Assembly (NCBI RefSeq): GCF_014280435.1
Contig: NZ_CP060388.1
Location: 1,612,001 to 1,676,000, forward strand
DNA length: 64,000 nt
Reading direction: 5' to 3'
DNA from: Sphingobium sp. KCTC 72723
GTDB lineage: Bacteria; Pseudomonadota; Alphaproteobacteria; Sphingomonadales; Sphingomonadaceae
Part shown: in pieces, positions 1-64,000 of the stretch
Numbering within the stretch: position 1 is the stretch's first letter
Layout of the letters: every line of letters starts with the position of its first letter
Notes under the pieces: generated by a model
The model's input: the letters and a program-made list of their open reading frames with translations, nothing else
What the model was told of the DNA's origin: nothing
The model's database searches: none
Program-made: the position numbers and the translations under genes

Positions 1-138
1 CATGTTTGCGGGATAGGCCGCGTCTGGTGCGGGATCGCTGATGACGGCGGGATGGATGGCGGGTTCACGGGCGCTCGCAGGCCCGGCCAGTAGCAAGGTC
101 AGTGCAGCTATCCCAACTCCGCGTCCGATCCGATACAT
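1..138 (-). CDS. Exported protein, N-terminal fragment (gene runs off the window start)
   Basis: An ATG at 138 on the minus strand opens a frame that stays open to the window edge, giving 46 residues. The start MYRIGRGVG is followed by a hydrophobic run (IAALTLLLAG) and a typical AxA signal-peptidase site (ASA, then REP), so the product is exported. The mature part (PAIHPAVISDPAPDAA) is too short to assign. It lies 74 bases downstream of rbfA on the same strand and may be the next gene of that transcript or an independent one. The function is unknown. Confidence 0.55.
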   Translation of the reverse strand, partial: MYRIGRGVGIAALTLLLAGPASAREPAIHPAVISDPAPDAAYPANM

Positions 139-212
139 TGACTGCCCCCGATTACTGCCAAATGAAACGTTACCGGCCAGGCGTCACCGTCGCGAACCAA
201 GCGGCGCCTGGC

Positions 213-614
213 TCAATCCTCGCCCGCATCGTCCTTCGCCAGATCCTGCGCTATGCGGGGGTCACGCAGCAGCTTGTCGATATGGCTGCCCTCGTCGAAA
301 CTGTCGTCGGCCAGAAACTTGATCTTGGCCGCATATTTCAGGCGGGTGCGGGCAGCGACCTCGCGCTGGAAATAGGCGGTGTTGGTGCGCAACGCTTTCA
401 GCACTGCTTCCTCATCCTTGCCCAGCAAGGGTTTGATGAAGCAGACGGCATGACGCAGGTCGGACGACATGCGCACTTCGGTGACGCTCACGACATGTTT
501 GGCCAGCACATCGTCATGCACATCGCCGCGCTGCAATATCTCGGACAGGATATGGCGCACCTGTTCCCCGACGCGAAGCGCGCGAACGGACGAACTATCA
601 TTCTGACTGGACAT
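213..614 (-). CDS. rbfA: Ribosome-binding factor A
   Basis: This 133-residue protein is the late 30S maturation factor that binds the 16S rRNA helix 1 / central pseudoknot region during assembly. The fold is a single KH-like domain; recognisable family segments are the N-terminal [18 protein letters not shown], the central [13 protein letters not shown] and the C-terminal [10 protein letters not shown]. The ATG start is preceded by GAGG about 8 bases upstream. It is the last classical gene of the rimP-nusA-infB operon, 47 bases after infB, which is the usual place for it. Confidence 0.95.
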
Positions 615-661
615 ATATCAACCTCATGGCCCCGGCCGAAACCGGGGCCATGTCTTTCCTA

Positions 662-3295
662 TCACAGCGTGCGGATGCGTTCTTCGACTTCGAACAATTC
701 GAGCGTATCGCCCGCCTTGATGTCGTTGGTATCCTGCAGGACCGCGCCACATTCCATACCCGCGCGGACTTCGGACACATCGTCCTTGAACCGGCGCAGC
801 GAGTGGATGACGGTTTTCGACACGATGACGTCGGACCGGGTAAGGCGCGCATTGAGCCCCTTGCGGATGACGCCTTCCAGAACCAGCAGACCGGCTGCCT
901 TGTCCTTCTTGCCTGCCGGAAACACCTGAAGCACTTCGGCACGACCCACGATCGTTTCGATGCGTTCGGGGGCCAGCTGACCCGCCATTTCGCCACGCAC
1001 TTCTTCCAGCAGGTCGTAGATCACGTCATAATAACGCAGCGAGATTTTCTCGCGCACGGCCAGCGGACGCGCCTTGGCATTGGGACGCACGTTGAAGCCG
1101 ATCAGCGGCGCACGGCTAGCAGAAGCCAGCGTGACATCGCTTTCGGTGATCGCGCCGACGCCGGAGCTGAGGATACGCACCTTGATCTCGTCGGTCGAAA
1201 TGCGGTTCAATGCACTGACGATCGCTTCGACCGAACCCTGCACGTCGCCACGGATGACGACCGGATATTCGATCACCTTCGTGCTGAGCGCCGAGAACAT
1301 ATTTTCAAAGTTGGTCGGCACCGAAGCCGTCCGCTTGCGCGTGATCTGTTCCTGACGATAAGCGGCGACCTCACGAGCGCGCGCCTCATTTTCGACGACC
1401 GTCATCTGGTCGCCCGCCATCGGCACGCCCGACAGGCCCAGCACTTCGACCGGAGTCGAAGGACCGGCGGACTTCACCTGCTGACCCTTGTCATTGACCA
1501 GCGCGCGCACCTTGCCGCTTTCCGCGCCGATGACGAACGTGTCACCGACCTTGAGCGTACCCTTGCGCACCAGCACGGTGGCGACCGCGCCACGGCCCTT
1601 GTCCAGCTGCGCCTCGATCACATTGCCTTCGGCTGCGCGATCGGGGTTGGCGGTCAGTTCCATGACTTCAGCCTGCAACAGGATCTTTTCGATCAGTTCG
1701 TCCAGACCCGTCTTTTTCAGCGCGGAAACCTGAACATCCTGCACGTCGCCGCCCATATCCTCGACCACGATTTCATGTTCGAGCAGGCGTTCACGCACCT
1801 TTTGCGGGTTGGCATCAGGCTTGTCGCACTTGTTGATCGCCACGATCATCGGCACGCCAGCGGCCTTGGTATGGTTGATCGCTTCGATCGTCTGCGGCAT
1901 CAGGCCATCGTCGGCAGCCACCACCAGAATGACGATGTCGGTCACGTTCGCACCGCGTGCGCGCATTTCCGAGAAGGCTTCATGGCCCGGCGTATCAAGG
2001 AAGGTGATGATGTCGCCACCCTTCGTCTTTACCTGATAGGCGCCGATATGCTGGGTAATCCCGCCGCTTTCACCCGCGACCACATCGGTCCCGCGCAGCG
2101 CGTCGAGCAGCGACGTCTTGCCGTGATCGACATGACCCATGATCGTGACGACCGGGGCGCGCGGCAGCAGCGTTTCGACTGCGTCGGCCTCACCCTCGAT
2201 ACCGATTTCGACGTCGGCTTCGGACACGCGCTGAATGCGGTGGCCAAATTCCTCGACCAGCAATTCGGCCATGTCCTGGTCGATCGACTGGTTGAGCGTG
2301 ACCGCCTGACCCATCTTGAACAGCGCCTTGACCAGGTCCGCGCCCTTTTCGGCCATACGGTTGGCCAGTTCCTGCACGGTGATGACTTCAGGCACCACCA
2401 CGTCGCGCGACTGTTTCTCACGCTGGCGTGCGCCGCCTGCATAATGGGCGCGACGTTCCTTTTCGCGCGCACGCTTGAGCGCGGCAAGGCTGCGGGCGCG
2501 GGCGCTGTCGTCATCGGCCAGAGCCTTGGTGACGGTCAGCTTGCCGGCCTGGCGACGATTATCCTCGCCCTTCTTCGCGCGTTCGGGCTTGGTGGGTTCG
2601 GGACGCTTGACCGGCGTAACCGGCGTGAAGCGGCGCGGCGGCGGCGGAGCGGCAGTCGCACCAGCAGCGCGTTCCCCTTCGACGGGCGCAGCAGCAGCTT
2701 CGGTCGCAGGTGCGGTGGCTTCCACCGGAGCGGCGGCAACAGGCGCTTCGACCATGCCAGGTTCGGGGGCAGGTTCGGGTGCCTTGGCTTCCTCGACCGC
2801 AGGGGCGGACGCAGCGGTTTCGGCAGCCTGGCGATTTTCCTCGGCCCGGCGCTTTTCGTCCTCGATCGCGGCGAGACGCGCAGCATCTTCACGACGGCGC
2901 GCATCTTCCTGCGCATTCATGCGGGCTTCTTCGGCCTCACGCAGCAGCTTTACCTGCAATTCCTGACGCGACATCAGGCTCTGCGGCGGGGTGTGGCGCT
3001 GCGGCGCGGGCTGTGGTGCGCGCTGTTGGGGCGGCGGCGGCGGCGCAGCAGGACGCGGCGCGGCAACGACGGGTGCAGCCGCCACGGGCGCAGGCGCAGG
3101 GTCAGCCTGCGGCGCTGTGGCAGGTGCCACCGCTTCGCCCGGCTTGCCCAGGACGCGGCGCCGCTTCACTTCGACCACGACCGTATTCTTGCGGCCATGG
3201 CTGAACTGCTGCTGCACCTGACCGGATTCCACGGTCCGCTTGATGCCCAAAGGCTTGCGGCCCAGAACCGGCTTGTCTTCCTTGCTGTCACTCAT
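662..3295 (-). CDS. infB: Translation initiation factor IF-2
   Basis: This 877-residue GTPase brings initiator tRNA to the 30S subunit and drives subunit joining. Residues 1-50 form the IF-2 N-terminal module, followed by a long low-complexity stretch rich in Ala, Pro and Glu to about residue 230 (an alphaproteobacterial feature), then the conserved IF-2 N domain. The G domain starts near residue 380 with G1 [12 protein letters not shown], then DTPGHEAF and the NKCDKPDA motif near 487; domains II-IV follow to the C-terminus. The length is usual for the class. It starts 10 bases after ylxR and precedes rbfA. Confidence 0.97.
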
Positions 3296-3305
3296 ACGAC
3301 TGAAC

Positions 3306-4034
3306 TTAACCCTTCACTTCATCTTCGACCGGCACAATGTCCGGCATATCATTCCATACAGTCTCGTCCGCCAGCGCATCGGATGAGTCCTGCTCATCCT
3401 GCGCGGGCGCCGCGACGGCGCAACCCAGATAGTGTTCCAAGCGGCCCAGGGCTGCACGCAGACGCAAGGCCGCACGCGAGTCGGTTACCGCAATATGGAC
3501 GACATTGTCGCGCCCCATTGCCATAGATAGGGCGTCGCGGTCCACAGGCAAGACGATGCCGGCAAGATCGCTGCCTTCCGCTTCCTGCCCGACGCGCAGC
3601 GCCTGGTCCAGTTTGCGATTGCCATCGGCCGCCGCATCGCCGGCATGAAGCAGCAATTTGACCAGCCCCTTGCGGCACGCGGTATCGATTTTCTCCGAAC
3701 CTGTCAGCAACATGCCGCCGCGCGATTCCAGACCCAGACGGCTGAGCATGTCCTGCCGCAGCGCGCTTTCGATCCAGTCGGGCAAGTCGGCGTCGATCTG
3801 CAACGCGCCATCTTTGCCAGACCCGGCCTTGAAAGATCGCGCAATCGCGCCTTTCAGCTTGCCCTTGGCCAGCGCGCTTTCCAGTTCCGTGCGAGTGACG
3901 CCGATCCATGCGCCGCGTCCCGGCGCCTTGGCCCGGACATCGGGCAGCACTTGCCCCTCCGGCCCGATCGCCAGGCGGATCAGCGTTTCAGGGTCGGCAC
4001 GGTCGCCGGTCAATATGCATTTGCGTTCGGTCAT
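3306..4034 (-). CDS. YlxR (DUF448) / L7Ae-like RNA-binding protein
   Basis: This 242-residue protein has an N-terminal YlxR domain (about residues 1-75: RKCILTGDRA, then GRGAWIG) and a C-terminal half resembling the L7Ae-like domain found fused to YlxR in alphaproteobacteria (about 100-215). YlxR proteins bind RNA and have been linked to RNase P function; the exact role here is inferred. GGAGGGG precedes the ATG. It occupies its standard place between nusA and infB, although a tautomerase gene intervenes on the nusA side. Confidence 0.85.
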   Translation of the reverse strand: MTERKCILTGDRADPETLIRLAIGPEGQVLPDVRAKAPGRGAWIGVTRTELESALAKGKLKGAIARSFKAGSGKDGALQIDADLPDWIESALRQDMLSRLGLESRGGMLLTGSEKIDTACRKGLVKLLLHAGDAAADGNRKLDQALRVGQEAEGSDLAGIVLPVDRDALSMAMGRDNVVHIAVTDSRAALRLRAALGRLEHYLGCAVAAPAQDEQDSSDALADETVWNDMPDIVPVEDEVKG

Positions 4035-4097
4035 GCCTGCCCCTCCGCGAAAACGGATGGCCTGGCAACCCCAACGCTATCGGATAAGCCTAAACGC

Positions 4098-4343
4098 TCA
4101 TCGGGGAGTGTCCGCAACATTGGCGTCCTCCCTATCAGAGGTCGGGGAAATGGCGGGCGCGCGATCCGCCATCAGCAGGCCGCCCGCGCCATAATTTTCG
4201 ATCGACAATTCGGTGATGTTGATCTGCACCGCAGCCGCCGGCTTCCCCAGCCGCTCTACGAGCGACTGGGTGATGTCAGCGACCAACGCGGCTTTCTGCT
4301 CGCGAGTGGCGCTTCCAGCCAGGCGGATGTCGACGAAAGGCAT
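4098..4343 (-). CDS. 4-oxalocrotonate tautomerase family protein
   Basis: This 81-residue protein begins MPFVDIRLAG, giving the Pro2 that acts as catalytic base after Met removal in the 4-OT/MIF superfamily. The segment REQKAALVADITQSLVERLGK is the usual helix, followed by the second strand VQINITELSIENYGAGG. About 20 C-terminal residues (from about 62) are an extra, Pro/Asp-rich tail compared with classical 60-70 residue members. It starts 5 bases after the nusA stop and so lies inside the nusA operon, an unusual neighbour. The substrate cannot be predicted. Confidence 0.8.
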   Translation of the reverse strand: MPFVDIRLAGSATREQKAALVADITQSLVERLGKPAAAVQINITELSIENYGAGGLLMADRAPAISPTSDREDANVADTPR

Positions 4344-4348
4344 CAGAC

Positions 4349-5926
4349 TTAGGCTTCCTCGTCCTGGAACCAGTGGGCGCGCGCGGCCATGATGATCTCA
4401 TTGCCCTGCTCGTCCGACAGGCCATAGGCTGCCAATACGCCGCCCTTGTCCTCGCTGGCGTTGCTTTCCGACTTGCGGCGGCGCTGGTCGATGCGCTTCT
4501 TCTGCACCAGTTCGTCGGTGGCCAGATCGGCCAGATCGTCCAGCGTCTTGATGCCCGCCTTGCCCAGCGTCACCAGCATCGCTTCGGTCAGATGCGGCAT
4601 TTCGGCCAGTGCATCTTCAACGCCCATCGCCTGCCGTTCTTCACGCGAAGCCGCTTCGCGCCGCTCCAGCGCTTCGAGTGCGCGGCTCTGCAATTCGCCT
4701 GCCAGATCGTCGTCGAAACCTTCGATCGAGGCCAGCTCGTCGATGCTGACATAGGCGACTTCTTCCAGCTCGCCAAAACCTTCGGCGACCAGCAGCTGCG
4801 ACAGGGTTTCGTCCACGTCCAGTTCGTTCTGGAACAGTTCGGAACGCGACACGAATTCCTTCTGGCGCTTCTCGCTGGCGTCGGCTTCGGTCATGATGTC
4901 GATCGCCTTGCCGGTCAACTGGCTGGCGAGGCGGACATTCTGGCCGCGACGACCGATGGCGAGCGACAACTGATCGTCGGGGACGACCACTTCGATGCGT
5001 TCTTCTTCCTCGTCGATGACGACGCGGCTGACCTGTGCGGGTTGCAGCGCGTTGACCACGAAAGTCGCAGTATCTTCCGACCAGGGGATGATGTCGATCT
5101 TTTCGCCCTGCATTTCCTGCACGACGGCCTGCACGCGGCTGCCCTTCATGCCGACGCACGCGCCGACGGGATCGATGCTGCCGTCGCGGCTGATCACGCC
5201 GATCTTGGCGCGGCTGCCCGGATCGCGCGCCGCCGCCATGATGGTGATGACGCCATCATAGATTTCGGGGACTTCCTGCGCGAACAGCTTCTTCATGAAT
5301 TCAGGGTGCGCGCGGGACAGGAAAATCTGCGGTCCACGATTTTCGCGGCGCACGTTCAGCACGACCGAACGGATGCGGTCGCCGACGCGGACAACTTCGC
5401 GCGGTATCTGCTGGTCGCGGCGAATGACGCCCTCGGCCCGGCCCAGATTGACGACGACATGGCCGAACTCGACCGACTTGACGACGCCGGTGATGATTTC
5501 ACCCACGCGGTCCTTATATTCTTCATGCTGGCGCTCGCGCTCTGCGTCACGGACCTTCTGGAAGATGACCTGCTTGGCCGACTGGGCGTCGATGCGCCCC
5601 AGGTCGATAGGCGGCAGCGGATCGACGATGAAATCGCCGACGATCGCGTCCTTCTTCAGCTTCTGCGCGGCCTTGATATCGACCTGCTTGAAATAATCCT
5701 CGACCACATCGACCACTTCGACCACGCGCCACAGGCGCAGATCGCCCGTTTCGGGGTCCAGCTTTGCACGGATGTCGTTTTCAGCGCCGTAGCGCGCACG
5801 CGCGGCGCGCTGAATGGCGTCTTCCATCGCCTCGATGACGATGGCCTTGTCGATCATCTTTTCCGACGCCACCGAATTGGCGATGGCGATCAGTTCGGCC
5901 CTGTTGGCGGAAATGGCGTTGGCCAT
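4349..5926 (-). CDS. nusA: Transcription termination/antitermination factor NusA
   Basis: This 525-residue RNA polymerase-associated factor controls pausing, termination and antitermination. The start MANAISANRAEL is chosen because it matches the family N-terminus and has AAGGG about 9 bases upstream; a longer in-frame reading to 6181 only overlaps rimP. Domains in order are the N-terminal RNAP-binding domain (to about 130), S1 (about 135-200, GEIITGVVKSVEFGHVVV), two KH domains (about 230-345) and a C-terminal acidic-repeat region with HhH-like motifs (about 360-500, ending HWFQDEEA). It follows rimP by 11 bases. Confidence 0.96.
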   Translation of the reverse strand: MANAISANRAELIAIANSVASEKMIDKAIVIEAMEDAIQRAARARYGAENDIRAKLDPETGDLRLWRVVEVVDVVEDYFKQVDIKAAQKLKKDAIVGDFIVDPLPPIDLGRIDAQSAKQVIFQKVRDAERERQHEEYKDRVGEIITGVVKSVEFGHVVVNLGRAEGVIRRDQQIPREVVRVGDRIRSVVLNVRRENRGPQIFLSRAHPEFMKKLFAQEVPEIYDGVITIMAAARDPGSRAKIGVISRDGSIDPVGACVGMKGSRVQAVVQEMQGEKIDIIPWSEDTATFVVNALQPAQVSRVVIDEEEERIEVVVPDDQLSLAIGRRGQNVRLASQLTGKAIDIMTEADASEKRQKEFVSRSELFQNELDVDETLSQLLVAEGFGELEEVAYVSIDELASIEGFDDDLAGELQSRALEALERREAASREERQAMGVEDALAEMPHLTEAMLVTLGKAGIKTLDDLADLATDELVQKKRIDQRRRKSESNASEDKGGVLAAYGLSDEQGNEIIMAARAHWFQDEEA

Positions 5927-5937
5927 GGAAAGAACCC

Positions 5938-6465
5938 TTATCCTTCGGTTTCGATATCGTCCGCGCCCTCGGAGGACAACGGCATGGTAGCAGAAATTAA
6001 TGCGTCGGTCAGCACCAGCTTGGCCCCGTCGATCAGCGCGAAGGGGATGACGACCGCACCCGCCTTGGTATCGGTAAACAGGACGCCGTCGCTGTCGTCG
6101 ACACCGCCCAACATGCCCTTGAACGTCTTGCGACCCTCGACGGCTTCGGTCACGGTGATCCGTGCTTCGAACCCGCCCCATTCGACGAAATCATGCAGGC
6201 GAGTCAGCGGCCGGTCGATGCCGGGCGAACTGACTTCCAGCCGATAGGCTTCCTCGATCGGATCGGCTTCGTCCATGACGTCCGACAGCCGACGCGACAG
6301 GGCGGCGCAATCCTCGATCACCAACTGCTTGGTTTCGGGGCGCTCTGCCATGATCTGGAGCGTGCGTTCGTCGCCCGACCCGAACAGCTTGATCCGCACG
6401 AGGTCAAAGCCCAAAGCCTTCACCTCAGGTTCGATCAGCGCAGTCAGTGCGGCGATGTCCGCCAT
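5938..6465 (-). CDS. rimP: Ribosome maturation factor RimP
   Basis: This 175-residue factor is needed for 30S assembly. The family motif LEVSSPGIDRPL (about residues 85-96) and the C-terminal SH3-like domain (GRKTFKGMLGGVDDSDGVL) are present. The start MADIAAL is preferred over an upstream in-frame start by six codons because GGAGAT sits about 6 bases before it. It is the first gene of the nusA-infB operon, with a promoter about 95 bases upstream. Confidence 0.93.
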   Translation of the reverse strand: MADIAALTALIEPEVKALGFDLVRIKLFGSGDERTLQIMAERPETKQLVIEDCAALSRRLSDVMDEADPIEEAYRLEVSSPGIDRPLTRLHDFVEWGGFEARITVTEAVEGRKTFKGMLGGVDDSDGVLFTDTKAGAVVIPFALIDGAKLVLTDALISATMPLSSEGADDIETEG

Positions 6466-6558
6466 GCAATCTCCGAAAAACAAATAAGCAGTTCCGCCGT
6501 TGCCGCAGGCGTTTCACCTGCGACCCTGACATGTTTGACGATGTAAGGAAGCAATCTC

Positions 6559-6587
6559 GATATAGGCGGGGTGCAGGGAATCTGCAA
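6559..6587 (-). promoter_or_regulatory. Sigma70-type promoter of the rimP-nusA-infB operon
   Basis: Read on the minus strand there is a TTGCAG hexamer (6587-6582) and a TATATC hexamer (6564-6559) separated by exactly 17 bases, about 95 bases upstream of rimP. This matches the housekeeping consensus spacing and is the only good match in the divergent intergenic region. Confidence 0.55.
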
Positions 6588-6656
6588 CATTATTCGTTCT
6601 GATCCATTATGGCAGGCAACAGACGCCCCGACAGCCGCCATTTATCAGAGACACAG

Positions 6657-7793
6657 ATGCGCCGCCTTCCCCTTGCCGCCCTGCCCCTCATCCTCATTGC
6701 CTGTTCGGCAGACAACGCCACGGGCCAGAACGCGGCCACGCCCGCGCCCAAACCCTTCGCCACGGCCACCATCGCCGATTTCGATTCGCCCTGGGCGATG
6801 ACCTTCCTGCCGGACGGGCGCGCGCTGGTGACGGAAAAGAAGGGCGAGATGATCCTGTTCGATCCCAAAAACGGCACGAAGATCCCCGTCGCGGGCATCC
6901 CGGCCGTCGATTCTGCCGGTCAGGGCGCGTTGATGGACGTGGTGCTGTCCCCGAATTTCGCCAGGGACAAGGCCGTCTATTTCAGCTTTTCGGAGGCGCG
7001 CGAGGGCGTGAAGGGCGTGGCATTGGCCAAGGGCATGTTCGCGCAGGCCAGCGACGGCACGACCAGCCTGACCAAGGTGCAGACCCTCTTCCGCGCCACC
7101 CCCTATGTCGAGGGGAACGGCCATTATTCGGGCCGCATCGCTTTTTCGCCCGATGGCAAATATCTGTTCTTCACCAATGGCGAGCGGCAGAAATTCGACC
7201 CCGCGCAAGACCCCAAATCGACATTGGGCAAAGTGCTGCGCCTGAACCTGGACGGCACCCCGGCTGCGGGCAATCCGCTGGCGGCCAAAGGCTTCAACCC
7301 GGCCATCTGGTCCTACGGCCATCGCAATCTGTTGGGCATCGCCTTCGACGGCGAAGGCCGCCTGTGGGAACAGGAAATGGGGCCGAAGGGCGGCGATGAA
7401 GTCAACCTGATCAAGCCAGGCCTCAACTATGGCTATCCCAAAGTGTCGAACGGCAGCCATTATGACGGCCGCGACATTCCCGACCATGCGCCCAGCGACG
7501 GCTTCGAAGCACCCAAGGTCAGTTGGAACCCGGTCATCTCGCCGGGCGGCCTGCTCTATTATTCGGGCAATCTGTTCCCGGCGTGGAAGGGATCGCTGTT
7601 CATCGGCGGCCTGTCGAGCAAGGCGCTGGTGCGCGTCAGGCTGGATGGCGAAAGCGCGGCCAAGGCCGACCAGTGGGACATGGGTGCGCGAATCCGCGAT
7701 GTCGATCATGGACCGGACGGCGCGCTCTGGCTGCTGGAAGATGGTGCGGACGGATCGCAGGGACGGCTGCTGAAACTGACGCCTGCGAAGTGA
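6657..7793 (+). CDS. PQQ-dependent sugar dehydrogenase-like lipoprotein
   Basis: This 378-residue protein of the glucose/sorbosone dehydrogenase (Asd/YliI) family is a six-bladed beta-propeller that oxidises aldose sugars with PQQ in the periplasm. The start MRRLPLAALP gives a signal sequence with lipobox LIAC (Cys16), so the protein is probably a lipoprotein. Family motifs are WAMTFLPDGRALVTEK, HYSGRIAFSPDGKYLFF, YGHRNLLGIAF, WEQEMGPKGGDEVN and GLNYGYPKVS. An in-frame start 16 codons upstream would bury the signal peptide and is rejected. It is monocistronic, divergent from rimP. PQQ dependence is inferred from the family. Confidence 0.88.
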   Translation: MRRLPLAALPLILIACSADNATGQNAATPAPKPFATATIADFDSPWAMTFLPDGRALVTEKKGEMILFDPKNGTKIPVAGIPAVDSAGQGALMDVVLSPNFARDKAVYFSFSEAREGVKGVALAKGMFAQASDGTTSLTKVQTLFRATPYVEGNGHYSGRIAFSPDGKYLFFTNGERQKFDPAQDPKSTLGKVLRLNLDGTPAAGNPLAAKGFNPAIWSYGHRNLLGIAFDGEGRLWEQEMGPKGGDEVNLIKPGLNYGYPKVSNGSHYDGRDIPDHAPSDGFEAPKVSWNPVISPGGLLYYSGNLFPAWKGSLFIGGLSSKALVRVRLDGESAAKADQWDMGARIRDVDHGPDGALWLLEDGADGSQGRLLKLTPAK

Positions 7794-7815
7794 AGCATCA
7801 CCGACAGGCGCTTAA

Positions 7816-7909
7816 CGCGTCACCCCGGACTTGATCCGGGGTCCCGCTTTCTCTCCAACGCCTGAAAAGAAAAGCGGGATGCCGGGTCAAGCCCGGCATG
7901 ACGGAGGTT
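7816..7909. repeat. Intergenic inverted repeat, CGTCA-type family
   Basis: The left arm begins CGTCACCCCGGACTTG and the right arm ends CCCGGCATGACGG; the two are imperfect reverse complements separated by a short AT-richer loop, and each arm is itself a small hairpin. It lies between two convergent genes, so it may also act as a bidirectional terminator. Similar elements occur at 14692-14774 and 19803-19887. Confidence 0.75.
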
Positions 7910-7922
7910 TGTGTGAATATTC

Positions 7923-9557
7923 TCAGACCAACCGGCTCTGCTTGACCGCCGCTTCGATGAAGCTGGCGAACAGCGGGTGCGGGTCGAAGGGTTTGGATTT
8001 CAATTCCGGGTGGAATTGCACGCCCACGAACCAGGGATGGTCGGGCCGCTCGACGATTTCGGGCAACATGCCGTCCGGCGACATGCCCGAAAAGATCAGG
8101 CCACCCTTTTCCAGCGGCTCGCGATAACCCGCGTTGACTTCATAGCGATGGCGATGCCGTTCGCTGATCTCGCTTGCGCCATAGACGCCCGCGACCACGC
8201 TGTTGCCCGCAAGTTTCGCCGGATAAGCGCCCAGCCGCATCGTCCCGCCCAGATCGGTGTCGGCGGTCCGCTTTTGCAGGCCTTCCTTGCTCATCCATTC
8301 GGTGATCAGACCCACGACCGGTTCGGACGTTTCGCCAAATTCGGTGGTCGATGCCTTGACGATGCCCGCCGTGTTGCGCGCACCCTCGATGCAGGCCATC
8401 TGCATCCCCAGGCATATGCCAAAGAACGGCACGCCGCGTTCGCGCGCGAATTTGACCGACGCGATCTTGCCTTCGGACCCGCGCACGCCAAAGCCGCCGG
8501 GGACCAATATGCCGTGCATCGGCTCCAGCCGGGCAGCGATGTCCGCGCCCTCCCCTTCGAACAATTCGGCGTCGATCCACTTGACGTTGACCTTCACCCG
8601 GTTGGCCAGGCCACCATGATGCAGCGCTTCGTGCAGCGATTTATAAGCGTCCAGCAGGCCGACATATTTGCCGACCACGCCGATCGTTACTTCGCCTTCC
8701 GGGTTCTTGTGCCGGTCCATGATGTCGTCCCAGCGGGCGAGTTCTGGCACGGGCGCATCGGTGATGCCGAATGCGCGCAGCACTTCGGCGTCCAGACCTT
8801 CGGCATGATATTGCTGTGGCACGGCATAGATGCTGCTGGCGTCGAGCGCGGGGATGACCGCCTCAGGCCGGACGTTGCAGAACAAGGCGATCTTGCGCCG
8901 TTCGCTTTCGGGCAGCGGATGTTCGCACCGGCACAGCAATATGTCGGGCTGGATGCCCAGCGACGTCAGTTCGCGCACGCTATGCTGGGTCGGCTTGGTC
9001 TTCAGCTCGCCCGCCGCCGCGATATAGGGGACCAGCGTGACATGCACGAAGATCGACTGGCCGCGATCCAGATCATTATGCAGCTGGCGGATCGCTTCCA
9101 TGAAGGGCAGCGATTCGATGTCACCCACCGTCCCGCCGATTTCGCACAGGACGAAATCGATGTCGTCGGTATCGGCCAGCGCGAACGCCTTGATCTCGTC
9201 CGTGACATGCGGAATGACCTGCACCGTCGCGCCCAGATAGTCGCCGCGCCGTTCCTTGGTGATGATCGTCTGATAGACGCGACCCTGCGTCACATTGTCG
9301 CTCTGCCGCGCGGAAACGCCGGTAAAGCGCTCATAATGGCCCAGGTCCAGGTCCGTTTCCGCACCATCGTCGGTCACATAGACTTCGCCATGCTGATAGG
9401 GCGACATCGTGCCAGGATCGACGTTGAGATAGGGGTCGAATTTCCGAATGCGGACGCGATAGCCACGCGCTTGCAGCAATGCTGCAAGGGATGCGGCCAT
9501 GAGGCCTTTTCCAAGCGAGGAGACCACGCCGCCGGTGATGAATATATACCGCGCCAT
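7923..9557 (-). CDS. pyrG: CTP synthase
   Basis: This 544-residue enzyme converts UTP, ATP and glutamine to CTP. The N-terminal synthase domain (1-265) has the ATP-binding start [15 protein letters not shown] and the motif [20 protein letters not shown]. The C-terminal class I glutamine amidotransferase domain (about 295-540) has FGICLGMQ with nucleophile Cys382 and the triad partners His516 and Glu518 in QFHPEL. The length is normal and all catalytic residues are present. It is transcribed away from secG, 90 bases after it. Confidence 0.97.
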
Positions 9558-9647
9558 GGGGAAAGAGGCTTAGCCTTTCAGGACAACAAAGGGCAAGCGC
9601 GCGAATCCACGCACGCTTAAATAAAGATCGAACGATCGGTGAGGCGT

Positions 9648-10022
9648 TTAGTTAGCGAGCGGAACCGCGCCGTTGGCCGCGCTGGCGTTGCTGGCCGATT
9701 CGGCAGCCCCGGCCAGCGGATCGGCATTGCCGGTCGCGGGCGCACCCTGCGCCGCAGGTGCCTGACGCACCAGCGACGTGTCGATGTCGCTGGGAGCATG
9801 ACGCACCGACGCAATCACCGCCATCACGATCGACAGGGTGACGAAGATAGTCGCCAGCACCGTGGTCGATCGCGTGAGGAAATCCGCCGCGCCGCGCGCC
9901 GACATGAAGCCAGCCGGACTGCCACCCACGCCCAGCCCGCCGCCTTCCGACTTCTGCATCAGGATGACAGTGACCAGCAGGGCGGCGATGATCGCCTGCA
10001 CGACGAGGAGGAAAGTGAACAT
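9648..10022 (-). CDS. secG: Preprotein translocase subunit SecG
   Basis: This 124-residue inner-membrane subunit of SecYEG has two membrane segments, MFTFLLVVQAIIAALLVTVI and a second one near residues 52-72, joined by the family loop QKSEGGGLGVGGSPAGFMSARG. It carries a long Ala-rich, probably disordered C-terminal tail (about residues 80-124), as is common in alphaproteobacteria. The start at MFTF is chosen because an upstream in-frame start adds 27 residues that do not look like SecG. It sits between tpiA and pyrG, a usual alphaproteobacterial arrangement. Confidence 0.92.
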   Translation of the reverse strand: MFTFLLVVQAIIAALLVTVILMQKSEGGGLGVGGSPAGFMSARGAADFLTRSTTVLATIFVTLSIVMAVIASVRHAPSDIDTSLVRQAPAAQGAPATGNADPLAGAAESASNASAANGAVPLAN

Positions 10023-10119
10023 GCGAGCGGTTTCTGTCCGGTAATGAAAGTGCGTTGCCGCGCACATAGCGACGAAGGTGCGCGGGGGCAACCGCCGCTG
10101 CACCGCTATCCTGATTCAT

Positions 10120-10231
10120 CCTCCCCTCGCAGGGGAGGTGGCTGGCCAAAGGCCAGACGGAGGGGTGTCCTGCTATCGACAGGGTGACACCCCTCCACCA
10201 CTTCGTGGTCCCCCTCCCCCGCCGGGGGAGG
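10120..10231. repeat. Intergenic repeat with CCTCCCC-type ends
   Basis: The element starts with the hairpin CCTCCCCTCGCAGGGGAGG and ends with CCTCCCCCGCCGGGGGAGG. Between them GGAGGGGTGTC near the middle pairs with GACACCCCTCC, and further small hairpins (GGCCAAAGGCC, CCACTTCGTGG) are nested. It is a compound palindrome filling most of the tpiA-secG gap. The same type of sequence occurs in part at 27226-27244, 44191-44209 and 46191-46288. Confidence 0.75.
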
Positions 10232-10242
10232 AATTAAGCCGT

Positions 10243-10995
10243 TTACCCCACAGCCGCAGCAGCCGCCGCGATCACCGGCGCAAATTTCGCTGCCGTCAGG
10301 CTCGCGCCGCCGACCAGCCCGCCATCGACATCGGCAATGGCCATCAATTCGGCCGCGTTGTCGCCATTCATCGACCCGCCATAGAGGATGCGCATCCCCT
10401 GCGCTTCGTCGCCGATCCGGCTAACCAGCTCCGCGCGCAGCGCCGCGTGCATGGTCGCGACTGCCTCCATCGTGGGGATGCGGCCGGTGCCGATCGCCCA
10501 GATCGGTTCATAGGCAATCGCCAGCCAGTCCGCCGCCGCGCCTTGGGGCAGCGACGCCAGCAACTGCGCCGACACGACCGCTTCAGCGTCACCCGCGTCC
10601 CGCACGTCCAGGCTTTCACCCACGCACAATATGACGTTCAGCCCCGCCGCCTTGGCCGTCAGCGCCTTGGCCGCAACGTCCGCGTCGGTTTCGGCCTGGT
10701 CCTGCCGCCGTTCGCTATGGCCCACGATGGTCCAGCTTGCGCCTGCCTGCGCCAACATCGCGGCGGACAGGCATCCGGTATGCGCGCCATTGCCATTCTG
10801 GTGGCAATCCTGCGCGCCAATGAAAGCGCCGCCCCTGCGCGCGTCCGCCGCGCCGATCAGCGTCGCGGGCAGGCACAGGCCCACTTCCACCGCCGGATGC
10901 GCCGCCGCCACGCTGCCGATCGCCTCGACATCGTCCAGTTGGGCCAAAAGGCCGTTCATCTTCCAGTTGCCGACAACCAGCTTGCGCCTGCCCAT
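10243..10995 (-). CDS. tpiA: Triosephosphate isomerase
   Basis: This 250-residue TIM barrel interconverts dihydroxyacetone phosphate and glyceraldehyde 3-phosphate. Catalytic residues are visible: Asn10 and Lys12 in GNWKMNG, the electrophile His93 in VGHSERR and the base Glu163 in AYEPIWAIGTG; the phosphate-binding GGSMNGDN follows. The start MGRRKLV has AGAGGGAA about 7 bases upstream. It precedes secG on the same strand, with a repeat element between them. Confidence 0.96.
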   Translation of the reverse strand: MGRRKLVVGNWKMNGLLAQLDDVEAIGSVAAAHPAVEVGLCLPATLIGAADARRGGAFIGAQDCHQNGNGAHTGCLSAAMLAQAGASWTIVGHSERRQDQAETDADVAAKALTAKAAGLNVILCVGESLDVRDAGDAEAVVSAQLLASLPQGAAADWLAIAYEPIWAIGTGRIPTMEAVATMHAALRAELVSRIGDEAQGMRILYGGSMNGDNAAELMAIADVDGGLVGGASLTAAKFAPVIAAAAAAVG

Positions 10996-11210
10996 TGAAT
11001 GATTTCCCTCTTTAACCTGTGGGTTGTTATTGCTGCACGTCACCCCGCCAGCCTTCCGCCGCCGCGTCTGTACGCAGCGTCTCCCCGGAAGATCATCGGG
11101 ACTGTCATGGCCGATGAACGGCGTTCGCGCATTTGTCCAGTGATAGCCTTGCCGCCGCGCCGTTCGGCGCTTAAAGCACCCGCAATCCTGCCTGTAGTTC
11201 GGACATTTTC

Positions 11211-13160
11211 ATGCTTGCTGTCTTTCGTCGCTTCATCAAATCCAGGTTCGGCGCGATCATCGCGGTTCTGTTTCTGGCCGTCATCGCGGGCGCTTTCGTC
11301 CTTGGCGACCTGACCAGCGGCCAGTTCGGTAGCACGTTGGGCGGCGGCGGTACGGCGGCAAAGGCCAATGGCCAGAAACTGTCCCAGACCGAATTTCAGG
11401 ACCGGGTGCAGCGGGTGTTCGAAAATGCCCGCCGATCCAACCCGGCGCTGACCATCGGCGAATTTTTCGCGCAGGGCGGCGCGACCCAGGTGTTCGATCA
11501 GCTGGTCGCCTCGCTCTCGCTGCGCGCCTTTGCCGATGATCAGGGCGTGCATATTTCCAAGCGGCTGGTCGATGCGCAGATTGCGCAGATCCCCGCCTTT
11601 CAGGATGCGGCGGGCAATTTCAGCCAGGATAATTTCCGCCAGCTTCTGGTCCGCGAACGGCTGACCGAACAGGCGTTGCGCGATGACATCAGCCGCGAAA
11701 TCCTCCAGCGGCAATTGCTGGGTCCGGTGGGGCTTGGCGTCAAACTGTCCGACTCCATGGTGCTGCCCTATGCCTCGCTGCTGCTCGAAGCGCGGCAAGG
11801 CACGATCGCGGCGATCCCGGCCGTCGCCTTTCTGGATGACAAGGCACCGACCGACGCGCAACTGGCCGATTATTACAAGCGCAACGCGGACCGCTTCACC
11901 ATAGCTGAGCAGCGCCGCATCCGCTATGCCGTGATCGACGCGGAACGCTTTGCGCAGGCGTCGCAACCGACCGACGCGGACATTGCCGCCGCCTATAATC
12001 AGAACAAGGCCAGCTACGCCGCCAAACAGACCCGCAATGTCGAGCAACTGGTGCTGCCGACGCAGGCAGCGGCCAAGGCGGTGGCCGATCAGGTGAAGGG
12101 CGGCAAAACGCTGTCCGCCGCCGCGCAGGGCGCTGGCCTTGCCGTCGCCACCCTGTCGGACCAGAGCCAGTCGGCGCTGACCACCGCAGCGGGCAAGGCT
12201 GTGGCCGACGCTGCCTTTGCCACAAAGCAGGGCGATCTGGCCGGGCCGGTGCGCGGGTCGCTGGGCTGGGTGTTGCTGCGCGTTACCGCGATCAACCAGA
12301 CCCCTGCCCGTCCGCTGGCCGCCGTGCGCGATGAACTCGTCGCCACCCTGCGCGTGCAGAAGGAAAAATCGCTGCTGACCGAATTTACCGGCAAGCTGGA
12401 GGACGCGATTGCCGATGGCGGCACCTTCGACGAAGTGGTCAAGGATAATGGGCTGAAGCTGGAAACCAGCCCGCTGCTGCTCGCTACCGGCAAGCAGGTG
12501 GAGGATCAGGCCTATGTCGTCCCCGCCGATGTGCAGCCTTTGCTTGCCCCCGCCTTTGCCATGAGCGCGGACGATGATGCGCAACTGGTGCCGATCACGC
12601 CCGACAAGCGCTATGCGCTGATTGCGCCGGGCGACATTGTTGCCGCCGCCCCGCCGCCGCTGGCCAAGGTCAAGCCGATCGTGCAGGCGCAGTATAAGCT
12701 CAATCAGGGTAACGAGAAGGCGAAGAAGCTGGCCGAGGATATCCGGGCCAAGGTCGCCAAGGGCATGAAACTGGCCGACGCCATTGCCGCTGCCGGGGTC
12801 AAGCTGCCCGCGCCGCAGGTGCTGGGCGGTCGTCGCGCCGACATCATGCGCGGGGAACAACGTCCCCCCGCCGAAGTCGCCATTCTCTTTTCGATGGCGG
12901 CCAACACGGTCAAAACGCTGCCGATCGGTCAGGATCGCGGCTATTTCGTCGTGCAGTTGAACGCCATCAAGCGCGGCGATGCCAAGGGTCAGCCGCAATT
13001 GCTGGCACAGGTGCGCGACCAGCTGGGCGAAGTGGTCGGCCAGGAATATGGCCAGCAATTCGAACGCGCCGTCGAAAAGCATCTGGGCGTCACTCGCAAT
13101 GCGCAGGCCGTTGCCGACCTGCGCAAGGCGCTGGCCGCCAACAATAGCGGCGAACAGTAA
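11211..13160 (+). CDS. ppiD: Membrane-anchored peptidyl-prolyl isomerase, PpiD/SurA-N type
   Basis: This 649-residue periplasmic foldase is anchored by a single N-terminal membrane helix (about residues 14-34, AIIAVLFLAVIAGAFVLGDL). A SurA_N-type chaperone domain follows (about 45-200), then a central parvulin-like domain (about 240-360, with the degenerate parvulin end LGWVLLRV) and a C-terminal region of similar folding. It helps outer-membrane and secreted proteins leave the Sec translocon. Family assignment is good; activity of the isomerase domain is not certain because PpiD domains are often inactive. The stop is one base before trpE. Confidence 0.85.
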   Translation: MLAVFRRFIKSRFGAIIAVLFLAVIAGAFVLGDLTSGQFGSTLGGGGTAAKANGQKLSQTEFQDRVQRVFENARRSNPALTIGEFFAQGGATQVFDQLVASLSLRAFADDQGVHISKRLVDAQIAQIPAFQDAAGNFSQDNFRQLLVRERLTEQALRDDISREILQRQLLGPVGLGVKLSDSMVLPYASLLLEARQGTIAAIPAVAFLDDKAPTDAQLADYYKRNADRFTIAEQRRIRYAVIDAERFAQASQPTDADIAAAYNQNKASYAAKQTRNVEQLVLPTQAAAKAVADQVKGGKTLSAAAQGAGLAVATLSDQSQSALTTAAGKAVADAAFATKQGDLAGPVRGSLGWVLLRVTAINQTPARPLAAVRDELVATLRVQKEKSLLTEFTGKLEDAIADGGTFDEVVKDNGLKLETSPLLLATGKQVEDQAYVVPADVQPLLAPAFAMSADDDAQLVPITPDKRYALIAPGDIVAAAPPPLAKVKPIVQAQYKLNQGNEKAKKLAEDIRAKVAKGMKLADAIAAAGVKLPAPQVLGGRRADIMRGEQRPPAEVAILFSMAANTVKTLPIGQDRGYFVVQLNAIKRGDAKGQPQLLAQVRDQLGEVVGQEYGQQFERAVEKHLGVTRNAQAVADLRKALAANNSGEQ

Positions 13161-13161
13161 G

Positions 13162-14679
13162 ATGGTCGCGGTTGCAGGAGACGGCGTCGCAACGGCGCGC
13201 GCGGCCTTGGCGCGGGGCGAATCCGCGCTGGTGTGGCGGCGGCAGATCGCCGACACCGACACGCCGATTTCCGCCGCTCTGAAACTGTTCCAGGCCGATC
13301 GCGGCGACTTCCTGCTGGAATCGGTGGAGGGCGGCGCAGTGCGTGGCCGCCACAGCCTGATCGGCTTGGCCCCCGATCTGGTGTTCCGGGCCGAAGGGCA
13401 GAAAGCGGAAATCAACCGCAACTGGGCGACCGATGCTACCGCCTTCACTCCGCTCAATGGCGGCGCGCTGGACGAATTGCGCGCGCTGGTCGCCGAATGT
13501 CGCGCGGAACTTGATCCCGCGCTGCCCGCCGCGCTTGCCTGCCTCGTGGGCTATTTCGGCTATGAAACCGTGGGCTTGGTCGAAAAACTCCCTCGCCCCG
13601 CGCCCAATGACATCGCGCTGCCCGACATGCTGTTCGTGCGCCCCACCGTCATATTGGTGTTCGACCGGCTGGCCGACGTGCTGTATCTGGTCGCGCCGGT
13701 GTGGAAGGGCAGCTTTGCCGACGCCGACCGCGCGGTGGAAGATGCGCTGGAACGGATCGACGCCACTGCCGCCCGCCTCGCCGCCCCGCTGCCCGCAACG
13801 CCTGCGCCCGTCGATATTGCCGATGTCGCGGTAACGCCGGTGCTGGAACCGGGCCGCTATGCCGCGATGGTGGAAAAGGCGAAGGACTATATCGTTGCGG
13901 GCGACATATTTCAGGTCGTCGTGGCGCAACGCTTCACCAGCCCCTTCACCCTGCCGCCGATCGCCCTCTATCGTGCGTTACGGCGCATCAATCCCTCGCC
14001 CTTCCTCTATTATCTCGACCTGCCCGGCTTTGCGCTGATCGGTTCCAGCCCCGAAATTCTGGTCCGCGCACGCGACGGCGAAGTCACGATCCGCCCGATC
14101 GCAGGCACTCGCCCCCGTGGCCGTAATGCAGTAGAGGACGCCGCCAACCGCGAAAGCCTGCTCACCGATCCCAAGGAACGGGCCGAACATCTCATGCTGC
14201 TCGACCTTGGCCGCAACGATGTCGGCCGGGTCGCCACCGCTGGCAGCGTGACCGTGACGGAAAGCTATACCGTCGAATTTTACAGCCATGTCATGCACAT
14301 CGTGTCCAACGTGGTCGGCCGCCTGTCACCGGACAAGGACGCCATCGACGCCCTGTTCGCCGGCTTCCCCGCTGGCACCGTGTCGGGCGCACCCAAAGTC
14401 CGCGCATGTCAGATCATCGCCGAACTGGAACCCGAAACGCGCGGTGCCTATGCTGGCGGGGTCGGCTATTTCAGCCCGGACGGCAATATGGACAGCTGCA
14501 TCGTCCTGCGCACCGCGGTGCTGAAGGATGGCGTCATGCATGTGCAGGCAGGCGCAGGCATCGTCGCGGATTCCGACCCCGACTATGAACAGCGCGAATG
14601 CGAAGCCAAGAGCGGCGCGCTCCTCGCCGCCGCTCGCGAAGCCGTGGCATTGGCACAGACAAGCGGCTACGGCCAGTAA
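13162..14679 (+). CDS. trpE: Anthranilate synthase component I
   Basis: This 505-residue chorismate-using subunit makes anthranilate for tryptophan biosynthesis with glutamine-derived ammonia from TrpG. The N-terminal part (to about 200) is the regulatory/TrpE N domain; the catalytic chorismate-binding domain contains GDIFQVVVAQRF, IAGTRPRGR, LLDLGRNDVGRVA, GTVSGAPKVRA and GAGIVADSDP. The ATG lies one base after the ppiD stop, so translation is probably coupled and the two genes share an mRNA. trpG is not in the window; downstream is a convergent gene. Confidence 0.95.
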   Translation: MVAVAGDGVATARAALARGESALVWRRQIADTDTPISAALKLFQADRGDFLLESVEGGAVRGRHSLIGLAPDLVFRAEGQKAEINRNWATDATAFTPLNGGALDELRALVAECRAELDPALPAALACLVGYFGYETVGLVEKLPRPAPNDIALPDMLFVRPTVILVFDRLADVLYLVAPVWKGSFADADRAVEDALERIDATAARLAAPLPATPAPVDIADVAVTPVLEPGRYAAMVEKAKDYIVAGDIFQVVVAQRFTSPFTLPPIALYRALRRINPSPFLYYLDLPGFALIGSSPEILVRARDGEVTIRPIAGTRPRGRNAVEDAANRESLLTDPKERAEHLMLLDLGRNDVGRVATAGSVTVTESYTVEFYSHVMHIVSNVVGRLSPDKDAIDALFAGFPAGTVSGAPKVRACQIIAELEPETRGAYAGGVGYFSPDGNMDSCIVLRTAVLKDGVMHVQAGAGIVADSDPDYEQRECEAKSGALLAAAREAVALAQTSGYGQ

Positions 14680-14691
14680 GGCGCCCTACCC

Positions 14692-14774
14692 CGTCATCCC
14701 AGCGAAAGCTGGGATCTCACTTCTTCTTCGGCGGTCGAAAGAACAATGAGATGCCAGCATTCGCTGGCATGACG
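14692..14774. repeat. Intergenic inverted repeat, CGTCATCCC-type family
   Basis: The left arm CGTCATCCCAGCGAAAGCTG and its extension to 14718 are reverse-complementary, with about three mismatches in 27, to the right arm ending CGCTGGCATGACG. Each arm folds on itself. It lies between convergent trpE and the extensin-like gene and could terminate both. Confidence 0.75.
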
Positions 14775-14785
14775 AAAGTGGGGAG

Positions 14786-15511
14786 TCACCGACACCCACG
14801 CCATCCCGTCGCGCCCCGCTCCGCCTGATCCAGGTGGAAATGATCCTTGTGCGCGGCATTATAGTCGGGCGACAGCACGGTCGAAAACAGATCGCACGCC
14901 CCGTCCCGCACCGCGCGCAGAAATTCCGCGTCGCGCGCCTTGCCGTCCCAGTCGTTCAGCACGCTGACCTGCCGCCCGTCGGCCAGCACGAACGCGGCGA
15001 TGTCGATCGCGTCGGCGGTCGCATGTTCGCTAAAATCGCCCTGACTGCGCCCGTTGATCCGCCGACAGCTATAGCTGCCGAAATGCCGCATGGAGGCCAC
15101 TTGCTGCCCATAGATGCGTTGTGCGGCAGGCTGCACCACCTGCCATTCCCATAGCTTGATTGCCGCCACCACCGGGCAGGATGGCGCAACCGACGCGGGC
15201 GACAGCGCAATCGCCCCATCCTCCCGCCGTAACCGGACCGCATCGGCAAAGGCGCATTGGTCCTTTCCCCCCGCCGCCACCGCGACATGCGCCACGCCCG
15301 CCTGCTCCAGCAACGCCAGGCATTGCGCCCGCTCCCCGGTCAGCTCCGCCAGCTTGCGCCCGGTGAACAGCCCGACCGGCTGGCCCAGGTCCAGCGCCGT
15401 CCACGGCATATCCTGTGGCCGCCGCTGCACCACGGCATAGCCCAGCAGCAACAGGGCCAGAAAACCGCCCCAGATCAGGCAGCGACGAAGGATCAGGTGC
15501 AGGCGACGCAT
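14786..15511 (-). CDS. Extensin-like C-terminal domain protein, membrane-anchored
   Basis: This 241-residue protein has an N-terminal membrane helix (about residues 12-28, IWGGFLALLLLGYAVV) followed by the Extensin_like_C domain of Proteobacteria (about 60-238). Conserved blocks are YGQQVASMRHFGSYSCRR, SEHATADAIDIAAF and the end YNAAHKDHFHLD, which resemble the His/Asp zinc-site motifs of cell-wall-acting metallopeptidases of the VanY/MepA type. The role is unproven; an envelope or peptidoglycan function in the periplasm is likely. The ATG starts three bases after the stop of the Nudix gene, so the two form an operon. Confidence 0.8.
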   Translation of the reverse strand: MRRLHLILRRCLIWGGFLALLLLGYAVVQRRPQDMPWTALDLGQPVGLFTGRKLAELTGERAQCLALLEQAGVAHVAVAAGGKDQCAFADAVRLRREDGAIALSPASVAPSCPVVAAIKLWEWQVVQPAAQRIYGQQVASMRHFGSYSCRRINGRSQGDFSEHATADAIDIAAFVLADGRQVSVLNDWDGKARDAEFLRAVRDGACDLFSTVLSPDYNAAHKDHFHLDQAERGATGWRGCR

Positions 15512-15514
15512 CCC

Positions 15515-16285
15515 CTAACCACGCCGGGCGCGGGCCAAAGGTTCCGACGTGACGGGATAGCCCAGATGATCGGGGATGCACAAATGCCGCTCGCCATCAC
15601 GATCCTCCATCCACGGACGGACCTTGTCGACCGGATGCGCGGCGGCATGAGCGACGATCTCGGCATGGCTGCGCCCCAGCGCCAGCCGTTCCAGATTGCG
15701 CCGCGTGGGAAAGATCACATGCCCATCCCCCGCGTCGCACCGCGCCAGCGTCTCGGCGGCGCTGGCCCAGAACAGCCGCACATTCTCGGTCGCATCCACG
15801 CTCGCATCCTGCCCGTCGGGCGCGCGGACGATATAGAAGCGCGTGTCATAGACGCGGATCGCCCGCTCGCGCGGCGCGGGATGCCACCGGGCGAAAGGGG
15901 TGAACTGGTCCAGCGCCAGCATCAACCCATGGCCGTCGAGCAGATCGCCCAGCATCGCCCCCGCCAGCAACCCCGCCCGGACCGCCGCGACACCCGCCGC
16001 ATCGACTGCGCCGGTCAGCCCCACGCCCAGCCCGCTTTCCTCGATCGTCTCGCGCACCACCGCGATCCGCGCTGCCGCCTCGTCCGGGTCCAGCCCATGG
16101 GCGATCCGCGCCGCCAGCATGTGGTCCGACGGATCGACTGCTCCACCGGGGAACACCAACGCACCGGCGGCAAAAACCATGGTCGATGCGCGTTCCATCA
16201 TCAATATCTCAGGCGGCCCATCGGCCCGGTCGCGCACGATCACCACCGTCGCGGCGGCACGCCCCGCATCATCCAAATCCATCAT
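15515..16285 (-). CDS. Nudix hydrolase, NUDT19/CoA-diphosphatase-like
   Basis: This 256-residue protein carries a Nudix signature with the long insertion typical of the NUDT7/NUDT19 side of the family: LVFPGGAVDP near residue 45 and RETIEESG near residue 80. The C-terminal half (ARWHPAPRERAIRVYDTRFYIV) also matches that group. Such enzymes cleave nucleoside diphosphate derivatives, often acyl-CoA; the substrate here is not known. Two adjacent ATGs at the start are equally possible. It is first in an operon with the extensin-like gene. Confidence 0.82.
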   Translation of the reverse strand: MMDLDDAGRAAATVVIVRDRADGPPEILMMERASTMVFAAGALVFPGGAVDPSDHMLAARIAHGLDPDEAAARIAVVRETIEESGLGVGLTGAVDAAGVAAVRAGLLAGAMLGDLLDGHGLMLALDQFTPFARWHPAPRERAIRVYDTRFYIVRAPDGQDASVDATENVRLFWASAAETLARCDAGDGHVIFPTRRNLERLALGRSHAEIVAHAAAHPVDKVRPWMEDRDGERHLCIPDHLGYPVTSEPLARARRG

Positions 16286-16338
16286 GGCCCAAGTCTAGGC
16301 CCGTTGCCGCCCTGCGGTAAAGCCCGCCATGGGAATCG

Positions 16339-17907
16339 CTAATCCACCGCGATCCCCTGCGCCGCCAGCCAGTCGCGCACCAGGGCCAGTGCGCCTTCAT
16401 GCCGTTTCCACCGCGCCACGGCGTCGGCGTTGATCGGCTGGCGCACCTGCGCCGCGCTCGGCGTCGCCACCGCTGCGCTATTTTCGTGGAACGACAGGCA
16501 GGCCGCGTCCCAATCCAGCCCGCAATGGGCCAGCATCGCGCGCGTCTGCCCCTCCTGATCCGCCACCAGCGCCTCATAGGACAGTGCCAGCAACCGCCCC
16601 GGAAACAGCCGTTCCCACATCGCCATCAGCCGGTCGAACCGCACATAGTAACGCGCAATGTCCATCAGGTCGTAGCTATAGGCATAATAGGTCGACTGGC
16701 TGGCGAACAGATTTTTATAATTGCTCCACAGCGTATCCATCGGGTGCCGCCGCAGGCACACCACCCGCGCATCGGGCAGGCTGTGCAATATATGGCCGAT
16801 ATACAGGAAGTTGGCGGGCAGCTTGTCGACGAAGCGCGCCTTGCCCTCCGGCCGGTGGTGGCTCGCCCGCGCCAGATAGGCCCGCCCCATCGCCGCCGGG
16901 TCCGCCGCCCCGCTTGCGACTATCGTCTCCGCGTCGATCACCAACCGTGACCGCGTGCCGGAAAGCTGCTTCACCGCCAGCGGCATCGCCTGCAACTCGC
17001 CCGCCGATGCAACCTGTGGATGGGACGACAGTATACGGTCAACCAAAGTGGTCCCGGTGCGCGGCATCCCGGTGACGAAAATCGGCGCGTCCCCGCAGTC
17101 ATGGCCAACGCCCCAGCCCGATGGCGGCCCATCCCTAAACAGCCGATCGATCGCATCGAAAATCGCTGCATCCTGCGCGAAGTCATAGCCGATCGTCTGC
17201 TTGTGCGCCGCATTGGCCGCCGACAGATGCGCGAACGCCTGCGCCCCGTTGCCCATATCCTCATGGCTCTTGGCCAGCGCATAGCGGATGCGCAGCACAT
17301 CCTCGGCCCGCGTCGCGCCTGCCAGCGCCGCCTCCAGTCGCGGCACCGGGTCCGCCTCCGCCCGCTGCCGCGCGAGCAGGCTCAGCGCATAATGCACCCG
17401 GCCATTGCCCGGATCGGCCGCCAATATCGCCTCATAATGGCCGCGCGCCGCATCGATTCGCCCGGTAAAACCGCACGCCGCCGCCAGATTATAGCGATAG
17501 TCCAGATTGTCCGGTTCGCGCTCCACCGCCCCTTCAAACGGCGCGACCGCCCCTTCATGATCGCCCAGCCGCACCAGCACGCAGCCGATCGTATCCAGCG
17601 TCATCGCGTCATCGGGTGCTTGCGCCATCGCCTCGCGCGCAGCCGCGCCCGCCTCGCCGTCGCGCCGCAGCAGGATCAACAGCCGGGCATAATGGGCCAG
17701 ATGTTCCGCCGCCCGCCCCCGCGCGACCGCATGTTCGATCATCGGCAGCGCCTTGGCCACCTGTCCCGCCTCCGCCGCCGCGATCCCCAGCAGGAAATAG
17801 CCCGCCGGATCGTCCGGCCGCGCCTTCGCCAGTTGCTGCGCCGCCTGCGCCGCCCCCGCCAGATCGCCCCGCGCCAGCGCCGCGCGCGCCTGCGCCTCCA
17901 ACGTCAC
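16339..17907 (-). CDS. TPR repeat / sulfotransferase family protein
   Basis: This 522-residue protein has tetratricopeptide repeats over about residues 1-225 and a sulfotransferase domain over about 240-520. The 5'-phosphosulfate loop is FVTGMPRTGTTLVDRIL and the 3'-phosphate motif is RRHPMDTLWSNYKN, so PAPS binding is plausible. Such fusions resemble tyrosylprotein sulfotransferases; the acceptor is unknown. A GTG start at 17907 is preferred because it overlaps the preceding stop codon as GTGA; a longer reading to 17997 merely overlaps the upstream gene. It is the last gene of the PPIase-HupE/UreJ operon. Confidence 0.82.
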   Translation of the reverse strand: MTLEAQARAALARGDLAGAAQAAQQLAKARPDDPAGYFLLGIAAAEAGQVAKALPMIEHAVARGRAAEHLAHYARLLILLRRDGEAGAAAREAMAQAPDDAMTLDTIGCVLVRLGDHEGAVAPFEGAVEREPDNLDYRYNLAAACGFTGRIDAARGHYEAILAADPGNGRVHYALSLLARQRAEADPVPRLEAALAGATRAEDVLRIRYALAKSHEDMGNGAQAFAHLSAANAAHKQTIGYDFAQDAAIFDAIDRLFRDGPPSGWGVGHDCGDAPIFVTGMPRTGTTLVDRILSSHPQVASAGELQAMPLAVKQLSGTRSRLVIDAETIVASGAADPAAMGRAYLARASHHRPEGKARFVDKLPANFLYIGHILHSLPDARVVCLRRHPMDTLWSNYKNLFASQSTYYAYSYDLMDIARYYVRFDRLMAMWERLFPGRLLALSYEALVADQEGQTRAMLAHCGLDWDAACLSFHENSAAVATPSAAQVRQPINADAVARWKRHEGALALVRDWLAAQGIAVD

Positions 17908-18896
17908 GCCGTCCCCACGGTAAAGCCGACCACCCGTTCGATCATCCAGAAGCAGCCGACGATCCCCGCGCCATAGAGCGCCGCCTGCCGCACCCACTGG
18001 TCCCGGTCGAACAGCGCCGCCAATTTCATCACGCCCAGCACGCAGCCGACGAAGATCAACTGCCCCAGTTCGACCCCGCCATTGAAGAACAGCAGCCCGG
18101 ACACGCGCTCATCGGGCGCAACGCCCAGTTCACGCAGCACCGTGGCAAACCCCAGCCCGTGCAGCAGCCCGAACCCTGCCACCACCGCGAGTTGCCGCCG
18201 CCGCGTGCGCGCATCGGGTTCATCGCCATGCGCGCGGATCGCTTCGCGCGCCATGAACGCTATCGACAGCGCGATAACCGCCTCCACCGGCGGCACCGGC
18301 ACCGTGACCATATCGAAAAAGGCCAGCGCCAGACTGAGCGAATGACCGATCGTGAAGGTCGTCACCAGCGCCAGCAAAAACCGCCCCCGTGCCAGCAGAC
18401 ACAGGCATAGCACGAACGCCAGATGGTCCCACCCGCCCAATATATGGACGATCCCCTGCCATGTATATTCGGTCGCGATTTCCGGCAGCGCCCGCGTCCG
18501 CGCCGCCACCGCCCCGATCGGCAGCGCCAGCGTGTCGCCATCGGGCTGCAACGCCTGTTGCACCCGCGTGCCGGTGGCGGTGGACAGGAACGTGCCGCCA
18601 TCCACGGCCCATGGCGTGACGATGGCATCGTCCGCCCGGATCGCCCGGTCGCACGCGATGCTGATGGCGTATCGCGTGACCGTCGCCTCGTTCAACCGCT
18701 CACGCGCCGTTTCCCGGCACCCGTCCGGCAGCCCCAGCGCCGCGTTGCTGGCCAGCACTGACGGCACCGACGCGCTGAGGTCAAGGCTGCCCGGTTCCAT
18801 CCCCGGCTGGATCGCATAGTCGCCCACGCGAAACACATCGGCCTGCGCGGGCGCGGCGATCAGTGCGAGCAGCAGGATCGCCCAGCGCAGCATCAT
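17904..18896 (-). CDS. HupE/UreJ family membrane protein with periplasmic N-terminal domain
   Basis: This 330-residue protein starts MMLRWAILLLALIAAPAQA, a signal peptide, followed by a periplasmic domain of about 130 residues and then six or seven membrane helices. The helical part carries HupE/UreJ motifs: HILGGWDHLAFVL, TTFTIGHSLSLALA and GFGLLHGLGFA. Relatives in hydrogenase and urease clusters are thought to move nickel or cobalt, but this N-terminally extended branch usually occurs outside them and its role is unproven. The ATG overlaps the PPIase stop (ATGA), and its own stop overlaps the next start (GTGA). Confidence 0.82.
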   Translation of the reverse strand: MMLRWAILLLALIAAPAQADVFRVGDYAIQPGMEPGSLDLSASVPSVLASNAALGLPDGCRETARERLNEATVTRYAISIACDRAIRADDAIVTPWAVDGGTFLSTATGTRVQQALQPDGDTLALPIGAVAARTRALPEIATEYTWQGIVHILGGWDHLAFVLCLCLLARGRFLLALVTTFTIGHSLSLALAFFDMVTVPVPPVEAVIALSIAFMAREAIRAHGDEPDARTRRRQLAVVAGFGLLHGLGFATVLRELGVAPDERVSGLLFFNGGVELGQLIFVGCVLGVMKLAALFDRDQWVRQAALYGAGIVGCFWMIERVVGFTVGTA

Positions 18897-19696
18897 TGCT
18901 CCACCCGCACGCGATAGCCCTGTTCCAGTTTCTGCACTTCGGCCTCGACCAAAGTGCCGCTCTGCTCGCTCAGAAAATCCTGCTTCACCTGATCGCGCAC
19001 CGCCGGATAGGGCAGCATGGCCGATGCTCCCCGGTCCCGCACCCGCGCGAAATGCCAGCCGCGCGTGGACTGGAGCGGGCCGATCCACTGGCCGGTCGGC
19101 GTCCTGTTCAACCTGTCGAGGAACGGCTGGCCGAACATGCCGCGCAGCATCGACACGCCATAATCGGGCAAATCATGCCCCATCCAGAAATCGTCGCCCT
19201 TCACCGTGCCACCCGCGTTCAGCCGCGCCAGCAGCGCAGGCGCATCGGCAGGCATTTTCTCGAAAAACACATGGTCCACCGACAGGCGCGGTTCGGCGCG
19301 ATACAGGTCGCGATGCGCGGCATAATAGCCCATCAACTGATCCTCGCTCGGCTCGGCCGGCGCTCCCGCAATCAGGAAGCGCACCCGGTCGATCAGCCGC
19401 TGCTTGGTCGTCTTATCGGTCATGTGCATACCGCGATCCACCGCTTCGCGGAACAGCAGTTCGTCGGCGACATAATCATGGACCAGCTTGGCTTTGGCCG
19501 CTGCATCCGGCTTCTTGCCCGCCATCATTTCATAATCGTCGGACAGGCTTTTCTGCACCGACAATGGCACCTCGATCGTCTCGCGCCGCGCCGTCACCAC
19601 CCAATAAAGCGCGAAGATCGCCCCCGCCACCAGCAGAAACACCAGAAACGGATCGCGCCCGGCAAAGACACGCAACGGAGCAGACAGACGGCGCAT
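18893..19696 (-). CDS. Membrane-anchored PpiC-type peptidyl-prolyl isomerase
   Basis: This 267-residue protein has an N-terminal membrane helix (about residues 14-32, PFLVFLLVAGAIFALYWVV), a SurA-like helical linker and a C-terminal parvulin-like domain (about 140-250, ending TRGWHFARVRDRG). It probably folds exported proteins, perhaps the HupE/UreJ partner encoded next. The start MRRLSAPL is chosen over two upstream in-frame starts because AAGGGG lies about 8 bases before it. It is the first gene of a three-gene coupled operon. Confidence 0.8.
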   Translation of the reverse strand: MRRLSAPLRVFAGRDPFLVFLLVAGAIFALYWVVTARRETIEVPLSVQKSLSDDYEMMAGKKPDAAAKAKLVHDYVADELLFREAVDRGMHMTDKTTKQRLIDRVRFLIAGAPAEPSEDQLMGYYAAHRDLYRAEPRLSVDHVFFEKMPADAPALLARLNAGGTVKGDDFWMGHDLPDYGVSMLRGMFGQPFLDRLNRTPTGQWIGPLQSTRGWHFARVRDRGASAMLPYPAVRDQVKQDFLSEQSGTLVEAEVQKLEQGYRVRVEQ

Positions 19697-19802
19697 CAGC
19701 GCAAAACCCCTTATCATTCTCACCGGGTTATGACGATAGCAGCCCATCCCCCCTCTACGTCAAATGACGGATTGGTCGGGCGAGGTGGCCACCCCCTCTC
19801 AC

Positions 19803-19887
19803 CGTCATCCCGGCGTAGGCCGGGATCCCGCTGCCTTTTGCAACCGCGCAAAAAGGAAGGGAGATGCCAGCCTGCGCTGGCATGACG
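19803..19887. repeat. Intergenic inverted repeat, CGTCATCCC-type family
   Basis: The left arm begins CGTCATCCCGGCGTAGGCCG and the right arm ends CCAGCCTGCGCTGGCATGACG; the arms are imperfect reverse complements around a loop containing TTTTGC and GCAAAAA, which also pair. It is the same family as 14692-14774 and 7816-7909. It lies between two genes on the same strand, after iorB. Confidence 0.72.
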
Positions 19888-19901
19888 AAAAAGGCGACAC
19901 C

Positions 19902-22085
19902 CTAAGCCAGCATCTCCGCCGTCACCGGCAGGCTGCGCACTCGCTTGCCGGTCGCGGCATGGATCGCGTTGACCAGCGCGGGAATGACCGGCGGCAGCGC
20001 GGGCTCGCCAAGTCCCGTGGGCGGATAGTCGGTCTTTACGAATTCCACGATGATCGCGGGCGTCTCGGTTATCCGCTGCAACGGATGGGTATCGAAATTC
20101 CCCTGTTCCACTGCGCCTGCGACCTGGGTGATGATCTGCCCGGCCAATGCCTGGCCCAGCCCCTCAATCACCGAACCCTGCACCTGATGCAGCGCATTGA
20201 CGGGGTTGATGATCTGGCTGCCGACATCGCCTGCCACCCACACGGTCTTTACCGTCGGCACGCCATCGGCCACGACCACTTCCAGAACTTCGGCAAAATA
20301 GCCCATATGGCTATAATAAAAGGCAAAGCCCTTGCCATGCCCCTTGGGCAGCGCCTTGGCATTGGCCCAATCGGCCATCGCCAGCACCTTTTCGATCACG
20401 CCCTTGGCTCGTGCCGTCACGAACGGCGGCGCATTGGACCCGCGATTCAACTCCTTGGGATCGCTCAATAATTCTAGCATCAGCGTGGGCAGATCCTTGC
20501 CCGCTGCCTGCGCGACCTCGTCCAGAAACGCCTGCGTCACGAAACCCAAAGCGTTCGATCCGGGCGCGCGCAGCCAGCCGGTCGGCATGTTGGTGGAAAG
20601 GAAACTCTGTTCCAGCAGCACATGGTCGATCAGCCCGACCGGCAATTCGGTCGCGGGCAATTCGGCCGATCGCACCGGCTTGCCATCCTTGCCGAAAGTC
20701 ACGAAATGATCGTGAAACGCGCTCAGCCTGCCGCCCTTGTCGATCGCCGCGCGAAAGCCATGCCAGCCCGCCGGACGATAGAAATCGCGGTGAAAATCAT
20801 CCTCCCGGCTGAACAGCAATTTCACCGGCACGCCCGGCACCTGCCGCGCGATCGCGGCGGCCTGCACCATATAATCGTTCATCAGCCGCCGCCCGAAACC
20901 GCCGCCGATCCGGGTGAAGTTGATGCGGATCTTTTCCGGCGGCAGGCCCATCGCCTTGGCCACCAGCCCGCGTCCATTTTCCGGGTTCTGGGTCGGCGCC
21001 CAGATCTCGACCGCGCCATCCTTGAACAAGGCCGTGCAATTTTGCGGCTCCAGCGTGGCATGGGCGATGAAGGGGTAATGATAGTCCGCGCTGATCACCT
21101 TCCCCGCCGCCGCGAATGCCGCGTCCACATCGCCGGTCCGCGCAATGTCGCCGTCCGCCTTGCCCTTCGCCCGCGCCGCCGCCTGCGTCGCATAGCTATC
21201 GGTCGAAAAGCCCGACACCGCGCTCATATCCCACTCGACCTTGAGCGTTTCGCGCGCCTGTTTCGCGCTCCACCAGCTTTTCGACAGGATCGCCACCCCG
21301 TCATAGCCCGACTCCGCCGTGCCATCGCCCTTGATCGTCAGCACATGCGCCACCCCCGGCAAGGCGCGGACCGCATCCAGATTGGCCGACTTGAACGTCC
21401 CGCCAAAGGCCGGGCATGTCTCCAGCACCGCGTACAACATACCGGGCAGCTTGAAATCGATCCCGAACAGGGGCTTCCCCGCGACGATGGCGGGCGTATC
21501 CACCCCGCCGATCGACTGGCCGATGATGCGGAAATCCGCCGGATCTTTCAGTGTCAGCGTCACCACATCGGGCGCGGGCAGCTTCGCCGCCGCCCCGGCC
21601 AGCGCCGCATAAGTCACCGACCTGCCCGATTTGGGATCGCGCACCGTGCCGCTGACCGTCGTCAGCGTCTCCGCCGCCACGCCCCATTGCGCCGCTGCCG
21701 CCGCGACCAGCATCGCCCGCGCAGCCGCCCCTGCCCGCCGCGTCGGCAACCATTCGCGCGGCGTCGTGCGGCTGCCGCCTGCCGATTGCCCGCCGAATAT
21801 CGCGGCGTCGGCATGGGTCTGCTCGATGGTCACCTGCGTCCAGTCGACGTCCAGTTCCTCAGCGATCATCATTGGCAGCATCGTCTTTGCGCCCTGCCCG
21901 ACTTCGGCGTTTTTCGCGCCGATGATGACGCGGTTGTCGGGCAATATGCGGATGAACGCGGTCAATATCACCGGCGTCCCGTCCGCCGCCTGCGCCATTG
22001 GCACATGCAGGTCGAACAGCAATCCGCCGCCCGCCATCAGCGACGCGGAAATGAAGCCCCGGCGGGATAGTGCGACCCCGCTCAT
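19902..22085 (-). CDS. iorB: Molybdenum hydroxylase large subunit (IorB/aldehyde oxidase type), Tat-exported
   Basis: This 727-residue molybdopterin-binding subunit of the xanthine dehydrogenase family closely follows isoquinoline 1-oxidoreductase beta subunits. It starts with a twin-arginine signal ([15 protein letters not shown]) and so is moved folded to the periplasm. Cofactor-binding segments include [42 protein letters not shown] and the C-terminal [10 protein letters not shown] with the Glu expected for catalysis. The natural substrate is open: N-heterocycle or aldehyde. It overlaps the iron-sulfur subunit gene by four bases (ATGA). Confidence 0.85.
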
Positions 22086-22546
22086 GCGCCAATCTCCGCA
22101 GAAGCTGCCTTGATCGCGGCGCGGATGCGCACATAGGTCGAACAGCGGCAGATGTTGCCCATCATCGCCGCGTCAATTTCTTCGTCGCTGGGCTTTGGCG
22201 TCGTCGCCAGCAGCGCGGTGGCGCTCATGATCTGCCCCGCCTGGCAATAGCCGCATTGCGGCACGTCCTGCGCGATCCAGCTTGCTGCCACACGCTTGCC
22301 CACCGCACTTTGCGCCACTCCCTCGATCGTGGTGATCTTTGCCCCCGGCACATCGCCCAGCAATGTCTGGCACGACCGCACGGCATTGCCATCGACATGC
22401 ACGGTGCAGGCGCCGCACAGCCCCGCGCCGCACCCGAACTTGGTTCCCACCATGTCCAGATCCTCACGCAGCACCCACAGCAACGGCTTGGCCGGATCAC
22501 CATCGACCCGCCGCGCCACGCCATTCACCGTCAGACTGATCGCCAT
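22082..22546 (-). CDS. iorA: [2Fe-2S] subunit of the IorB-type molybdenum hydroxylase
   Basis: This 154-residue small subunit carries electrons from the molybdenum site. The N-terminal plant-type ferredoxin domain has the cluster ligands in [15 protein letters not shown] plus a later Cys (RSCQTL); the C-terminal helical domain has the second cluster in [10 protein letters not shown] and NICRCSTY. There is no signal peptide, as usual for this subunit, which travels with the Tat-tagged large subunit. The start MAISLTVN has AAGGGACG about 7 bases upstream. Confidence 0.88.
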
Positions 22547-22607
22547 TGTCTCGTCCCTTTTGTCCCGCACCCCAAGATGCGCAAACGCCGCTTCCTGTCC
22601 AGCCCGT

Positions 22608-23210
22608 TCAGGACGCCAGCGCCACTATTTCGTCCGTCGCCACATCATAGCGACCATGCGCCAGCAGCGCGTCGAACTGCGCGCGCCCGTCCACCGGCCC
22701 GCGCGCCAGCAATCGCCCGCCAGCATCAATCAACGCCGCGCTGGGGCGCACACCGATGCGGAAATCCGCGCCGACCTGCGCATTCAAAATGACGTCGGTG
22801 TCGCGGATGCGATGCTGGCGCAGCATGTCGGCATACTCCTCCGCCCGCCCTTCGCCCAGGAACAGCAGTCGCAGCGCCTTGCGATCCGTCAGCGCCAGCG
22901 CGTCGCGCACCGCCGACCGGCTGGCCCCGCACCCCGGCGCAATGAACAGCAGCAATTGCGCCCGCCCGTCCGCGCTCGGCCCGCCGATCGTCAGCATATC
23001 CCCCGCCAGCGTCGGCGCGCTCACCACCGGCGCGGACCGCCCCGGCACCGCAGGCATCGCCCTTGTCACGGCTGGCCCGGCGCTATCCTGCATCGCCCGC
23101 AACTGCCGCGACAAGGCGACGACCGCCACCACCAGCAGGATGACCACCATCCACAACAGGAAAAGAGACGCGATCAGCACGCGGCGAATATGTCCATGTC
23201 GATGTTCCAC
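22608..23210 (-). CDS. MauD/TlpA-like membrane-anchored thioredoxin-fold protein
   Basis: This protein of about 200 residues has one N-terminal membrane helix ([20 protein letters not shown]) and a periplasmic thioredoxin-fold domain resembling methylamine-utilization protein MauD. At the position of the CxxC motif it reads GCGAS, a single cysteine, so it cannot act as an ordinary dithiol oxidoreductase. The start is uncertain: GTG at 23210 is used, but GTG at 23180, just before the helix, is also possible. It lies 61 bases upstream of iorA and may help assemble that periplasmic enzyme; this is an inference from position. Confidence 0.65.
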
Positions 23211-23338
23211 TCCCCGATCGCTCGCCCCTTGCGCTAAAGGAACCGCCCGCCACGCTCGATAGGGCGTTTGACGTAGGGTTGCCCGCCGCCCCGCTGCTAT
23301 CGTCAATTCAGGGATCGTTCGCAGGATTCCCTATGTCG

Positions 23339-23414
23339 TCGCAGGTAAAGATAAACGGCCTTCCCATGGCACCTGCGAAAGGCCCGGATTCTCGACGCAG
23401 GATCCGGGCCTTTT
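23339..23414 (+). promoter_or_regulatory. Candidate attenuator or small RNA ending in an intrinsic terminator
   Basis: On the plus strand TCGCAGGT (23339-23346) pairs with ACCTGCGA (23371-23378). Directly after comes an 11-bp terminator stem, AAGGCCCGGAT (23379-23389) with ATCCGGGCCTT (23402-23412), followed by a short T run. The terminator loop contains a second CGCAGG (23396-23401) that could compete for CCTGCG of the first stem, so two exclusive folds are possible. It ends 91 bases before the start of the exported ureohydrolase gene. Confidence 0.5.
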
Positions 23415-23505
23415 GATGGCAGGCTACGTCAATCGCCCCATTTGCCACGCGGGTCCGCCTGGCCTAGCCTGCCACGCATGGGAACGGGCTTTCGGGGGAA
23501 CGGCA

Positions 23506-25017
23506 TTGAGCATCAAACGCATGGCGCTGGGCGCGCTGCTGGCCGCGACGGTCATATCCTCCGCCGCCGTGATCGCGCAGGGCGACAAGCCGACGATTCC
23601 CGCCGCGCTGGAAGCCAAGATCAAATCCCTGCCCAAGGCGAAGCGCGACTTTCTCACTTCCGACCCGGCCGAAATGTTCGCCGGTTCCTTCGACAAGCTG
23701 TTCGAACGGTTGGCGACCAAATCGCCGCAGGAAATCGACGCCTATATCGAAGCGATGATGGATGCGGTCGAAGCGTCCAAATATAACGCGAAAACAGACA
23801 TGGCGGCGATCCCGCTCGACACCGGGAACGAAAATTTCAACGGCTGGAAACTGCGCCGCCCCGACGGGCTGGACCCCAAGCGCGAACCCGGTCCCTTTTC
23901 GCTCAGCTATTACGCCCATGCCACCGCAGGCGGCGGCGTCTATGGCGGTGGCATCGCGACTTTCGCCGGTGCGCCCGTCGCGGTTTTCCCCGAAGATCTG
24001 GTCGCAGGCAAGGTGGATGTGGCCATCGTCGGCGCGCCGCTCGACATGGGGTCGGGCTATCGCGGGGCAAAGGGCGGCCCGTCGGCCATGCGCACCCAAT
24101 ATGGCGCGGGCGGCATCGACATGTATACGATGGTCGACCCGTCGAAGGAACTCAAGATCGTCGATTATGGCGACATCGCCGTCGACAATATGTCCACCGA
24201 ACGCACCGTCGCCCATGTGCGCGAACGGGTCGCCGAAATCGCCCGCACCGGGGCCATCCCCTTCATCGTCGGCGGCGACCACAGCCTGGAATATAGCGAC
24301 GTCGCCGGGATTGCCGATGTCCATGGCAAGGGCAGCTTTGGCGTCGTCCATTTCGATTCCCACTATGACGCGGGCAAGGGCGGCGTCCATTTCATCACCC
24401 ATGGCGCGCCGGTCTATCGCGCGGTGAAGGAAGGCCATGTGCTGGGGAAAAACTACATCCAGGTCGGCCTGCGCGGACCATGGCCGGAAAAGGAAGGCTT
24501 TGAATGGATGCGCGACAATGGCGTGCGCTATCATGCCATGCCGGAGATCGAGAAAAGCGGCTGGGCCGCAACGATGGAACGGGCGCTAAAGGAAGCGCGC
24601 GAAAGCGGCAAGAAACTCTATGTCTCCTTCGATGTCGACGTTCTGGACCCCGCCTTCATCCCTGGCACCGGCACCCCCGTTCCCGGCGGCCTGACCATGC
24701 GCGAAGCCATCCCCATCGTGCGCCGTCTATGCGCGGAAAATGAGCTGGTCGGCTTCGAAATCGTCGAACTCGCCCCCGTGCTGGACCCGACCTACCGCAG
24801 CGCATTGAACGCCAACTTCATCATGCACGCCTGCCTGACCGGCGTCGCCATGCGCAAGAAGGGGATCAAACAAGCGGGCTTCCTCTCCGACCTCACCACC
24901 GAACATGGCCAGCCCTTTTACGGCGAAAAGGCAGCGAAGGACGGCAAGGCGGAAAAGGTCGATCCCGGCTTTGCACGCGGCGGGAACAGTCGGGGCAGCG
25001 GCCGCCCGGCGACCTGA
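23506..25017 (+). CDS. Exported ureohydrolase (arginase/agmatinase family)
   Basis: This 503-residue metal-dependent hydrolase releases urea from a guanidino compound. A TTG start at 23506 is chosen because GGGGGA lies 8 bases upstream; it opens a signal peptide (MALGALLAATVISSAAVIAQ, then GDKP), placing the enzyme outside the cytoplasm. Manganese ligands are all visible: His in GGDHS, Asp/His/Asp in FDSHYDAG and two Asp in SFDVDVLDPAFIPGTGTP. An N-terminal helical extension of about 150 residues makes it longer than a typical agmatinase (about 310). Substrate could be agmatine, guanidinobutyrate or a related compound. It converges on arfB with a 3-base gap. Confidence 0.82.
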   Translation: MSIKRMALGALLAATVISSAAVIAQGDKPTIPAALEAKIKSLPKAKRDFLTSDPAEMFAGSFDKLFERLATKSPQEIDAYIEAMMDAVEASKYNAKTDMAAIPLDTGNENFNGWKLRRPDGLDPKREPGPFSLSYYAHATAGGGVYGGGIATFAGAPVAVFPEDLVAGKVDVAIVGAPLDMGSGYRGAKGGPSAMRTQYGAGGIDMYTMVDPSKELKIVDYGDIAVDNMSTERTVAHVRERVAEIARTGAIPFIVGGDHSLEYSDVAGIADVHGKGSFGVVHFDSHYDAGKGGVHFITHGAPVYRAVKEGHVLGKNYIQVGLRGPWPEKEGFEWMRDNGVRYHAMPEIEKSGWAATMERALKEARESGKKLYVSFDVDVLDPAFIPGTGTPVPGGLTMREAIPIVRRLCAENELVGFEIVELAPVLDPTYRSALNANFIMHACLTGVAMRKKGIKQAGFLSDLTTEHGQPFYGEKAAKDGKAEKVDPGFARGGNSRGSGRPAT

Positions 25018-25020
25018 TCG

Positions 25021-25446
25021 TCAATCCATCCGCACCTTGCCGCGTCCCTGCTTCACCGTGGCGCGCTTGACCTTGCCTTCGACTCTACGCTTTTGCGACG
25101 CTTTGGTCGGCTTGGTCGGGCGGCGTTTCTTGGGAACGATCGTGGCTTCGCGGATCAGCGCCAGCAGGCGTTCGCGCACTTCCTGCCGGTTCAGCAATTG
25201 CGACCGCGCGCCTTCGCTGCGCAAAATCAGCACGCCGTCGCGCGTCAGCCTGGACCCGGCCAGTTCCGCCAGCCGATATTTCACGGCTTCGGGCAAGCCA
25301 GGCGAATTGGCCACGTCGAAACGCAACAGCACCGCGCTGTCCGTCGTGTTGACATGCTGCCCGCCCGGTCCCGACGCGCGCGTATAGCTTTCGACGATTT
25401 CGTCGCTGTCTATCGCAATGGACCGGGTGATGGGGATAGCAGTCAT
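25021..25446 (-). CDS. arfB: Alternative ribosome-rescue factor ArfB (peptidyl-tRNA hydrolase)
   Basis: This 141-residue class I release factor-like protein rescues stalled ribosomes. The catalytic GGQ loop is present in YTRASGPGGQHVNTTDSA, and the basic C-terminal tail (KKRRPTKPTKASQKRR) is the part that enters the empty mRNA channel. Start MTAIPITR; an in-frame start 27 codons upstream adds unrelated residues. It is 31 bases downstream of the rluA-type gene on the same strand. Confidence 0.93.
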   Translation of the reverse strand: MTAIPITRSIAIDSDEIVESYTRASGPGGQHVNTTDSAVLLRFDVANSPGLPEAVKYRLAELAGSRLTRDGVLILRSEGARSQLLNRQEVRERLLALIREATIVPKKRRPTKPTKASQKRRVEGKVKRATVKQGRGKVRMD

Positions 25447-25477
25447 GGCGCGCTGATAACCTACCCCCCCTGCCCGA

Positions 25478-26155
25478 TCAAAGGCCGGCGTCGGCCAGTA
25501 TCTCTTCGCCAAAACCGGCAGCGGCAAAGGTCGCGGGCAACGGCGCCGTCGCCTCTGCGGCGGGCTTGTCCCCGCGCGCGATGCTCAGGAAACGACTGTG
25601 CAACAGCATCTTGCCTTCCCCATCGCCATAGACCGGATCGCCCACGATGCCAAAGCCCAGCCCATGCAGCGCATGGACGCGAATCTGGTGGGTGCGCCCG
25701 GTCTGCGGCGTGAAGAAGATCAGTGAACGCCCGTCCTTTTCCGCCAGCTTGCGCCAATGCGTCACCGCGACCTTCCCCGCCTTGGCCGGGATCATGCGCC
25801 AGCCTTCGCTCGCGCTGCTGATCTTTTTCAGCGACAATTCGATGATGCCCTCATCATCGGCCGGCACGCCTTCCACCACCGCGACATAGCGCTTGGCCAC
25901 CGTCCCGGCCTCGAACGCGGCGGCAAAGCGCTTGTGCGCCTTGGGATTGCGGGCCAGCAGCAGGCAACCGCTGGTGTCGCGGTCCAGCCGATGGACCGGC
26001 AAAGGCCAGCGCGCAAAGCCGAAGGTCAGCGATTGCAGATGATTTTCCAGCGCGATCGACCCGTCGCGCGGAGCATCGACCGGCAGGCCAGCAGGCTTGT
26101 CGAGGATAATGGCCTCGCCATCGATGAAAAGAACAAGGTCGGTAAGCAGGGCCAA
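25478..26155 (-). CDS. RluA-family RNA pseudouridine synthase
   Basis: This 225-residue protein isomerises uridine to pseudouridine in RNA. The catalytic motif is VHRLDRDTSGCLLLAR with the essential Asp in HRLD (about residue 58); the family end TGRTHQIRVH is near residue 150. There is no S4 RNA-binding domain, so it belongs to the short single-domain group, and the target position (tRNA or 23S rRNA) is not certain. Confidence 0.88.
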   Translation of the reverse strand: MALLTDLVLFIDGEAIILDKPAGLPVDAPRDGSIALENHLQSLTFGFARWPLPVHRLDRDTSGCLLLARNPKAHKRFAAAFEAGTVAKRYVAVVEGVPADDEGIIELSLKKISSASEGWRMIPAKAGKVAVTHWRKLAEKDGRSLIFFTPQTGRTHQIRVHALHGLGFGIVGDPVYGDGEGKMLLHSRFLSIARGDKPAAEATAPLPATFAAAGFGEEILADAGL

Positions 26156-26232
26156 GGGATAGGGTCCGATCGGGAAACAGGGAAATGGGCGACGATTGAC
26201 GCGCGCGCGCCTTCCTATAGGGCGTGGCGGCG

Positions 26233-27192
26233 ATGGGGAACAGGGGGCAAACCGAAACAGGCGCAGACGCGCGACTAAACTGGGTCGATGTCGCGCGCGG
26301 CATCGGCATCCTCGCCGTCGTCATCGGCCATGTGTGGACGCGCGGTCCCTTGCGCGACGCCATGTATAGTTTCCACATGCCGCTATTCTTCCTGCTGTCG
26401 GGCCTGCTCTCCCGCCCGCAGCCGGTGGCCCGCTTCACCGCCCGCCAGATCGCCGGGCAGATGCGCCCCTATGCCGCCTTCCTGCTGCTGCTGATCCTGG
26501 CCGACCAGATCATCGAACCGTTAAAGGGCGGCCGGCCGATCTTTCATGTCTGGCCCGATGATCTGCTGCCGATACTATTGGGCGGTTACTGGCTGCGCGG
26601 TCCCTATACTATTTTCTGGTTCGTGCCGTGCCTCATGCTCGCCCGGATCGCCTTCAACGCCCTGCTGGTGCGCTGGCCCGATCCGTTCGACCGGCGCTGG
26701 TTCATGCTGGTGCCGCCAGTGCTGGCGCTGGCCTATGCGGCGGGATGGGCAACGCCCGCATCGCCGCTGGGGCTGGTCGCCGTGCCGATGGCGTTCCTGT
26801 TGCTATGGGCGGGATCCGCATGGGCGCGCGTCCGCTGGCGCAACGGCATGGCCGTGCCGCTGGCCCTGTTCTCGATCGCCGGGCTGGCGGGCCTGCTGCC
26901 CACGCTCAACATGAAAGTCGGCGATTATGGCTGGCCGATAGTGTCGATCGTATCGGCTGTCGCATCGTCCCTGCTCATCATGCGCCTGTCCGCCCGCATT
27001 ACGCCCTTCGCAACCCCGCTCGCCGCTCTGGGCCGGGCGTCACTGGTCATCATGTATCTGCATGTCGCCATGATCCACTATCTCTCGCCCTATCTGGGCA
27101 AGCCATGGCTGCTGGCCATCGCCCTGACCGCGCCCTTCGCAATCGACCGACTGATCCGCCGCTCCCGCCGCGCCAGCGCGCTGTTGCTCTAG
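26233..27192 (+). CDS. Acyltransferase-3 family membrane protein
   Basis: This 319-residue multi-pass protein resembles the NolL/fucose-4-O-acetylase side of the acyltransferase-3 family, which acetylates sugars of surface polysaccharides or glycolipids. The N-terminal motif DVARGIGILAVVIGHVWTRG includes the conserved His, followed by YSFHMPLFFLLSGLL. About ten membrane helices can be seen. A GTG nine bases upstream is an alternative start. The acceptor is unknown, and the gene stands alone between convergent neighbours. Confidence 0.8.
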   Translation: MGNRGQTETGADARLNWVDVARGIGILAVVIGHVWTRGPLRDAMYSFHMPLFFLLSGLLSRPQPVARFTARQIAGQMRPYAAFLLLLILADQIIEPLKGGRPIFHVWPDDLLPILLGGYWLRGPYTIFWFVPCLMLARIAFNALLVRWPDPFDRRWFMLVPPVLALAYAAGWATPASPLGLVAVPMAFLLLWAGSAWARVRWRNGMAVPLALFSIAGLAGLLPTLNMKVGDYGWPIVSIVSAVASSLLIMRLSARITPFATPLAALGRASLVIMYLHVAMIHYLSPYLGKPWLLAIALTAPFAIDRLIRRSRRASALLL

Positions 27193-27225
27193 AGTTGAAG
27201 CGACCAGCTTTGCACAGTTACTGAT

Positions 27226-27244
27226 CCTCCCCTTAAAGGGGAGG
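27226..27244. terminator. Hairpin CCTCCCCTT/AAGGGGAGG between convergent genes
   Basis: A perfect 9-bp palindrome arm pair with a one-base centre (27226-27244) lies 34 bases after the acyltransferase stop and 45 bases before the aguB stop. There is no T run, so it may be a partial copy of the CCTCCCC repeat family rather than a true intrinsic terminator. Confidence 0.5.
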
Positions 27245-27288
27245 AACCGTCGATCATGCGCAGTCTTGATCGGCTTTGACTCTAACCG

Positions 27289-28137
27289 TCAAATATCCTG
27301 TGCGATCCGCCCGTAAAGATCAGGCCGCCGGTCGCGGAAGAAGCCCATGCCCGCGCGGTGCGTCCGCGCCTGCGCCAGGTCGAGCGTGGCGACCAGCGCG
27401 CCATGGTCCCTGGCGTCCGCTTCGGCGGCGAAATCGCCCCATTGATCGGTGATGAAGCTGTGGCCGTAGAATAGCTGCCCGTCTTCATCGCCGATGCGGT
27501 TGGCGGCGATCACCGGCATACAATTGCTGACCGCATGGCCGATCATCGCGCGCCGCCACATCCGGCTGGTGTCGAGTTCCGCATCATAGGGTTCGGAACC
27601 GATGGCGGTGGGATAGAACAGCATTTCCGCCCCCATCAACGCCATGCAGCGCGCGGTTTCAGGATACCATTGGTCCCAGCAGATACCGACGCCAATGGTG
27701 CCATATTTCGTCGGCCACACCTTGAAACCCGTATTGCCGGGGCGGAAATAATATTTCTCCTCATATCCCGGCCCGTCGGGGATATGGCTCTTGCGATACA
27801 CGCCCATCACCTCGCCCTGATCGTCGATCATGGCCAGCGAGTTATAATGATGCTGCCCGTCCCGCTCGAAGAAACTGGTGGGGATATAGACGCCCAGATC
27901 CTTGGCCAGCTTGCGCATTTCCTGCACGGCGGGATGCACATCGACCGGCTGTGCCTGCGCGAACAGCGCCTCATCCTCCACGCGGCAGAAATATGGCCCC
28001 TCGAACAATTCGGGCGGCAGGATGATCTTGGCCCCGCGCATGGCGGCCTTGGTCACATGGGTTGCGACCTTGGCGATATTCTCGGCCATGTCGTCGGTAA
28101 AGCTCAGCTGCAATGCGGCAACGGTAACCTTGGTCAT
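27289..28137 (-). CDS. aguB: N-carbamoylputrescine amidase
   Basis: This 282-residue nitrilase-superfamily enzyme hydrolyses N-carbamoylputrescine to putrescine, CO2 and ammonia, the step after agmatine deiminase. The Glu-Lys-Cys triad is present: Glu43 in PPELFEG, Lys116 in YRKSHIPDGPGYEEKYYF and Cys153 in GICWDQWYPE. The motif PDGPGYEEKYYF is characteristic of AguB-type enzymes. aguA lies upstream on the same strand, with a DUF2501 gene and a 33-bp hairpin between. Confidence 0.93.
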   Translation of the reverse strand: MTKVTVAALQLSFTDDMAENIAKVATHVTKAAMRGAKIILPPELFEGPYFCRVEDEALFAQAQPVDVHPAVQEMRKLAKDLGVYIPTSFFERDGQHHYNSLAMIDDQGEVMGVYRKSHIPDGPGYEEKYYFRPGNTGFKVWPTKYGTIGVGICWDQWYPETARCMALMGAEMLFYPTAIGSEPYDAELDTSRMWRRAMIGHAVSNCMPVIAANRIGDEDGQLFYGHSFITDQWGDFAAEADARDHGALVATLDLAQARTHRAGMGFFRDRRPDLYGRIAQDI

Positions 28138-28259
28138 TCCTCACTCCACGCGCGCTTGTCTGCCGCGTCCTATAGCGATGTCCGACCCGCTTGCCACCGG
28201 GCTGGCAACCAAAATCTGCTGCGCCCAAGAGTCTGTCTCGAAATGCGCCTTTGACGCAT

Positions 28260-28341
28260 CCGCACCGGCCCACACCCCCACCCGACCGCCCATTCAGGAT
28301 ACACTCTGTGGGCGGTCGGGTGGGGGTGCGGGCCGGTGCGG
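28260..28341 (-). terminator. 33-bp near-perfect inverted repeat between DUF2501 gene and aguB
   Basis: Arms 28260-28292 and 28309-28341 are reverse complements over 33 bases with a single mismatch and a 16-base loop. In minus-strand RNA the mismatch becomes a G-U pair, so the stem would be fully paired. It begins five bases after the DUF2501 stop codon. It may terminate or stabilise that transcript and separate it from aguB. Confidence 0.7.
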
Positions 28342-28346
28342 AACGC

Positions 28347-28709
28347 TTACAACAACGTCGTCGCGTGGCGCAGCACCATGTCGCACAGCCTGGTCTTGAC
28401 CTTGCCCTTCAGGCTGGCGATCGGCAACGCACCCTGATCGCTTTTCAGCGTGCCGGTCTGGCCCAGTTGAAACCCGGTCGAATCCTTGACGCCCGGCTTT
28501 CCGGTCAGCTTGCCCAGCACCGACGACGCGCTGGTCGCGTTGACCAGCTTGTTCTTGACGCAATAGCTCAGCACGCCCGCCGCATTGCCCGCACCCGCCG
28601 ACGCCATATTGGGCAGCGCGCCGCCCAACATCCCGCCAATGTCGCCTAGTTGTGCGACTGAAGCCGTGGAACTCAACAGCGCCATCGTGGCGATCATGAT
28701 GCGGATCAT
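28347..28709 (-). CDS. DUF2501 family exported protein
   Basis: This protein of about 120 residues resembles the E. coli YjjA family (DUF2501), of unknown function. The start MIRIMIATMALLSSTASVAQ is a signal peptide. It is chosen over an ATG two codons earlier because AGGAG lies about 7 bases before it. The mature domain has the family Cys pair (VLSYCVKNKL near residue 50 and TRLCDMVL near the end) and GLY/SER-rich linkers. It lies between aguA and aguB on their strand; a functional link to agmatine is not established. Confidence 0.82.
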   Translation of the reverse strand: MIRIMIATMALLSSTASVAQLGDIGGMLGGALPNMASAGAGNAAGVLSYCVKNKLVNATSASSVLGKLTGKPGVKDSTGFQLGQTGTLKSDQGALPIASLKGKVKTRLCDMVLRHATTLL

Positions 28710-28787
28710 GGACATTCTCCTGACTTGGCTACCGACTCCGGCGCGCCTTGGGCGACAGACTGGCCGCTTCCCGCGCCCCTTGCAACG

Positions 28788-29786
28788 TTACAGCGAGGGC
28801 ATCTGCTGGCTGCAACAATGGAAACTGCCCCCGCCCGACAATATCGCGTCGCTGCGCAGCCCCACTATCTCCCGCCCCGGAAAGAAGGGCGCGAACGCAT
28901 CCAGCGCCGCCTGATCATTGGGCTGGCCATAGATCGGCACGATGACGGCAGCATTGCCGACATAGAAATTCATGTAGCTGGCCGGAATCGCTTCGCCGTC
29001 CACCATCACCAGACCGGGCGATGGAATGTCCGTCACCGCCACCCCCTGCGCCGTCGCCCGCGCCCGCGCATCGGCATAGATCGCCGCGTTGGGATCGTCC
29101 GGCGTCGTCGCGATCGGCAAAGCCAGCAGGCCCGGCGCGACGAACCGCGCCAGATTGTCGACATGCCCATCGGTATGATCGTTCAACAACCCGTCGCCCA
29201 GCCACAGCATGTCGGACAGGCCCAGGCTCCCGGCCAGCAACGTCTCTATCTTGCCCCGGTCCAGGTCCGGGTTGCGATTGGGGTTGAGCAGGCATTGTTC
29301 GGTCGTCACGAACAGGCCAGTGCCGTCCGTATCAATCGCGCCCCCTTCAAACACCCAGTTCTGCGTCGATACCAGCATCCCCGTGGTCGCGGCCAGCCGC
29401 GCGCCAATATCCTCGTCGCCCGGCATCTGATATTTACCGCCCCAGCCATTGAAGCCGAAATCGACCAGCGCCCGTCCATATTCTTTGGCGCCCGCACCGT
29501 TCAGCACCGCAATCGGCGCCGTGTCGCGCAACCATATGTCGCCAAGCCGCTGCACGATGATAGACACGCCCGGATCGACCAGCCCGCGCGCCACCTGCGC
29601 GTCCGCCTCCGTCGCAACGACCAGCCTGACCTCCTCGCCACGCCCGCCCGCATGGAGCGCACTGGCAAAGGCGGCGATCTGCGCCCGCGCATCGTCGAAC
29701 GCGCCGGGCCATTCGGCAGGGTTGGTCGGAAAGCCGATCCAAGTCCAGTCGTGCGGCGCCCATTCGGCAGGCATATGATATGTCAT
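28788..29786 (-). CDS. aguA: Agmatine deiminase
   Basis: This 332-residue guanidino-group modifying enzyme converts agmatine to N-carbamoylputrescine and ammonia. Visible motifs include WIGFPTN near the N-terminus, the RDTAPIAV and FNGWGGKY segments, the catalytic His in NDHTDGHVDNLARF, and the nucleophile Cys in the C-terminal GGGSFHCCSQQ. The start MTYHMPAEW has AAGGACG about 7 bases upstream; longer in-frame readings to 30140 have no homology. It is divergent from the DUF6265 gene. Confidence 0.94.
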   Translation of the reverse strand: MTYHMPAEWAPHDWTWIGFPTNPAEWPGAFDDARAQIAAFASALHAGGRGEEVRLVVATEADAQVARGLVDPGVSIIVQRLGDIWLRDTAPIAVLNGAGAKEYGRALVDFGFNGWGGKYQMPGDEDIGARLAATTGMLVSTQNWVFEGGAIDTDGTGLFVTTEQCLLNPNRNPDLDRGKIETLLAGSLGLSDMLWLGDGLLNDHTDGHVDNLARFVAPGLLALPIATTPDDPNAAIYADARARATAQGVAVTDIPSPGLVMVDGEAIPASYMNFYVGNAAVIVPIYGQPNDQAALDAFAPFFPGREIVGLRSDAILSGGGSFHCCSQQMPSL

Positions 29787-29898
29787 GATGTCGTCCTTGC
29801 TCGGCGGCGATGGTCGGCATCGGGGCCGATCCATGATAAGGCTTGGGTCGGCCCGCTCCATAGCGGCACGCGCCCGGTCTGGACAGGGGGAGAGTGGC

Positions 29899-30348
29899 AT
29901 GATGCGCAGGATTTTCACCAGCCTGGCGATGGCGCTGGCGGTTCCATTGACGGCGCAGGCCGGCGAACTGCCCGGCTGGATCGCGGGCGCATGGGTCGAA
30001 CGTAATGGCGACAGCTGGTCGGAGGAATATTGGTCCGGTCCACGCGGCGGCATCCTGCTCGGCGCGGCGCGCACGGGCAAAGGCAGCACGCTGGAATTTT
30101 GGGAACAGACCCGGATACAGATCGACCCGGACGGCAGCATCGCTTTCTATGCCTCGCCCAAGGGCGCACCCGCATCGCGTTTCCCCATGGTTTCGCAAAG
30201 CGCGACCGAAATCGTCTTTGCCAATGCCGCCCATGATTATCCCCAGCATATCCGCTACTGGCGCGACGGCAAATTCCTCCGCGCGGCAATAGCGAAGATC
30301 GACGGCAGCGCCGCGCGTGGCTGGACCTATGCGCCGATGGGGCAATAG
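29899..30348 (+). CDS. DUF6265 family exported protein
   Basis: This 149-residue protein has a signal peptide (MMRRIFTSLAMALAVPLTAQA, cleaved before GELPGW) and a single beta-rich domain with the family features WIAGAWVERNGDSWSEEYW, FWEQTRI and the end FANAAHDYPQHIRY. GGGGGAGAG precedes the start. The family is secreted and its function is unknown. It lies 75 bases before ureD and could in principle share its transcript. Confidence 0.78.
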   Translation: MMRRIFTSLAMALAVPLTAQAGELPGWIAGAWVERNGDSWSEEYWSGPRGGILLGAARTGKGSTLEFWEQTRIQIDPDGSIAFYASPKGAPASRFPMVSQSATEIVFANAAHDYPQHIRYWRDGKFLRAAIAKIDGSAARGWTYAPMGQ

Positions 30349-30423
30349 GGAAGGGATCGGGATAGCCCCGCTTCCGCCCCATACGTCATATACCCCATAT
30401 CCCGACCCGCATCGCAACCGCAC

Positions 30424-31281
30424 ATGTCGATCATGACCGCGCACGGCGCCATACCCCTCCCTCCCCGCTCCCGGCATCAGCGCGTCGATGGCCGCGCCAT
30501 GGTCGCCTTCGGCCCGCGCGGCATCCGCGACATGATGCAGGTCGCGCCTGCGCGCCTGCTGTTCCCCGACGGGCGCGAAGGCGACTTTCCCCTGTGCGTC
30601 ACGGTGACGACCAGCGGCGGGCTGACCGGGGGGGACCGGCTGGCGCTCGACATCATCGTCGATCCCGGCGTCGCCGCGACCATCGTGCCGCAGGCCGCCG
30701 AAAAACTCTATCGCGCGCTGGATGAGGACGAACCCACCCGCATCGACACCCGCATCGCCATCGGCGCGGGCGCGACCTGCGAATGGCTGGCGCAGGAAGC
30801 CATCCTGTTCGACCGCAGCAAAATGCGCCGCACGCTGGAGGCGGACATGGCCCCCGACGCGCGGATGCTGGCAATGGAAATGCTGGTGTTGGGGCGCAGC
30901 GCGATGGGCGAAACCTATCAGAGCGGCCTCATCCACGACAGTTGGCGCATCCGCCGGGGCGGGCGGCTGGTCTGGGCCGATGCGCTGCATGTCGAAGGCG
31001 ACTTTGCGACGCAGGGCCGCGCCCCCTTCGGCTTCGGCGATGCGAGCGCCATCGCCACCCTCGTCTATGCCGGGCCGGACGCTGCCGACTATCTCGACCT
31101 TGCCCGCACGCTGGTAGACGCGCCCACCGGCGGCGCGACCAGCTTCGATGGCCTCCTCATCCTGCGCCTGACTCGCAACGACGCGCAGGCGCTGCGCAAG
31201 GATGTGATGCGCGCGGCGGGCGTTTTGCGTGCCGCGATATTCGGACTGTCGCCCTCCATGCCTACAATCTGCTACTGCTGA
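30424..31281 (+). CDS. ureD: Urease accessory protein UreD
   Basis: This 285-residue chaperone binds urease apoprotein and forms the UreDFG complex for nickel delivery. Family segments are [36 protein letters not shown] and the motif [13 protein letters not shown]. The C-terminal end ([12 protein letters not shown]) is short but in keeping with sphingomonad members, so I see no frameshift. ureA starts four bases after its stop. It is the first gene of the ureDABCEFG operon. Confidence 0.92.
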
Positions 31282-31285
31282 TTCC

Positions 31286-31588
31286 ATGAACCTGACGGGA
31301 CGCGAAAAAGACAAATTGCTGGTGGCGATGGCCGCCATGGTCGCGCGGCAAAGGCTGGCGCGCGGGGTCAAACTCAACCATCCCGAAGCGATCGCGCTGA
31401 TCACCGACCATGTCGTCGAAGGCGCGCGCGACGGCCAGTCGGTCGCCACCCTGATGGCCAGCGGCGGCCACGTCCTGACCCGCGATCAGGTGATGGACGG
31501 CATCGCCGACATGATCCACGACATTCAGGTCGAAGCCACCTTCCCCGACGGCACCAAACTCGTCACCGTGCATCGGCCGATCCGGTGA
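31286..31588 (+). CDS. ureA: Urease gamma subunit
   Basis: This 100-residue structural subunit has the whole family sequence: [42 protein letters not shown] and the C-terminal [19 protein letters not shown]. It assembles with UreB and UreC in the cytoplasmic urease that hydrolyses urea to ammonia and CO2. The start follows the ureD stop by four bases. Confidence 0.96.
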
Positions 31589-31611
31589 GGGGCTTGGCGA
31601 CTCATACCTCC

Positions 31612-31677
31612 GTATTCCCGCGCAGGCGGGAACCCAGCCCCACCCTCTCGACTGGATTCCCGCCTGCGCGGGAACAC
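31612..31677. repeat. Inverted repeat in the ureA-ureB gap
   Basis: Arms 31612-31637 and 31652-31677 are reverse complements with two mismatches in 26, around a 14-base loop. The core TTCCCGCGCAGGCGGGAA is itself a hairpin. The element is the same family, with the same loop length, as 33747-33812 between ureC and ureE. Confidence 0.8.
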
Positions 31678-31697
31678 GGCGTGTCGGGGACAGCCCC

Positions 31698-32003
31698 ATG
31701 ATCCCCGGCGAAATCATCCCCGCCCCCGGCGACATCATCCTGAACGCAGGGCGTGCGCCCATCACGCTCACTATCGCCAACAGCGGCGACCGCCCGATTC
31801 AGGTCGGCAGCCATTATCATTTCGCCGAAACCAACCCCGCTTTGATCTTCGACCGAAAAGCCGCGCGCGGCCATCGCCTCGACATCCCGTCCGGCACCGC
31901 CGTCCGCTTCGAACCGGGCCAGACGCGCGACGTGCAACTCATCCCCTATGCCGGGGACCGTATCGTCATCGGCTTTCGCGGCGATGTGATGGGAACGCTA
32001 TGA
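31698..32003 (+). CDS. ureB: Urease beta subunit
   Basis: This 101-residue subunit begins [19 protein letters not shown] and contains [16 protein letters not shown] and [17 protein letters not shown], all typical of UreB. The length matches the family. It is separated from ureA by 109 bases that hold an inverted repeat; its stop is one base before the ureC start, so translation of ureB and ureC is likely coupled. Confidence 0.96.
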
Positions 32004-32004
32004 C

Positions 32005-33717
<1,713 letters not shown>

Positions 33718-33746
33718 TGGGTGCCGCGCCAACCCGATACAGCAAC

Positions 33747-33812
33747 GTGCTCCCGCGCAGGCGGGAGCCCAGCTCAACCGTCCCGACTGGGCTCCCGCCT
33801 GCGCGGGAGCAC
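33747..33812. repeat. Perfect inverted repeat in the ureC-ureE gap
   Basis: Arms 33747-33772 and 33787-33812 are perfect reverse complements over 26 bases around a 14-base loop. The arm core GCTCCCGCGCAGGCGGGAGC is itself a hairpin. It is the same family as 31612-31677. It lies in a 121-base gap inside the urease operon. Confidence 0.85.
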
Positions 33813-33838
33813 TTTATAGTCAATTTCGGAGCATCTCC

Positions 33839-34345
33839 ATGCTGACCGCCCACACCGTCCTCCCCCACGGCCACTGGTCCGGCCCCGCCGCCGACCATAT
33901 CATGCTGGATCATGACGCGCGCCACCGCCGCCGCTGGGTCTATACCGCCGATCATGGCACGCTGTTCCTGCTCGATCTGGCGCGCGCCACGGTGCTGAAC
34001 CATGGCGACGCGGTGCAACTGTCCGACGGTCGCCTCATTGAAATCCTCGCCGCGCCCGAAGCGCTGGTCGAAGTGACCGCCACGGACCCATCCGCGATGA
34101 TCCGCCTCGCCTGGCATATCGGCAACCGGCATCTGCCCGCCGAACTGCACCCCCACGCCATCCGCCTGCGCGACGATCATGTCATCAACGCCATGCTGTT
34201 GGGGCTGGGCGCGACCGTCACCAAAATCCACGCCCCGTTCACGCCCGAAGGCGGTGCCTATTCCGGCGGCGGCCACGATCATGGCCATCATCATCACGGC
34301 CACGACCATAACCACGATCACCACCATCACGACCATGCTGGCTGA
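33839..34345 (+). CDS. ureE: Urease accessory protein UreE (nickel metallochaperone)
   Basis: This 168-residue metallochaperone has an N-terminal UreE domain (to about residue 65) and a C-terminal metal-binding domain with the conserved WHIGNRHLPAEL. It ends in a His-rich tail (about residues 141-168, GHDHGHHHHGHDHNHDHHHH), which stores nickel in several species. Start MLTAHTVLPHG; a longer in-frame reading begins within the preceding repeat. Its 3' end overlaps ureF by 11 bases. Confidence 0.93.
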   Translation: MLTAHTVLPHGHWSGPAADHIMLDHDARHRRRWVYTADHGTLFLLDLARATVLNHGDAVQLSDGRLIEILAAPEALVEVTATDPSAMIRLAWHIGNRHLPAELHPHAIRLRDDHVINAMLLGLGATVTKIHAPFTPEGGAYSGGGHDHGHHHHGHDHNHDHHHHDHAG

Positions 34346-35015
34346 CGCCGCGCTCCACCGCCTGCTGGCCTGGACCTCCCCTTCCTATCCGGTGGGCAGC
34401 TTCACCTACAGCCACGGCCTGGAAACAGCGGTCGAGGATGGCCGCATCACTACGGCCGCCCATGTCACTGCCTATGTCGAAGCCGTGCTGGCGCGCGGTG
34501 GCGGCTGGATCGACGCTGTGCTGTTCGTCCACGCCCACCGCGCCGCGCAGGACGATGCCGCCTTCGACGCCCTCTCCGAACTCGCCGCCGCCTTCCGGGG
34601 CAGCAGCGAAACCGCGCTCGAAAGTCGGCAGCAGGGCGGCTCCTTCCTCTCGGTCACGCGCAAAGCCTGGCCCCACCCCGCGCTGGACGCTTTCGCCGCG
34701 CGCAATGGCGATCACCCGATCGCCCACGCCACCGTCATGGCGCTCGCCTGCGCCGTCCACGCCATCCCGCTCGAACCCGCGCTGCACGGCTGGCTTCACG
34801 CCACTGCCGCCAATCTCGTCTCGGCGGGCGTGCGGCTTGTGCCACTGGGCCAGACCGATGGCCAGTTGGCGCTGGCCGCGCTATCCCACGCCATTCCCGC
34901 CATTGCCGCAAAAGCGCTCGCCACCCCGCTCGACGACCTCGGCACCGCCGCCCCGGACCTCGAACTTGCCAGCCTGTCCCACGAAACACTCTATACAAGG
35001 TTGTTCCGCTCATGA
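34335..35015 (+). CDS. ureF: Urease accessory protein UreF
   Basis: This 226-residue all-helical partner of UreD and UreG gates GTPase activity during nickel insertion. The family start [21 protein letters not shown] is present, as are [11 protein letters not shown] and the C-terminal [13 protein letters not shown]. The start lies inside the His-tail codons of ureE (11-base overlap) and the stop overlaps the ureG start (ATGA). Confidence 0.93.
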
Positions 35016-35656
35016 ATCCGGTTCTTTCTGGCAACAACGGTCCCCTTCGCGTCGGCATCGGCGGCCCGGTCGGCTCCGGCAAGACCGCGCTGACCGACCG
35101 CCTGTGCAAGGCGATGCGCGACCATTATAACATCGCCGCCATCACCAACGACATCTACACCCGCGAAGATGCCGAATTTCTCACCCGCTCCGGCGCGCTG
35201 GTGCCTGAACGGATCATGGGCGTGGAAACCGGCGGCTGCCCGCACACCGCGATCCGTGAGGATGCCAGCATCAACCTGGCCGCCGTGGATACGATGAGCC
35301 GCAAATTCCCCGGCCTCGAACTCATCTTCATCGAAAGCGGCGGCGACAATCTGGCCGCCACCTTCTCGCCCGAACTGGCCGACATCACCATCTACGTCAT
35401 CGACGTATCGGCGGGCGACAAGATCCCGCGCAAAGGCGGCCCCGGCATCACCCGCTCCGACCTGCTCCTCATCAACAAGATCGATCTCGCCCCCTTCGTC
35501 GGCGCGGACCTCAATGTCATGGACCGGGACGCAAAGAAGATGCGCGGGCAGCGCCCCTTCCTCTTCACCAACCTGAAAGACAATATCGGGCTACCCGCCG
35601 TCATCGACTTCATCGTTGCGACCGGCGGCCTGCGCCCCTTCCCCGCCGCGATCTGA
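35012..35656 (+). CDS. ureG: Urease accessory GTPase UreG
   Basis: This 214-residue SIMIBI GTPase powers nickel delivery to UreC. The P-loop is GPVGSGKT (residues 18-25); the metal-binding switch motif is [15 protein letters not shown] (CPH), and guanine recognition is in [10 protein letters not shown]. Unlike some homologues it has no N-terminal His stretch. Its TGA stop overlaps by one base the ATG of the permease-kinase gene. Confidence 0.96.
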
Positions 35657-38600
35657 TGGACCGCGCCGCCTATGTCCTGCGCGAAAAGCGGCTCTACAAT
35701 AAGTGGGTCGCCAGCCAGACATTGGAGGATTATGCCCTGCGCTACACTGCCGACAGCGCCCGGCGCTGGTCGGCGGGGCAGGTCGCCAATACCGCGATCG
35801 GCGCGACCGCCTTCCTCGCCTGCGAAGCGATCGGCGCGTCGATCACCCTGACCTACGGCTTTGCCAACAGCGTCGCGGCCATCGCCGCCGCCGTCGCCCT
35901 GATGTTCGTCATCGGGCTGCCCATCGCCTATCACGCCGCCAAACATGGGCTGGACATCGACCTGCTCACTCGTGGCGCAGGGTTCGGCTATCTTGGCTCC
36001 ACCCTCACTTCGCTCATCTACGCCAGCTTCACCTTCCTGCTCTTTTCGGTCGAAGCGACCATCATGGCCGTCGCGCTCACCGCGATGACCGGGATGCCCA
36101 TGAGCATCGCCTATCTGGTCAGCGCGCTGGTCGTCATCCCCATCGCCCTGTACGGCATGAGCGCCATCACCCGGTTTCAGAATGCGACGCAAGGGCTATG
36201 GATCGCGCTGCAAATCGCCCCCATCGCCTATATACTCTGGTCCGGTCCGGCCGCCCTTTCCCAATGGTCGCGCTTCACTGGCCAGCTTGGCGCACCCGAC
36301 GGCAGCGTCAGCCTGCTCTATTTCGGCTTCGCCCTCTCCACGCTCCTCTCCCTTTTGCCGCAAATCGGCGAGCAGGCGGATTATCTCCGCTTCCTGCCCA
36401 GCGCGCAAAAGATCGGTAAAGGCAAATGGTGGGCCGCCATGCTCGCTGGCGGCCCCGGCTGGACGCTCATCGGGGGGCTAAAGCTGCTGCTTGGCTCCTG
36501 GCTCGCCCATTATCTGATCGGCAGCGCCGCATCGGCCAGCGATGCCGCCAGCCCGACCGTCATGTTCCAGACCATCTTTACCGCCATGTCGGGCCATGCC
36601 GGGCTGTCGCTGGTGCTGACTGGCCTGTTCGTCATCATCTGCCAGCTCAAGATTAACGTCACCAACGCCTATGCAGGCTCCATCGCCTGGTCCAATTTCT
36701 TCGCCCGCCTGACCCACAGCCACCCCGGCCGCGTCGTGTGGCTGCTGTTCAACGTCCTCCTCGCGCTGCTGCTGATGGAAGTCGGCATTTTCGACGCGAT
36801 CGAAGCGATCCTGATCCTCTACGCCACGGTGGCTGCGGGCTGGATCGGCGCGCTCGCGGCCGACCTCATGATCTCCAAGCCGCTGCGCCTCTCGCCCGCC
36901 GGAATCGAATTCAAACGCGCCCATCTCTACGACATAAACCCCGTCGGCATCGGCGCGATGCTCCTGTCCATCCTGATGTCGGGCAGCGCGCATCTGGGCC
37001 TGCTTGGGCAACTGGCGCAGGCATTCGCCCCGGTGATCGGCATGGCGGTCGCGTTCACCGCCGCGCCGGTGATCGCGCTCATCACCCATGGCCGCTACTA
37101 TATCGCCCGCCGCTCCCACTGGGCCGACGGCGCGGAAACCAAGACCTGCATCATCTGCGAAAACGCCTTTCAGCCTGTCGATATGGCGCATTGCCCGATG
37201 TATGCCGCGCCGATCTGCTCGCTCTGCTGCACGCTGGAGGCGCGCTGCCACGACCGCTGCAAATCCGACAGCCGCGCCACGCAACAAGCGGCGCGCTGGC
37301 TCGAACGCCTCCTGCCCGGCGGCATAGCGCGCCACGTCCATACGCCCGTGGGCCATTTCATTGCGGTCATGACGCTCATCACGCTCGCCAATGCCGGGAT
37401 CATGAGCGGCGTCGCCTGGCAATTCGCCCGCCGCGCACCTGCCGCCGCGACTCAGATCAACAGCCTGATGCTCGGCCTGTTCCTCCTCTTCTCGCTCATC
37501 GGCGGCGTGATCGCCTGGATGATCGTGCTGGCGCATCAAAGCCGCCGCACCGCGATGCAGGAAAGCGAACATCATGTGCAAAAGCTGATGGAGGAGGTGA
37601 TCGCCCACGACATCACCGGCGCGGAACTGCAAAAGGCAAAGGAAGCCGCCGAATCCGCCAACGCCGCCAAAAGCCGCTATCTGGTCAGCGTCAGCCACGA
37701 AATCCGCTCGCCGCTCAACTCCATATACGGCTATGCGCAACTGATGGAGCGCGGCCACGACATCGCGCCCGTGGAAGCCGCCAAGATCATTCGCCGCAGC
37801 GCCGAACATCTGACCAATCTGGTCGAAGGACTGCTGGACATATCGCAGGTCGAAAGCGGCGTGTTGCGCATCAGCAGCGAAACCGTGCGCCTTGCCCCTT
37901 TCGTCGATCAGATCGCCAACATGTTCCGCCCGCAGGCGCAGGCAAAGGGCATCGACTTTCTGTTCGAACGCCCCGACCAACTGCCCGATTTCGTCCGCAC
38001 CGACCAGAAACGCCTGCGCCAGATCCTCATCAACCTGCTGTCCAACGCGATCAAGTTCACCCGCTCCGGCGCAGTCACCTTTCGCGTCGCCTATCGCAGC
38101 CAGATGGCGACGTTCGACATCATCGACACCGGCCTTGGCATCGCCCCCGATGACCTGAAGCGCGTGTTCGACCCCTTCGAACGCGGCAGCAACCCCGACG
38201 CGCAACGGCAAAAGGGCATCGGCCTTGGCCTGTCGATCACCCAGGCGCTGGTCCAGATATTGGGCGGCGACCTGTCCGTCGTCAGCGAAGCGGGGCGCGG
38301 AACCCAATTCACCGTCCGCCTGATGCTCGGCCATGTCGCCAACCCGGTGGAGGATGCGCCGCCGGTGGACCGGATATCCGGCTATGTCGGCGACCGCCGC
38401 AAAGTGCTGCTGATCGACGATGATCCCGCCCAGGTCGCGGTGCTGCGCGGCCTGCTCGAACCGCTCGACTTCACCGTGATGGAGGCATTGAGCGGGCGTG
38501 CGGGGCTGGAAATAGCCGCGCACGAAGCGCCCGACATCGTCCTGCTCGACATTTCCATGCCCGGCGAATCCGGCTGGGACATCAGCCGGGCATTGCGCGA

Positions 38601-39015
38601 AACATTGGGCGGCGCGGTGCGCATCATCATGGTGTCGGCCAATGCGCATGAATATCATCGCGGCGGCGACGGGCAGGCGGCACATGACATGTTCCTGATG
38701 AAGCCGGTCGATCTCGACGCGCTGCTGGACGCGATCGCCGATCAGCTTCATATCCGCTGGACCGGCGACGCGCCGCTGCCACCCGTCCCTGCGCCGGACG
38801 ACCTGACCCTGCCCGACCTGCCGGAGGACGCGCTGCCGATTCTGGCCGACATCGAACATAAAGCCATCATCGGTCATGTGCGCGGCATCGAATCGAGCAT
38901 CCGCGCGCTGGAGGAAGCCGTGCCGCACGCCCGGCCGCTCGCCGCCCGGATGCTCGCCCATCTCGACCGTTTCGACCTCAAGGGGCTGATAAAAATCATA
39001 AGGGCCGTAAAATGA
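35656..39015 (+). CDS. NCS1-type permease / hybrid histidine kinase fusion
   Basis: This 1119-residue protein joins a transporter and a sensor kinase. Residues 1-490 form about twelve membrane helices of the NCS1 (purine/cytosine/allantoin/hydantoin) symporter type, beginning RRWSAGQVANTAIG. A Cys-rich module follows (from Cys498: CIICEN, then CSLCC and CHDRC), then two more helices (about 570-640), the HisKA domain with phospho-acceptor His681 in SVSHEIRSPLNS, and the ATPase domain (NLLSNAIKF, DTGLGIAP, GIGLGLSI). A receiver with Asp965 in VLLDISMPG and a C-terminal helical domain complete it. The ATG overlaps the ureG stop by one base, so it belongs to the urease operon. The ligand is probably urea, a ureide or a related nitrogen compound. 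Confidence 0.85.
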   Translation: MDRAAYVLREKRLYNKWVASQTLEDYALRYTADSARRWSAGQVANTAIGATAFLACEAIGASITLTYGFANSVAAIAAAVALMFVIGLPIAYHAAKHGLDIDLLTRGAGFGYLGSTLTSLIYASFTFLLFSVEATIMAVALTAMTGMPMSIAYLVSALVVIPIALYGMSAITRFQNATQGLWIALQIAPIAYILWSGPAALSQWSRFTGQLGAPDGSVSLLYFGFALSTLLSLLPQIGEQADYLRFLPSAQKIGKGKWWAAMLAGGPGWTLIGGLKLLLGSWLAHYLIGSAASASDAASPTVMFQTIFTAMSGHAGLSLVLTGLFVIICQLKINVTNAYAGSIAWSNFFARLTHSHPGRVVWLLFNVLLALLLMEVGIFDAIEAILILYATVAAGWIGALAADLMISKPLRLSPAGIEFKRAHLYDINPVGIGAMLLSILMSGSAHLGLLGQLAQAFAPVIGMAVAFTAAPVIALITHGRYYIARRSHWADGAETKTCIICENAFQPVDMAHCPMYAAPICSLCCTLEARCHDRCKSDSRATQQAARWLERLLPGGIARHVHTPVGHFIAVMTLITLANAGIMSGVAWQFARRAPAAATQINSLMLGLFLLFSLIGGVIAWMIVLAHQSRRTAMQESEHHVQKLMEEVIAHDITGAELQKAKEAAESANAAKSRYLVSVSHEIRSPLNSIYGYAQLMERGHDIAPVEAAKIIRRSAEHLTNLVEGLLDISQVESGVLRISSETVRLAPFVDQIANMFRPQAQAKGIDFLFERPDQLPDFVRTDQKRLRQILINLLSNAIKFTRSGAVTFRVAYRSQMATFDIIDTGLGIAPDDLKRVFDPFERGSNPDAQRQKGIGLGLSITQALVQILGGDLSVVSEAGRGTQFTVRLMLGHVANPVEDAPPVDRISGYVGDRRKVLLIDDDPAQVAVLRGLLEPLDFTVMEALSGRAGLEIAAHEAPDIVLLDISMPGESGWDISRALRETLGGAVRIIMVSANAHEYHRGGDGQAAHDMFLMKPVDLDALLDAIADQLHIRWTGDAPLPPVPAPDDLTLPDLPEDALPILADIEHKAIIGHVRGIESSIRALEEAVPHARPLAARMLAHLDRFDLKGLIKIIRAVK

Positions 39016-39935
39016 CCACCCCTACCCCTCACAGCGATACCGTTCTCGTCGTGGACGACACGCCCGAATCGCTGCGCTTTCTGACCGACACGCTGGAGGC
39101 GGCGAACATCTCCGTCCTCATCGCTACCAGCGGCGAAGCCGCGCTCGAACTGCTCGCCCATGTGACTCCCGACCTCATCCTCATGGATGCGGTCATGCCC
39201 GGCCTCGACGGCTTCGAAACCACCCGCGCTATCAAACAGACGCCACGCGGCGCCCCGGTGCCGATCATCTTCATGACCGGCCTGACCGAAAGCGAACATG
39301 TCGTCCATGCGCTGGAGGCTGGCGGCGTCGATTATGTGCGCAAACCCATCGTGGTCGAGGAACTGCTCGCCCGCGTCCGCGTCCATATGGCCAATGCGCG
39401 CCAGACGCAGGGCGGCCATTATGCGCTGGACGCCACTGGCCGCAACCTGATCGCCGTTGGTGCGGATGGCGTGCTGTCCTGGCGCACGCCGGGCGCGGAC
39501 CGGTTGATGGAAGCGCTTGAACCCGGCTGGTCACGCACCGACGCCACACTCCCCACCATGTTGCGCGCACCCGTCGCCCGCCTCCTGCCGCAGGATCTGC
39601 CCGCCGGCACCACGATCAAGACCGAAAGCCCCGGCGGCGACACCGTCGAACTCATCATCGTCGGCCGCCCCCGCCGCGACGAAACCCTCGTCCGCCTCAA
39701 CCATCTCGACCCGCAAGCCGACATCGCCCGCTTGCAAAGCCATTTCGGCCTGACCCAGCGCGAAGCCGAAGTGCTGCTCTGGATCAGCTACGGCAAGCCC
39801 AACCGCGTCATCAGCGAAATCCTGGTCATCAGCCCGCGCACCGTGAACAAGCATCTGGAACAGATTTTCGAAAAACTGGGCGTGGAAACACGGGCAGCGG
39901 CGGCAGCCTTCGCTGTAAGAGTGATCGCGCATTAA
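39012..39935 (+). CDS. LuxR-family response regulator
   Basis: This 307-residue regulator has an N-terminal receiver (VLVVDDTPESL, phospho-acceptor Asp59 in DLILMDAVMPG, Lys in VDYVRKPI) and a C-terminal LuxR/GerE helix-turn-helix (LTQREAEVLLWISYGKPNRV, then ISPRTVNKHLEQIFEKLGV). A central segment of about 100 residues links them. It overlaps the kinase gene by four bases, so it is the kinase's cognate regulator, and probably acts on the urease or nearby nitrogen genes. Confidence 0.92.
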   Translation: MTTPTPHSDTVLVVDDTPESLRFLTDTLEAANISVLIATSGEAALELLAHVTPDLILMDAVMPGLDGFETTRAIKQTPRGAPVPIIFMTGLTESEHVVHALEAGGVDYVRKPIVVEELLARVRVHMANARQTQGGHYALDATGRNLIAVGADGVLSWRTPGADRLMEALEPGWSRTDATLPTMLRAPVARLLPQDLPAGTTIKTESPGGDTVELIIVGRPRRDETLVRLNHLDPQADIARLQSHFGLTQREAEVLLWISYGKPNRVISEILVISPRTVNKHLEQIFEKLGVETRAAAAAFAVRVIAH

Positions 39936-39966
39936 GGGAGCGATGGGCAGCGCGGAATAACCCTCA

Positions 39967-40458
39967 CTACGGCGGCGACGGCGGCTGCACGCAAAAACTG
40001 ACGATCAACTCGCTCATCGTCGCGATCGTCGTCGGCAATGCTTCGATGATCGCGCGCCGCCCATCCTGTTCATGGCCGCGCCGCCTGACCAGTCCACTGG
40101 TTTCCAGCCTGTTCAAATGCCGCAACGCCGTCGTCATTGGCGCTCCGCTGGCATAGCATAGTGACGTCACGCTCGAAGGCCGTGCTTCGCTCGTATCAGC
40201 GATCAGCGCGAGCAGCATGTTCCAGCCGGGATCGGCAACTGGCTGCCCTATCACTTCGCCGCGCCGCAGGGATGATCGGTGAAATTGTTTGGCAATCGCG
40301 CCGACATCGGCAATCGCGACGGGAATATCTGCCTGTTGCTCGAAATCGGGATCGACCTGCGCATTGGCCCGGATGAGTTCGATCAGAGCATCAAGCACGA
40401 CAGGCCCAATTCCCAATTTCACCATATGATGCCTGATTTCGCGCAGCCGGTTTGGCAT
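39967..40458 (-). CDS. MarR-like winged-helix transcriptional regulator
   Basis: This 163-residue protein has a helical N-terminal part and a C-terminal winged helix (about 85-150) with SSVTSLCYASGAPMTTALRHL as recognition region and the wing RRRGHEQDGRRAIIEAL. AGAGGGA lies about 6 bases before the ATG at 40458; an in-frame TTG farther upstream is not needed. It is convergent with the LuxR regulator and probably autoregulated through the palindrome just upstream. Its targets are not known. Confidence 0.78.
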   Translation of the reverse strand: MPNRLREIRHHMVKLGIGPVVLDALIELIRANAQVDPDFEQQADIPVAIADVGAIAKQFHRSSLRRGEVIGQPVADPGWNMLLALIADTSEARPSSVTSLCYASGAPMTTALRHLNRLETSGLVRRRGHEQDGRRAIIEALPTTIATMSELIVSFCVQPPSPP

Positions 40459-40479
40459 CGCATTCCCTCTTTCCCATAT

Positions 40480-40498
40480 AGACAGGCGCAACCTGTCT
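40480..40498. promoter_or_regulatory. Palindromic operator candidate before the MarR-like gene
   Basis: AGACAGG (40480-40486) and CCTGTCT (40492-40498) form a perfect 7-bp inverted repeat with a 5-base spacer, 21 bases upstream of the MarR-like start. The following 90 bases (to about 40590) are AT-rich for this genome and include the palindrome TGAAATTTCA (40537-40546), so the promoter region probably lies here. Nothing else is visible up to 40658. Confidence 0.4.
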
Positions 40499-40658
40499 TT
40501 AGGGGAATGATGCTGAACCTACTTTCGTTACGCAAATGAAATTTCACGCAATTACAAACTATTATCAAAACATATGTTAAACAAAGCCGCTGATCGACAT
40601 GGGTTCAGGGTGACGATACCCTATCGTCTGAAACCAGAATTTCGCGCGACGCAGGAGG

Positions 40659-41657
40659 TTAATTCCCCTCCAACCCCGCCAGCATCTCGCTGCTCACCGG
40701 CACCCCCTCACGCATCGCCCTTTCGCGCGCGGCAAAGCGCCGGTCGCCCGGCATCCGCGCCTGCCCCGCCTCGCCCAGCGCCTCGACCAACTGCTCCACC
40801 CGCGCCGCAAAGCCCGCGCCGGAACCCCCGCGCGCCGGGTCGATCAGGATCACGCATTCCCCGGTGCAGGGCGTCTGCGCGCCGGGATGCGCCGACCAGT
40901 CGACCTCATGCGAAAACAGCCCGCCGGTCAGCGCAGCGGCCATGATCTCGATCATCATTGCGATCGACGCACCCTTATGCCCACCAAAGGCCAGCAACGC
41001 CCCGCCGTTCAACACCGCGTGCGGATCGGTCGTCGCCACGCCTGCCGCATCCACGCCAACACCGGGCGGCAGCGCCCGCCCCTCCCGCGCCGCAATCTGC
41101 ACATCGCCATGCGCCATCACGCTGACGGCCTGATCGAACACCACGATCTTGCCGTCCCCACGCGGCGCAGCGAAAGCCAGCGGGTTAGTGCCATAGACGG
41201 GTCGCTGCGCCCCTTCCGGCACGACCACTGCCATACTGTCCACCATCGCCAGCGCCACCAGACCAGCCTCCGCAAACGGCTCCACATCGGGCCATAGCGC
41301 GCCGAAATGATGCGACCGCCGGATCGCGATCACGCACGCCCCGGTTTCTCGCGCCCGCTCCATCGCCAGCGGGGCCGCCGCCGCCAGTGCAGGCTGGGCA
41401 AAGCCATTGGCCGCATCGACCCGCAGGAAGGACGCGCCTGCATCCTCCACCACCGGCACCGCCGCGCCATCCACCCACCCGCTGCGCAGCGTCGCTACAT
41501 AGCCTGCCATGCGAAACAGCCCATGGCTCGCCGCCCCGTCCCGCTCCGCCCCGGCACAGTTGCGCGCCAATATCGCCGCATTGGCCCGCGACACGCCATG
41601 CGCCACGAACACCCGCTCCAGCAGCGCGACCAGCGCCTCGAAATCCATATGCGTCAT
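40659..41657 (-). CDS. dpkA: Ldh-family imino-acid reductase, DpkA-like
   Basis: This 332-residue protein belongs to the Ldh/malate-type NAD(P)H oxidoreductases. From memory, its sequence pattern closely follows Pseudomonas DpkA, the delta1-piperideine-2-carboxylate / delta1-pyrroline-2-carboxylate reductase: SHGLFRMAGYV, GFAQPALAAAAPLA, RRSHHFGALWPDVEPFAE, YGTNPLAFAAP and FGGHKGASIAMMIE. Such enzymes act in lysine, pipecolate, D-amino-acid or trans-hydroxyproline catabolism. The start MTHMDFEAL is used; ATG three codons later is an alternative. It is divergent, 86 bases apart, from a ureohydrolase gene, suggesting a shared guanidino- or amino-acid pathway. Ureidoglycolate or malate dehydrogenase activity is less likely. 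Confidence 0.75.
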   Translation of the reverse strand: MTHMDFEALVALLERVFVAHGVSRANAAILARNCAGAERDGAASHGLFRMAGYVATLRSGWVDGAAVPVVEDAGASFLRVDAANGFAQPALAAAAPLAMERARETGACVIAIRRSHHFGALWPDVEPFAEAGLVALAMVDSMAVVVPEGAQRPVYGTNPLAFAAPRGDGKIVVFDQAVSVMAHGDVQIAAREGRALPPGVGVDAAGVATTDPHAVLNGGALLAFGGHKGASIAMMIEIMAAALTGGLFSHEVDWSAHPGAQTPCTGECVILIDPARGGSGAGFAARVEQLVEALGEAGQARMPGDRRFAARERAMREGVPVSSEMLAGLEGN

Positions 41658-41743
41658 GCCGTCATCCCCGCCCCGTTCACCCACGCCCGCCATACGCCAT
41701 TTGCCCTATTGCACCGCCCTTCTCGCCGCCCAGACTGCCGCCC

Positions 41744-42787
41744 ATGGCCAACGACCCTCTCGATCTCGACGCCCTGCGCCGCCTCTATGCCGGCACCGGC
41801 GGCGCGGACATTCACGATCCCCATTTCCGCGACGTCGCCGGGCTGCAATTCAAAAATGGTGACAAGCGCCGCTGGCCCTTCGCCCAGCCCTCCACTTTGC
41901 TCGACGCCCCCTATATCGCGGGCGGCCTGACGCGCGAAACGCTCGATGCGCTGGACGTCGCGCTCATCGGCGTGCCGATGGACCTTGGCGTCACCAACCG
42001 CCCCGGCGCGCGTTACGGCCCGCGCGCCGTCCGCGCGGTCGACCGCATCGGTCCCTACGAACATGCGCTGCGCATTGCGCCCATGAACCACCTCAACGTC
42101 GCCGATGTCGGCGACGTGCCGATGCAGAGCCGCTATGACCTGTCGCTGTGCCACGCCGACATAGAGGAATGTTACGCCATGATCGGCGCGACAAAGGCCA
42201 TCCCCCTCTCGGTCGGGGGCGATCACAGCATCACCGGATCGATCATGAAGGGGCTGGCCGCCGCACGCGGGCCGATGGGCATGGTCCATTTCGATGCGCA
42301 TTGCGACACCGGCGGCATCTATGAAGGCTCCAAATTCCACCATGGCGCGCCCTTCCGCGAAGCCGTGCTGGCAGGCGTGCTGGACCCCAGACGCTGCATC
42401 CAGATCGGCATCAGGGGCGGGGCGGAATATCTGTGGGAATTTTCCTACGCCAGCGGCATGACCGTCATCCATGCCGAAGAATGCGCGCGCGTCGGCATGG
42501 ACGCCGTGGTCGCAAAAGCCCGCGAAACCGTCGGCACCGGACCCACCTATGTCACTTTCGACATAGACGGCCTCGACCCCGTATACGCTCCCGGCACCGG
42601 CACCCCGGAAGTCGGCGGACTTTCGACGCGCGAAGCGCTGACCCTGCTGCGCGGTCTAGCGGGCATCGACATCATCGGCGGCGACGTGGTGGAGGTCGCA
42701 CCCGAATATGACCCCACGACCCTGACTGCGCAGGCCGCCGCGCAAATGCTGTTCCAGTTGCTCTGCCTCGTCCAACTCCGCGCATGA
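41744..42787 (+). CDS. Cytoplasmic ureohydrolase (agmatinase/guanidinobutyrase type)
   Basis: This 347-residue manganese enzyme hydrolyses a guanidino compound to urea and an amine or amino acid. Metal ligands are present: His in SVGGDHSITG, Asp/His/Asp in FDAHCDTGG and two Asp in FDIDGLDPVYAPGTGTPEVGG. No signal peptide is seen, so it is cytoplasmic, unlike the other ureohydrolase at 23506. Whether the substrate is agmatine, 4-guanidinobutyrate, 3-guanidinopropionate or guanidine cannot be read from the sequence; the coupled permease and the neighbouring DpkA-like gene favour a guanidino acid. Its stop overlaps the permease start (ATGA). Confidence 0.85.
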   Translation: MANDPLDLDALRRLYAGTGGADIHDPHFRDVAGLQFKNGDKRRWPFAQPSTLLDAPYIAGGLTRETLDALDVALIGVPMDLGVTNRPGARYGPRAVRAVDRIGPYEHALRIAPMNHLNVADVGDVPMQSRYDLSLCHADIEECYAMIGATKAIPLSVGGDHSITGSIMKGLAAARGPMGMVHFDAHCDTGGIYEGSKFHHGAPFREAVLAGVLDPRRCIQIGIRGGAEYLWEFSYASGMTVIHAEECARVGMDAVVAKARETVGTGPTYVTFDIDGLDPVYAPGTGTPEVGGLSTREALTLLRGLAGIDIIGGDVVEVAPEYDPTTLTAQAAAQMLFQLLCLVQLRA

Positions 42788-44220
42788 CCGTCACCACCGC
42801 GCCCGAACCAGCCTTGCGCCGGGGCGTCACCGGACCCGGCTTCTTCGCGCTCGCTTTCGGTACGATCGTCGGGTCGGCATGGATGGTGCTGATGGGCGAA
42901 TGGGTCAGTCCCGCCGGGCCGGGCGGCGCAGTCCTTGCCTTCATGGGCATGACCCTGCTGATGGTCCCCATCGCCGCCGCCTATGCCGAACTGGTCGCCC
43001 GCGTGCCGCGCGCGGGCGCGGAATTCGTGTTCGTCGAACGCGCCTTCGGCCGCTGGCCCGGCTTCGTCACCGGCTGGTTCCTCACCCTCTATTTCATCGG
43101 CATCGCCGCATTCGAAGGGCTGGCGCTTTCCTGGTTCCTCGAAAATCTCTTTCCCGCGCTCGCCGGGCAAACCCCGCTCTACACATTGCTGGGCAAGCCG
43201 GTCAGCGCGATGGATCTGGGCGTGGGCCTGACCGGCGCGATCGTCATGACATGGCTCAATGCGTCGGGCGCGACCGTGGCGGTGGGGTTTCAGAAAGTCG
43301 TGACCTTCGCCTTCCTCGCCGCCTCCGCCCTGCTGGTCGTGATCGGCTTTGCACAGGGCGACCCGGCCAACTGGCACCCCCTGTTCGAATCGGCGCAGGG
43401 ACGCAGTTTTGGCGGCGGCATGTTCGTGATGCTGGGCGTCGCGGGCATGTGGCTCGCCGGGTTCCAGACCGCAGCCTCAGCGGTGGAGGAACGCGCGCCC
43501 GGCACCAGCTTCACCACCGTCGCCCGCGCAATGATGGGCGCAGTCGCCGTCGCGGCAATCTTCTACAGCCTCATCATCCTCGCCTCCGCCTCGCTCATCC
43601 CCTGGCATGATCTGAACAGCGGCGCGCTGCCTGTCGCCGCCGCTTTCGACCATGCGCTGGCGGGCGGCGTCGCGACGAAGGGCATCCTGCTCGTCGCCAT
43701 GGCCTCCCTGCTCAAGACATGGAACGCCATGCACCTGTCGGCCACCCGCGTCATCCTGGCGCAGGCGCGGGCGGGCATCCTGCCCGCCACTCTTGCCCAT
43801 ATCGACGCCCGCACCGGCGCACCCCGCCGCGCCGCGCTGCTGGTCGGTCTTTGCACCTGCCTTGGCGTGCTGGCCGGGCGCGGCGCGATCGGCCCGATCA
43901 TCTCGATGGGGACCATGTGTACCACCGCCATCGCCGCGCTCGCCCTGTTCGCGCTGATGCGCCTGCGCGCCACCGACAGCAGCGGCGAAAAACCCGCCTT
44001 CCTCCTCCCCGGCGGCAAGCCCCTGCTGGCCACCATCGCCATCGGTGCAACCATCGTCGCCACCGCCGCCATCGCCACCCCCTTTGGAATAAGCGCGGGG
44101 ATGCCCGTGGAAATCTGGCTGATGCTCGGCTGGCTGGCCGTGGGTGTCGCGCTGGTAACGGGTCGCCACGTCATGACCCGCCCCCAAAATCCTCCCCCAC
44201 AGGGGGAGGATGTGCCGTGA
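42784..44220 (+). CDS. APC-family amino acid/polyamine permease
   Basis: This 478-residue protein has about twelve membrane helices and the APC family start GPGFFALAFGTIVGSAWMV. Helix 1 has the substrate-binding-like G-x-G region, and YAELVARVPRAGAEFVF follows helix 2. It is probably an amino acid, guanidino acid or polyamine importer. It is translationally coupled to the ureohydrolase, which points to import of that enzyme's substrate. The last eleven residues (QNPPPQGEDVP) come from a CCTCCCC-type repeat that has entered the reading frame. Confidence 0.85.
   Translation: MTVTTAPEPALRRGVTGPGFFALAFGTIVGSAWMVLMGEWVSPAGPGGAVLAFMGMTLLMVPIAAAYAELVARVPRAGAEFVFVERAFGRWPGFVTGWFLTLYFIGIAAFEGLALSWFLENLFPALAGQTPLYTLLGKPVSAMDLGVGLTGAIVMTWLNASGATVAVGFQKVVTFAFLAASALLVVIGFAQGDPANWHPLFESAQGRSFGGGMFVMLGVAGMWLAGFQTAASAVEERAPGTSFTTVARAMMGAVAVAAIFYSLIILASASLIPWHDLNSGALPVAAAFDHALAGGVATKGILLVAMASLLKTWNAMHLSATRVILAQARAGILPATLAHIDARTGAPRRAALLVGLCTCLGVLAGRGAIGPIISMGTMCTTAIAALALFALMRLRATDSSGEKPAFLLPGGKPLLATIAIGATIVATAAIATPFGISAGMPVEIWLMLGWLAVGVALVTGRHVMTRPQNPPPQGEDVP
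44191..44209. repeat. CCTCCCC-type hairpin inside the permease 3' end
   Basis: CCTCCCCC and GGGGGAGG form a perfect 8-bp hairpin with a 3-base loop just before the stop codon of the APC permease. It is a short copy of the repeat seen at 10120 and 46191, here translated as the permease C-terminus. Confidence 0.6.
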
Positions 44221-44327
44221 CCGCCCGACCAAAACTGTCGTCCAACCCGCTTTTACCGCAATAAAATATTTCCCTCCGGCCCCCAAGCGCCTAAAGGCAC
44301 CAGACTATCGCTTGAAGGACGCCTCCC

Positions 44328-46178
44328 ATGCCTGCCTATCGTTCCAGAACCACCACCCACGGCCGCAACATGGCGGGCGCGCGCGGATTGTGGCGCGCGA
44401 CGGGCATGAAGGATGAGGATTTCGGCAAACCGATCATCGCCGTCGTCAACAGCTTCACGCAGTTCGTCCCCGGCCATGTCCACCTCAAAGACCTCGGCCA
44501 ACTGGTCGCGCGCGAAATCGAGGCGGCGGGCGGCGTCGCCAAGGAATTTAACACCATCGCGGTCGATGACGGCATCGCCATGGGCCATGGCGGGATGCTC
44601 TATTCGCTCCCCAGCCGGGATCTTATCGCCGACAGCGTCGAATATATGGTCAACGCCCATTGCGCCGACGCCATGGTCTGCATCTCCAATTGCGACAAGA
44701 TCACGCCCGGCATGTTGATGGCCGCCATGCGCCTCAACATCCCCGCCGTGTTCGTCTCCGGCGGGCCGATGGAAGCGGGCAAGGTCGTCATGCGCGGCAA
44801 GGAAGTCGCGCTCGATCTGGTCGATGCCATGGTCGTCGCCGCCGACGAAAGCTATACCGACGAAGAAGTCGCGACCATCGAACGCTCCGCCTGCCCCACC
44901 TGCGGCAGTTGCTCCGGCATGTTCACCGCCAATTCGATGAACTGCCTGACCGAAGCGCTTGGCCTCTCGCTCCCCGGCAACGGTTCGACATTGGCCACCC
45001 ATTCGGACCGCGAACGGCTGTTCCGCGAAGCGGGCCATGTCATCGTCGACATTACCAAACGCTATTATGAACAGGACGACGCCAGAGCCCTGCCGCGCAA
45101 CATCGCCAGCTTCAAGGCGTTCGAAAACGCCATGAGCCTGGACATTGCGATGGGCGGATCGACCAACACCGTCCTGCATCTACTCGCCGCCGCGCATGAA
45201 GGCGGCGTCGATTTCACCATGGCCGACATCGACCGCCTGTCCCGCCGCGTCCCCTGCCTGTGCAAGGTCGCACCGGCAAAGCAGGATGTGCATATGGAGG
45301 ATGTCCACCGCGCCGGTGGCATCATGGCGATATTGGGCGAACTGGAACGTGCGGGCCTGATCGACACCTCGCTGCCCACCGTCCACAGCCGCACCATGGC
45401 CGACGCGCTGGCCCGCTGGGACATTGGCCGCACCAACAGCGAAGAAGTCCGCAGCTTCTACCGCGCGGCCCCCGGCGGCGTGCCGACCCAGACCGCCTTC
45501 AGCCAGTCCGCCCGCTGGGAAGAACTGGACATCGACCGGGAAAATGGCGTCATCCGCTCGGCCGAACATGCCTTCTCGCAGGATGGCGGCATCGCCGTCC
45601 TCTACGGCAACCTCGCGCCCGAAGGCTGCATCGTCAAGACGGCGGGCGTGGACGACTCCATCCTCATATTCCACGGCACCGCGCGCGTCTATGAAAGCCA
45701 GGACGCTGCCGTCGCGGGCATTTTGGGCAATGAAGTCAAGGCGAACGATGTCGTCGTCATCCGCTATGAAGGGCCAAAGGGTGGCCCCGGTATGCAGGAA
45801 ATGCTGTATCCCACCAGCTATCTGAAATCGAAAGGTCTGGGCAAGGCCTGCGCGCTCATCACCGACGGACGCTTTTCCGGCGGCACGTCGGGCCTCTCGA
45901 TCGGCCATGTCTCGCCTGAAGCTGCCGAAGGCGGCCTGATCGCCCTCGTTCAGACCGGTGACCCGATCGTCATCGACATTCCCGCCCGCGTCATCAAGGT
46001 CGATCTGGACGACGCCCTGCTGGCCGAACGCCGCGCCGAAATGGAAAAGATGGGTGCCAAGGCGTGGAAACCCTTCGGCCGCAAACGCGCCGTCTCCCCC
46101 GCCCTGCGCGCCTACGCCGCCATGACCACCAACGCCGCCAGAGGCGCGGTGCGGGATGTAAGCCAGATCGAGAAATAA
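44328..46178 (+). CDS. ilvD: Dihydroxy-acid dehydratase
   Basis: This 616-residue iron-sulfur enzyme makes 2-keto acids in valine, leucine and isoleucine biosynthesis. It is IlvD and not Edd: it has [10 protein letters not shown], the cluster motif [19 protein letters not shown] and the C-terminal [20 protein letters not shown]. The start [19 protein letters not shown] is preceded by GAAGGACG. It is monocistronic between repeats. Confidence 0.96.
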
Positions 46179-46190
46179 TCAGTAAAAGTC

Positions 46191-46288
46191 CCTCCCCTTC
46201 AGGGGAGGGGTTGGGGTGGGGGCTATCCGCATGACTCAACGCCTGAGGCACACCCCCACCCCCGGCCCCTCCCCTAAAGGTGAGGGGT
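46191..46288. repeat. Intergenic inverted repeat with CCTCCCC ends
   Basis: The left half (CCTCCCCTTCAGGGGAGG, then GGGTTGGGGTGGGGG) and right half (CACCCCCACCCCCGG, then CCCCTCCCCTAAAGGTGAGGGG) are imperfect reverse complements over about 35 bases. It lies between convergent ilvD and fghA and could terminate both. Confidence 0.75.
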
Positions 46289-46294
46289 GAAGAA

Positions 46295-47137
46295 TTATGC
46301 CACCCCCAACCTTACCCCATGCCAGCGCAAATGCGCCTCCATGAACGTAGCGATGAAATAATAGCTATGATCATAGCCCTCGCGCATATTCAGCGTCAGG
46401 TCGATCCCCGCCGCCGCACACGCCGCGCGCAGTAACTCCGGCCGCAATTCCTTTTCCAGAAACCCGTCCGCCGCCCCCTGATCGACCAGCAGAGCGTCGA
46501 CCCGCGCCCCATCCTCGATCAGCGCGACCGCATCATGCTTGCGCCACGCCGCGACATCCTCGCCCAGATAGCCCCCCATCGCCTTTTGCCCCCACGGCAC
46601 CTGTCCCGGCGCAACGATCGGCGCGAATGCCGACACCGCCCGGAACCGCTCAGGAAAAGTCAGCCCGATGGTCAACGCCCCATGCCCGCCCATCGAATGG
46701 CCCATGATCGACTGCCGCCCCATATCGGCGGGAAACTGCGCCGCGATCAACGCAGGCAATTCCTCCGTCACATAGGACCACATCCGATAATGGGTCGCGA
46801 ACGGCGCCTGCGTCGCATCGACATAAAATCCCGCGCCCAGCCCAAAATCCCACGCGCCGTCCGGGTCATCGGCCACCCCATCCCCACGCGGTGACGTATC
46901 GGGCGCAACGAAGATCAGTCCCAGCTCCGCGCACACCCGGCGATACTCGCCCTTGTCGGTCACATTGGCATGGGTGCAGGTCAGCCCCGACAGATACCAC
47001 ACCACCGGCAATTTCGCGCCGGGCGCGTGCGGCGGCACGAACACGGAAAAGCGCATGTCCGTCCCCGTCACGGCGGACGCATGGCTATAAACTCCCTGCA
47101 CCCCGCCGAACGCGCGCGCTTCCGACACCGTCTCCAT
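46295..47137 (-). CDS. fghA: S-formylglutathione hydrolase
   Basis: This 280-residue alpha/beta hydrolase of the esterase D family releases formate and glutathione in formaldehyde detoxification. The nucleophile Ser is in IMGHSMGGHGALT, and the Asp and His of the triad are in the C-terminal part (VDQGAADGFL and EGYDHSYYFI). WYLSGLTCTHANVTDKGEY is the family oxyanion region. The start ATG at 47137 lies two bases after the frmA stop; a TTG overlapping that stop is an alternative. Confidence 0.93.
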   Translation of the reverse strand: METVSEARAFGGVQGVYSHASAVTGTDMRFSVFVPPHAPGAKLPVVWYLSGLTCTHANVTDKGEYRRVCAELGLIFVAPDTSPRGDGVADDPDGAWDFGLGAGFYVDATQAPFATHYRMWSYVTEELPALIAAQFPADMGRQSIMGHSMGGHGALTIGLTFPERFRAVSAFAPIVAPGQVPWGQKAMGGYLGEDVAAWRKHDAVALIEDGARVDALLVDQGAADGFLEKELRPELLRAACAAAGIDLTLNMREGYDHSYYFIATFMEAHLRWHGVRLGVA

Positions 47138-47139
47138 CG

Positions 47140-48249
47140 TCAAAACACGACGACCGAACGGATGCTCTCACCTGCGTGCATCAGGTCGAACCCCTTGTTG
47201 ATCTCATCCAGCGTCAAAACATGGGTGATCATCGGGTCGATCTCGATCTTGCCGTTCATATACCAATCGACGATTTTCGGCACATCCGTCCGCCCCTTCG
47301 CCCCGCCAAAGGCCGTCCCGCGCCAGTTGCGCCCGGTGACGAGCTGGAACGGCCGGGTGGAAATTTCCTTGCCCGCTTCGGCCACGCCAATGACGATGCT
47401 GGTCCCCCACCCGCGATGGCACGCTTCCAGCGCCTGCCGCATCACTGTCGTATTGCCGGTGCAATCGAACGTATAGTCCGCCCCGCCATCGGTCAGCGCG
47501 ACCAGATGCGCCACGATGTCGCCGTCCACATCCTTGGGATTGACGAAATGGGTCATGCCGAACTTGCGGCCCCATTCTTCCCGGTCCGGGTTGATGTCGA
47601 CGCCGACGATCATGTTCGCGCCCGCCATCCGCGCGCCCTGCAACACGTTCAGGCCAATGCCGCCCAGCCCGAACACGATCACATTGTCGCCCACCTGCAC
47701 CTTGGCCGTGTTCACCACCGCGCCGACGCCCGTGGTCACGCCACAACCGATATAGCAGCTCGTCTTAAACGGCGCGTCCTCACGAATCTTCGCCAGCGCG
47801 ATTTCGGGCAACACCGTGAAGTTGGAGAATGTCGAACAGCCCATATAATGAAAGATCGGCTGCCCCTTATAGCTGAACCGGGTCGTGCCATCGGGCATCA
47901 ATCCCTTGCCCTGCGTCGCGCGAATGGCGGTGCACAGGTTGGTCTTGCCCGACAGGCACGACTTACACTGGCGACATTCGGGCGTATAAAGCGGAATGAC
48001 ATGATCGCCCGGCTTCACCGACGTCACCCCGGCACCGACTTCGCGCACGATCCCCGCGCCCTCATGCCCCAGGATCGACGGGAAAATCCCCTCGCTGTCC
48101 AGCCCGTCCAGCGTATAGGCGTCGGTGTGGCAAATCCCCGTCGCCATAATCTCCACCAACACCTCGCCCGCCTTTGGCCCTTCCAGATCCAGCTCGACGA
48201 TTTCCAGCGGCTTCTTCGCCTCGAAAGCAACGGCGGCGCGGGTTTTCAT
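47140..48249 (-). CDS. frmA: S-(hydroxymethyl)glutathione dehydrogenase (class III alcohol dehydrogenase)
   Basis: This 369-residue zinc enzyme oxidises S-hydroxymethylglutathione to S-formylglutathione with NAD. Catalytic zinc ligands are in GICHTDAY and GHEGAGIV (and Cys of GCGVTTG), the structural zinc site is [15 protein letters not shown], and the Rossmann motif is [20 protein letters not shown] precedes the ATG at 48249; a longer in-frame reading begins upstream of it. It forms an operon with fghA. Confidence 0.96.
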
Positions 48250-48366
48250 GGGGACACTCCTTGGCACAACAATGACAGGCCCAACCCCTAGCAATATCCC
48301 GATGCTGCGATAAGTCGGCTTTTGGGCAATATATTGTGCCAGTGCAGGGATAATGATGGCCGCCTG

Positions 48367-48660
48367 CTAAGGATAACCCGCTTCCTTCCGATGCCGCACG
48401 GCCAACAGCACCACGACATCCTGCTCGACGCGATACAACACGACATAACCGCTATTCCCGAAATCAATCGGCTTTTCTCGATATTCCGGGTCCATATCCT
48501 CTACCGGGCGACCGATGCGCGGTTGCTGCGCCAATATTCTGACCCCCGCCCTGATCGCCCCAACTGCGCGCTTCGCAGCCTCTGCATCCTTGGGCAACAA
48601 CCAGCGATAGAGCCGCTGAACATCGGCCAGCGCCTCCGCCGTCCAGATCAGTCGTGACAC
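48367..48660 (-). CDS. ParE/RelE-type toxin
   Basis: This 97-residue protein has the RelE/ParE fold pattern: IWTAEALADVQRLYRWL, then LAQQPRIGRPVEDM, and C-terminal GYVVLYRVEQDVVVLLAVRHRKE. ParE members poison gyrase and RelE members cleave mRNA; here ParE-like is more likely. It starts with GTG inside the end of the antitoxin gene (13-base overlap), the normal type II order of antitoxin first. Confidence 0.85.
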   Translation of the reverse strand: MSRLIWTAEALADVQRLYRWLLPKDAEAAKRAVGAIRAGVRILAQQPRIGRPVEDMDPEYREKPIDFGNSGYVVLYRVEQDVVVLLAVRHRKEAGYP

Positions 48661-48926
48661 GGCGGCAGGTCCGCATCCTCACCGGCTTCCAGCCTGGCCA
48701 GCCAGCTATCGGCCTCATCGACGCTCAAATGCAGACCTGTCTGCTGATACCCCTCCCACGCCTGCATGGCATCCTGCTTCAACGCCTCGCGCTTTTCCTC
48801 ACGCTCGACATATTGCGCAATCGCCTCCCGCATGATCCAGTGGGAACTGCGACGACGCGCCTCTGCCAGATGCTGCACGCGGCCCTTCATATCCTCGTCC
48901 AGCTTGATCGATGTTGCCGTCACCAT
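48648..48926 (-). CDS. Ribbon-helix-helix (CopG/ParD-type) antitoxin
   Basis: This 92-residue protein begins with a ribbon-helix-helix DNA-binding domain (MVTATSIKLDEDMKGRVQHLA, then SSHWIMREAIAQYVEREE) and ends with an acidic tail that would block the toxin. GGAGCGGG lies about 6 bases before the ATG. It probably represses its own promoter. Confidence 0.85.
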   Translation of the reverse strand: MVTATSIKLDEDMKGRVQHLAEARRRSSHWIMREAIAQYVEREEKREALKQDAMQAWEGYQQTGLHLSVDEADSWLARLEAGEDADLPPCHD

Positions 48927-49005
48927 GTCGCCCGCTCCGCAGCAAAAGGTAATACCTGTCGCTACATTAGACTATTTGACTCAGGCCGTCTATCGCAAGC
49001 CCCCC

Positions 49006-50724
49006 TCAAAACGCCCCCGCCTCCAACGCCATCATCGCCCCCGCGCCCGCCTGCACCTGCGCGGCCAGTCCATGCGCCTGCGGCAACACCCGCGCGGCAT
49101 AATAGTCGGCCAGTTGCCGCTTGCTCTGATGCAGCGCACTGTCGCCCGGTGCCGCCGCCATCCGCGCCCACATCCAGCCGAAGGATACCAGCGCGAACAG
49201 CCGTAGATAATCGACCGCCGCCGCGCCCGTTTCCTCCACACCCGCACCGCGCAGCCCCGCCGTCACGTCGCGCAACAAAGCCAGCGCCACCCGCGTCTGC
49301 GCCACCACCGCACCGGCATCGCCCGCCGCGTCCAGATCGGCGTCGATCAGCGCGAAGAAGCCCTCGACCACAGCCCCCCCGCCCAGCGGCAGCTTGCGCC
49401 CCACCAGATCCATCGCCTGCACCCCATTGGTGCCTTCGTAAATCTGCGCGATCCGGGCGTCGCGCACATATTGCTCCATCCCCCATTCGCGAATGTAGCC
49501 ATGCCCGCCCAGCACCTGCTGCGCCTGCACCGCGCTCTCAAACCCGAAATCGGTGAAGGCCGCCTTCACCACCGGGGTCAGCAGCGCCACCATCGCGTCC
49601 GCCTTCGCCCGCTCCCCCGCGTCGCTATGATGCTTTGCTCGGTCCAACTGCAACGCCGTCCACCCGGCCAGCGCCCGCCCGGCCTCCACGAACACCCGGA
49701 TGTTCAACAACATCCGCCGCACATCGGCATGGTCGATGATTGCCACCGGCCCGGTCGCGCCATCGGCGCTGCGCCCCTGCAAACGATCCTTGGCATAGGC
49801 CGCCGCCTGCCCATAGGCCGCGCCCGCAATGCCCAGCCCCTGTATGCCGACCATCAACCTCTCAGCGTTCATCATCGTGAACATCGCCGCCAGCCCGCGA
49901 TTCGGCTCGCCCACGATCCACCCGACAGCGCCGTCATAATGCATCACGCAGGTCGGCTGCGCATGGATGCCCATCTTCTTTTCCAGCGCGCCGACCGACA
50001 GTGTGTTGCGCGCGCCATCGGGCAGGATTTTCGGCACCAGAAACAGGCTGATCCCCTTCACCCCCGGCGGCGCATCGGGCAGGCGCGCCAGCACCAGATG
50101 GACGATATTGTCGGCCATGTCATGGTCGCCGGAAGAGATGAAAATCTTTTGCCCCGTCACCGCAAAACTGCCGTCGCCCAACGGTTCGGCCTTGGTCTTG
50201 AGCAGCGCCAGATCGGTCCCCGCGCTGCTTTCGGTCAACGCCATCGCGCCGGTCCATTGCCCCGTCACCAGCGGCTCCAGATAGGTCGCCTTCAATGCAT
50301 CGCTGCCATGCGCCGCAATCGCTTCCGCCGCGCCGCGCGTCAGGCCGGGAAACAGCCCGAAGGACAGGTTCGCCGCCGACAGCATTTCATCCAGCCACAG
50401 TTGCAGCAGGAACGGCAATCCCTGCCCGCCATGGGCGGGATCCCCCGCCAGTGCGGGCCATCCCGCTGCCACGAATTCGCGATACGCATCGGCAAAGCCC
50501 AGCGGCGTCACCACCACGCCATCGACCAGCCGGCTGCCCTGCTCGTCACCTTCGCGATTGAGCGGCGCCAGCCTCTCCGCGCACAGCTTCCCCGCTTCCT
50601 CCAGCACCGCCGACGCCAGGTCCGCATCGACCTCCAGCCCCAATTCCGCCATCGCCGCGTCGAAACCCAGCACCTCGCGCATCAGGAAGCCATAATCCTC
50701 GATCGGGGGGGAATAAGTCTGCAT
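49006..50724 (-). CDS. Acyl-CoA dehydrogenase, long C-terminal-domain type
   Basis: This 572-residue flavoenzyme belongs to the group with an extra C-terminal domain (as in 3-methylmercaptopropionyl-CoA dehydrogenase, DmdC). The substrate loop and FAD parts are GAMALTESSAGTDLALLKTKA, GQKIFISSGDHD and VLGGHGYIREWGMEQYVRDARIAQIYEGTNGVQAMDL, with the catalytic Glu in YEGTNG. The natural acyl chain is unknown. A TetR gene lies just upstream on the same strand with a matching operator in between. Confidence 0.9.
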   Translation of the reverse strand: MQTYSPPIEDYGFLMREVLGFDAAMAELGLEVDADLASAVLEEAGKLCAERLAPLNREGDEQGSRLVDGVVVTPLGFADAYREFVAAGWPALAGDPAHGGQGLPFLLQLWLDEMLSAANLSFGLFPGLTRGAAEAIAAHGSDALKATYLEPLVTGQWTGAMALTESSAGTDLALLKTKAEPLGDGSFAVTGQKIFISSGDHDMADNIVHLVLARLPDAPPGVKGISLFLVPKILPDGARNTLSVGALEKKMGIHAQPTCVMHYDGAVGWIVGEPNRGLAAMFTMMNAERLMVGIQGLGIAGAAYGQAAAYAKDRLQGRSADGATGPVAIIDHADVRRMLLNIRVFVEAGRALAGWTALQLDRAKHHSDAGERAKADAMVALLTPVVKAAFTDFGFESAVQAQQVLGGHGYIREWGMEQYVRDARIAQIYEGTNGVQAMDLVGRKLPLGGGAVVEGFFALIDADLDAAGDAGAVVAQTRVALALLRDVTAGLRGAGVEETGAAAVDYLRLFALVSFGWMWARMAAAPGDSALHQSKRQLADYYAARVLPQAHGLAAQVQAGAGAMMALEAGAF

Positions 50725-50755
50725 CGCCGGTCAGCCTCTCTGTCGTTCCACCACG

Positions 50756-50788
50756 CCTATACCAAACACTTGTTACAGTTTCAACAAG
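50756..50788 (-). promoter_or_regulatory. Promoter and TetR-type operator before the acyl-CoA dehydrogenase gene
   Basis: On the minus strand TTGAAA (50784-50779) and TATAGG (50761-50756) are 17 bases apart, a good sigma70 match 32 bases upstream of the gene. An inverted repeat CTTGTT (50769-50774) / AACAAG (50783-50788) with an 8-base spacer covers the -35 box. This is the arrangement expected for repression by the adjacent TetR protein. Confidence 0.55.
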
Positions 50789-50824
50789 CGCGACTCTATG
50801 TCCATCTTGCTGTCGCCGATGGCC

Positions 50825-51400
50825 TTATTTCGCCGTGCCGCCCTCATGCCGGAACAGCCGCGCCACCTGCCGCGCCACATCCTGAACGCCCAGCCTTCCG
50901 GGCCGATACCAGTCCGCCACCGCGTTCAGTTGCGACAGCAACAGGTTGCGATAGATCGACCTGTCGACATCGTCGGGCAGCGGCAGCCCCTCGACGATCA
51001 GGCGGAAAACATCCTCGAAATCGTCGCGCCGCGCCACCAGCTGCGCCCGCACCGCATCCGGCACTTCGCGGAAATCATTCATCATCGGCATCGTGATCGA
51101 ATCGGGGTCCAGTTGCACCTCCAGCAATGCAACGCACGCCGCCTCCAGCCGGTCCCACGGGTCGTCCAGCGGCGCGACTGCCGCCACGATCCGCGCTTCC
51201 GCTCCGTCCAGCGCCATATTGTGCAATTCCACGAACAACCCGTCCTTGGACTTGATATGGTGATAGAGCGACCCGCCCCGCACCCCCGCCGCATCGCCAA
51301 TGTCGCGCATCGACGTGCCGCGATAGCCCTTGCGCGCGAACAGTTGCGCGGCCACCGCCAATATCTCGCCACGCCGCCCGCGCAGCCCTTCGTCGCTCAC
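50825..51400 (-). CDS. TetR/AcrR family regulator
   Basis: This 191-residue repressor has the TetR helix-turn-helix in the first 55 residues (AAQLFARKGYRGTSMRDIGDAAGVRGGSLYHHI) and a helical ligand-binding domain typical of fatty-acid-related regulators. The GTG start is one base after the kdpE stop, so it can be read from the kdp mRNA. Its likely target is the acyl-CoA dehydrogenase gene 100 bases downstream. Confidence 0.88.
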   Translation of the reverse strand: MSDEGLRGRRGEILAVAAQLFARKGYRGTSMRDIGDAAGVRGGSLYHHIKSKDGLFVELHNMALDGAEARIVAAVAPLDDPWDRLEAACVALLEVQLDPDSITMPMMNDFREVPDAVRAQLVARRDDFEDVFRLIVEGLPLPDDVDRSIYRNLLLSQLNAVADWYRPGRLGVQDVARQVARLFRHEGGTAK

Positions 51401-51401
51401 G

Positions 51402-52106
51402 TCATTCTCCCCCGTCTTGGCCCGGATGCAGCCGATACCCTATGCCCAGTTCATTGCCGATGATCCGGGGCCGCTGCGGGTCCGCCTCCAGCTTCTGGCG
51501 CAACGACCGCACCAGCACCCGCAGATATTCGACATGATGCTCATGCTCGTTTGGCCACACATGGTCCATGATCGCCCGGTGCGTAATCACCCGCCCCGGA
51601 AAGCGCGCCAGCAATTCCAGCACGCCATATTCCTTGGGCGTCAGATGCACTTCCACCCCGTCCCGCGTCACGATCCGCGCCGTCAGGTCGATCGTCACCG
51701 CGCCTGCGCTCACCGCCGTCACGCCGCCGCCGCGCGTCATCCGGTTGCGCAACGCCACTCTGACCCGCGCCAGCAATTCGTCGGTGTCGAACGGCTTGGT
51801 CAGATAATCGTCCGCGCCCAGATCCAGCGCTGCCACCTTCTCGTCCGTCGCATCGCGCGCCGACACGATGATCAGCGTCGTGTCCGATTCCCGCTTGATC
51901 AACGGCACCAGTTCCAGCCCGTCCCGGTCCGGCAGCCCCAGGTCCAGCAGGCTGATGTCGGGCCGTTCCCGCCGCAGCATCTCCAGCGCTTGCCTGCCCG
52001 TTCCCGCCTCAACCGTCGCATAGTCCGCCCGCGCCAGCGCCACCTGAATCAACCGGCGGATCGCGGGTTCATCATCAATGATCAGCACCTTGTGGCGATG
52101 GCTCAT
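51402..52106 (-). CDS. kdpE: Response regulator KdpE
   Basis: This 234-residue OmpR-family regulator activates the kdp operon under potassium limitation. The receiver has LIIDDEP, phospho-acceptor Asp55 in LLDLGLPD and the Lys in YLTKPFDTDEL; the C-terminal winged helix has LTPKEYGVLELLA and RVLVRSLRQKLE. Its ATG overlaps the kdpD stop (ATGA). A longer in-frame reading upstream is a shadow of kdpD. Confidence 0.95.
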   Translation of the reverse strand: MSHRHKVLIIDDEPAIRRLIQVALARADYATVEAGTGRQALEMLRRERPDISLLDLGLPDRDGLELVPLIKRESDTTLIIVSARDATDEKVAALDLGADDYLTKPFDTDELLARVRVALRNRMTRGGGVTAVSAGAVTIDLTARIVTRDGVEVHLTPKEYGVLELLARFPGRVITHRAIMDHVWPNEHEHHVEYLRVLVRSLRQKLEADPQRPRIIGNELGIGYRLHPGQDGGE

Positions 52107-54772
52107 GGCATGTCCTTTTGCGCAACATCGGCGACGATCAGGCTGTCGGGCAGGTGCAGCGTGAACAGCGCCCCGGCCGGAGCCTGCGCATTGCCTGCCT
52201 CTACCTGCATCTCCATCGCCTGCGCAAATCCCTTGACGATGGCAAGCCCCAGCCCCGTGCCATGCCGCACCCGGTCGGACCCCTCCAGCCGGGTGAACGT
52301 ATCGAAAATCCGCGTCTCCGCCCCCGCCGCTATCCCCGGTCCCTCGTCCCGCACCGACAGCGCGATGGCATCGCTCGTCCGCGCCGCCGCGATCGTCACC
52401 GGCGTATCGGGGTCGCCATAGCGCCCGGCATTTTCCAGCAGGTTGATAAGAATATGGTGCAGCAAAACCGGGTCCACCCGCACCAGCGGAATGTCCGGCG
52501 CGATGTCCACCTGCACCGCGCGCCCGGTCAGCGCCTGTCGGCAATCCTGCACTGCGCCAGCCACGGCGTCGAACAGGTCGGTCGGCTCGACCTTCATCGG
52601 CAAAGCGCCTGCCTCCACCCGCGCCATGTCCAGCAGGTTGGCAACGAAGCGGTTGAGCCGCAACGCTTCCCCCTCCACCGTATCGACCAGCACGCCGGGA
52701 TGCTCGCGCCGCAATTCATGCACCGCCGACAATATCGTCGTCAGCGGCGTGCGCAGGTCATGCCCGACCGACGAAAGCAGCGCCGAGCGCAGCCGGTCCC
52801 GCTCGCTAATGTGCCGCGCATCCAGCATCTGTTCCTCCAGCGCCATCCGGTCCAGCGCCACCGCCGCCTGATCCAGCAGGCTCATCAGCAACGGCACCTG
52901 ATCGCTGCGCAACGGCTCGCCCGCATCGTCGCGCGCCAGCCCCAGCACGCCCAGCACCCCGCGCTGCGTCCGCAACGGATGAAACAGCCAGTCGGACGCG
53001 GTCAGCGTGGACGATCCCCGCCCGGCGGGCTGCGCATTGTCCATCGCCCATTGCGCCGCCGCTTTCTCGATCTGGTCCATCCGGTCCTCCGGCGGGTAAG
53101 CCGCGTGCAATTGCGGCCCGTCGGCCGATGGCAGCAACAACACGGTCCGCACCCCCAGCAACCGCGCGACCTCCGCGCAGATGCCCTGCATCAGTTCGTC
53201 CTGACTGGCCGCCGCCATCAACTGGCGCGAAAACCCGGCCAGCGCCGCATTCTGCCGCGCGCTCGCCTGCGCCAGCATCGCCTGCGCCCGCACCCCGGCA
53301 GCAAACTGGCTGGTGACGATCGCCACGCCCAGCAGCACGAGGATGGAGATGACATTTTCCGGGTTGCTCACCGTCAACGTGCCGGTCGGCGGCAGGAAGA
53401 AGAAATTATAGGCCAGACTCGACGCCAGCCCCGCAAACAGGCCCGCACGCAAGCCAAAGCTGGCCGCCGCAAACATCACCGGCACCAGATAGAGCAGCGC
53501 GATATTGCCCAGCGCAATTCCCTGCACCAGCAATCGGCCAATCACCGTCATCGCCGCCACGCTCAGCACCGACCACAGATAATCGCTCGGCCTGCCCCAA
53601 CCGCCCGCCGCCCGCCGTCCCCGCGACCGCACCGGCGCTTCGCCATCGCCCGGCAACACATGCACCGCCACCTGGCCGATGTCGCGGACCAGCCGGTCGA
53701 CCACTGACCCATGCCGCCGCTCGAACCACCAGGACCGGGCAGACTTGCCGATCACGATCTGGGTGGCATGGGCGTCCACCGCGAAACTCTGCAACCCCTC
53801 GACAATGCCTTGCGCCGGAATCGTCGCCGTCGCCCCGCCCAGCCGCGACGCCAGCGCCAGCGTATCGGCCAGCGCCTGCCGCTCCTGCGCGCTGAACCCC
53901 GCGCTGCGCCGCGTCTCGATATGCACTGCCGTCCATGGCGCGCGCAACGCATCGGCCAGCCTTTTGCCCGCGCGCACCAGCCCCGGCCCGCCCGGCTGTT
54001 CACTGACCGCCACGACCACGCGCTCGCCCACGGCAAAGCTGCCCGCCAGCGCATGGGCGCGGACATAATCCAGCATCTGCGCGTCGATCGCCTGCGCCGC
54101 CCGCCGCAACGCCAGTTCGCGCAGCGCCGTCAGGTTCGACTTGGAAAAGAAATGATGCAGCGCCCGGCTGGCTTCGGCGGGGATATAGACTTTCCCCTCC
54201 TTCAACCGCTCGATCAGTTCGTCGGGCGGCAGGTCCACGACCACGATCTCCGCGCTTTCCAGCACGGAGTCCGGCACAGTCTCGCGCACCCGCACCCGCG
54301 TAAAGGACGCCACCACATCGTTCAGGCTCTCGATATGCTGGATGTTCAGCGTGCTATGCACGTCGATCCCCGCGTCCAGCAATTCCTCGACATCCTGATA
54401 CCGCTTGGGGTGGCGGCTGCCCGGCGCATTGCTGTGCGCCAGTTCGTCGACCAGCACCAGCCCCGGCCGCCGCTCCAATATGGCGTCCAGATCCATCTCG
54501 CTAAGGCCGTGGCCCTGATGCTCGACCCGGCGGCGCGGCACGATCTCATGCCCCTCGACCAGCGCCTGCGTCTCCGCCCGGCCATGCGTCTCAACCACGC
54601 CGATCACGACATCGACTCCGCTTTTGCGCAGCCGCGCCGCATCGGTCAGCATCTCATAGGTTTTGCCGACCCCCGGCGCCGCGCCCAGCAATATCTTCAA
54701 CCGCCCGCGCCCTTCCTGCGCCGCCTGACGCAGGAAGGCTTCGGGGGCCGGGCGATGTTCCTGCTTGCTCAC
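52103..54772 (-). CDS. kdpD: Sensor histidine kinase KdpD
   Basis: This 889-residue membrane kinase senses potassium and turgor. The N-terminal KdpD domain (to about 230) has Walker A GAAPGVGKTYEML; a universal-stress-like domain (about 245-370) and four closely spaced membrane helices (DUF4118, about 400-500) follow. Next are a GAF-like region, the HisKA domain with His671 in SSVGHDLRTPLTTI, and the ATPase domain (NLLENAGRYG, GTGLGLAIVKG). The start GTG overlaps the kdpC stop (GTGA). Gene order kdpCDE is standard. Confidence 0.95.
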   Translation of the reverse strand: MSKQEHRPAPEAFLRQAAQEGRGRLKILLGAAPGVGKTYEMLTDAARLRKSGVDVVIGVVETHGRAETQALVEGHEIVPRRRVEHQGHGLSEMDLDAILERRPGLVLVDELAHSNAPGSRHPKRYQDVEELLDAGIDVHSTLNIQHIESLNDVVASFTRVRVRETVPDSVLESAEIVVVDLPPDELIERLKEGKVYIPAEASRALHHFFSKSNLTALRELALRRAAQAIDAQMLDYVRAHALAGSFAVGERVVVAVSEQPGGPGLVRAGKRLADALRAPWTAVHIETRRSAGFSAQERQALADTLALASRLGGATATIPAQGIVEGLQSFAVDAHATQIVIGKSARSWWFERRHGSVVDRLVRDIGQVAVHVLPGDGEAPVRSRGRRAAGGWGRPSDYLWSVLSVAAMTVIGRLLVQGIALGNIALLYLVPVMFAAASFGLRAGLFAGLASSLAYNFFFLPPTGTLTVSNPENVISILVLLGVAIVTSQFAAGVRAQAMLAQASARQNAALAGFSRQLMAAASQDELMQGICAEVARLLGVRTVLLLPSADGPQLHAAYPPEDRMDQIEKAAAQWAMDNAQPAGRGSSTLTASDWLFHPLRTQRGVLGVLGLARDDAGEPLRSDQVPLLMSLLDQAAVALDRMALEEQMLDARHISERDRLRSALLSSVGHDLRTPLTTILSAVHELRREHPGVLVDTVEGEALRLNRFVANLLDMARVEAGALPMKVEPTDLFDAVAGAVQDCRQALTGRAVQVDIAPDIPLVRVDPVLLHHILINLLENAGRYGDPDTPVTIAAARTSDAIALSVRDEGPGIAAGAETRIFDTFTRLEGSDRVRHGTGLGLAIVKGFAQAMEMQVEAGNAQAPAGALFTLHLPDSLIVADVAQKDMP

Positions 54773-55374
54773 CGTGCAGGCGTATCGCCAATCGCGTCCA
54801 GTTGTCGATTAAGTTCCAGCACATTGACGCGCGGCGCACCGATAAATCCGGCAATAGGCGTTTCGACCGCTCCCTCGACCAGCGCCCGCACCCGCGCCAC
54901 GGGAAGCTGCCGGGCAGCGGCCACGCGCCCGACCTGATAGAAAGCCGCCTCCGGGGAGATATGGGGGTCAAGCCCGGAAGCGGAGGCCGTCACCAGATCG
55001 CCAGGAACCCAATCAGGCGGAACAGGGAAATCTGGTGCCGTATCTTTCAACCGCGCAACATCGCCCTTCACTCGGTCCACCAGCGCCTGCGACGTGGGAC
55101 CAAGGTTGGAGCCGGACGATGCCATCGCGTCATAACCCGCCCCCGCCGCCGAAGGCCGCCCGGTAAAGTAGCGCGGATCGGCAAAAGCCTGCCCGATCAG
55201 CGATGACCCGATGACCCGGCCCTTCGCCTCGATCAGGCTGCCATTGGCTTGCCGGGGAAAGACCATCTGCCCCACCCCGGTCATCGCCAGCGGATAGGCG
55301 ATCCCCAGCAGCAGCGCGAACAACAGGGTCAGCACCAATGCTGGCCGCAACGACGTGACTATATCCTTGCCCAT
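54769..55374 (-). CDS. kdpC: Potassium-transporting ATPase subunit KdpC
   Basis: This 201-residue subunit has one N-terminal membrane helix (LVLTLLFALLLGIAYPLAMTG) and a periplasmic domain with SLIGQAFADPRYFTGRPSAAG and the conserved DLVTASASGLDPHISPEAA. It stabilises the KdpA-KdpB complex. It starts 11 bases after kdpB. Confidence 0.96.
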   Translation of the reverse strand: MGKDIVTSLRPALVLTLLFALLLGIAYPLAMTGVGQMVFPRQANGSLIEAKGRVIGSSLIGQAFADPRYFTGRPSAAGAGYDAMASSGSNLGPTSQALVDRVKGDVARLKDTAPDFPVPPDWVPGDLVTASASGLDPHISPEAAFYQVGRVAAARQLPVARVRALVEGAVETPIAGFIGAPRVNVLELNRQLDAIGDTPAR

Positions 55375-55385
55375 GGCTGATCCTT

Positions 55386-57416
55386 TCAGGCCAGACCCAG
55401 GCCGCTGACGGCCAGGTCGATCAATTTGATGCCGACAAACGGCGACAGCAGCCCGCCCAGCCCATAAATGGCCAGGTTCCGCGCCAGCAGCGGTCCCGCG
55501 CCAATGGGGCGATAGGTCACGCCTTTCAGCGCCAGCGGCACCAGCAACGGAATGATGATCGCGTTGAAGACGATGGCAGACAGGATCGCGCTCTGCGGAC
55601 TGTTCAGCCCCATCACGTTCAACAGGCCCAGCCCCGGATACAGCACCACGAACATGGCCGGGATGATCGCGAAATATTTCGCCACGTCATTGGCGACTGA
55701 AAAGGTCGTCAGCGCCCCGCGCGTCATCAACAATTGCTTGCCGATGCCGACCACCTCGATCAGCTTGGTCGGGTCACTGTCGAGGTCGACCATATTGCCC
55801 GCCTCACGCGCCGCCTGCGTGCCGGTGTTCATCGCCACGCCGACATCCGCCTGCGCCAGTGCGGGCGCATCATTGGTGCCATCGCCGCACATCGCGACCA
55901 GCCGCCCGCCCTCCTGCTCCTTGCGGATCAGCGCCAGCTTGTCCTCAGGCGTCGCCTGAGCGAGGAAATCGTCGACCCCCGCTTCCGCCGCAATCGCCGC
56001 AGCGGTCAGCGGATTGTCGCCGGTGATCATCACCGTGCGAATACCCATCGCCCGCAATTCGCCGAACCGTTCGCGAATACCCGCCTTCACCACATCCTTC
56101 AGGAATATCGCGCCCAGTAATCGTCCGTCCTGCGCCACGGCCAGCGGCGTGCCGCCCGCGCGCGCAATCTCGTCGGTGATCCGCCGCAATTCCGCGTCAT
56201 CGCGGGTCGGCGTCCCCAGCGCCTTCAGCACCGAATCCACGGCCCCCTTGATGATCCGCTTGTCGCCGATCTGCACCCCGGAAATCCGGGTCTGCGCGGT
56301 AAAGGGAATGACCTGCGCCCCGTCGGGCAAGGCCTGCGCCGACTGGCCGAACTGCTCGCGCGCCAGCACCACGATAGACCGGCCCTCCGGCGTTTCATCG
56401 GCCAGACTGGCAAGCAAGGCCGCCTCCGCCAGCGTCGCTGCACTCACGCCACCCACGGCCCGAAACGCACTCGCCTGCCGGTCGCCCACCGTGATAGTCC
56501 CGGTCTTGTCGAGCAGCAGCACGTCGATATCGCCCGCCGCTTCCACCGCCCGGCCCGACTTGGCCAGCACGTTGAACCGCACCAGCCGGTCCATGCCCGC
56601 AATACCAATCGCCGACAGCAACGCCGCGATGGTCGTAGGGATCAGCGTGATGAACAACGCCGCCAGCATCGACACGGGGATGGTCCCGCCCGCATAGGTC
56701 GCAAAGCTGGGGATCGTCGCCACCGCGATCAGGAAGATGATGGTCAACCCCACCAGCAGCAGCGTCAGCGCAATTTCGTTGGGCGTCTTCTGCCGCTCCG
56801 CCCCCTCGACCAGCGCGATCATCCGGTCGAGGAAACCCTGCCCCGGATTAACCGTCACCCGCACCCGGATTGCGTCCGACAGCACCCGTGTTCCCGCCGT
56901 CACCGCCGACCTGTCGCCGCCCGCCTCACGAATCACCGGCGCGGATTCGCCGGTAATCGCCGCTTCGTTGACCGAAGCCACCCCCGCTATCACTTCGCCA
57001 TCGGCGGGGATCAGGTCGCCCGCCTCCACCAGCACGATATCGCCCATCCGCAACGCGCTGGCCGGCACGCTCTCGCTCTCCCGCCCGTCGCCTTTCAGAC
57101 GCCGTGCCGTCAGTTCCGCCTTGGCCGCGCGCAACGACGCGGCCTGCGCCTTGCCCCGCCCCTCGGCAATCGCTTCGGCAAAGGTGCCGAACAACACCGT
57201 CAGCCACAGCCAGATGACCAGTTGCAGCTTGAACCCTGTTCCCAGTTCGTCGCTGCCCACGACCAGCAAGATCGTCAGCAGCACCGCGACGATCGCGGTC
57301 GTGAACATCACCGGATTGCGGATGAGTTGCCGGGGCGACAATTTTCGAAACGCTTCGCCGATCGCAGGCAGGATCAGGTCAGCGGTAAAGAGCGATTTGG
57401 ACGCTGTGCGTGCCAT
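55386..57416 (-). CDS. kdpB: Potassium-transporting ATPase subunit KdpB (P-type ATPase)
   Basis: This 676-residue catalytic subunit has the phosphorylated Asp303 in [15 protein letters not shown]. The actuator motif TGES, the hinge [10 protein letters not shown] and the nucleotide-binding domain are present, with seven membrane helices. The start [10 protein letters not shown] is used; an ATG ten codons upstream is less likely. Confidence 0.96.
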
Positions 57417-57429
57417 GTCGTGTCTCCGT

Positions 57430-59133
57430 TCAGAAGGTTTGGCCACGGATCATCGCGAGATGATCGGCAACCGGGCCAAGGGCGATGCTGGGCAGGAAGG
57501 TCAGGCCACCCACGACCAGCACGATGCCGATCAGCAGGCCCGTCCACAGCGGCCCGGTCGTCGGAAAAGACCCCGCCGTCTGCGCCACAGGCGTCTTGGC
57601 CGCCAGCCCGCCGGCAATGGCCAGCATCGGCACGATGACGAAGAAGCGCCCGATCCACATCGCCACACCCAGCATCCCGTTATAAAAGGGCGTGTTGGCG
57701 CTCAGCCCGGCAAAGGCCGACCCGTTATTCCCCGTCGCACTGGTGAAGGCGTAGAGGATTTCGGAAAAGCCATGCGGTCCCTTGTTCAACGGCCCGGCCA
57801 GCCCCGCCTGCGTCACGCTGGCAATGGCGGTAAAGCCCAGGATGATGAGCGGCAGCACCGCAATCGCCAGCACCGCCAGCTTCACTTCGCGCGCCTCTAT
57901 CTTCTTGCCGACATATTCGGGCGTCCGCCCGACCATCAGCCCCGCAACGAACACGGCCAATATGGCGAACAGCAGGAAGCCGTAAATGCCCGCCCCCACC
58001 CCGCCGACGACGACTTCGCCCAGTTGGATATTGAACAGCGGCACCATCCCGCCCAGCGCAGTAAAGCTGTCATGCATCGCATTGACCGCCCCGCACGACG
58101 CTGCCGTGGTCACGACCGAAAACAGGGCGGACGCCGCGATGCCGAACCGCACCTCCTTGCCCTCCATATTGCCGCCAGCCACGCCAAGGCCATGCAGCAT
58201 TGGATTGCCCGCCGCTTCCTGCGCATAAACTATGGTGACGCCGATCAGGAATATGGTCAGCATAGCCGCCAATATCGCCCAGCCCTGCCGCGTGTTGCCC
58301 ACCGCCTTGCCGAACGTCCATGTCAGGCCGAACCCAATGACGAAGATCGACAGCATCTGCACGAAATTGGTGATGGCGTTCGGATTTTCGAACGGATGCG
58401 CGCTATTGGCGTTGAAGAAGCCGCCACCATTGGTGCCTAGCATCTTGATCGCTTCCTGGCTGGCGACCGGACCCAGCGCAATGACCTGTTTCGCGCCTTC
58501 CAGCGTCGTCGCCTCCACCGATCCGCTCAGCGTCTGCGGCACCCCGCTGCCGATCAGGAACAGCGCATAGACGATCGAAACCGGCAGCAGCAGATACAGC
58601 GTCACCCGCGTCACATCGGCCCAGAAATTGCCGATTCCCCTGGCGTTCTTCCGCGCAAAGCCGCGAAACAGCGCGAACGCCAGCGCGATGCCGGTCGCCG
58701 CCGACAGGAAATTATGGATGGTCAGGCCCAGCATCTGCGACAGGTTCGACATGGTCGATTCCCCGCCATAGCTTTGCCAGTTGGTGTTGGTCGCAAAACT
58801 GACCGCCGTATTGAACGACAGGTCCGCGCTCAAACCCGGATACCCCAGCGGATTGAGCGGCAACCCGCCCTGCAACCGCAAGATTGCATAGGTGAAGAAC
58901 AACAGCACCGCGTTGAAGATCAGCATATGCACGGCATAGCGCCGCCAGCTTTGCTCCGCCGTCGGATCAATCCCCGCCAGCCTGTAAAAGCCGCGCTCGA
59001 TTGGTCCCAACACGCCATGCAACGGCGTGCGCCGCCCCTCATAAAGCGCAAACAGCCACATCCCCACCGGCTTGGTCAGCGCCAGCAGCACGGCGACGAA
59101 GGCCAGGATCAAGGCCCATCCCTGCAATGTCAT
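57430..59133 (-). CDS. kdpA: Potassium-transporting ATPase subunit KdpA
   Basis: This 567-residue channel-like subunit binds potassium. It has about ten membrane helices and selectivity-filter-like segments ([33 protein letters not shown]). The start MTLQGWALI matches the family; the much longer in-frame reading to 59376 covers kdpF and is rejected. It follows kdpF by 14 bases. Confidence 0.96.
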
Positions 59134-59147
59134 GACAGCCCTCCCCC

Positions 59148-59237
59148 CTAAAAGCGTTCGGGCCGCGCCAGCGCAGCGACGAGATAGGCAAGAAGGCCCA
59201 GCGCGGTAACCGCCGCCAGCCACAGGTCGATGGTCAT
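59148..59237 (-). CDS. kdpF: KdpF, potassium-transporting ATPase small subunit
   Basis: This 29-residue single-helix peptide ([20 protein letters not shown], ending ALARPERF) is the usual stabilising subunit of the Kdp complex. The ATG overlaps the stop of the preceding small gene (ATGA), and kdpA starts 14 bases after its stop. It is too short for most gene finders. Confidence 0.85.
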
Positions 59238-59329
59238 GATGCCGTCCCTCCCTTGTCGCACAGCGCGGCATAGCCAAGACTGGCCGACAACAGCATGAGG
59301 GTGAGGCCGATCCAGAGGATGTCCTGCAT
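59234..59329 (-). CDS. Small membrane protein at the head of the kdp operon
   Basis: This 31-residue ORF ([20 protein letters not shown], then [11 protein letters not shown]) has a single hydrophobic helix and one Cys near its end. It is directly coupled to kdpF by an ATGA overlap, which argues for real translation. I recall similar unnamed small ORFs before kdpF in other alphaproteobacteria but have not checked. A role in Kdp assembly or as a leader peptide is possible. The 172 bases upstream (59330-59501) contain the likely kdp promoter, but only a weak match (TTGCCC, 16 bases, TATGCG) is seen. Confidence 0.6.
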
Positions 59330-59501
59330 GAAAAACGCTCCCGCACCATGCGGCCGCAACAGGCGGCACGAACCATGTGCAGTCAGGCAAGTAGGACAGG
59401 CGCGCGTTGGAATACGAGACGCAAGGCCGCGCCATCGCATAGTATTTGCATATGATTGGGCAATGGACCGACGCACCGTCGCCCTGCGCGAACCTGCCGG
59501 T

Positions 59502-59864
59502 TCAGCTGGTCAGGTCGTCAGCCTCGTAAAAGGGCCGGATTTCGATTTCGCTGGGTCCGGGCATCGGATTGGGGCAGCGCTTTACCCACGCCACGGCCTC
59601 GTCCATGTCCTTGACCTCCCACAGCCAGAAGCCCGCGACCAGCTCGCCAGTGGCGGCGAACGGTCCGTCGATGACGGTCCGCTCGGCTCCGTCGAACGCC
59701 ACTCGCTTGCCGGACGAGGATGGCTTCAGGCCATCGGCAAAGCGCAATATGCCCGCCGCGCGCAGTTCGTCGTTGAACCGTCCCATCGCCGCCATGGCAT
59801 CGGGCGTGGCAACGAAGCCGCGTTCGCTATCCACGGTCGCCTTGACCAGCACCATCACTTGCAT
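59502..59864 (-). CDS. YciI/DGPF-domain protein
   Basis: This 120-residue protein belongs to the YCII-related family (also called DGPF after its motif), of unknown biochemical role; it often accompanies ECF sigma factors. The motif VIDGPFAATGELVAGFWLWEVKDMDEAVAWVKRCP is complete, and the start MQVMVLVKAT is typical. No sigma factor gene is seen beside it. Confidence 0.88.
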   Translation of the reverse strand: MQVMVLVKATVDSERGFVATPDAMAAMGRFNDELRAAGILRFADGLKPSSSGKRVAFDGAERTVIDGPFAATGELVAGFWLWEVKDMDEAVAWVKRCPNPMPGPSEIEIRPFYEADDLTS

Positions 59865-59905
59865 CGCCCGCCTCCGGTTGCCCTGCCCGTTGGCTATTGT
59901 GCCAC

Positions 59906-60526
59906 TCAGTGCGGCTTCGACGCAAACCAGATGTGATGGAAATCATCCTGGCTACCGGCAAAGGCAGGAACGCGCCGTTCCTCGACATCGAACCCGGCCT
60001 CGGCCAGCCGCGCGTCGAAATCCGCAGCCGGATAGGCCGACCATATCGCCAGCACACCGCCAACGGTCAGCGCGGCATAGGCCGACCGCAATCCCCATGG
60101 GCAATAAAGCCGCTCATTTTCCGCCTGGATCAACCCGTCCGGGCCATTGTCGACGTCCAGCAGGATCGCGTCATACCTGTCCGTCGCCCCCGCAATCACA
60201 TCATGCACATCCGCCACTTCGATGGTCAGGCGGGGATCGGACAGATGATCGCGGAAAATATGCGCCAGCGGCCCTTTGGCCCAGGTCACGATCTTGGGGA
60301 CCAGCTCCGCCACGGTAATGGCCGACCGGGGCGACCATGCGGATAACGCCGCGCCCAGCGTAAACCCCATGCCCAGCCCGCCGATCAGCACCTGTCCATG
60401 CCCATCGGCCAGCCGATCGCAGGTCAGCGTCGCCAATGCTTCTTCCGAAACATGGTCGCAACTGCCCATCAGTTCTTCCGAACCATATTGAATCGAAAAA
60501 TCATTTCCCGATTTCAACAGGCGCAA
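59906..60526 (-). CDS. Spermidine synthase-like SAM-binding protein
   Basis: The 206 residues from a TTG at 60526 contain a Rossmann fold with the SAM/decarboxylated-SAM motif GGLGMGFTLGAAL, ELVPKIVTWA, and the acidic motif ILLDVDNGPDGL. It resembles the spermidine-synthase superfamily branch of unknown substrate. The frame stays open upstream to a stop near 60676 and the preceding residues (EIIDIADIPGGGQ) look like family N-terminal sequence, but no ATG or GTG is found there, so the true start is unclear (TTG, or a rare ATT/CTG). Polyamine synthesis is possible, not shown. Confidence 0.65.
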   Translation of the reverse strand: MRLLKSGNDFSIQYGSEELMGSCDHVSEEALATLTCDRLADGHGQVLIGGLGMGFTLGAALSAWSPRSAITVAELVPKIVTWAKGPLAHIFRDHLSDPRLTIEVADVHDVIAGATDRYDAILLDVDNGPDGLIQAENERLYCPWGLRSAYAALTVGGVLAIWSAYPAADFDARLAEAGFDVEERRVPAFAGSQDDFHHIWFASKPH

Positions 60527-60752
60527 TTGTCCACCGCCCGGAATGTCCGCAATGTCGATAATCTCTACAGGATCAGAAACGTCCGTTTGATATGCATCTG
60601 CATCGGCGGATAAGGGTCGAACATGGTCGGCGCGATTTATCTGCCCATCGGCACTATGTATCTGGTCCAGAAATCATCCTTCATATGCGGTCATGCCGAC
60701 AATCGACATTCTATCGAAATGGCAATCCGTGCAGAACGCCCGGCATAGCGCC

Positions 60753-61094
60753 TTATTTGCGCGCCTTGCGTGCGGCATAGCGCGCGTCACGCGCTGCCTT
60801 GCGCTCGGCCTCGGTCATGACGACCGGCGCGGACGCAGCCTTTGCCGCCTCGTCTGCCGCAGCAGCCTGCTCGGCTTCCGCCCGGCGCGCTGCCGCAGCG
60901 GCTTCGCGTTCGCGCAATGTCGCTTCGCGCCGCTCACGCGCCGCTGCTTCCTTGGCAAGCCGGTTGGCCAGCCGCTGCGCCTGCTCGGCTTCGTCCACAG
61001 GAGGTTTGTCGCGCAACCGCTCCAGCGCCTTTTGCTTGGCGTCCTTGGCTGCTGCGACCCGGTCCTGAAATCCGGGTTCCTTATATCCTCGCAT
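60753..61094 (-). CDS. DUF6481 family protein
   Basis: This 113-residue protein is almost wholly helical and charged: it starts MRGYKEPGFQDRVAAAKDAKQ, has the family motif KPPVDEAEQAQRLANRLAKE, and ends in repeated Arg/Ala. A coiled coil is likely. The family has no known function and is common in sphingomonads. Confidence 0.8.
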   Translation of the reverse strand: MRGYKEPGFQDRVAAAKDAKQKALERLRDKPPVDEAEQAQRLANRLAKEAAARERREATLREREAAAAARRAEAEQAAAADEAAKAASAPVVMTEAERKAARDARYAARKARK

Positions 61095-61421
61095 AAATCC
61101 GCATCATTCCTTCTTAGTTGGTCCAAAGCCAGACTGGCGATATCGAACCACCCGGCGCGTCAAATCCTGCTGCGACATCCCTCTGGCCTTGGCCCATCGC
61201 AAATCCCGATAGCAGTGCATCAGGCACCCCAGCCGAACCCGAATGTACGCGCTGCCAGAGAGAATATTCGACTGTCAAAGCCAAATGACTGGTGCCGCTT
61301 ACAGCACTCAAGCCTGTGATCTTCGCATTACAAAGGCCATGCTGACACGCCGAAGTTGACGGCCCTGTGCGTGGCTTCGCACATAAAAGCAAGGAAAAAC
61401 CGGCGCTGACCCTGCCTCTGG
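61095..61421. other. Intergenic region, no confident gene
   Basis: A 92-residue frame is open on the minus strand (61114-61392) and ends just before the DUF6481 gene, but I recognise no domain and its start context is poor. No hairpin terminator with a T run is visible after the RTX gene. It may hold the DUF6481 promoter. Confidence 0.4.
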
Positions 61422-64000
61422 TCAGATCAGCAGGATATCTTCCGGTGCCAACAAGGGTTTGTCGGTAAAGGCTGCGATAATGACTGCGGCCTGTCCGCCG
61501 GCGCCATCGGCGTCGTACAGCAAATGCCCCTTGGACTGATTATAGATCAAATGCTGCCCCGCAGCCGTCGCCTTGGCACCATAGGTCAGCTCGCCCAGGT
61601 CGAGGATGCCCAGTCCATAAACGCCAAGCGATGCGAACGCTTCGACCGAGATTTCAATCCGGTCTTCGCCTTTGACAAACCCCTTCACGCGATCATGCAA
61701 AGTGCCGCCGACGGAAAAGCGGAAAGTGTCGAAGCCTGCGCCACCCACCAGCGTATCCTGCCCGGCGCCGCCATCCAGAATATCGTCGCCGATGCCCCCG
61801 GACAGGGTGTCCGACCCGGCACCGCCATATAGCGTGTCATTGCCCGTCTGCCCGCCGATGCTGTCATCGCCATCGCCGCCATATAACGTGTCGTTGCCGC
61901 CCCAGCCGAACAGTTGATCGTCATCGCCCAGTCCATAGACGAAGTCGGCATTATCCCCGCCGGCCAGAATGTCCGCATCGTCCGTCCCGATGATCGGCAA
62001 TGTCGCGAAAAGGTCCGTCACGGCGCGGTCGCCATCGGCGAACCGGAATGTTTCGACGTCCGACACAGTATCGGTGCCATCACTGTCCGGCCCTGCCCGC
62101 AAGTCGGCGATCGTCAGCAAATCGCCCGACTGGCTGATCGCATAGTCGGCAAAATCCCCGCTGAAAATCGCGATGTCGGTGCCTTGGCCACCAAAGAGAA
62201 CGTCGTCGCCGATGCCGCCCTGAAGCACGTCATCCCCATCGGTAAAATCGGATATGAAGGCAATATCGCTGATGAAGGCCAGTTGCTGGCTGCCAAGGCC
62301 ATTGCTGTAGGCAATGCGGATCATATGTGCCGGTCCCTGCACCTCGACCAGGACCGATCCGTTTTGCGTGGCCGACGATTCATCGGAAGCCGGACCGGCA
62401 GTCACAGTCTGGCCAGTGACGATGTCATCGCCCGCAGCGGTCAGCTTCACAGCAACGGACAGCCCCGCCGCATCGAACGCTTCCACCGACACTATGTCCT
62501 GCCAACTTGCGCTGTCGATGTCGTTCAGCCGGAAACTGATGCCCGAAACATCGGCGTCATCGCCGCTCGCCGCCAATGAAAAGGCCAGGCTGACATCGGC
62601 CACATTGGGCGCTCCGCCGGTCAGCATCAGCGCGGACGTCTGACCGAAGGGTTCGCCTGATACCGTATATTGCTGATAATCGACGATGATAGCCGACACC
62701 AGAGCGCCCCGGTTCTCCACTGTGCCGCTGACCGTGATCCCGTTCGTGGTGCCGCTGAATGTTGGCCCTACGGCAGATTCCGGTGCGCCTATCTCGATCC
62801 AGCGAAAACCGTCATACTCGACTGCCCCGCCCGGCAGGCCGCCGCCATAGAGCATGTCATTGCCAGCGCCACCGAACAGATCGTCGTCATTGGCCCCGCC
62901 CATCAGCACGTCATTGCCCGCATCGCCGTGCAGCATGTCGTCGCCGCCCGCGCCCTGAAGATCGTCGGCACCGGCATCGCCATGCAACAGATCGTCGCCC
63001 AGACGACCGATGACCAGGTCATTTCCATCCCCGCCGTAAAGCGCGTCATTGCCCTCACCGCCATAAAGGCTGTCGGCACCGCCCCCGCCTTCGATCATAT
63101 CGTCCCCACCGATGCCCGCGATGGAATCGATGAAATCGGAACCGATGATGTCGTCAGCGCCACTCGTACCGAACAATGTTGCAAAGGTGACATCGACCGC
63201 CAGCGTGCGCACTATCGCCGTTCCATCGGTTACGCCATTGTCACGAATGGTCACGGTCAAGGTGATAAGCGGCTCGCTCTCGAAATCTATCGCAGCCCCG
63301 GCGCGCAGATAAATCTCCGTGCCGCTAATATAAAATCGGTCGGCGCCCGGCCCGTCCAACAGGATTTCATGGCCTTCGTTCAGCAAATCCTCGTCAACAA
63401 TCTGCACATTGGCGACAAGAATATCGGTCAAGCGGTTGCTATGTTCCGCGACACTTTGCGGGCCAGTGATATCGACGAACACGGGCAGTTCAGGCACATC
63501 ATCGGCAACAAAATAGAGCAGGTCGCCCAGCGCGTTGCCTTCGGGGTCGACATAGTCGACATAGACGTAAAATTCCTTGTAGAATTCATAGCTGGACTGC
63601 TCGGCAATCACCAATTGCCCCATGTCGTTCACGGCAAACAGGTCGTTCCTGATCTGATATTGGAATGCATCGTCGCCATAATAGGCATAGACGGTAATGT
63701 CCGTGATGTCCGGCAAGGCGCCGTCCGCGCTGCGCATCCCCAATTGGCCCACGACCGTCCCAACGACCATGTTTTCCGGCAGATAGGCGTCGATCGACAG
63801 GTTGCGACCGTCCAGCGTCAATCCGGTCGCGCCAGTCGATGCCAGTTCCGTGATAGAATAGCCGCCATCGGCGAAGATCGCATATTGCGGATTGAGGATC
63901 AGGTCGGTGCCATCCGGTCCGCCGGGCCTAAGGTCCGTGATCTGGACCTGCGCGGGCGTGGATTCCCCGCCATAACCGCCATATCCCCCGGACGACGCGG
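61422..64000 (-). CDS. RTX repeat (hemolysin-type calcium-binding) protein, N-terminus outside the window
   Basis: The frame is open from the stop at 61422 to the window edge, at least 859 residues. A TTG at 63821 could be taken as start, but in-frame coding-like sequence (GGYGGYGGESTPAQVQITDL, then YAIFADGGYSITELASTG) continues above it. N-terminal and middle parts resemble cadherin-like domains (residues DITGPQSVAEHS, FESEPLITLTVTIRDNG). At least ten nonapeptide RTX repeats (such as GGEGNDALY, GGDGNDLVI) follow, then more near the end, and a C-terminal domain (VGGAGFDTFRFSV to APEDILLI) typical of type I secretion targets. It is a secreted calcium-binding adhesin or enzyme fragment; no catalytic domain is visible here. 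Confidence 0.8.
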   Translation of the reverse strand, partial: ASSGGYGGYGGESTPAQVQITDLRPGGPDGTDLILNPQYAIFADGGYSITELASTGATGLTLDGRNLSIDAYLPENMVVGTVVGQLGMRSADGALPDITDITVYAYYGDDAFQYQIRNDLFAVNDMGQLVIAEQSSYEFYKEFYVYVDYVDPEGNALGDLLYFVADDVPELPVFVDITGPQSVAEHSNRLTDILVANVQIVDEDLLNEGHEILLDGPGADRFYISGTEIYLRAGAAIDFESEPLITLTVTIRDNGVTDGTAIVRTLAVDVTFATLFGTSGADDIIGSDFIDSIAGIGGDDMIEGGGGADSLYGGEGNDALYGGDGNDLVIGRLGDDLLHGDAGADDLQGAGGDDMLHGDAGNDVLMGGANDDDLFGGAGNDMLYGGGLPGGAVEYDGFRWIEIGAPESAVGPTFSGTTNGITVSGTVENRGALVSAIIVDYQQYTVSGEPFGQTSALMLTGGAPNVADVSLAFSLAASGDDADVSGISFRLNDIDSASWQDIVSVEAFDAAGLSVAVKLTAAGDDIVTGQTVTAGPASDESSATQNGSVLVEVQGPAHMIRIAYSNGLGSQQLAFISDIAFISDFTDGDDVLQGGIGDDVLFGGQGTDIAIFSGDFADYAISQSGDLLTIADLRAGPDSDGTDTVSDVETFRFADGDRAVTDLFATLPIIGTDDADILAGGDNADFVYGLGDDDQLFGWGGNDTLYGGDGDDSIGGQTGNDTLYGGAGSDTLSGGIGDDILDGGAGQDTLVGGAGFDTFRFSVGGTLHDRVKGFVKGEDRIEISVEAFASLGVYGLGILDLGELTYGAKATAAGQHLIYNQSKGHLLYDADGAGGQAAVIIAAFTDKPLLAPEDILLI

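Follow-up and report, generated by a model that had tools for sequence, protein, structure and literature searches.

A predicted NCS1 permease fused to a hybrid histidine kinase is linked to urea and short-amide genes in Pseudomonadota

Among described transporter-kinase fusions the closest to the protein considered here are the SLC5-STAC histidine kinase systems CbrA/CbrB and CrbS (MxtR)/CrbR, of which CrbS carries a receiver domain (available extracts of PMC7918813, PMC13022988 and PMC5715377). Extracts of two of these papers state that CbrA transports histidine and describe a related system, PrlS/PrlR, whose partner regulator is LuxR-type (PMC7918813, PMC13022988); the accessible part of one, a recent CbrA preprint, calls transporter-kinase fusions rare (PMC13022988). 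A different fold is represented by Ks-Amt5, which, according to the extract of its description, binds ammonium without translocating it (PMC5764959). These SLC5 and Amt cases agree with the initial annotation of the present locus, which held that permease-kinase fusions are known in a few families and that their pairing with urease seems poorly described: in the open-licence literature, among the matches listed (mostly the beginnings of abstracts), no paper dealt with an NCS1-kinase fusion or with the regulation of urt/formamidase clusters by a dedicated regulator.

Architecture of the fusion protein

The fusion lies in a 64,000-nucleotide stretch of the genome of Sphingobium sp. KCTC 72723 (the window, to which all coordinates refer). 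A single open reading frame at 35656..39015 (+) encodes 1119 aa with no internal stops. Hydropathy places 12 hydrophobic segments between residues 47 and 476 and a further two at residues 568–586 and 608–626, while Pfam finds, above its cut-offs, HisKA (672–735), HATPase (782–891) and receiver (917–1027) domains; the kinase has its H, N, G1, F and G2 boxes. On the DNA, all in the forward orientation, the order is a permease part of 12 transmembrane (TM) helices with a predicted NCS1 fold (residues about 1–481; 35656..37098), a Cys module (498–535; 37147..37260), the two extra TM helices leading into the kinase (about 568–626; 37357..37533), HisKA plus HATPase (672–891; 37669..38328) and the receiver (38404..38736).

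Directly upstream is the urease operon ureDABCEFG (30424–35656), all on the forward strand: ureD (30424..31281), ureA (31229..31588 as listed, the profile match beginning at residue 20), ureB (31698..32003), ureC (32005..33717), ureE (33692..34345 as listed, the true start probably being later), ureF (34179..35015 as listed, with the profile match from residue 90) and ureG (35012..35656). The final A of the ureG stop codon (TGA, at 35656) doubles as the A of the fusion's ATG, giving a 1-base overlap. At its other end the fusion overlaps by four bases the 307-aa response regulator that follows (39012..39935, +; receiver plus LuxR-type (GerE) DNA-binding domain). With HisKA, HATPase and receiver domains and an adjoining regulator, the protein is a hybrid histidine kinase with a paired response regulator. 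Reading frame, Pfam, hydropathy and fold thus all bear out the one-frame permease, Cys-rich, kinase and receiver protein of 1119 residues first proposed, and both overlaps proposed with it are present.

No Hpt domain was recognised in the fusion, which leaves the phosphorelay path unassigned by domains. The C-terminal tail (about 1031–1119), whose conservation is partial, was considered as a classical Hpt domain and dropped, the histidine in its best conserved patch being variable. The Pfam scan, run over its own families rather than with a named STAC model, reported no family between permease and kinase; it likewise gave no Amt match in the fusion, a family outside the fold matches listed being conceivable.

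The best matches of the predicted permease structure, in a fold search against solved structures, are CodB and Mhp1, structurally aligned at 12–17% identity. PF02133, the NCS1 profile of Pfam, matched neither the fusion protein nor any fused member scanned, nor the stand-alone permease of Moraxella (P0122); it is matched by a 39%-identical stand-alone relative (P0123) and by a 29%-identical permease (G193). A profile built from the permease alignment and compared with solved structures gave only weak zinc-finger matches, to the Cys module (E 1.3–3.2), so that sequence alone is no proof of NCS1 membership, the proof being supplied by the fold search. We assign the permease part to NCS1 on its predicted fold and its kinship through P0123; together with G193 these uphold the homology originally suggested, though Pfam is silent. 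Around both stand-alone relatives lie urease and formamidase genes. When a stand-alone permease was used as query against 398 genomes it matched solely fusion frames of at least 894 aa: stand-alone relatives are rare in this sample, and part of the ligand argument below leans on them.

The cysteines of the module are residues 498, 501, 513, 521, 524, 525, 531 and 535. (Two more, 56 and 329, lie within the permease part.) The motif is kept in all 121 sequences compared (the query and 120 listed homologues), from which it follows that the fusion architecture is not a product of chance. C498, C501, C521 and C524 are invariant in 43/43 aligned members, two stand-alone permeases included. In the stand-alone permeases of Klebsiella and Moraxella the C-terminal tail corresponds to the first half of the module, with C513 and C525 substituted and C531 and C535 falling past the tail end. 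Since this first half is already present in stand-alone permeases, the module is not the special linker it was at first taken to be; it is probably a zinc-ribbon-like permease tail that predates the addition of the kinase, and it may bind metal. Two further genomes (G091:C3 and G197:C2) carry this unit of permease, module and two helices on a receiver-less kinase, with formamidase adjoining. In a permease tree of 61 sequences, which carries no support values, the stand-alone pair branches first, then the receiver-less-kinase pair and then the receiver-type fusions, and urease-linked members occupy at least three places.

The module allows another reading, in which the permease would either carry out uptake or serve as an inert anchor, with the cysteines reporting metal (zinc or nickel) or redox state. 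Urease requires nickel, all eight cysteines are conserved in the 121 sequences, and four of them are missing from both stand-alone tails. The four-Cys core, however, is present in permeases that have no kinase and is therefore probably structural. We regard metal or redox sensing as improbable, and evidence given below bears on it further.

Gene neighbourhoods across Pseudomonadota

A protein search scored at least 8000 homologues, all with E up to 0.001, identity being 54% or more among the 120 listed. In 20 close-relative loci, extending up to 10 kb each side of the permease match and with named members up to 96% identical to the fusion over its first 640 residues, ureG, fusion and regulator are kept together without exception; 17 of these loci are named as sphingomonads. 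The whole ureDABCEFG set is matched in 18 of them, the exceptions being a locus without a ureC match (L031) and one whose contig begins inside the operon (L032).

Linkage extends well beyond these relatives. The fusion occurs in 52 of 398 Pseudomonadota genomes and ureC in 144; ureC is found in 49/52 fusion genomes as against 95/346 of the others (Fisher p about 4e-21, uncorrected for shared ancestry). From 61 match rows, less the stand-alone permease G193:C40 and the second pieces of split matches in G019, G379 and G389, 57 fusion loci were obtained. Within 20 kb of the fusion, urtA is present at 48 of these, formamidase at 38 and ureC at 19; 55 have at least one of the three, and the remaining two (G111:C125 and G224:C31) are truncated where their contigs end. 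In the most frequent arrangement the fusion reads in one direction and urtA (urtABCDE) plus formamidase divergently in the other. The linkage of fusion and urease claimed initially is accordingly upheld. The further suggestion that urease is the likely output stands in so far as the genes are linked; urease appears as one output among several, the commonest partner being urtABCDE with formamidase. Indeed 34 of the 57 loci have urtA and formamidase and no ureC within 20 kb. This counts against the module as a metal sensor, formamidase being, to our knowledge, not a nickel enzyme.

The neighbourhoods also bear on the ligand. A permease of this fold might bind some other small nitrogen compound (a nucleobase, hydantoin, allantoin or a guanidino compound), urea being only a later breakdown product: the solved NCS1 proteins that it matches are a cytosine transporter (CodB) and a hydantoin-binding protein (Mhp1), genes of the agmatine and arginase families surround urease in the window, and 17 of the 20 close-relative loci have an arginase-family match upstream of ureD. 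We consider this unlikely, because the constant partners of the fusion across the phylum are the urea transporter, formamidase and urease, and because the two stand-alone relatives keep the same company. Agmatine was also considered as a theme of the family and rejected: within the stretch compared, agmatine deiminase and N-carbamoylputrescine amidase are unmatched in the 20 relatives. From neighbouring genes only, we infer urea or short amides as the expected ligand class, and not uracil, allantoin or hydantoin.

Plasmids carry the fusion too, with matches on 525 records, of which 306 are typed as conjugative. Of 14 plasmid loci opened, 12 have urt genes within 12 kb; the other two, from Azospirillum lipoferum and Tistrella, lie beside unrelated genes, with none for urea or amides in the vicinity. 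Such mobility raises the possibility that the linkage is mere co-inheritance, the kinase riding with urea and amide clusters and controlling something else, a reading made very improbable by the promoter evidence below. The initial proposal had been taken to hinge on NCS1 homology of the permease and on a genomic link of its homologues with urease; the homology was found, as was the link to urease and urea transport, these two plasmid loci notwithstanding. In the plasmid records listed the protein is mostly annotated as 'ATP-binding protein' or 'hybrid sensor histidine kinase', if at all, and through such generic annotation its sensing part goes unseen. Among the 120 homologues listed, three JGI names (P0010, P0102, P0112) combine a histidine kinase with a (in part cut off) purine-cytosine permease-like protein.

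A palindrome at linked promoters

A gapped 4-mer scan of 26 divergent upstream regions is topped by the palindrome TACG-N8-CGTA, present in 20 (the best pattern in one shuffled set reached 12), with a longer form ATACGYM-N4-KRCGTAT. It is found in 37/48 fusion-linked urtA promoters compared with 0/80 urtA promoters of fusion-less genomes. Over all palindromes with 4-base arms and spacings of 0–14 it is the commonest in the linked set, the runner-up scoring 27/48 and 10/80. The 48 include the motif-discovery set, a separate positive set being provided by the plasmid loci; G111:C74, whose link is hidden by a contig break, is included among the linked promoters, and the Sphingobium genome itself stands outside the count. 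Left out were one linked site (G314; its upstream stretch, L015, has no perfect site, and including it gives 37/49) and two unlinked ones (G379:C13 and G200:C98); the control comprises 80 of the 85 fusion-less genomes with urtA, without G109, G115, G183, G238 and G299. Eleven linked promoters lack a perfect site, five of them by one arm mismatch.

The palindrome also occurs where a fusion genome has a urtA that is not linked to the fusion, in five of 32 such promoters. In four of these (G389, G379, G225 and G019; the fifth is G174) the fusion sits at urease, with urtA 40–244 kb away, as expected of control in trans. Both this and the contrast between linked and fusion-less promoters are difficult to reconcile with simple co-inheritance. 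As the constant neighbour of the fusion, the LuxR-type regulator is the natural, predicted reader of the motif.

Among the 14 plasmid loci, the promoter regions of nine have a perfect site and those of five have none; seven of the nine sites occupy the interval that separates urtA from the fusion, another precedes ureD and the last precedes the fusion itself (Tistrella). An exact scan with the 18-base form over the 52 fusion genomes returned 17 sites (five for the reversed control pattern), 10 of them no more than 500 bases upstream from a urtA or formamidase gene and seven elsewhere. A perfect TACG-N8-CGTA is expected by chance about once per 65 kb, and single extra sites inside a 26-kb locus therefore mean little. 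In Azospirillum oryzae a further site, which may be chance, precedes an aliphatic amidase gene.

Genome-wide, the Sphingobium sequence has four matches to TACGTCANNTGACGTA at up to two mismatches (reversed control, one). The two best have a single mismatch. One, TACGTCAAATGACGGA, is in the window at 19756..19771 (strand not assigned); just downstream of it, on the reverse strand, are a PPIC-type rotamase gene (18893..19747) and a HupE/UreJ family gene (17904..19088 as listed, with the profile match at residues 209–356), both predicted targets. The other lies about 104 kb away, between urtA and a divergent rotamase-HupE/UreJ-like pair, to which the pair at the window site is 49% and 52% identical. 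The presence of the motif at such a pair is a point in favour of the metal reading discussed above.

The window contains no perfect TACG-N8-CGTA, and a full palindrome was not found at ureD. What upstream comparison does reveal is a half-site, ATACGTCA, at 30381..30388 (+), 43 bases before the ureD start and a predicted site for the regulator. Of 20 regions compared, 19 have it ahead of ureD (the window and 18 of 19 relatives), at a distance of 43–87 bases, the second half in the window being lineage-specific. In Methylovirgula a full site, ATACGTCAAACGCCGTAG, stands before ureD, its second arm accounting for most of the difference from the relatives' form; on this ground the element at ureD may plausibly be regarded as a weakened version of the palindrome.

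Proposed mechanism and comparison with known systems

Taken together, the evidence makes it likely that the fusion is an NCS1 transceptor kinase which senses urea or short amides and turns on their uptake and hydrolysis through its regulator. The permease, kin to the stand-alone permeases encoded beside urease and formamidase, would bind urea or a short amide, putatively from outside, and may still move it; the cytoplasmic Cys module and the extra helix pair would convey its conformational cycle to the histidine kinase, from which a phosphorelay would lead to the neighbouring LuxR-type regulator. Bound to TACG-N8-CGTA sites, the regulator would switch on, as activator rather than repressor, genes for uptake (urtABCDE) and hydrolysis (ureDABCEFG, formamidase and perhaps amidase) as well as the two rotamase-HupE/UreJ pairs of this genome. 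More broadly, on balance we favour the view that these proteins are NCS1 transceptor kinases of a large class not described so far, a common means of urea and short-amide sensing in Pseudomonadota, with a sensing module carried on at least two kinases, a dedicated palindrome, and a regulon of uptake, hydrolysis and HupE/UreJ genes.

The better-known transporter-kinase fusions are built on SLC5 and Amt folds; the NCS1 fusion is a large family on a third. Its predicted ligand class, partner, operator and regulon make the sensing of outside urea and amides by bacteria testable, as they do the question of whether signalling by a transporter requires transport. The use of urea and formamide bears on soil nitrogen and on urine-rich habitats.

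With CbrA and CrbS, as far as the available extracts describe them, the fusion shares a secondary transporter of LeuT-type fold joined through a linker to a histidine kinase. Those proteins have an SLC5/SSS transporter of 13 TM helices, a STAC linker and a role in histidine or acetate metabolism, whereas the fusion has an NCS1-type permease, a Cys module with two TM helices, and urea and amide genes instead. CrbR, like the regulator here, is LuxR-type. CodB and Mhp1 have the overall fold of the permease part, are kinase-less and handle cytosine or hydantoin. UreR, a one-component AraC-type protein, would resemble the system as proposed in switching urease genes with urea. Ks-Amt5, in the extract of its description, also has a histidine kinase whose sensing is done by a nitrogen transporter fold, but there the fold is Amt, the ligand ammonium and the host one anammox bacterium (PMC5764959), as against a predicted NCS1 fold and 52 of 398 Pseudomonadota genomes. 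Set beside these systems, the fusion is the NCS1 version of the known transporter-kinase fusions.

Arginase-family and agmatine-type genes around the urease operon

Upstream of the urease operon, at 23413–25017 on the plus strand, lies an arginase-family gene whose nearest solved chain is 'Probable agmatinase 2' (7esr/7oi1; 156.8 bits), an enzyme that acts as a guanidine hydrolase. An arginase-family match is present upstream of ureD in 17 of the 20 close-relative loci (mostly from sphingomonads, and all retaining the ureG–fusion–regulator order), with 34–38% identity to the window's other arginase-family gene. The gene at 23413–25017 may provide a urea-making partner of the urease.

Further genes of agmatine type flank the operon. 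Ahead of ureD, on the minus strand (27289–30140), are an agmatine deiminase-like gene, which scores below the NCBIfam cut-offs, and an N-carbamoylputrescine amidase gene (TIGR03381, 446 bits against a cut-off of 410); neither was matched in any of the 20 loci from close relatives, each covered for up to 10 kb to either side of the permease match. Downstream of the LuxR-type regulator, on the plus strand (41387–46178), are an agmatinase-type gene (TIGR01230, above cut-off), an amino acid permease and a dihydroxy-acid dehydratase, the first two of which recur in three of the same 20 loci.

Two PPIC-type rotamase genes, each paired with a gene for a HupE/UreJ protein, were also observed: one pair in the window (17904–19747, minus strand), the other at locus L095 (9537–11370, plus strand). 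The pairs are paralogous, and next to each stands one of the two closest matches in this genome to the palindrome TACG-N8-CGTA, the predicted regulator site of fusion-linked urtA promoters.

Relatives of the permease outside the complete fusion

A Klebsiella urease operon (L056, 4344–11548) carries after ureG a stand-alone 'cytosine permease' bearing the Cys tail, the first half of the fusion's Cys module; judged by its position, it may be a urea permease. An IS110-like element separates ureB from ureE in this operon, and ureC is not listed in the record. Another stand-alone NCS1 permease (L092, 5949–7439, on contig G193:C40) lacks the tail and is 29% identical to the permease part of the fusion; ∼2 kb beyond it lies a gene for a binding protein resembling UrtA, which at 226 bits falls short of the UrtA cut-off.

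At two loci (L093, 5502–8183; L094, 6666–9362) the permease–Cys–2TM unit is joined to a kinase without a receiver. In both, a formamidase is encoded ∼3 kb downstream on the same strand, and no urtA was found within 20 kb.

Fusions with and without urea genes nearby

No urea or amide genes occur within 12 kb of the fusions of Azospirillum lipoferum (L053) and Tistrella (L059); the Tistrella fusion gene is nonetheless preceded by a perfect palindrome. Klebsiella accounts for 342 of the 525 plasmid records with a match to the fusion, a few of these matches being stand-alone or partial permeases rather than fusions. On the one Klebsiella plasmid examined (L057) the fusion adjoins urtABCDE–formamidase, with a perfect palindrome in between. 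A preprint on lineage CG307, in whose main text the terms 'two-component' and 'histidine kinase' are absent, names a cluster, UTS, that is apparently similar to this plasmid-borne fusion cluster of Klebsiella (PMC13060141).

What the first reader, a model, noticed from the sequence alone, without database searches (positions are those of the whole stretch)
35656..39015. Permease fused to a hybrid histidine kinase at the end of a urease operon
One 1119-residue protein contains a complete NCS1-like permease, a Cys-rich module, a histidine kinase and a receiver. It is coupled by a one-base overlap to ureG and by a four-base overlap to its LuxR regulator. It looks like a transporter that reports flux or binding directly to gene control for nitrogen, with the urease genes as likely output. 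Permease-kinase fusions are known in a few families, but this pairing with urease and the Cys-rich linker seems poorly described.
Basis: partly seen in the sequence, partly recalled or inferred. Interest (0 to 1): 0.75.

Follow-up and report, generated by a model that had tools for sequence, protein, structure and literature searches.

The report
Urea-operon transporter fused to sensor kinase
A bacterial protein that joins a nutrient-transporter fold to a signalling kinase sits next to urea- and amide-use genes in most of the copies examined, and probably senses urea and switches those genes on through a recognisable DNA site.

The parts
35656..39015 (+). NCS1-permease / Cys8 module / 2 long helices / HisKA / HATPase / REC fusion (transceptor-like hybrid histidine kinase), 1119 aa
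35656..37125 (+). permease domain, residues 1-490, LeuT/NCS1 fold
36649..36651 (+). codon of Lys332, at the position of CodB Thr278 (Na2 site); Lys in 121 of 121 family rows
37147..37260 (+). eight-cysteine module, residues 498-535; weak treble-clef-like model
37345..37572 (+). two long helices 564-593 and 595-639 (taken as TM13/TM14 into the signalling helix; membrane placement inferred)
37669..37860 (+). HisKA, residues 672-735
37999..38328 (+). HATPase_c, residues 782-891
38404..38736 (+). receiver domain, residues 917-1027
39012..39935 (+). cognate response regulator (REC + LuxR-type HTH), 4-base overlap with the kinase
30382..30398 (+). candidate operator TACGTCATATACCCCAT, centred 35 bp before the ureD start
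30424..31281 (+). ureD
31229..31588 (+). ureA (gamma); domain from residue 20 on, so the ORF start is probably over-extended
31698..32003 (+). ureB
32005..33717 (+). ureC
33692..34345 (+). ureE
34179..35015 (+). ureF
35012..35656 (+). ureG
23259..23275 (-). further operator-like site (3 mismatches to the ureD form; 1 to TACGTCANNYGCCCCA)
23425..23441 (+). operator-like site; first 16 bases match TACGTCANNYGCCCCA exactly; before a ureohydrolase gene
23413..25017 (+). arginase-family ureohydrolase, signal-peptide-like N terminus by eye (likely real start near 23507); putative regulon member
41693..41709 (+). weaker operator-like site (2 mismatches to TACGTCANNYGCCCCA) just upstream of the agmatinase ATG
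41744..42787 (+). agmatinase-type ureohydrolase (TIGR01230 186.7 bits, cut-off 174.3); putative regulon member

Best explanation
The protein is the sensor of a two-component system for urea (and probably short-chain amides). An NCS1-derived membrane domain binds the ligand from outside. The conformational change passes through the Cys8 module and the last two long helices to the kinase, which phosphorylates the LuxR-type regulator encoded next to it, with its own receiver as relay or brake. The regulator binds an inverted repeat TACGTCA-N2-TGACGTA (before ureD here the variant TACGTCATATACCCCAT) and turns on the urease operon and, in this genome, probably an unlinked urtABCDE operon and ureohydrolase genes; in most relatives it turns on the neighbouring urtABCDE-fmdA. 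Shown by sequence: domains, fold, neighbourhood, conserved pocket, operator position and co-occurrence. Inferred: ligand, direction of control, phosphotransfer path, regulator-operator binding, and that the domain works mainly as a receptor rather than as a Na+ symporter.
For: Neighbourhood: 56 of 56 examined copies of the phylum sample (57 copies in 52 of 398 genomes; one, in G264, not fetched) have urt, fmd or urease genes in the stretch examined (8.3 kb upstream to 11.7 kb downstream of the match start where the contig allows; 12 kb each way for the window): 36 a UrtA >=60% identical to the marker (35 with FmdA), 12 urease, 6 canonical urtA only, 2 FmdA only; regulator 2.5-4.5 kb on in 54 of 56. 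Marker proteins are above NCBIfam cut-offs for UrtA, UrtB, UrtC, UrtD and FmdA; NCBI's annotation of a Klebsiella plasmid copy independently reads urtEDCBA plus formamidase. Of 80 named loci 69 have such markers. Operator: best palindrome match of the locus in the urtA/kinase intergenic region (median 234 bp) in 80 of 92 loci with ties, 48 without; spacing 1 or 3 gives 2 and 0 without ties; 60 permuted halves average 1.4, the highest 34 (a near variant, TACGCAT) and 11. In 398 genomes the exact palindrome occurs in 9, 7 of them with the fusion; in 6 of these 7 it lies about 110-280 bp before the kinase match. Same genus: exact variant in 7 of 7 fusion-positive and 0 of 18 fusion-negative genomes. 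G021 keeps ureDABCEFG but has no fusion or regulator hit and no good site. Two places not used to find the motif carry it: a Klebsiella plasmid copy (TACGTCATTTAACGTA between urtA and the kinase) and the window genome's own unlinked urtABCDE, with a one-mismatch palindrome about 90 bp before the urtA ORF. Pocket: E57, T126, E133, Q236, E239, Q240, K332, N334, N337 in 121 of 121 rows from both contexts, as expected of one common ligand. Kinase/regulator junction overlaps or is within 10 bp in 123 of 130 (start codon nearest the kinase stop taken).
Against: No ligand, transport, phosphorylation or DNA-binding data exist. Of 80 named loci 11 lack urt, fmd and urease markers; 5 are fragments under 6 kb, but 6 are longer (L110, L111 Azospirillum, L111 with only 0.2 kb upstream; L148; L167; L181; L185). 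The stretches round the Azospirillum lipoferum and Sinorhizobium meliloti plasmid copies also lack them. One of the 56 (L088) rests on a 37% UrtA hit alone, its ureC being 16 kb off. The motif was recognised on the same urt-type loci that were then scored, so only the permuted controls and the out-of-sample sites are independent. Of 45 loci of the urease/other kind only 7 hold a palindrome with 0-1 mismatch, and several (L067, L085, L092, L097, L099) hold no good one. The genus-level operator result is confounded: the ureohydrolase genes occur in the same 7 genomes, and counts are not corrected for relatedness. In the own genome, sites with up to 2 mismatches are no commoner than the reversed control (62 against 67). 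No HPt domain, which a full phosphorelay would need, was found in the C terminus.
Confidence: 0.76

Rival explanations
1. It is a working H+- or Na+-coupled urea/amide transporter whose kinase merely reports flux.
For: Permease fold aligned over its whole length with CodB; no urt hits beside the window's or the six same-genus operons; CbrA, the best-studied analogue, transports histidine although it lost the Na+ ligands (passages of PMC7096432).
Against: Na2 threonines replaced by Lys332 (121 of 121) and Ile333 (120 of 121); most relatives have a Urt importer next door, and the window's genome has urtABCDE elsewhere, which leaves transport redundant.
Confidence: 0.25
2. It senses a different, internal or nitrogen-status signal (ammonium, redox or metal through the Cys8 module) and the permease domain is a structural anchor.
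For: Eight cysteines in 62 of 62 fusions and the module seen only in this family, one fragment aside, in 398 genomes; CrbS/MxtR phosphorylation was reported inhibited by ubiquinone (passage of PMC7918813).
Against: The membrane pocket is as conserved as the cysteines, unexpected for an anchor.
Confidence: 0.15
3. The palindrome belongs to another regulator (for example FmdB or a global nitrogen regulator), and the kinase controls something else.
For: The operator is defined only by position and co-occurrence; it also stands before ureohydrolase, TonB-receptor and unlinked urt genes. Other DNA-binding proteins near these loci were not surveyed.
Against: In 6 of 7 genomes with fusion and exact palindrome it lies directly before the kinase; the urease operon of G021, without the kinase, lacks it.
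Confidence: 0.12

Closest known systems
SLC5/STAC sensor kinases CbrA, CrbS (MxtR), RpuS
   Same: LeuT-fold transporter domain fused to a histidine kinase, often hybrid; CrbS and RpuS work with LuxR-type regulators, CrbR with an inverted-repeat site; Na+ ligands lost in CbrA (passages seen: PMC7096432, PMC9100948, PMC5715377, PMC13022988, PMC7918813)
NCS1 transporters CodB and Mhp1
   Same: Fold and detectable sequence kinship
   Different: Na2 threonines and base-stacking aromatics are absent; fused to a kinase
fmd and urt operons (Methylophilus fmdCABDEF; urtABCDE)
   Same: Same kind of neighbouring genes; [quoted passage not shown]
   Different: No kinase is named in that passage; PMC13296017 (passages) lists a hybrid kinase and LuxR regulator beside one urtABCDE operon and, in those passages, no permease
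JGI annotation 'purine-cytosine permease-like' signal transduction kinase
   Same: Some members already carry this name
   Different: No function, ligand, operator or family description found in the paper searches made

Membership tests
NCS1 (CodB/Mhp1) transporters | sequence kinship by profile | tested here: met
   hhalign 98.0%, E 1.8e-13 over 366 columns; CodB NCBIfam model weakly in 15 of 26 rows, below cut-off. Pfam PF02133 matched 1 of 26 rows, the standalone relative L100, so none of the 25 fusion rows
NCS1 (CodB/Mhp1) transporters | LeuT fold nearest to CodB/Mhp1 | tested here: met
NCS1 (CodB/Mhp1) transporters | Na2 site with Thr/Ser pair on TM8 (CodB Thr278/Thr279) | tested here: not met
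   Lys332 in 121 of 121, Ile333 in 120 of 121; CodB residues from passages of PMC9379551
NCS1 (CodB/Mhp1) transporters | aromatic pair stacking the base (CodB Trp108/Phe204) | tested here: not met
   position 129 Phe 97 / Leu 24; position 233 Leu 119 / Met 2 of 121
NCS1 (CodB/Mhp1) transporters | transport activity | not testable with these tools
   needs uptake assay
SLC5/STAC histidine kinases | SLC5 (SSS) transporter domain | tested here: not met
   NCS1 structures rank well above SSS ones; no SSF Pfam hit at E<=10
SLC5/STAC histidine kinases | STAC linker | tested here: inconclusive
   no Pfam domain over cut-off in 491-675; an eight-Cys module lies there instead; whether Pfam holds a STAC model was not checked
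Hybrid histidine kinases | intact H-box, ATPase and receiver | tested here: met
   HisKA, HATPase_c, Response_reg above cut-offs; SHEIR H-box and LLDISMP receiver motif
Treble-clef/cross-brace zinc fingers (FYVE, RING, PHD) | fold of the Cys8 module | tested here: inconclusive

The most novel reading that the evidence does not exclude
A widespread, so far unnamed class of transceptor two-component systems in which an NCS1 permease was turned into a Na+-independent urea/amide receptor by placing an invariant lysine at the Na2 site, linked to a kinase by a new eight-cysteine module, and acting through a TACGTCA palindrome on urt/fmd, urease and, in Sphingobium-like bacteria, a regulon that includes apparently exported urea-producing ureohydrolases.
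Probability: 0.55. Interest if true: 0.8.

Novelty: new variant of a known kind. Interest (0 to 1): 0.7.

Why it matters
How urt and fmd genes are switched on by their substrates is, in the papers these searches reached, not explained by this system; this gives a specific sensor, regulator, operator and pocket to test. It extends the transceptor idea beyond SLC5 kinases to a second transporter family, with a parallel loss of the sodium site, so that the question of how a transporter becomes a receptor can be tested by comparison. The family is large (8000 homologues of residues 1-640 scored before the cap) and also found on plasmids (525 PLSDB records, 342 named Klebsiella).

Tried and rejected
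Rejected: (1) Nucleobase, hydantoin or allantoin ligand: stacking aromatics lost; the recurrent neighbours named were urt, fmd and ure genes, though not every neighbour was annotated. (2) Standard Na+/substrate symporter: Na2 threonines lost. (3) The fusion as a local oddity or assembly error: many independent full-length copies. (4) HPt at the C terminus: no Pfam hit at E<=10 in 1029-1119. (5) Cys8 module as a domain shared with other proteins: in 398 genomes every match at E<=0.001 coincides with a fusion copy except one fragment in G164 (compared by eye).

Led nowhere: PDB sequence searches with the permease alone or as a profile and with the standalone relative L100; greedy ORF calling kept false antisense ORFs and was replaced by marker tblastn; paper searches for an NCS1-kinase or urea-sensing kinase gave no description of this system. 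In the Cys-module fold search no family stood out; families not listed there are not excluded. Rows dropped before the tree and pocket counts: 21 of 80 named loci (5 with open frames under 1000 aa, the rest Bradyrhizobium beyond three) and the standalone L100; 121 rows stayed. Two pairs of loci are duplicates (L103/L107, in the tree rows; L050/L129, both among the 92 operator loci).

They showed that the own genome does hold urtABCDE, against my draft's rival argument, with the operator before urtA; for that reason I moved the main confidence from 0.74 to 0.76 and the transporter rival from 0.30 to 0.25.
Full report

The fusion is common. A search of the first 640 residues scored 8000 homologues before the cap; only the best 120 were seen. 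In a sample of 398 Pseudomonadota genomes 52 carry it, with 57 copies. Urease alpha (PF00449 over cut-off) is present in 49 of these 52 and in 109 of the other 346 (Fisher 8e-19, not corrected for relatedness). I fetched up to 20 kb round 55 copies and used 24 kb of the window, and searched these with markers verified afterwards. All 56 have urea or amide genes nearby: 36 a UrtA at least 60% identical to the marker, 35 of these with FmdA; 12 urease; 6 a canonical urtA without urease in the stretch; 2 FmdA only. In 80 further named loci, two of them duplicates of loci above, the labels were 56 Fmd/urt, 8 with urease (one of them also Fmd), 5 canonical urt only and 11 none; 5 of the 11 are fragments under 6 kb, 6 are longer. 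NCBI's own annotation of a Klebsiella plasmid copy shows formamidase-urtEDCBA divergent from the kinase, which is labelled only 'ATP-binding protein'. The Azospirillum lipoferum and Sinorhizobium meliloti plasmid copies have the regulator but no urea marker within about 8 kb. The regulator follows directly: 123 of 130 junctions overlap or are within 10 bp, taking the start codon nearest the kinase stop.

The tree of residues 1-640 or so (121 rows) follows context: 10 changes of label against a shuffled mean of 39.5, none of 200 shuffles as low. Four genomes hold both a urease-linked and an fmd-linked paralogue (G198, G265, G286, G417).

The pocket was mapped on CodB; the L187 homologue aligns to 7qoa over 1-407 without gaps, and the TM3, TM6 and TM8 correspondences are from a joint alignment. 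CodB binds Na+ with Thr278 and Thr279 (and backbone atoms) and stacks cytosine between Trp108 and Phe204 (passages of PMC9379551). In the fusion family these are Lys (121 of 121), Ile (120 of 121), Phe or Leu (97 and 24) and Leu (119 of 121). Invariant polar residues fill the region (E57, T126, E133, Q236, E239, Q240, N334, N337). Some positions differ with context: 129 is Phe in 76 of 76 fmd-type rows and Leu in 21, Phe in 15 of 36 urease/urt-type rows; positions 52, 231, 235 and 329, aligned with CodB residues that use main-chain atoms, shift as well. So one shared ligand with tuned affinity or selectivity fits, but is not proved. CbrA, an SLC5 kinase, likewise lost the PutP sodium ligands and takes up histidine without Na+ (passages of PMC7096432). 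I infer a Na+-independent receptor, possibly with residual transport.

A candidate operator emerged from aligning the ureD upstream regions of the window and six relatives: TACGTCATATACCCCAT in the window, close to it in five relatives, diverged in L104; it is centred 35 bp before ureD. In fmd-type loci it is a clean palindrome, TACGTCA-N2-TGACGTA; the best match in the locus falls in the urtA/kinase intergenic region in 80 of 92 loci with ties, 48 without. Changing the spacing gives 2 and 0 without ties; 60 permuted halves average 1.4, the two highest 34 (a near variant) and 11. The motif was recognised on these loci, so this is not an independent test. Across 398 genomes the exact palindrome occurs in 9: 7 of 52 with the fusion and 2 of 346 without (Fisher 1.3e-5); in 6 of the 7 it lies about 110-280 bp before the kinase match. 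In the Klebsiella plasmid, not used to find it, a one-mismatch copy lies between urtA and the kinase. Against this, only 7 of 45 urease-type or other loci have a 0-1 mismatch palindrome, and the A. lipoferum copy has none.

In the window's genome the variant TACGTCANNYGCCCCA has three exact sites: one before the ureohydrolase at 23413-25017 and a pair between a ureohydrolase and a TonB receptor at C1:1768.9 kb. One-mismatch sites stand before ureD and again before the first ureohydrolase, and a two-mismatch site before the agmatinase at 41744. Three other one-mismatch sites were not examined, and up to two mismatches the total equals the reversed control (62 against 67). A late search found urtABCDE in this genome about 0.1 Mb from the kinase (C1:1749.7-1754.4 kb); a palindrome with one mismatch, the only one up to three mismatches in that 11 kb, lies about 90 bp before the urtA ORF. 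Among 25 same-genus genomes the exact variant is in 7 of 7 with the fusion (23 sites) and 0 of 18 without, the reversed control in none. The ureohydrolases follow the same split, which confounds this. Urease is in those 7 and in G021; G021 has ureDABCEFG but no kinase or regulator hit, and no site better than 3 mismatches in 19.9 kb, that one being 5 kb from ureD: one natural experiment.

The Cys module has all eight cysteines in 62 of 62 fusions and was found nowhere else in 398 genomes apart from one fragment. A model of it alone (pLDDT 80-91 over the first 40 residues) resembles treble-clef zinc fingers only weakly, so metal sites are a guess.

Verdict: a new variant of a known kind, the transporter-fused sensor kinase, with a strong genomic case for urea/amide gene control and an untested ligand and mechanism.

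Noticed in passing
window 23413-25017; L225 4474-8621: Own genome has five arginase-family ureohydrolases; four have long N-termini that begin like signal peptides by eye, so urea may be made outside the cytoplasm. No signal-peptide predictor was run.
   Followed up: partly
L225 9123-11564: TonB-dependent receptor divergent from a ureohydrolase, sharing two exact operator-like sites: perhaps uptake of a guanidino compound.
   Followed up: partly
L278 3683-8396 (own genome C1, - strand), site 8487-8502: Unlinked urtABCDE operon with a one-mismatch palindrome about 90 bp before the urtA ORF; a likely regulon member.
   Followed up: partly
window 27289-28137 and 28788-30140 (-): N-carbamoylputrescine amidase (aguB, above cut-off) and an agmatine-deiminase-like gene (below cut-off) divergent from the urease operon.
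   Followed up: partly
window 19902-22085 (-), site 19756-19771: Molybdopterin-binding dehydrogenase-like gene near a one-mismatch palindrome TACGTCAAATGACGGA.
   Followed up: no
L094, L096 (G131, G237): Shorter fusions (open frames 894 and 899 aa) without an adjacent LuxR regulator hit, with an FmdA homologue nearby; they form their own branch.
   Followed up: no
L100 8301-9647 (G233): Standalone NCS1 permease, a non-fused relative, with Arg at the Lys332 position and a UrtA-like (29%) hit 3.3 kb on.
   Followed up: partly
plasmids collection: 525 plasmid records carry the permease part, 342 of them Klebsiella, 306 of all predicted conjugative.
   Followed up: partly
window 39967-40491 (-): 174-aa protein with weak MarR/ArsR-like helix-turn-helix hits below cut-off.
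   Followed up: no
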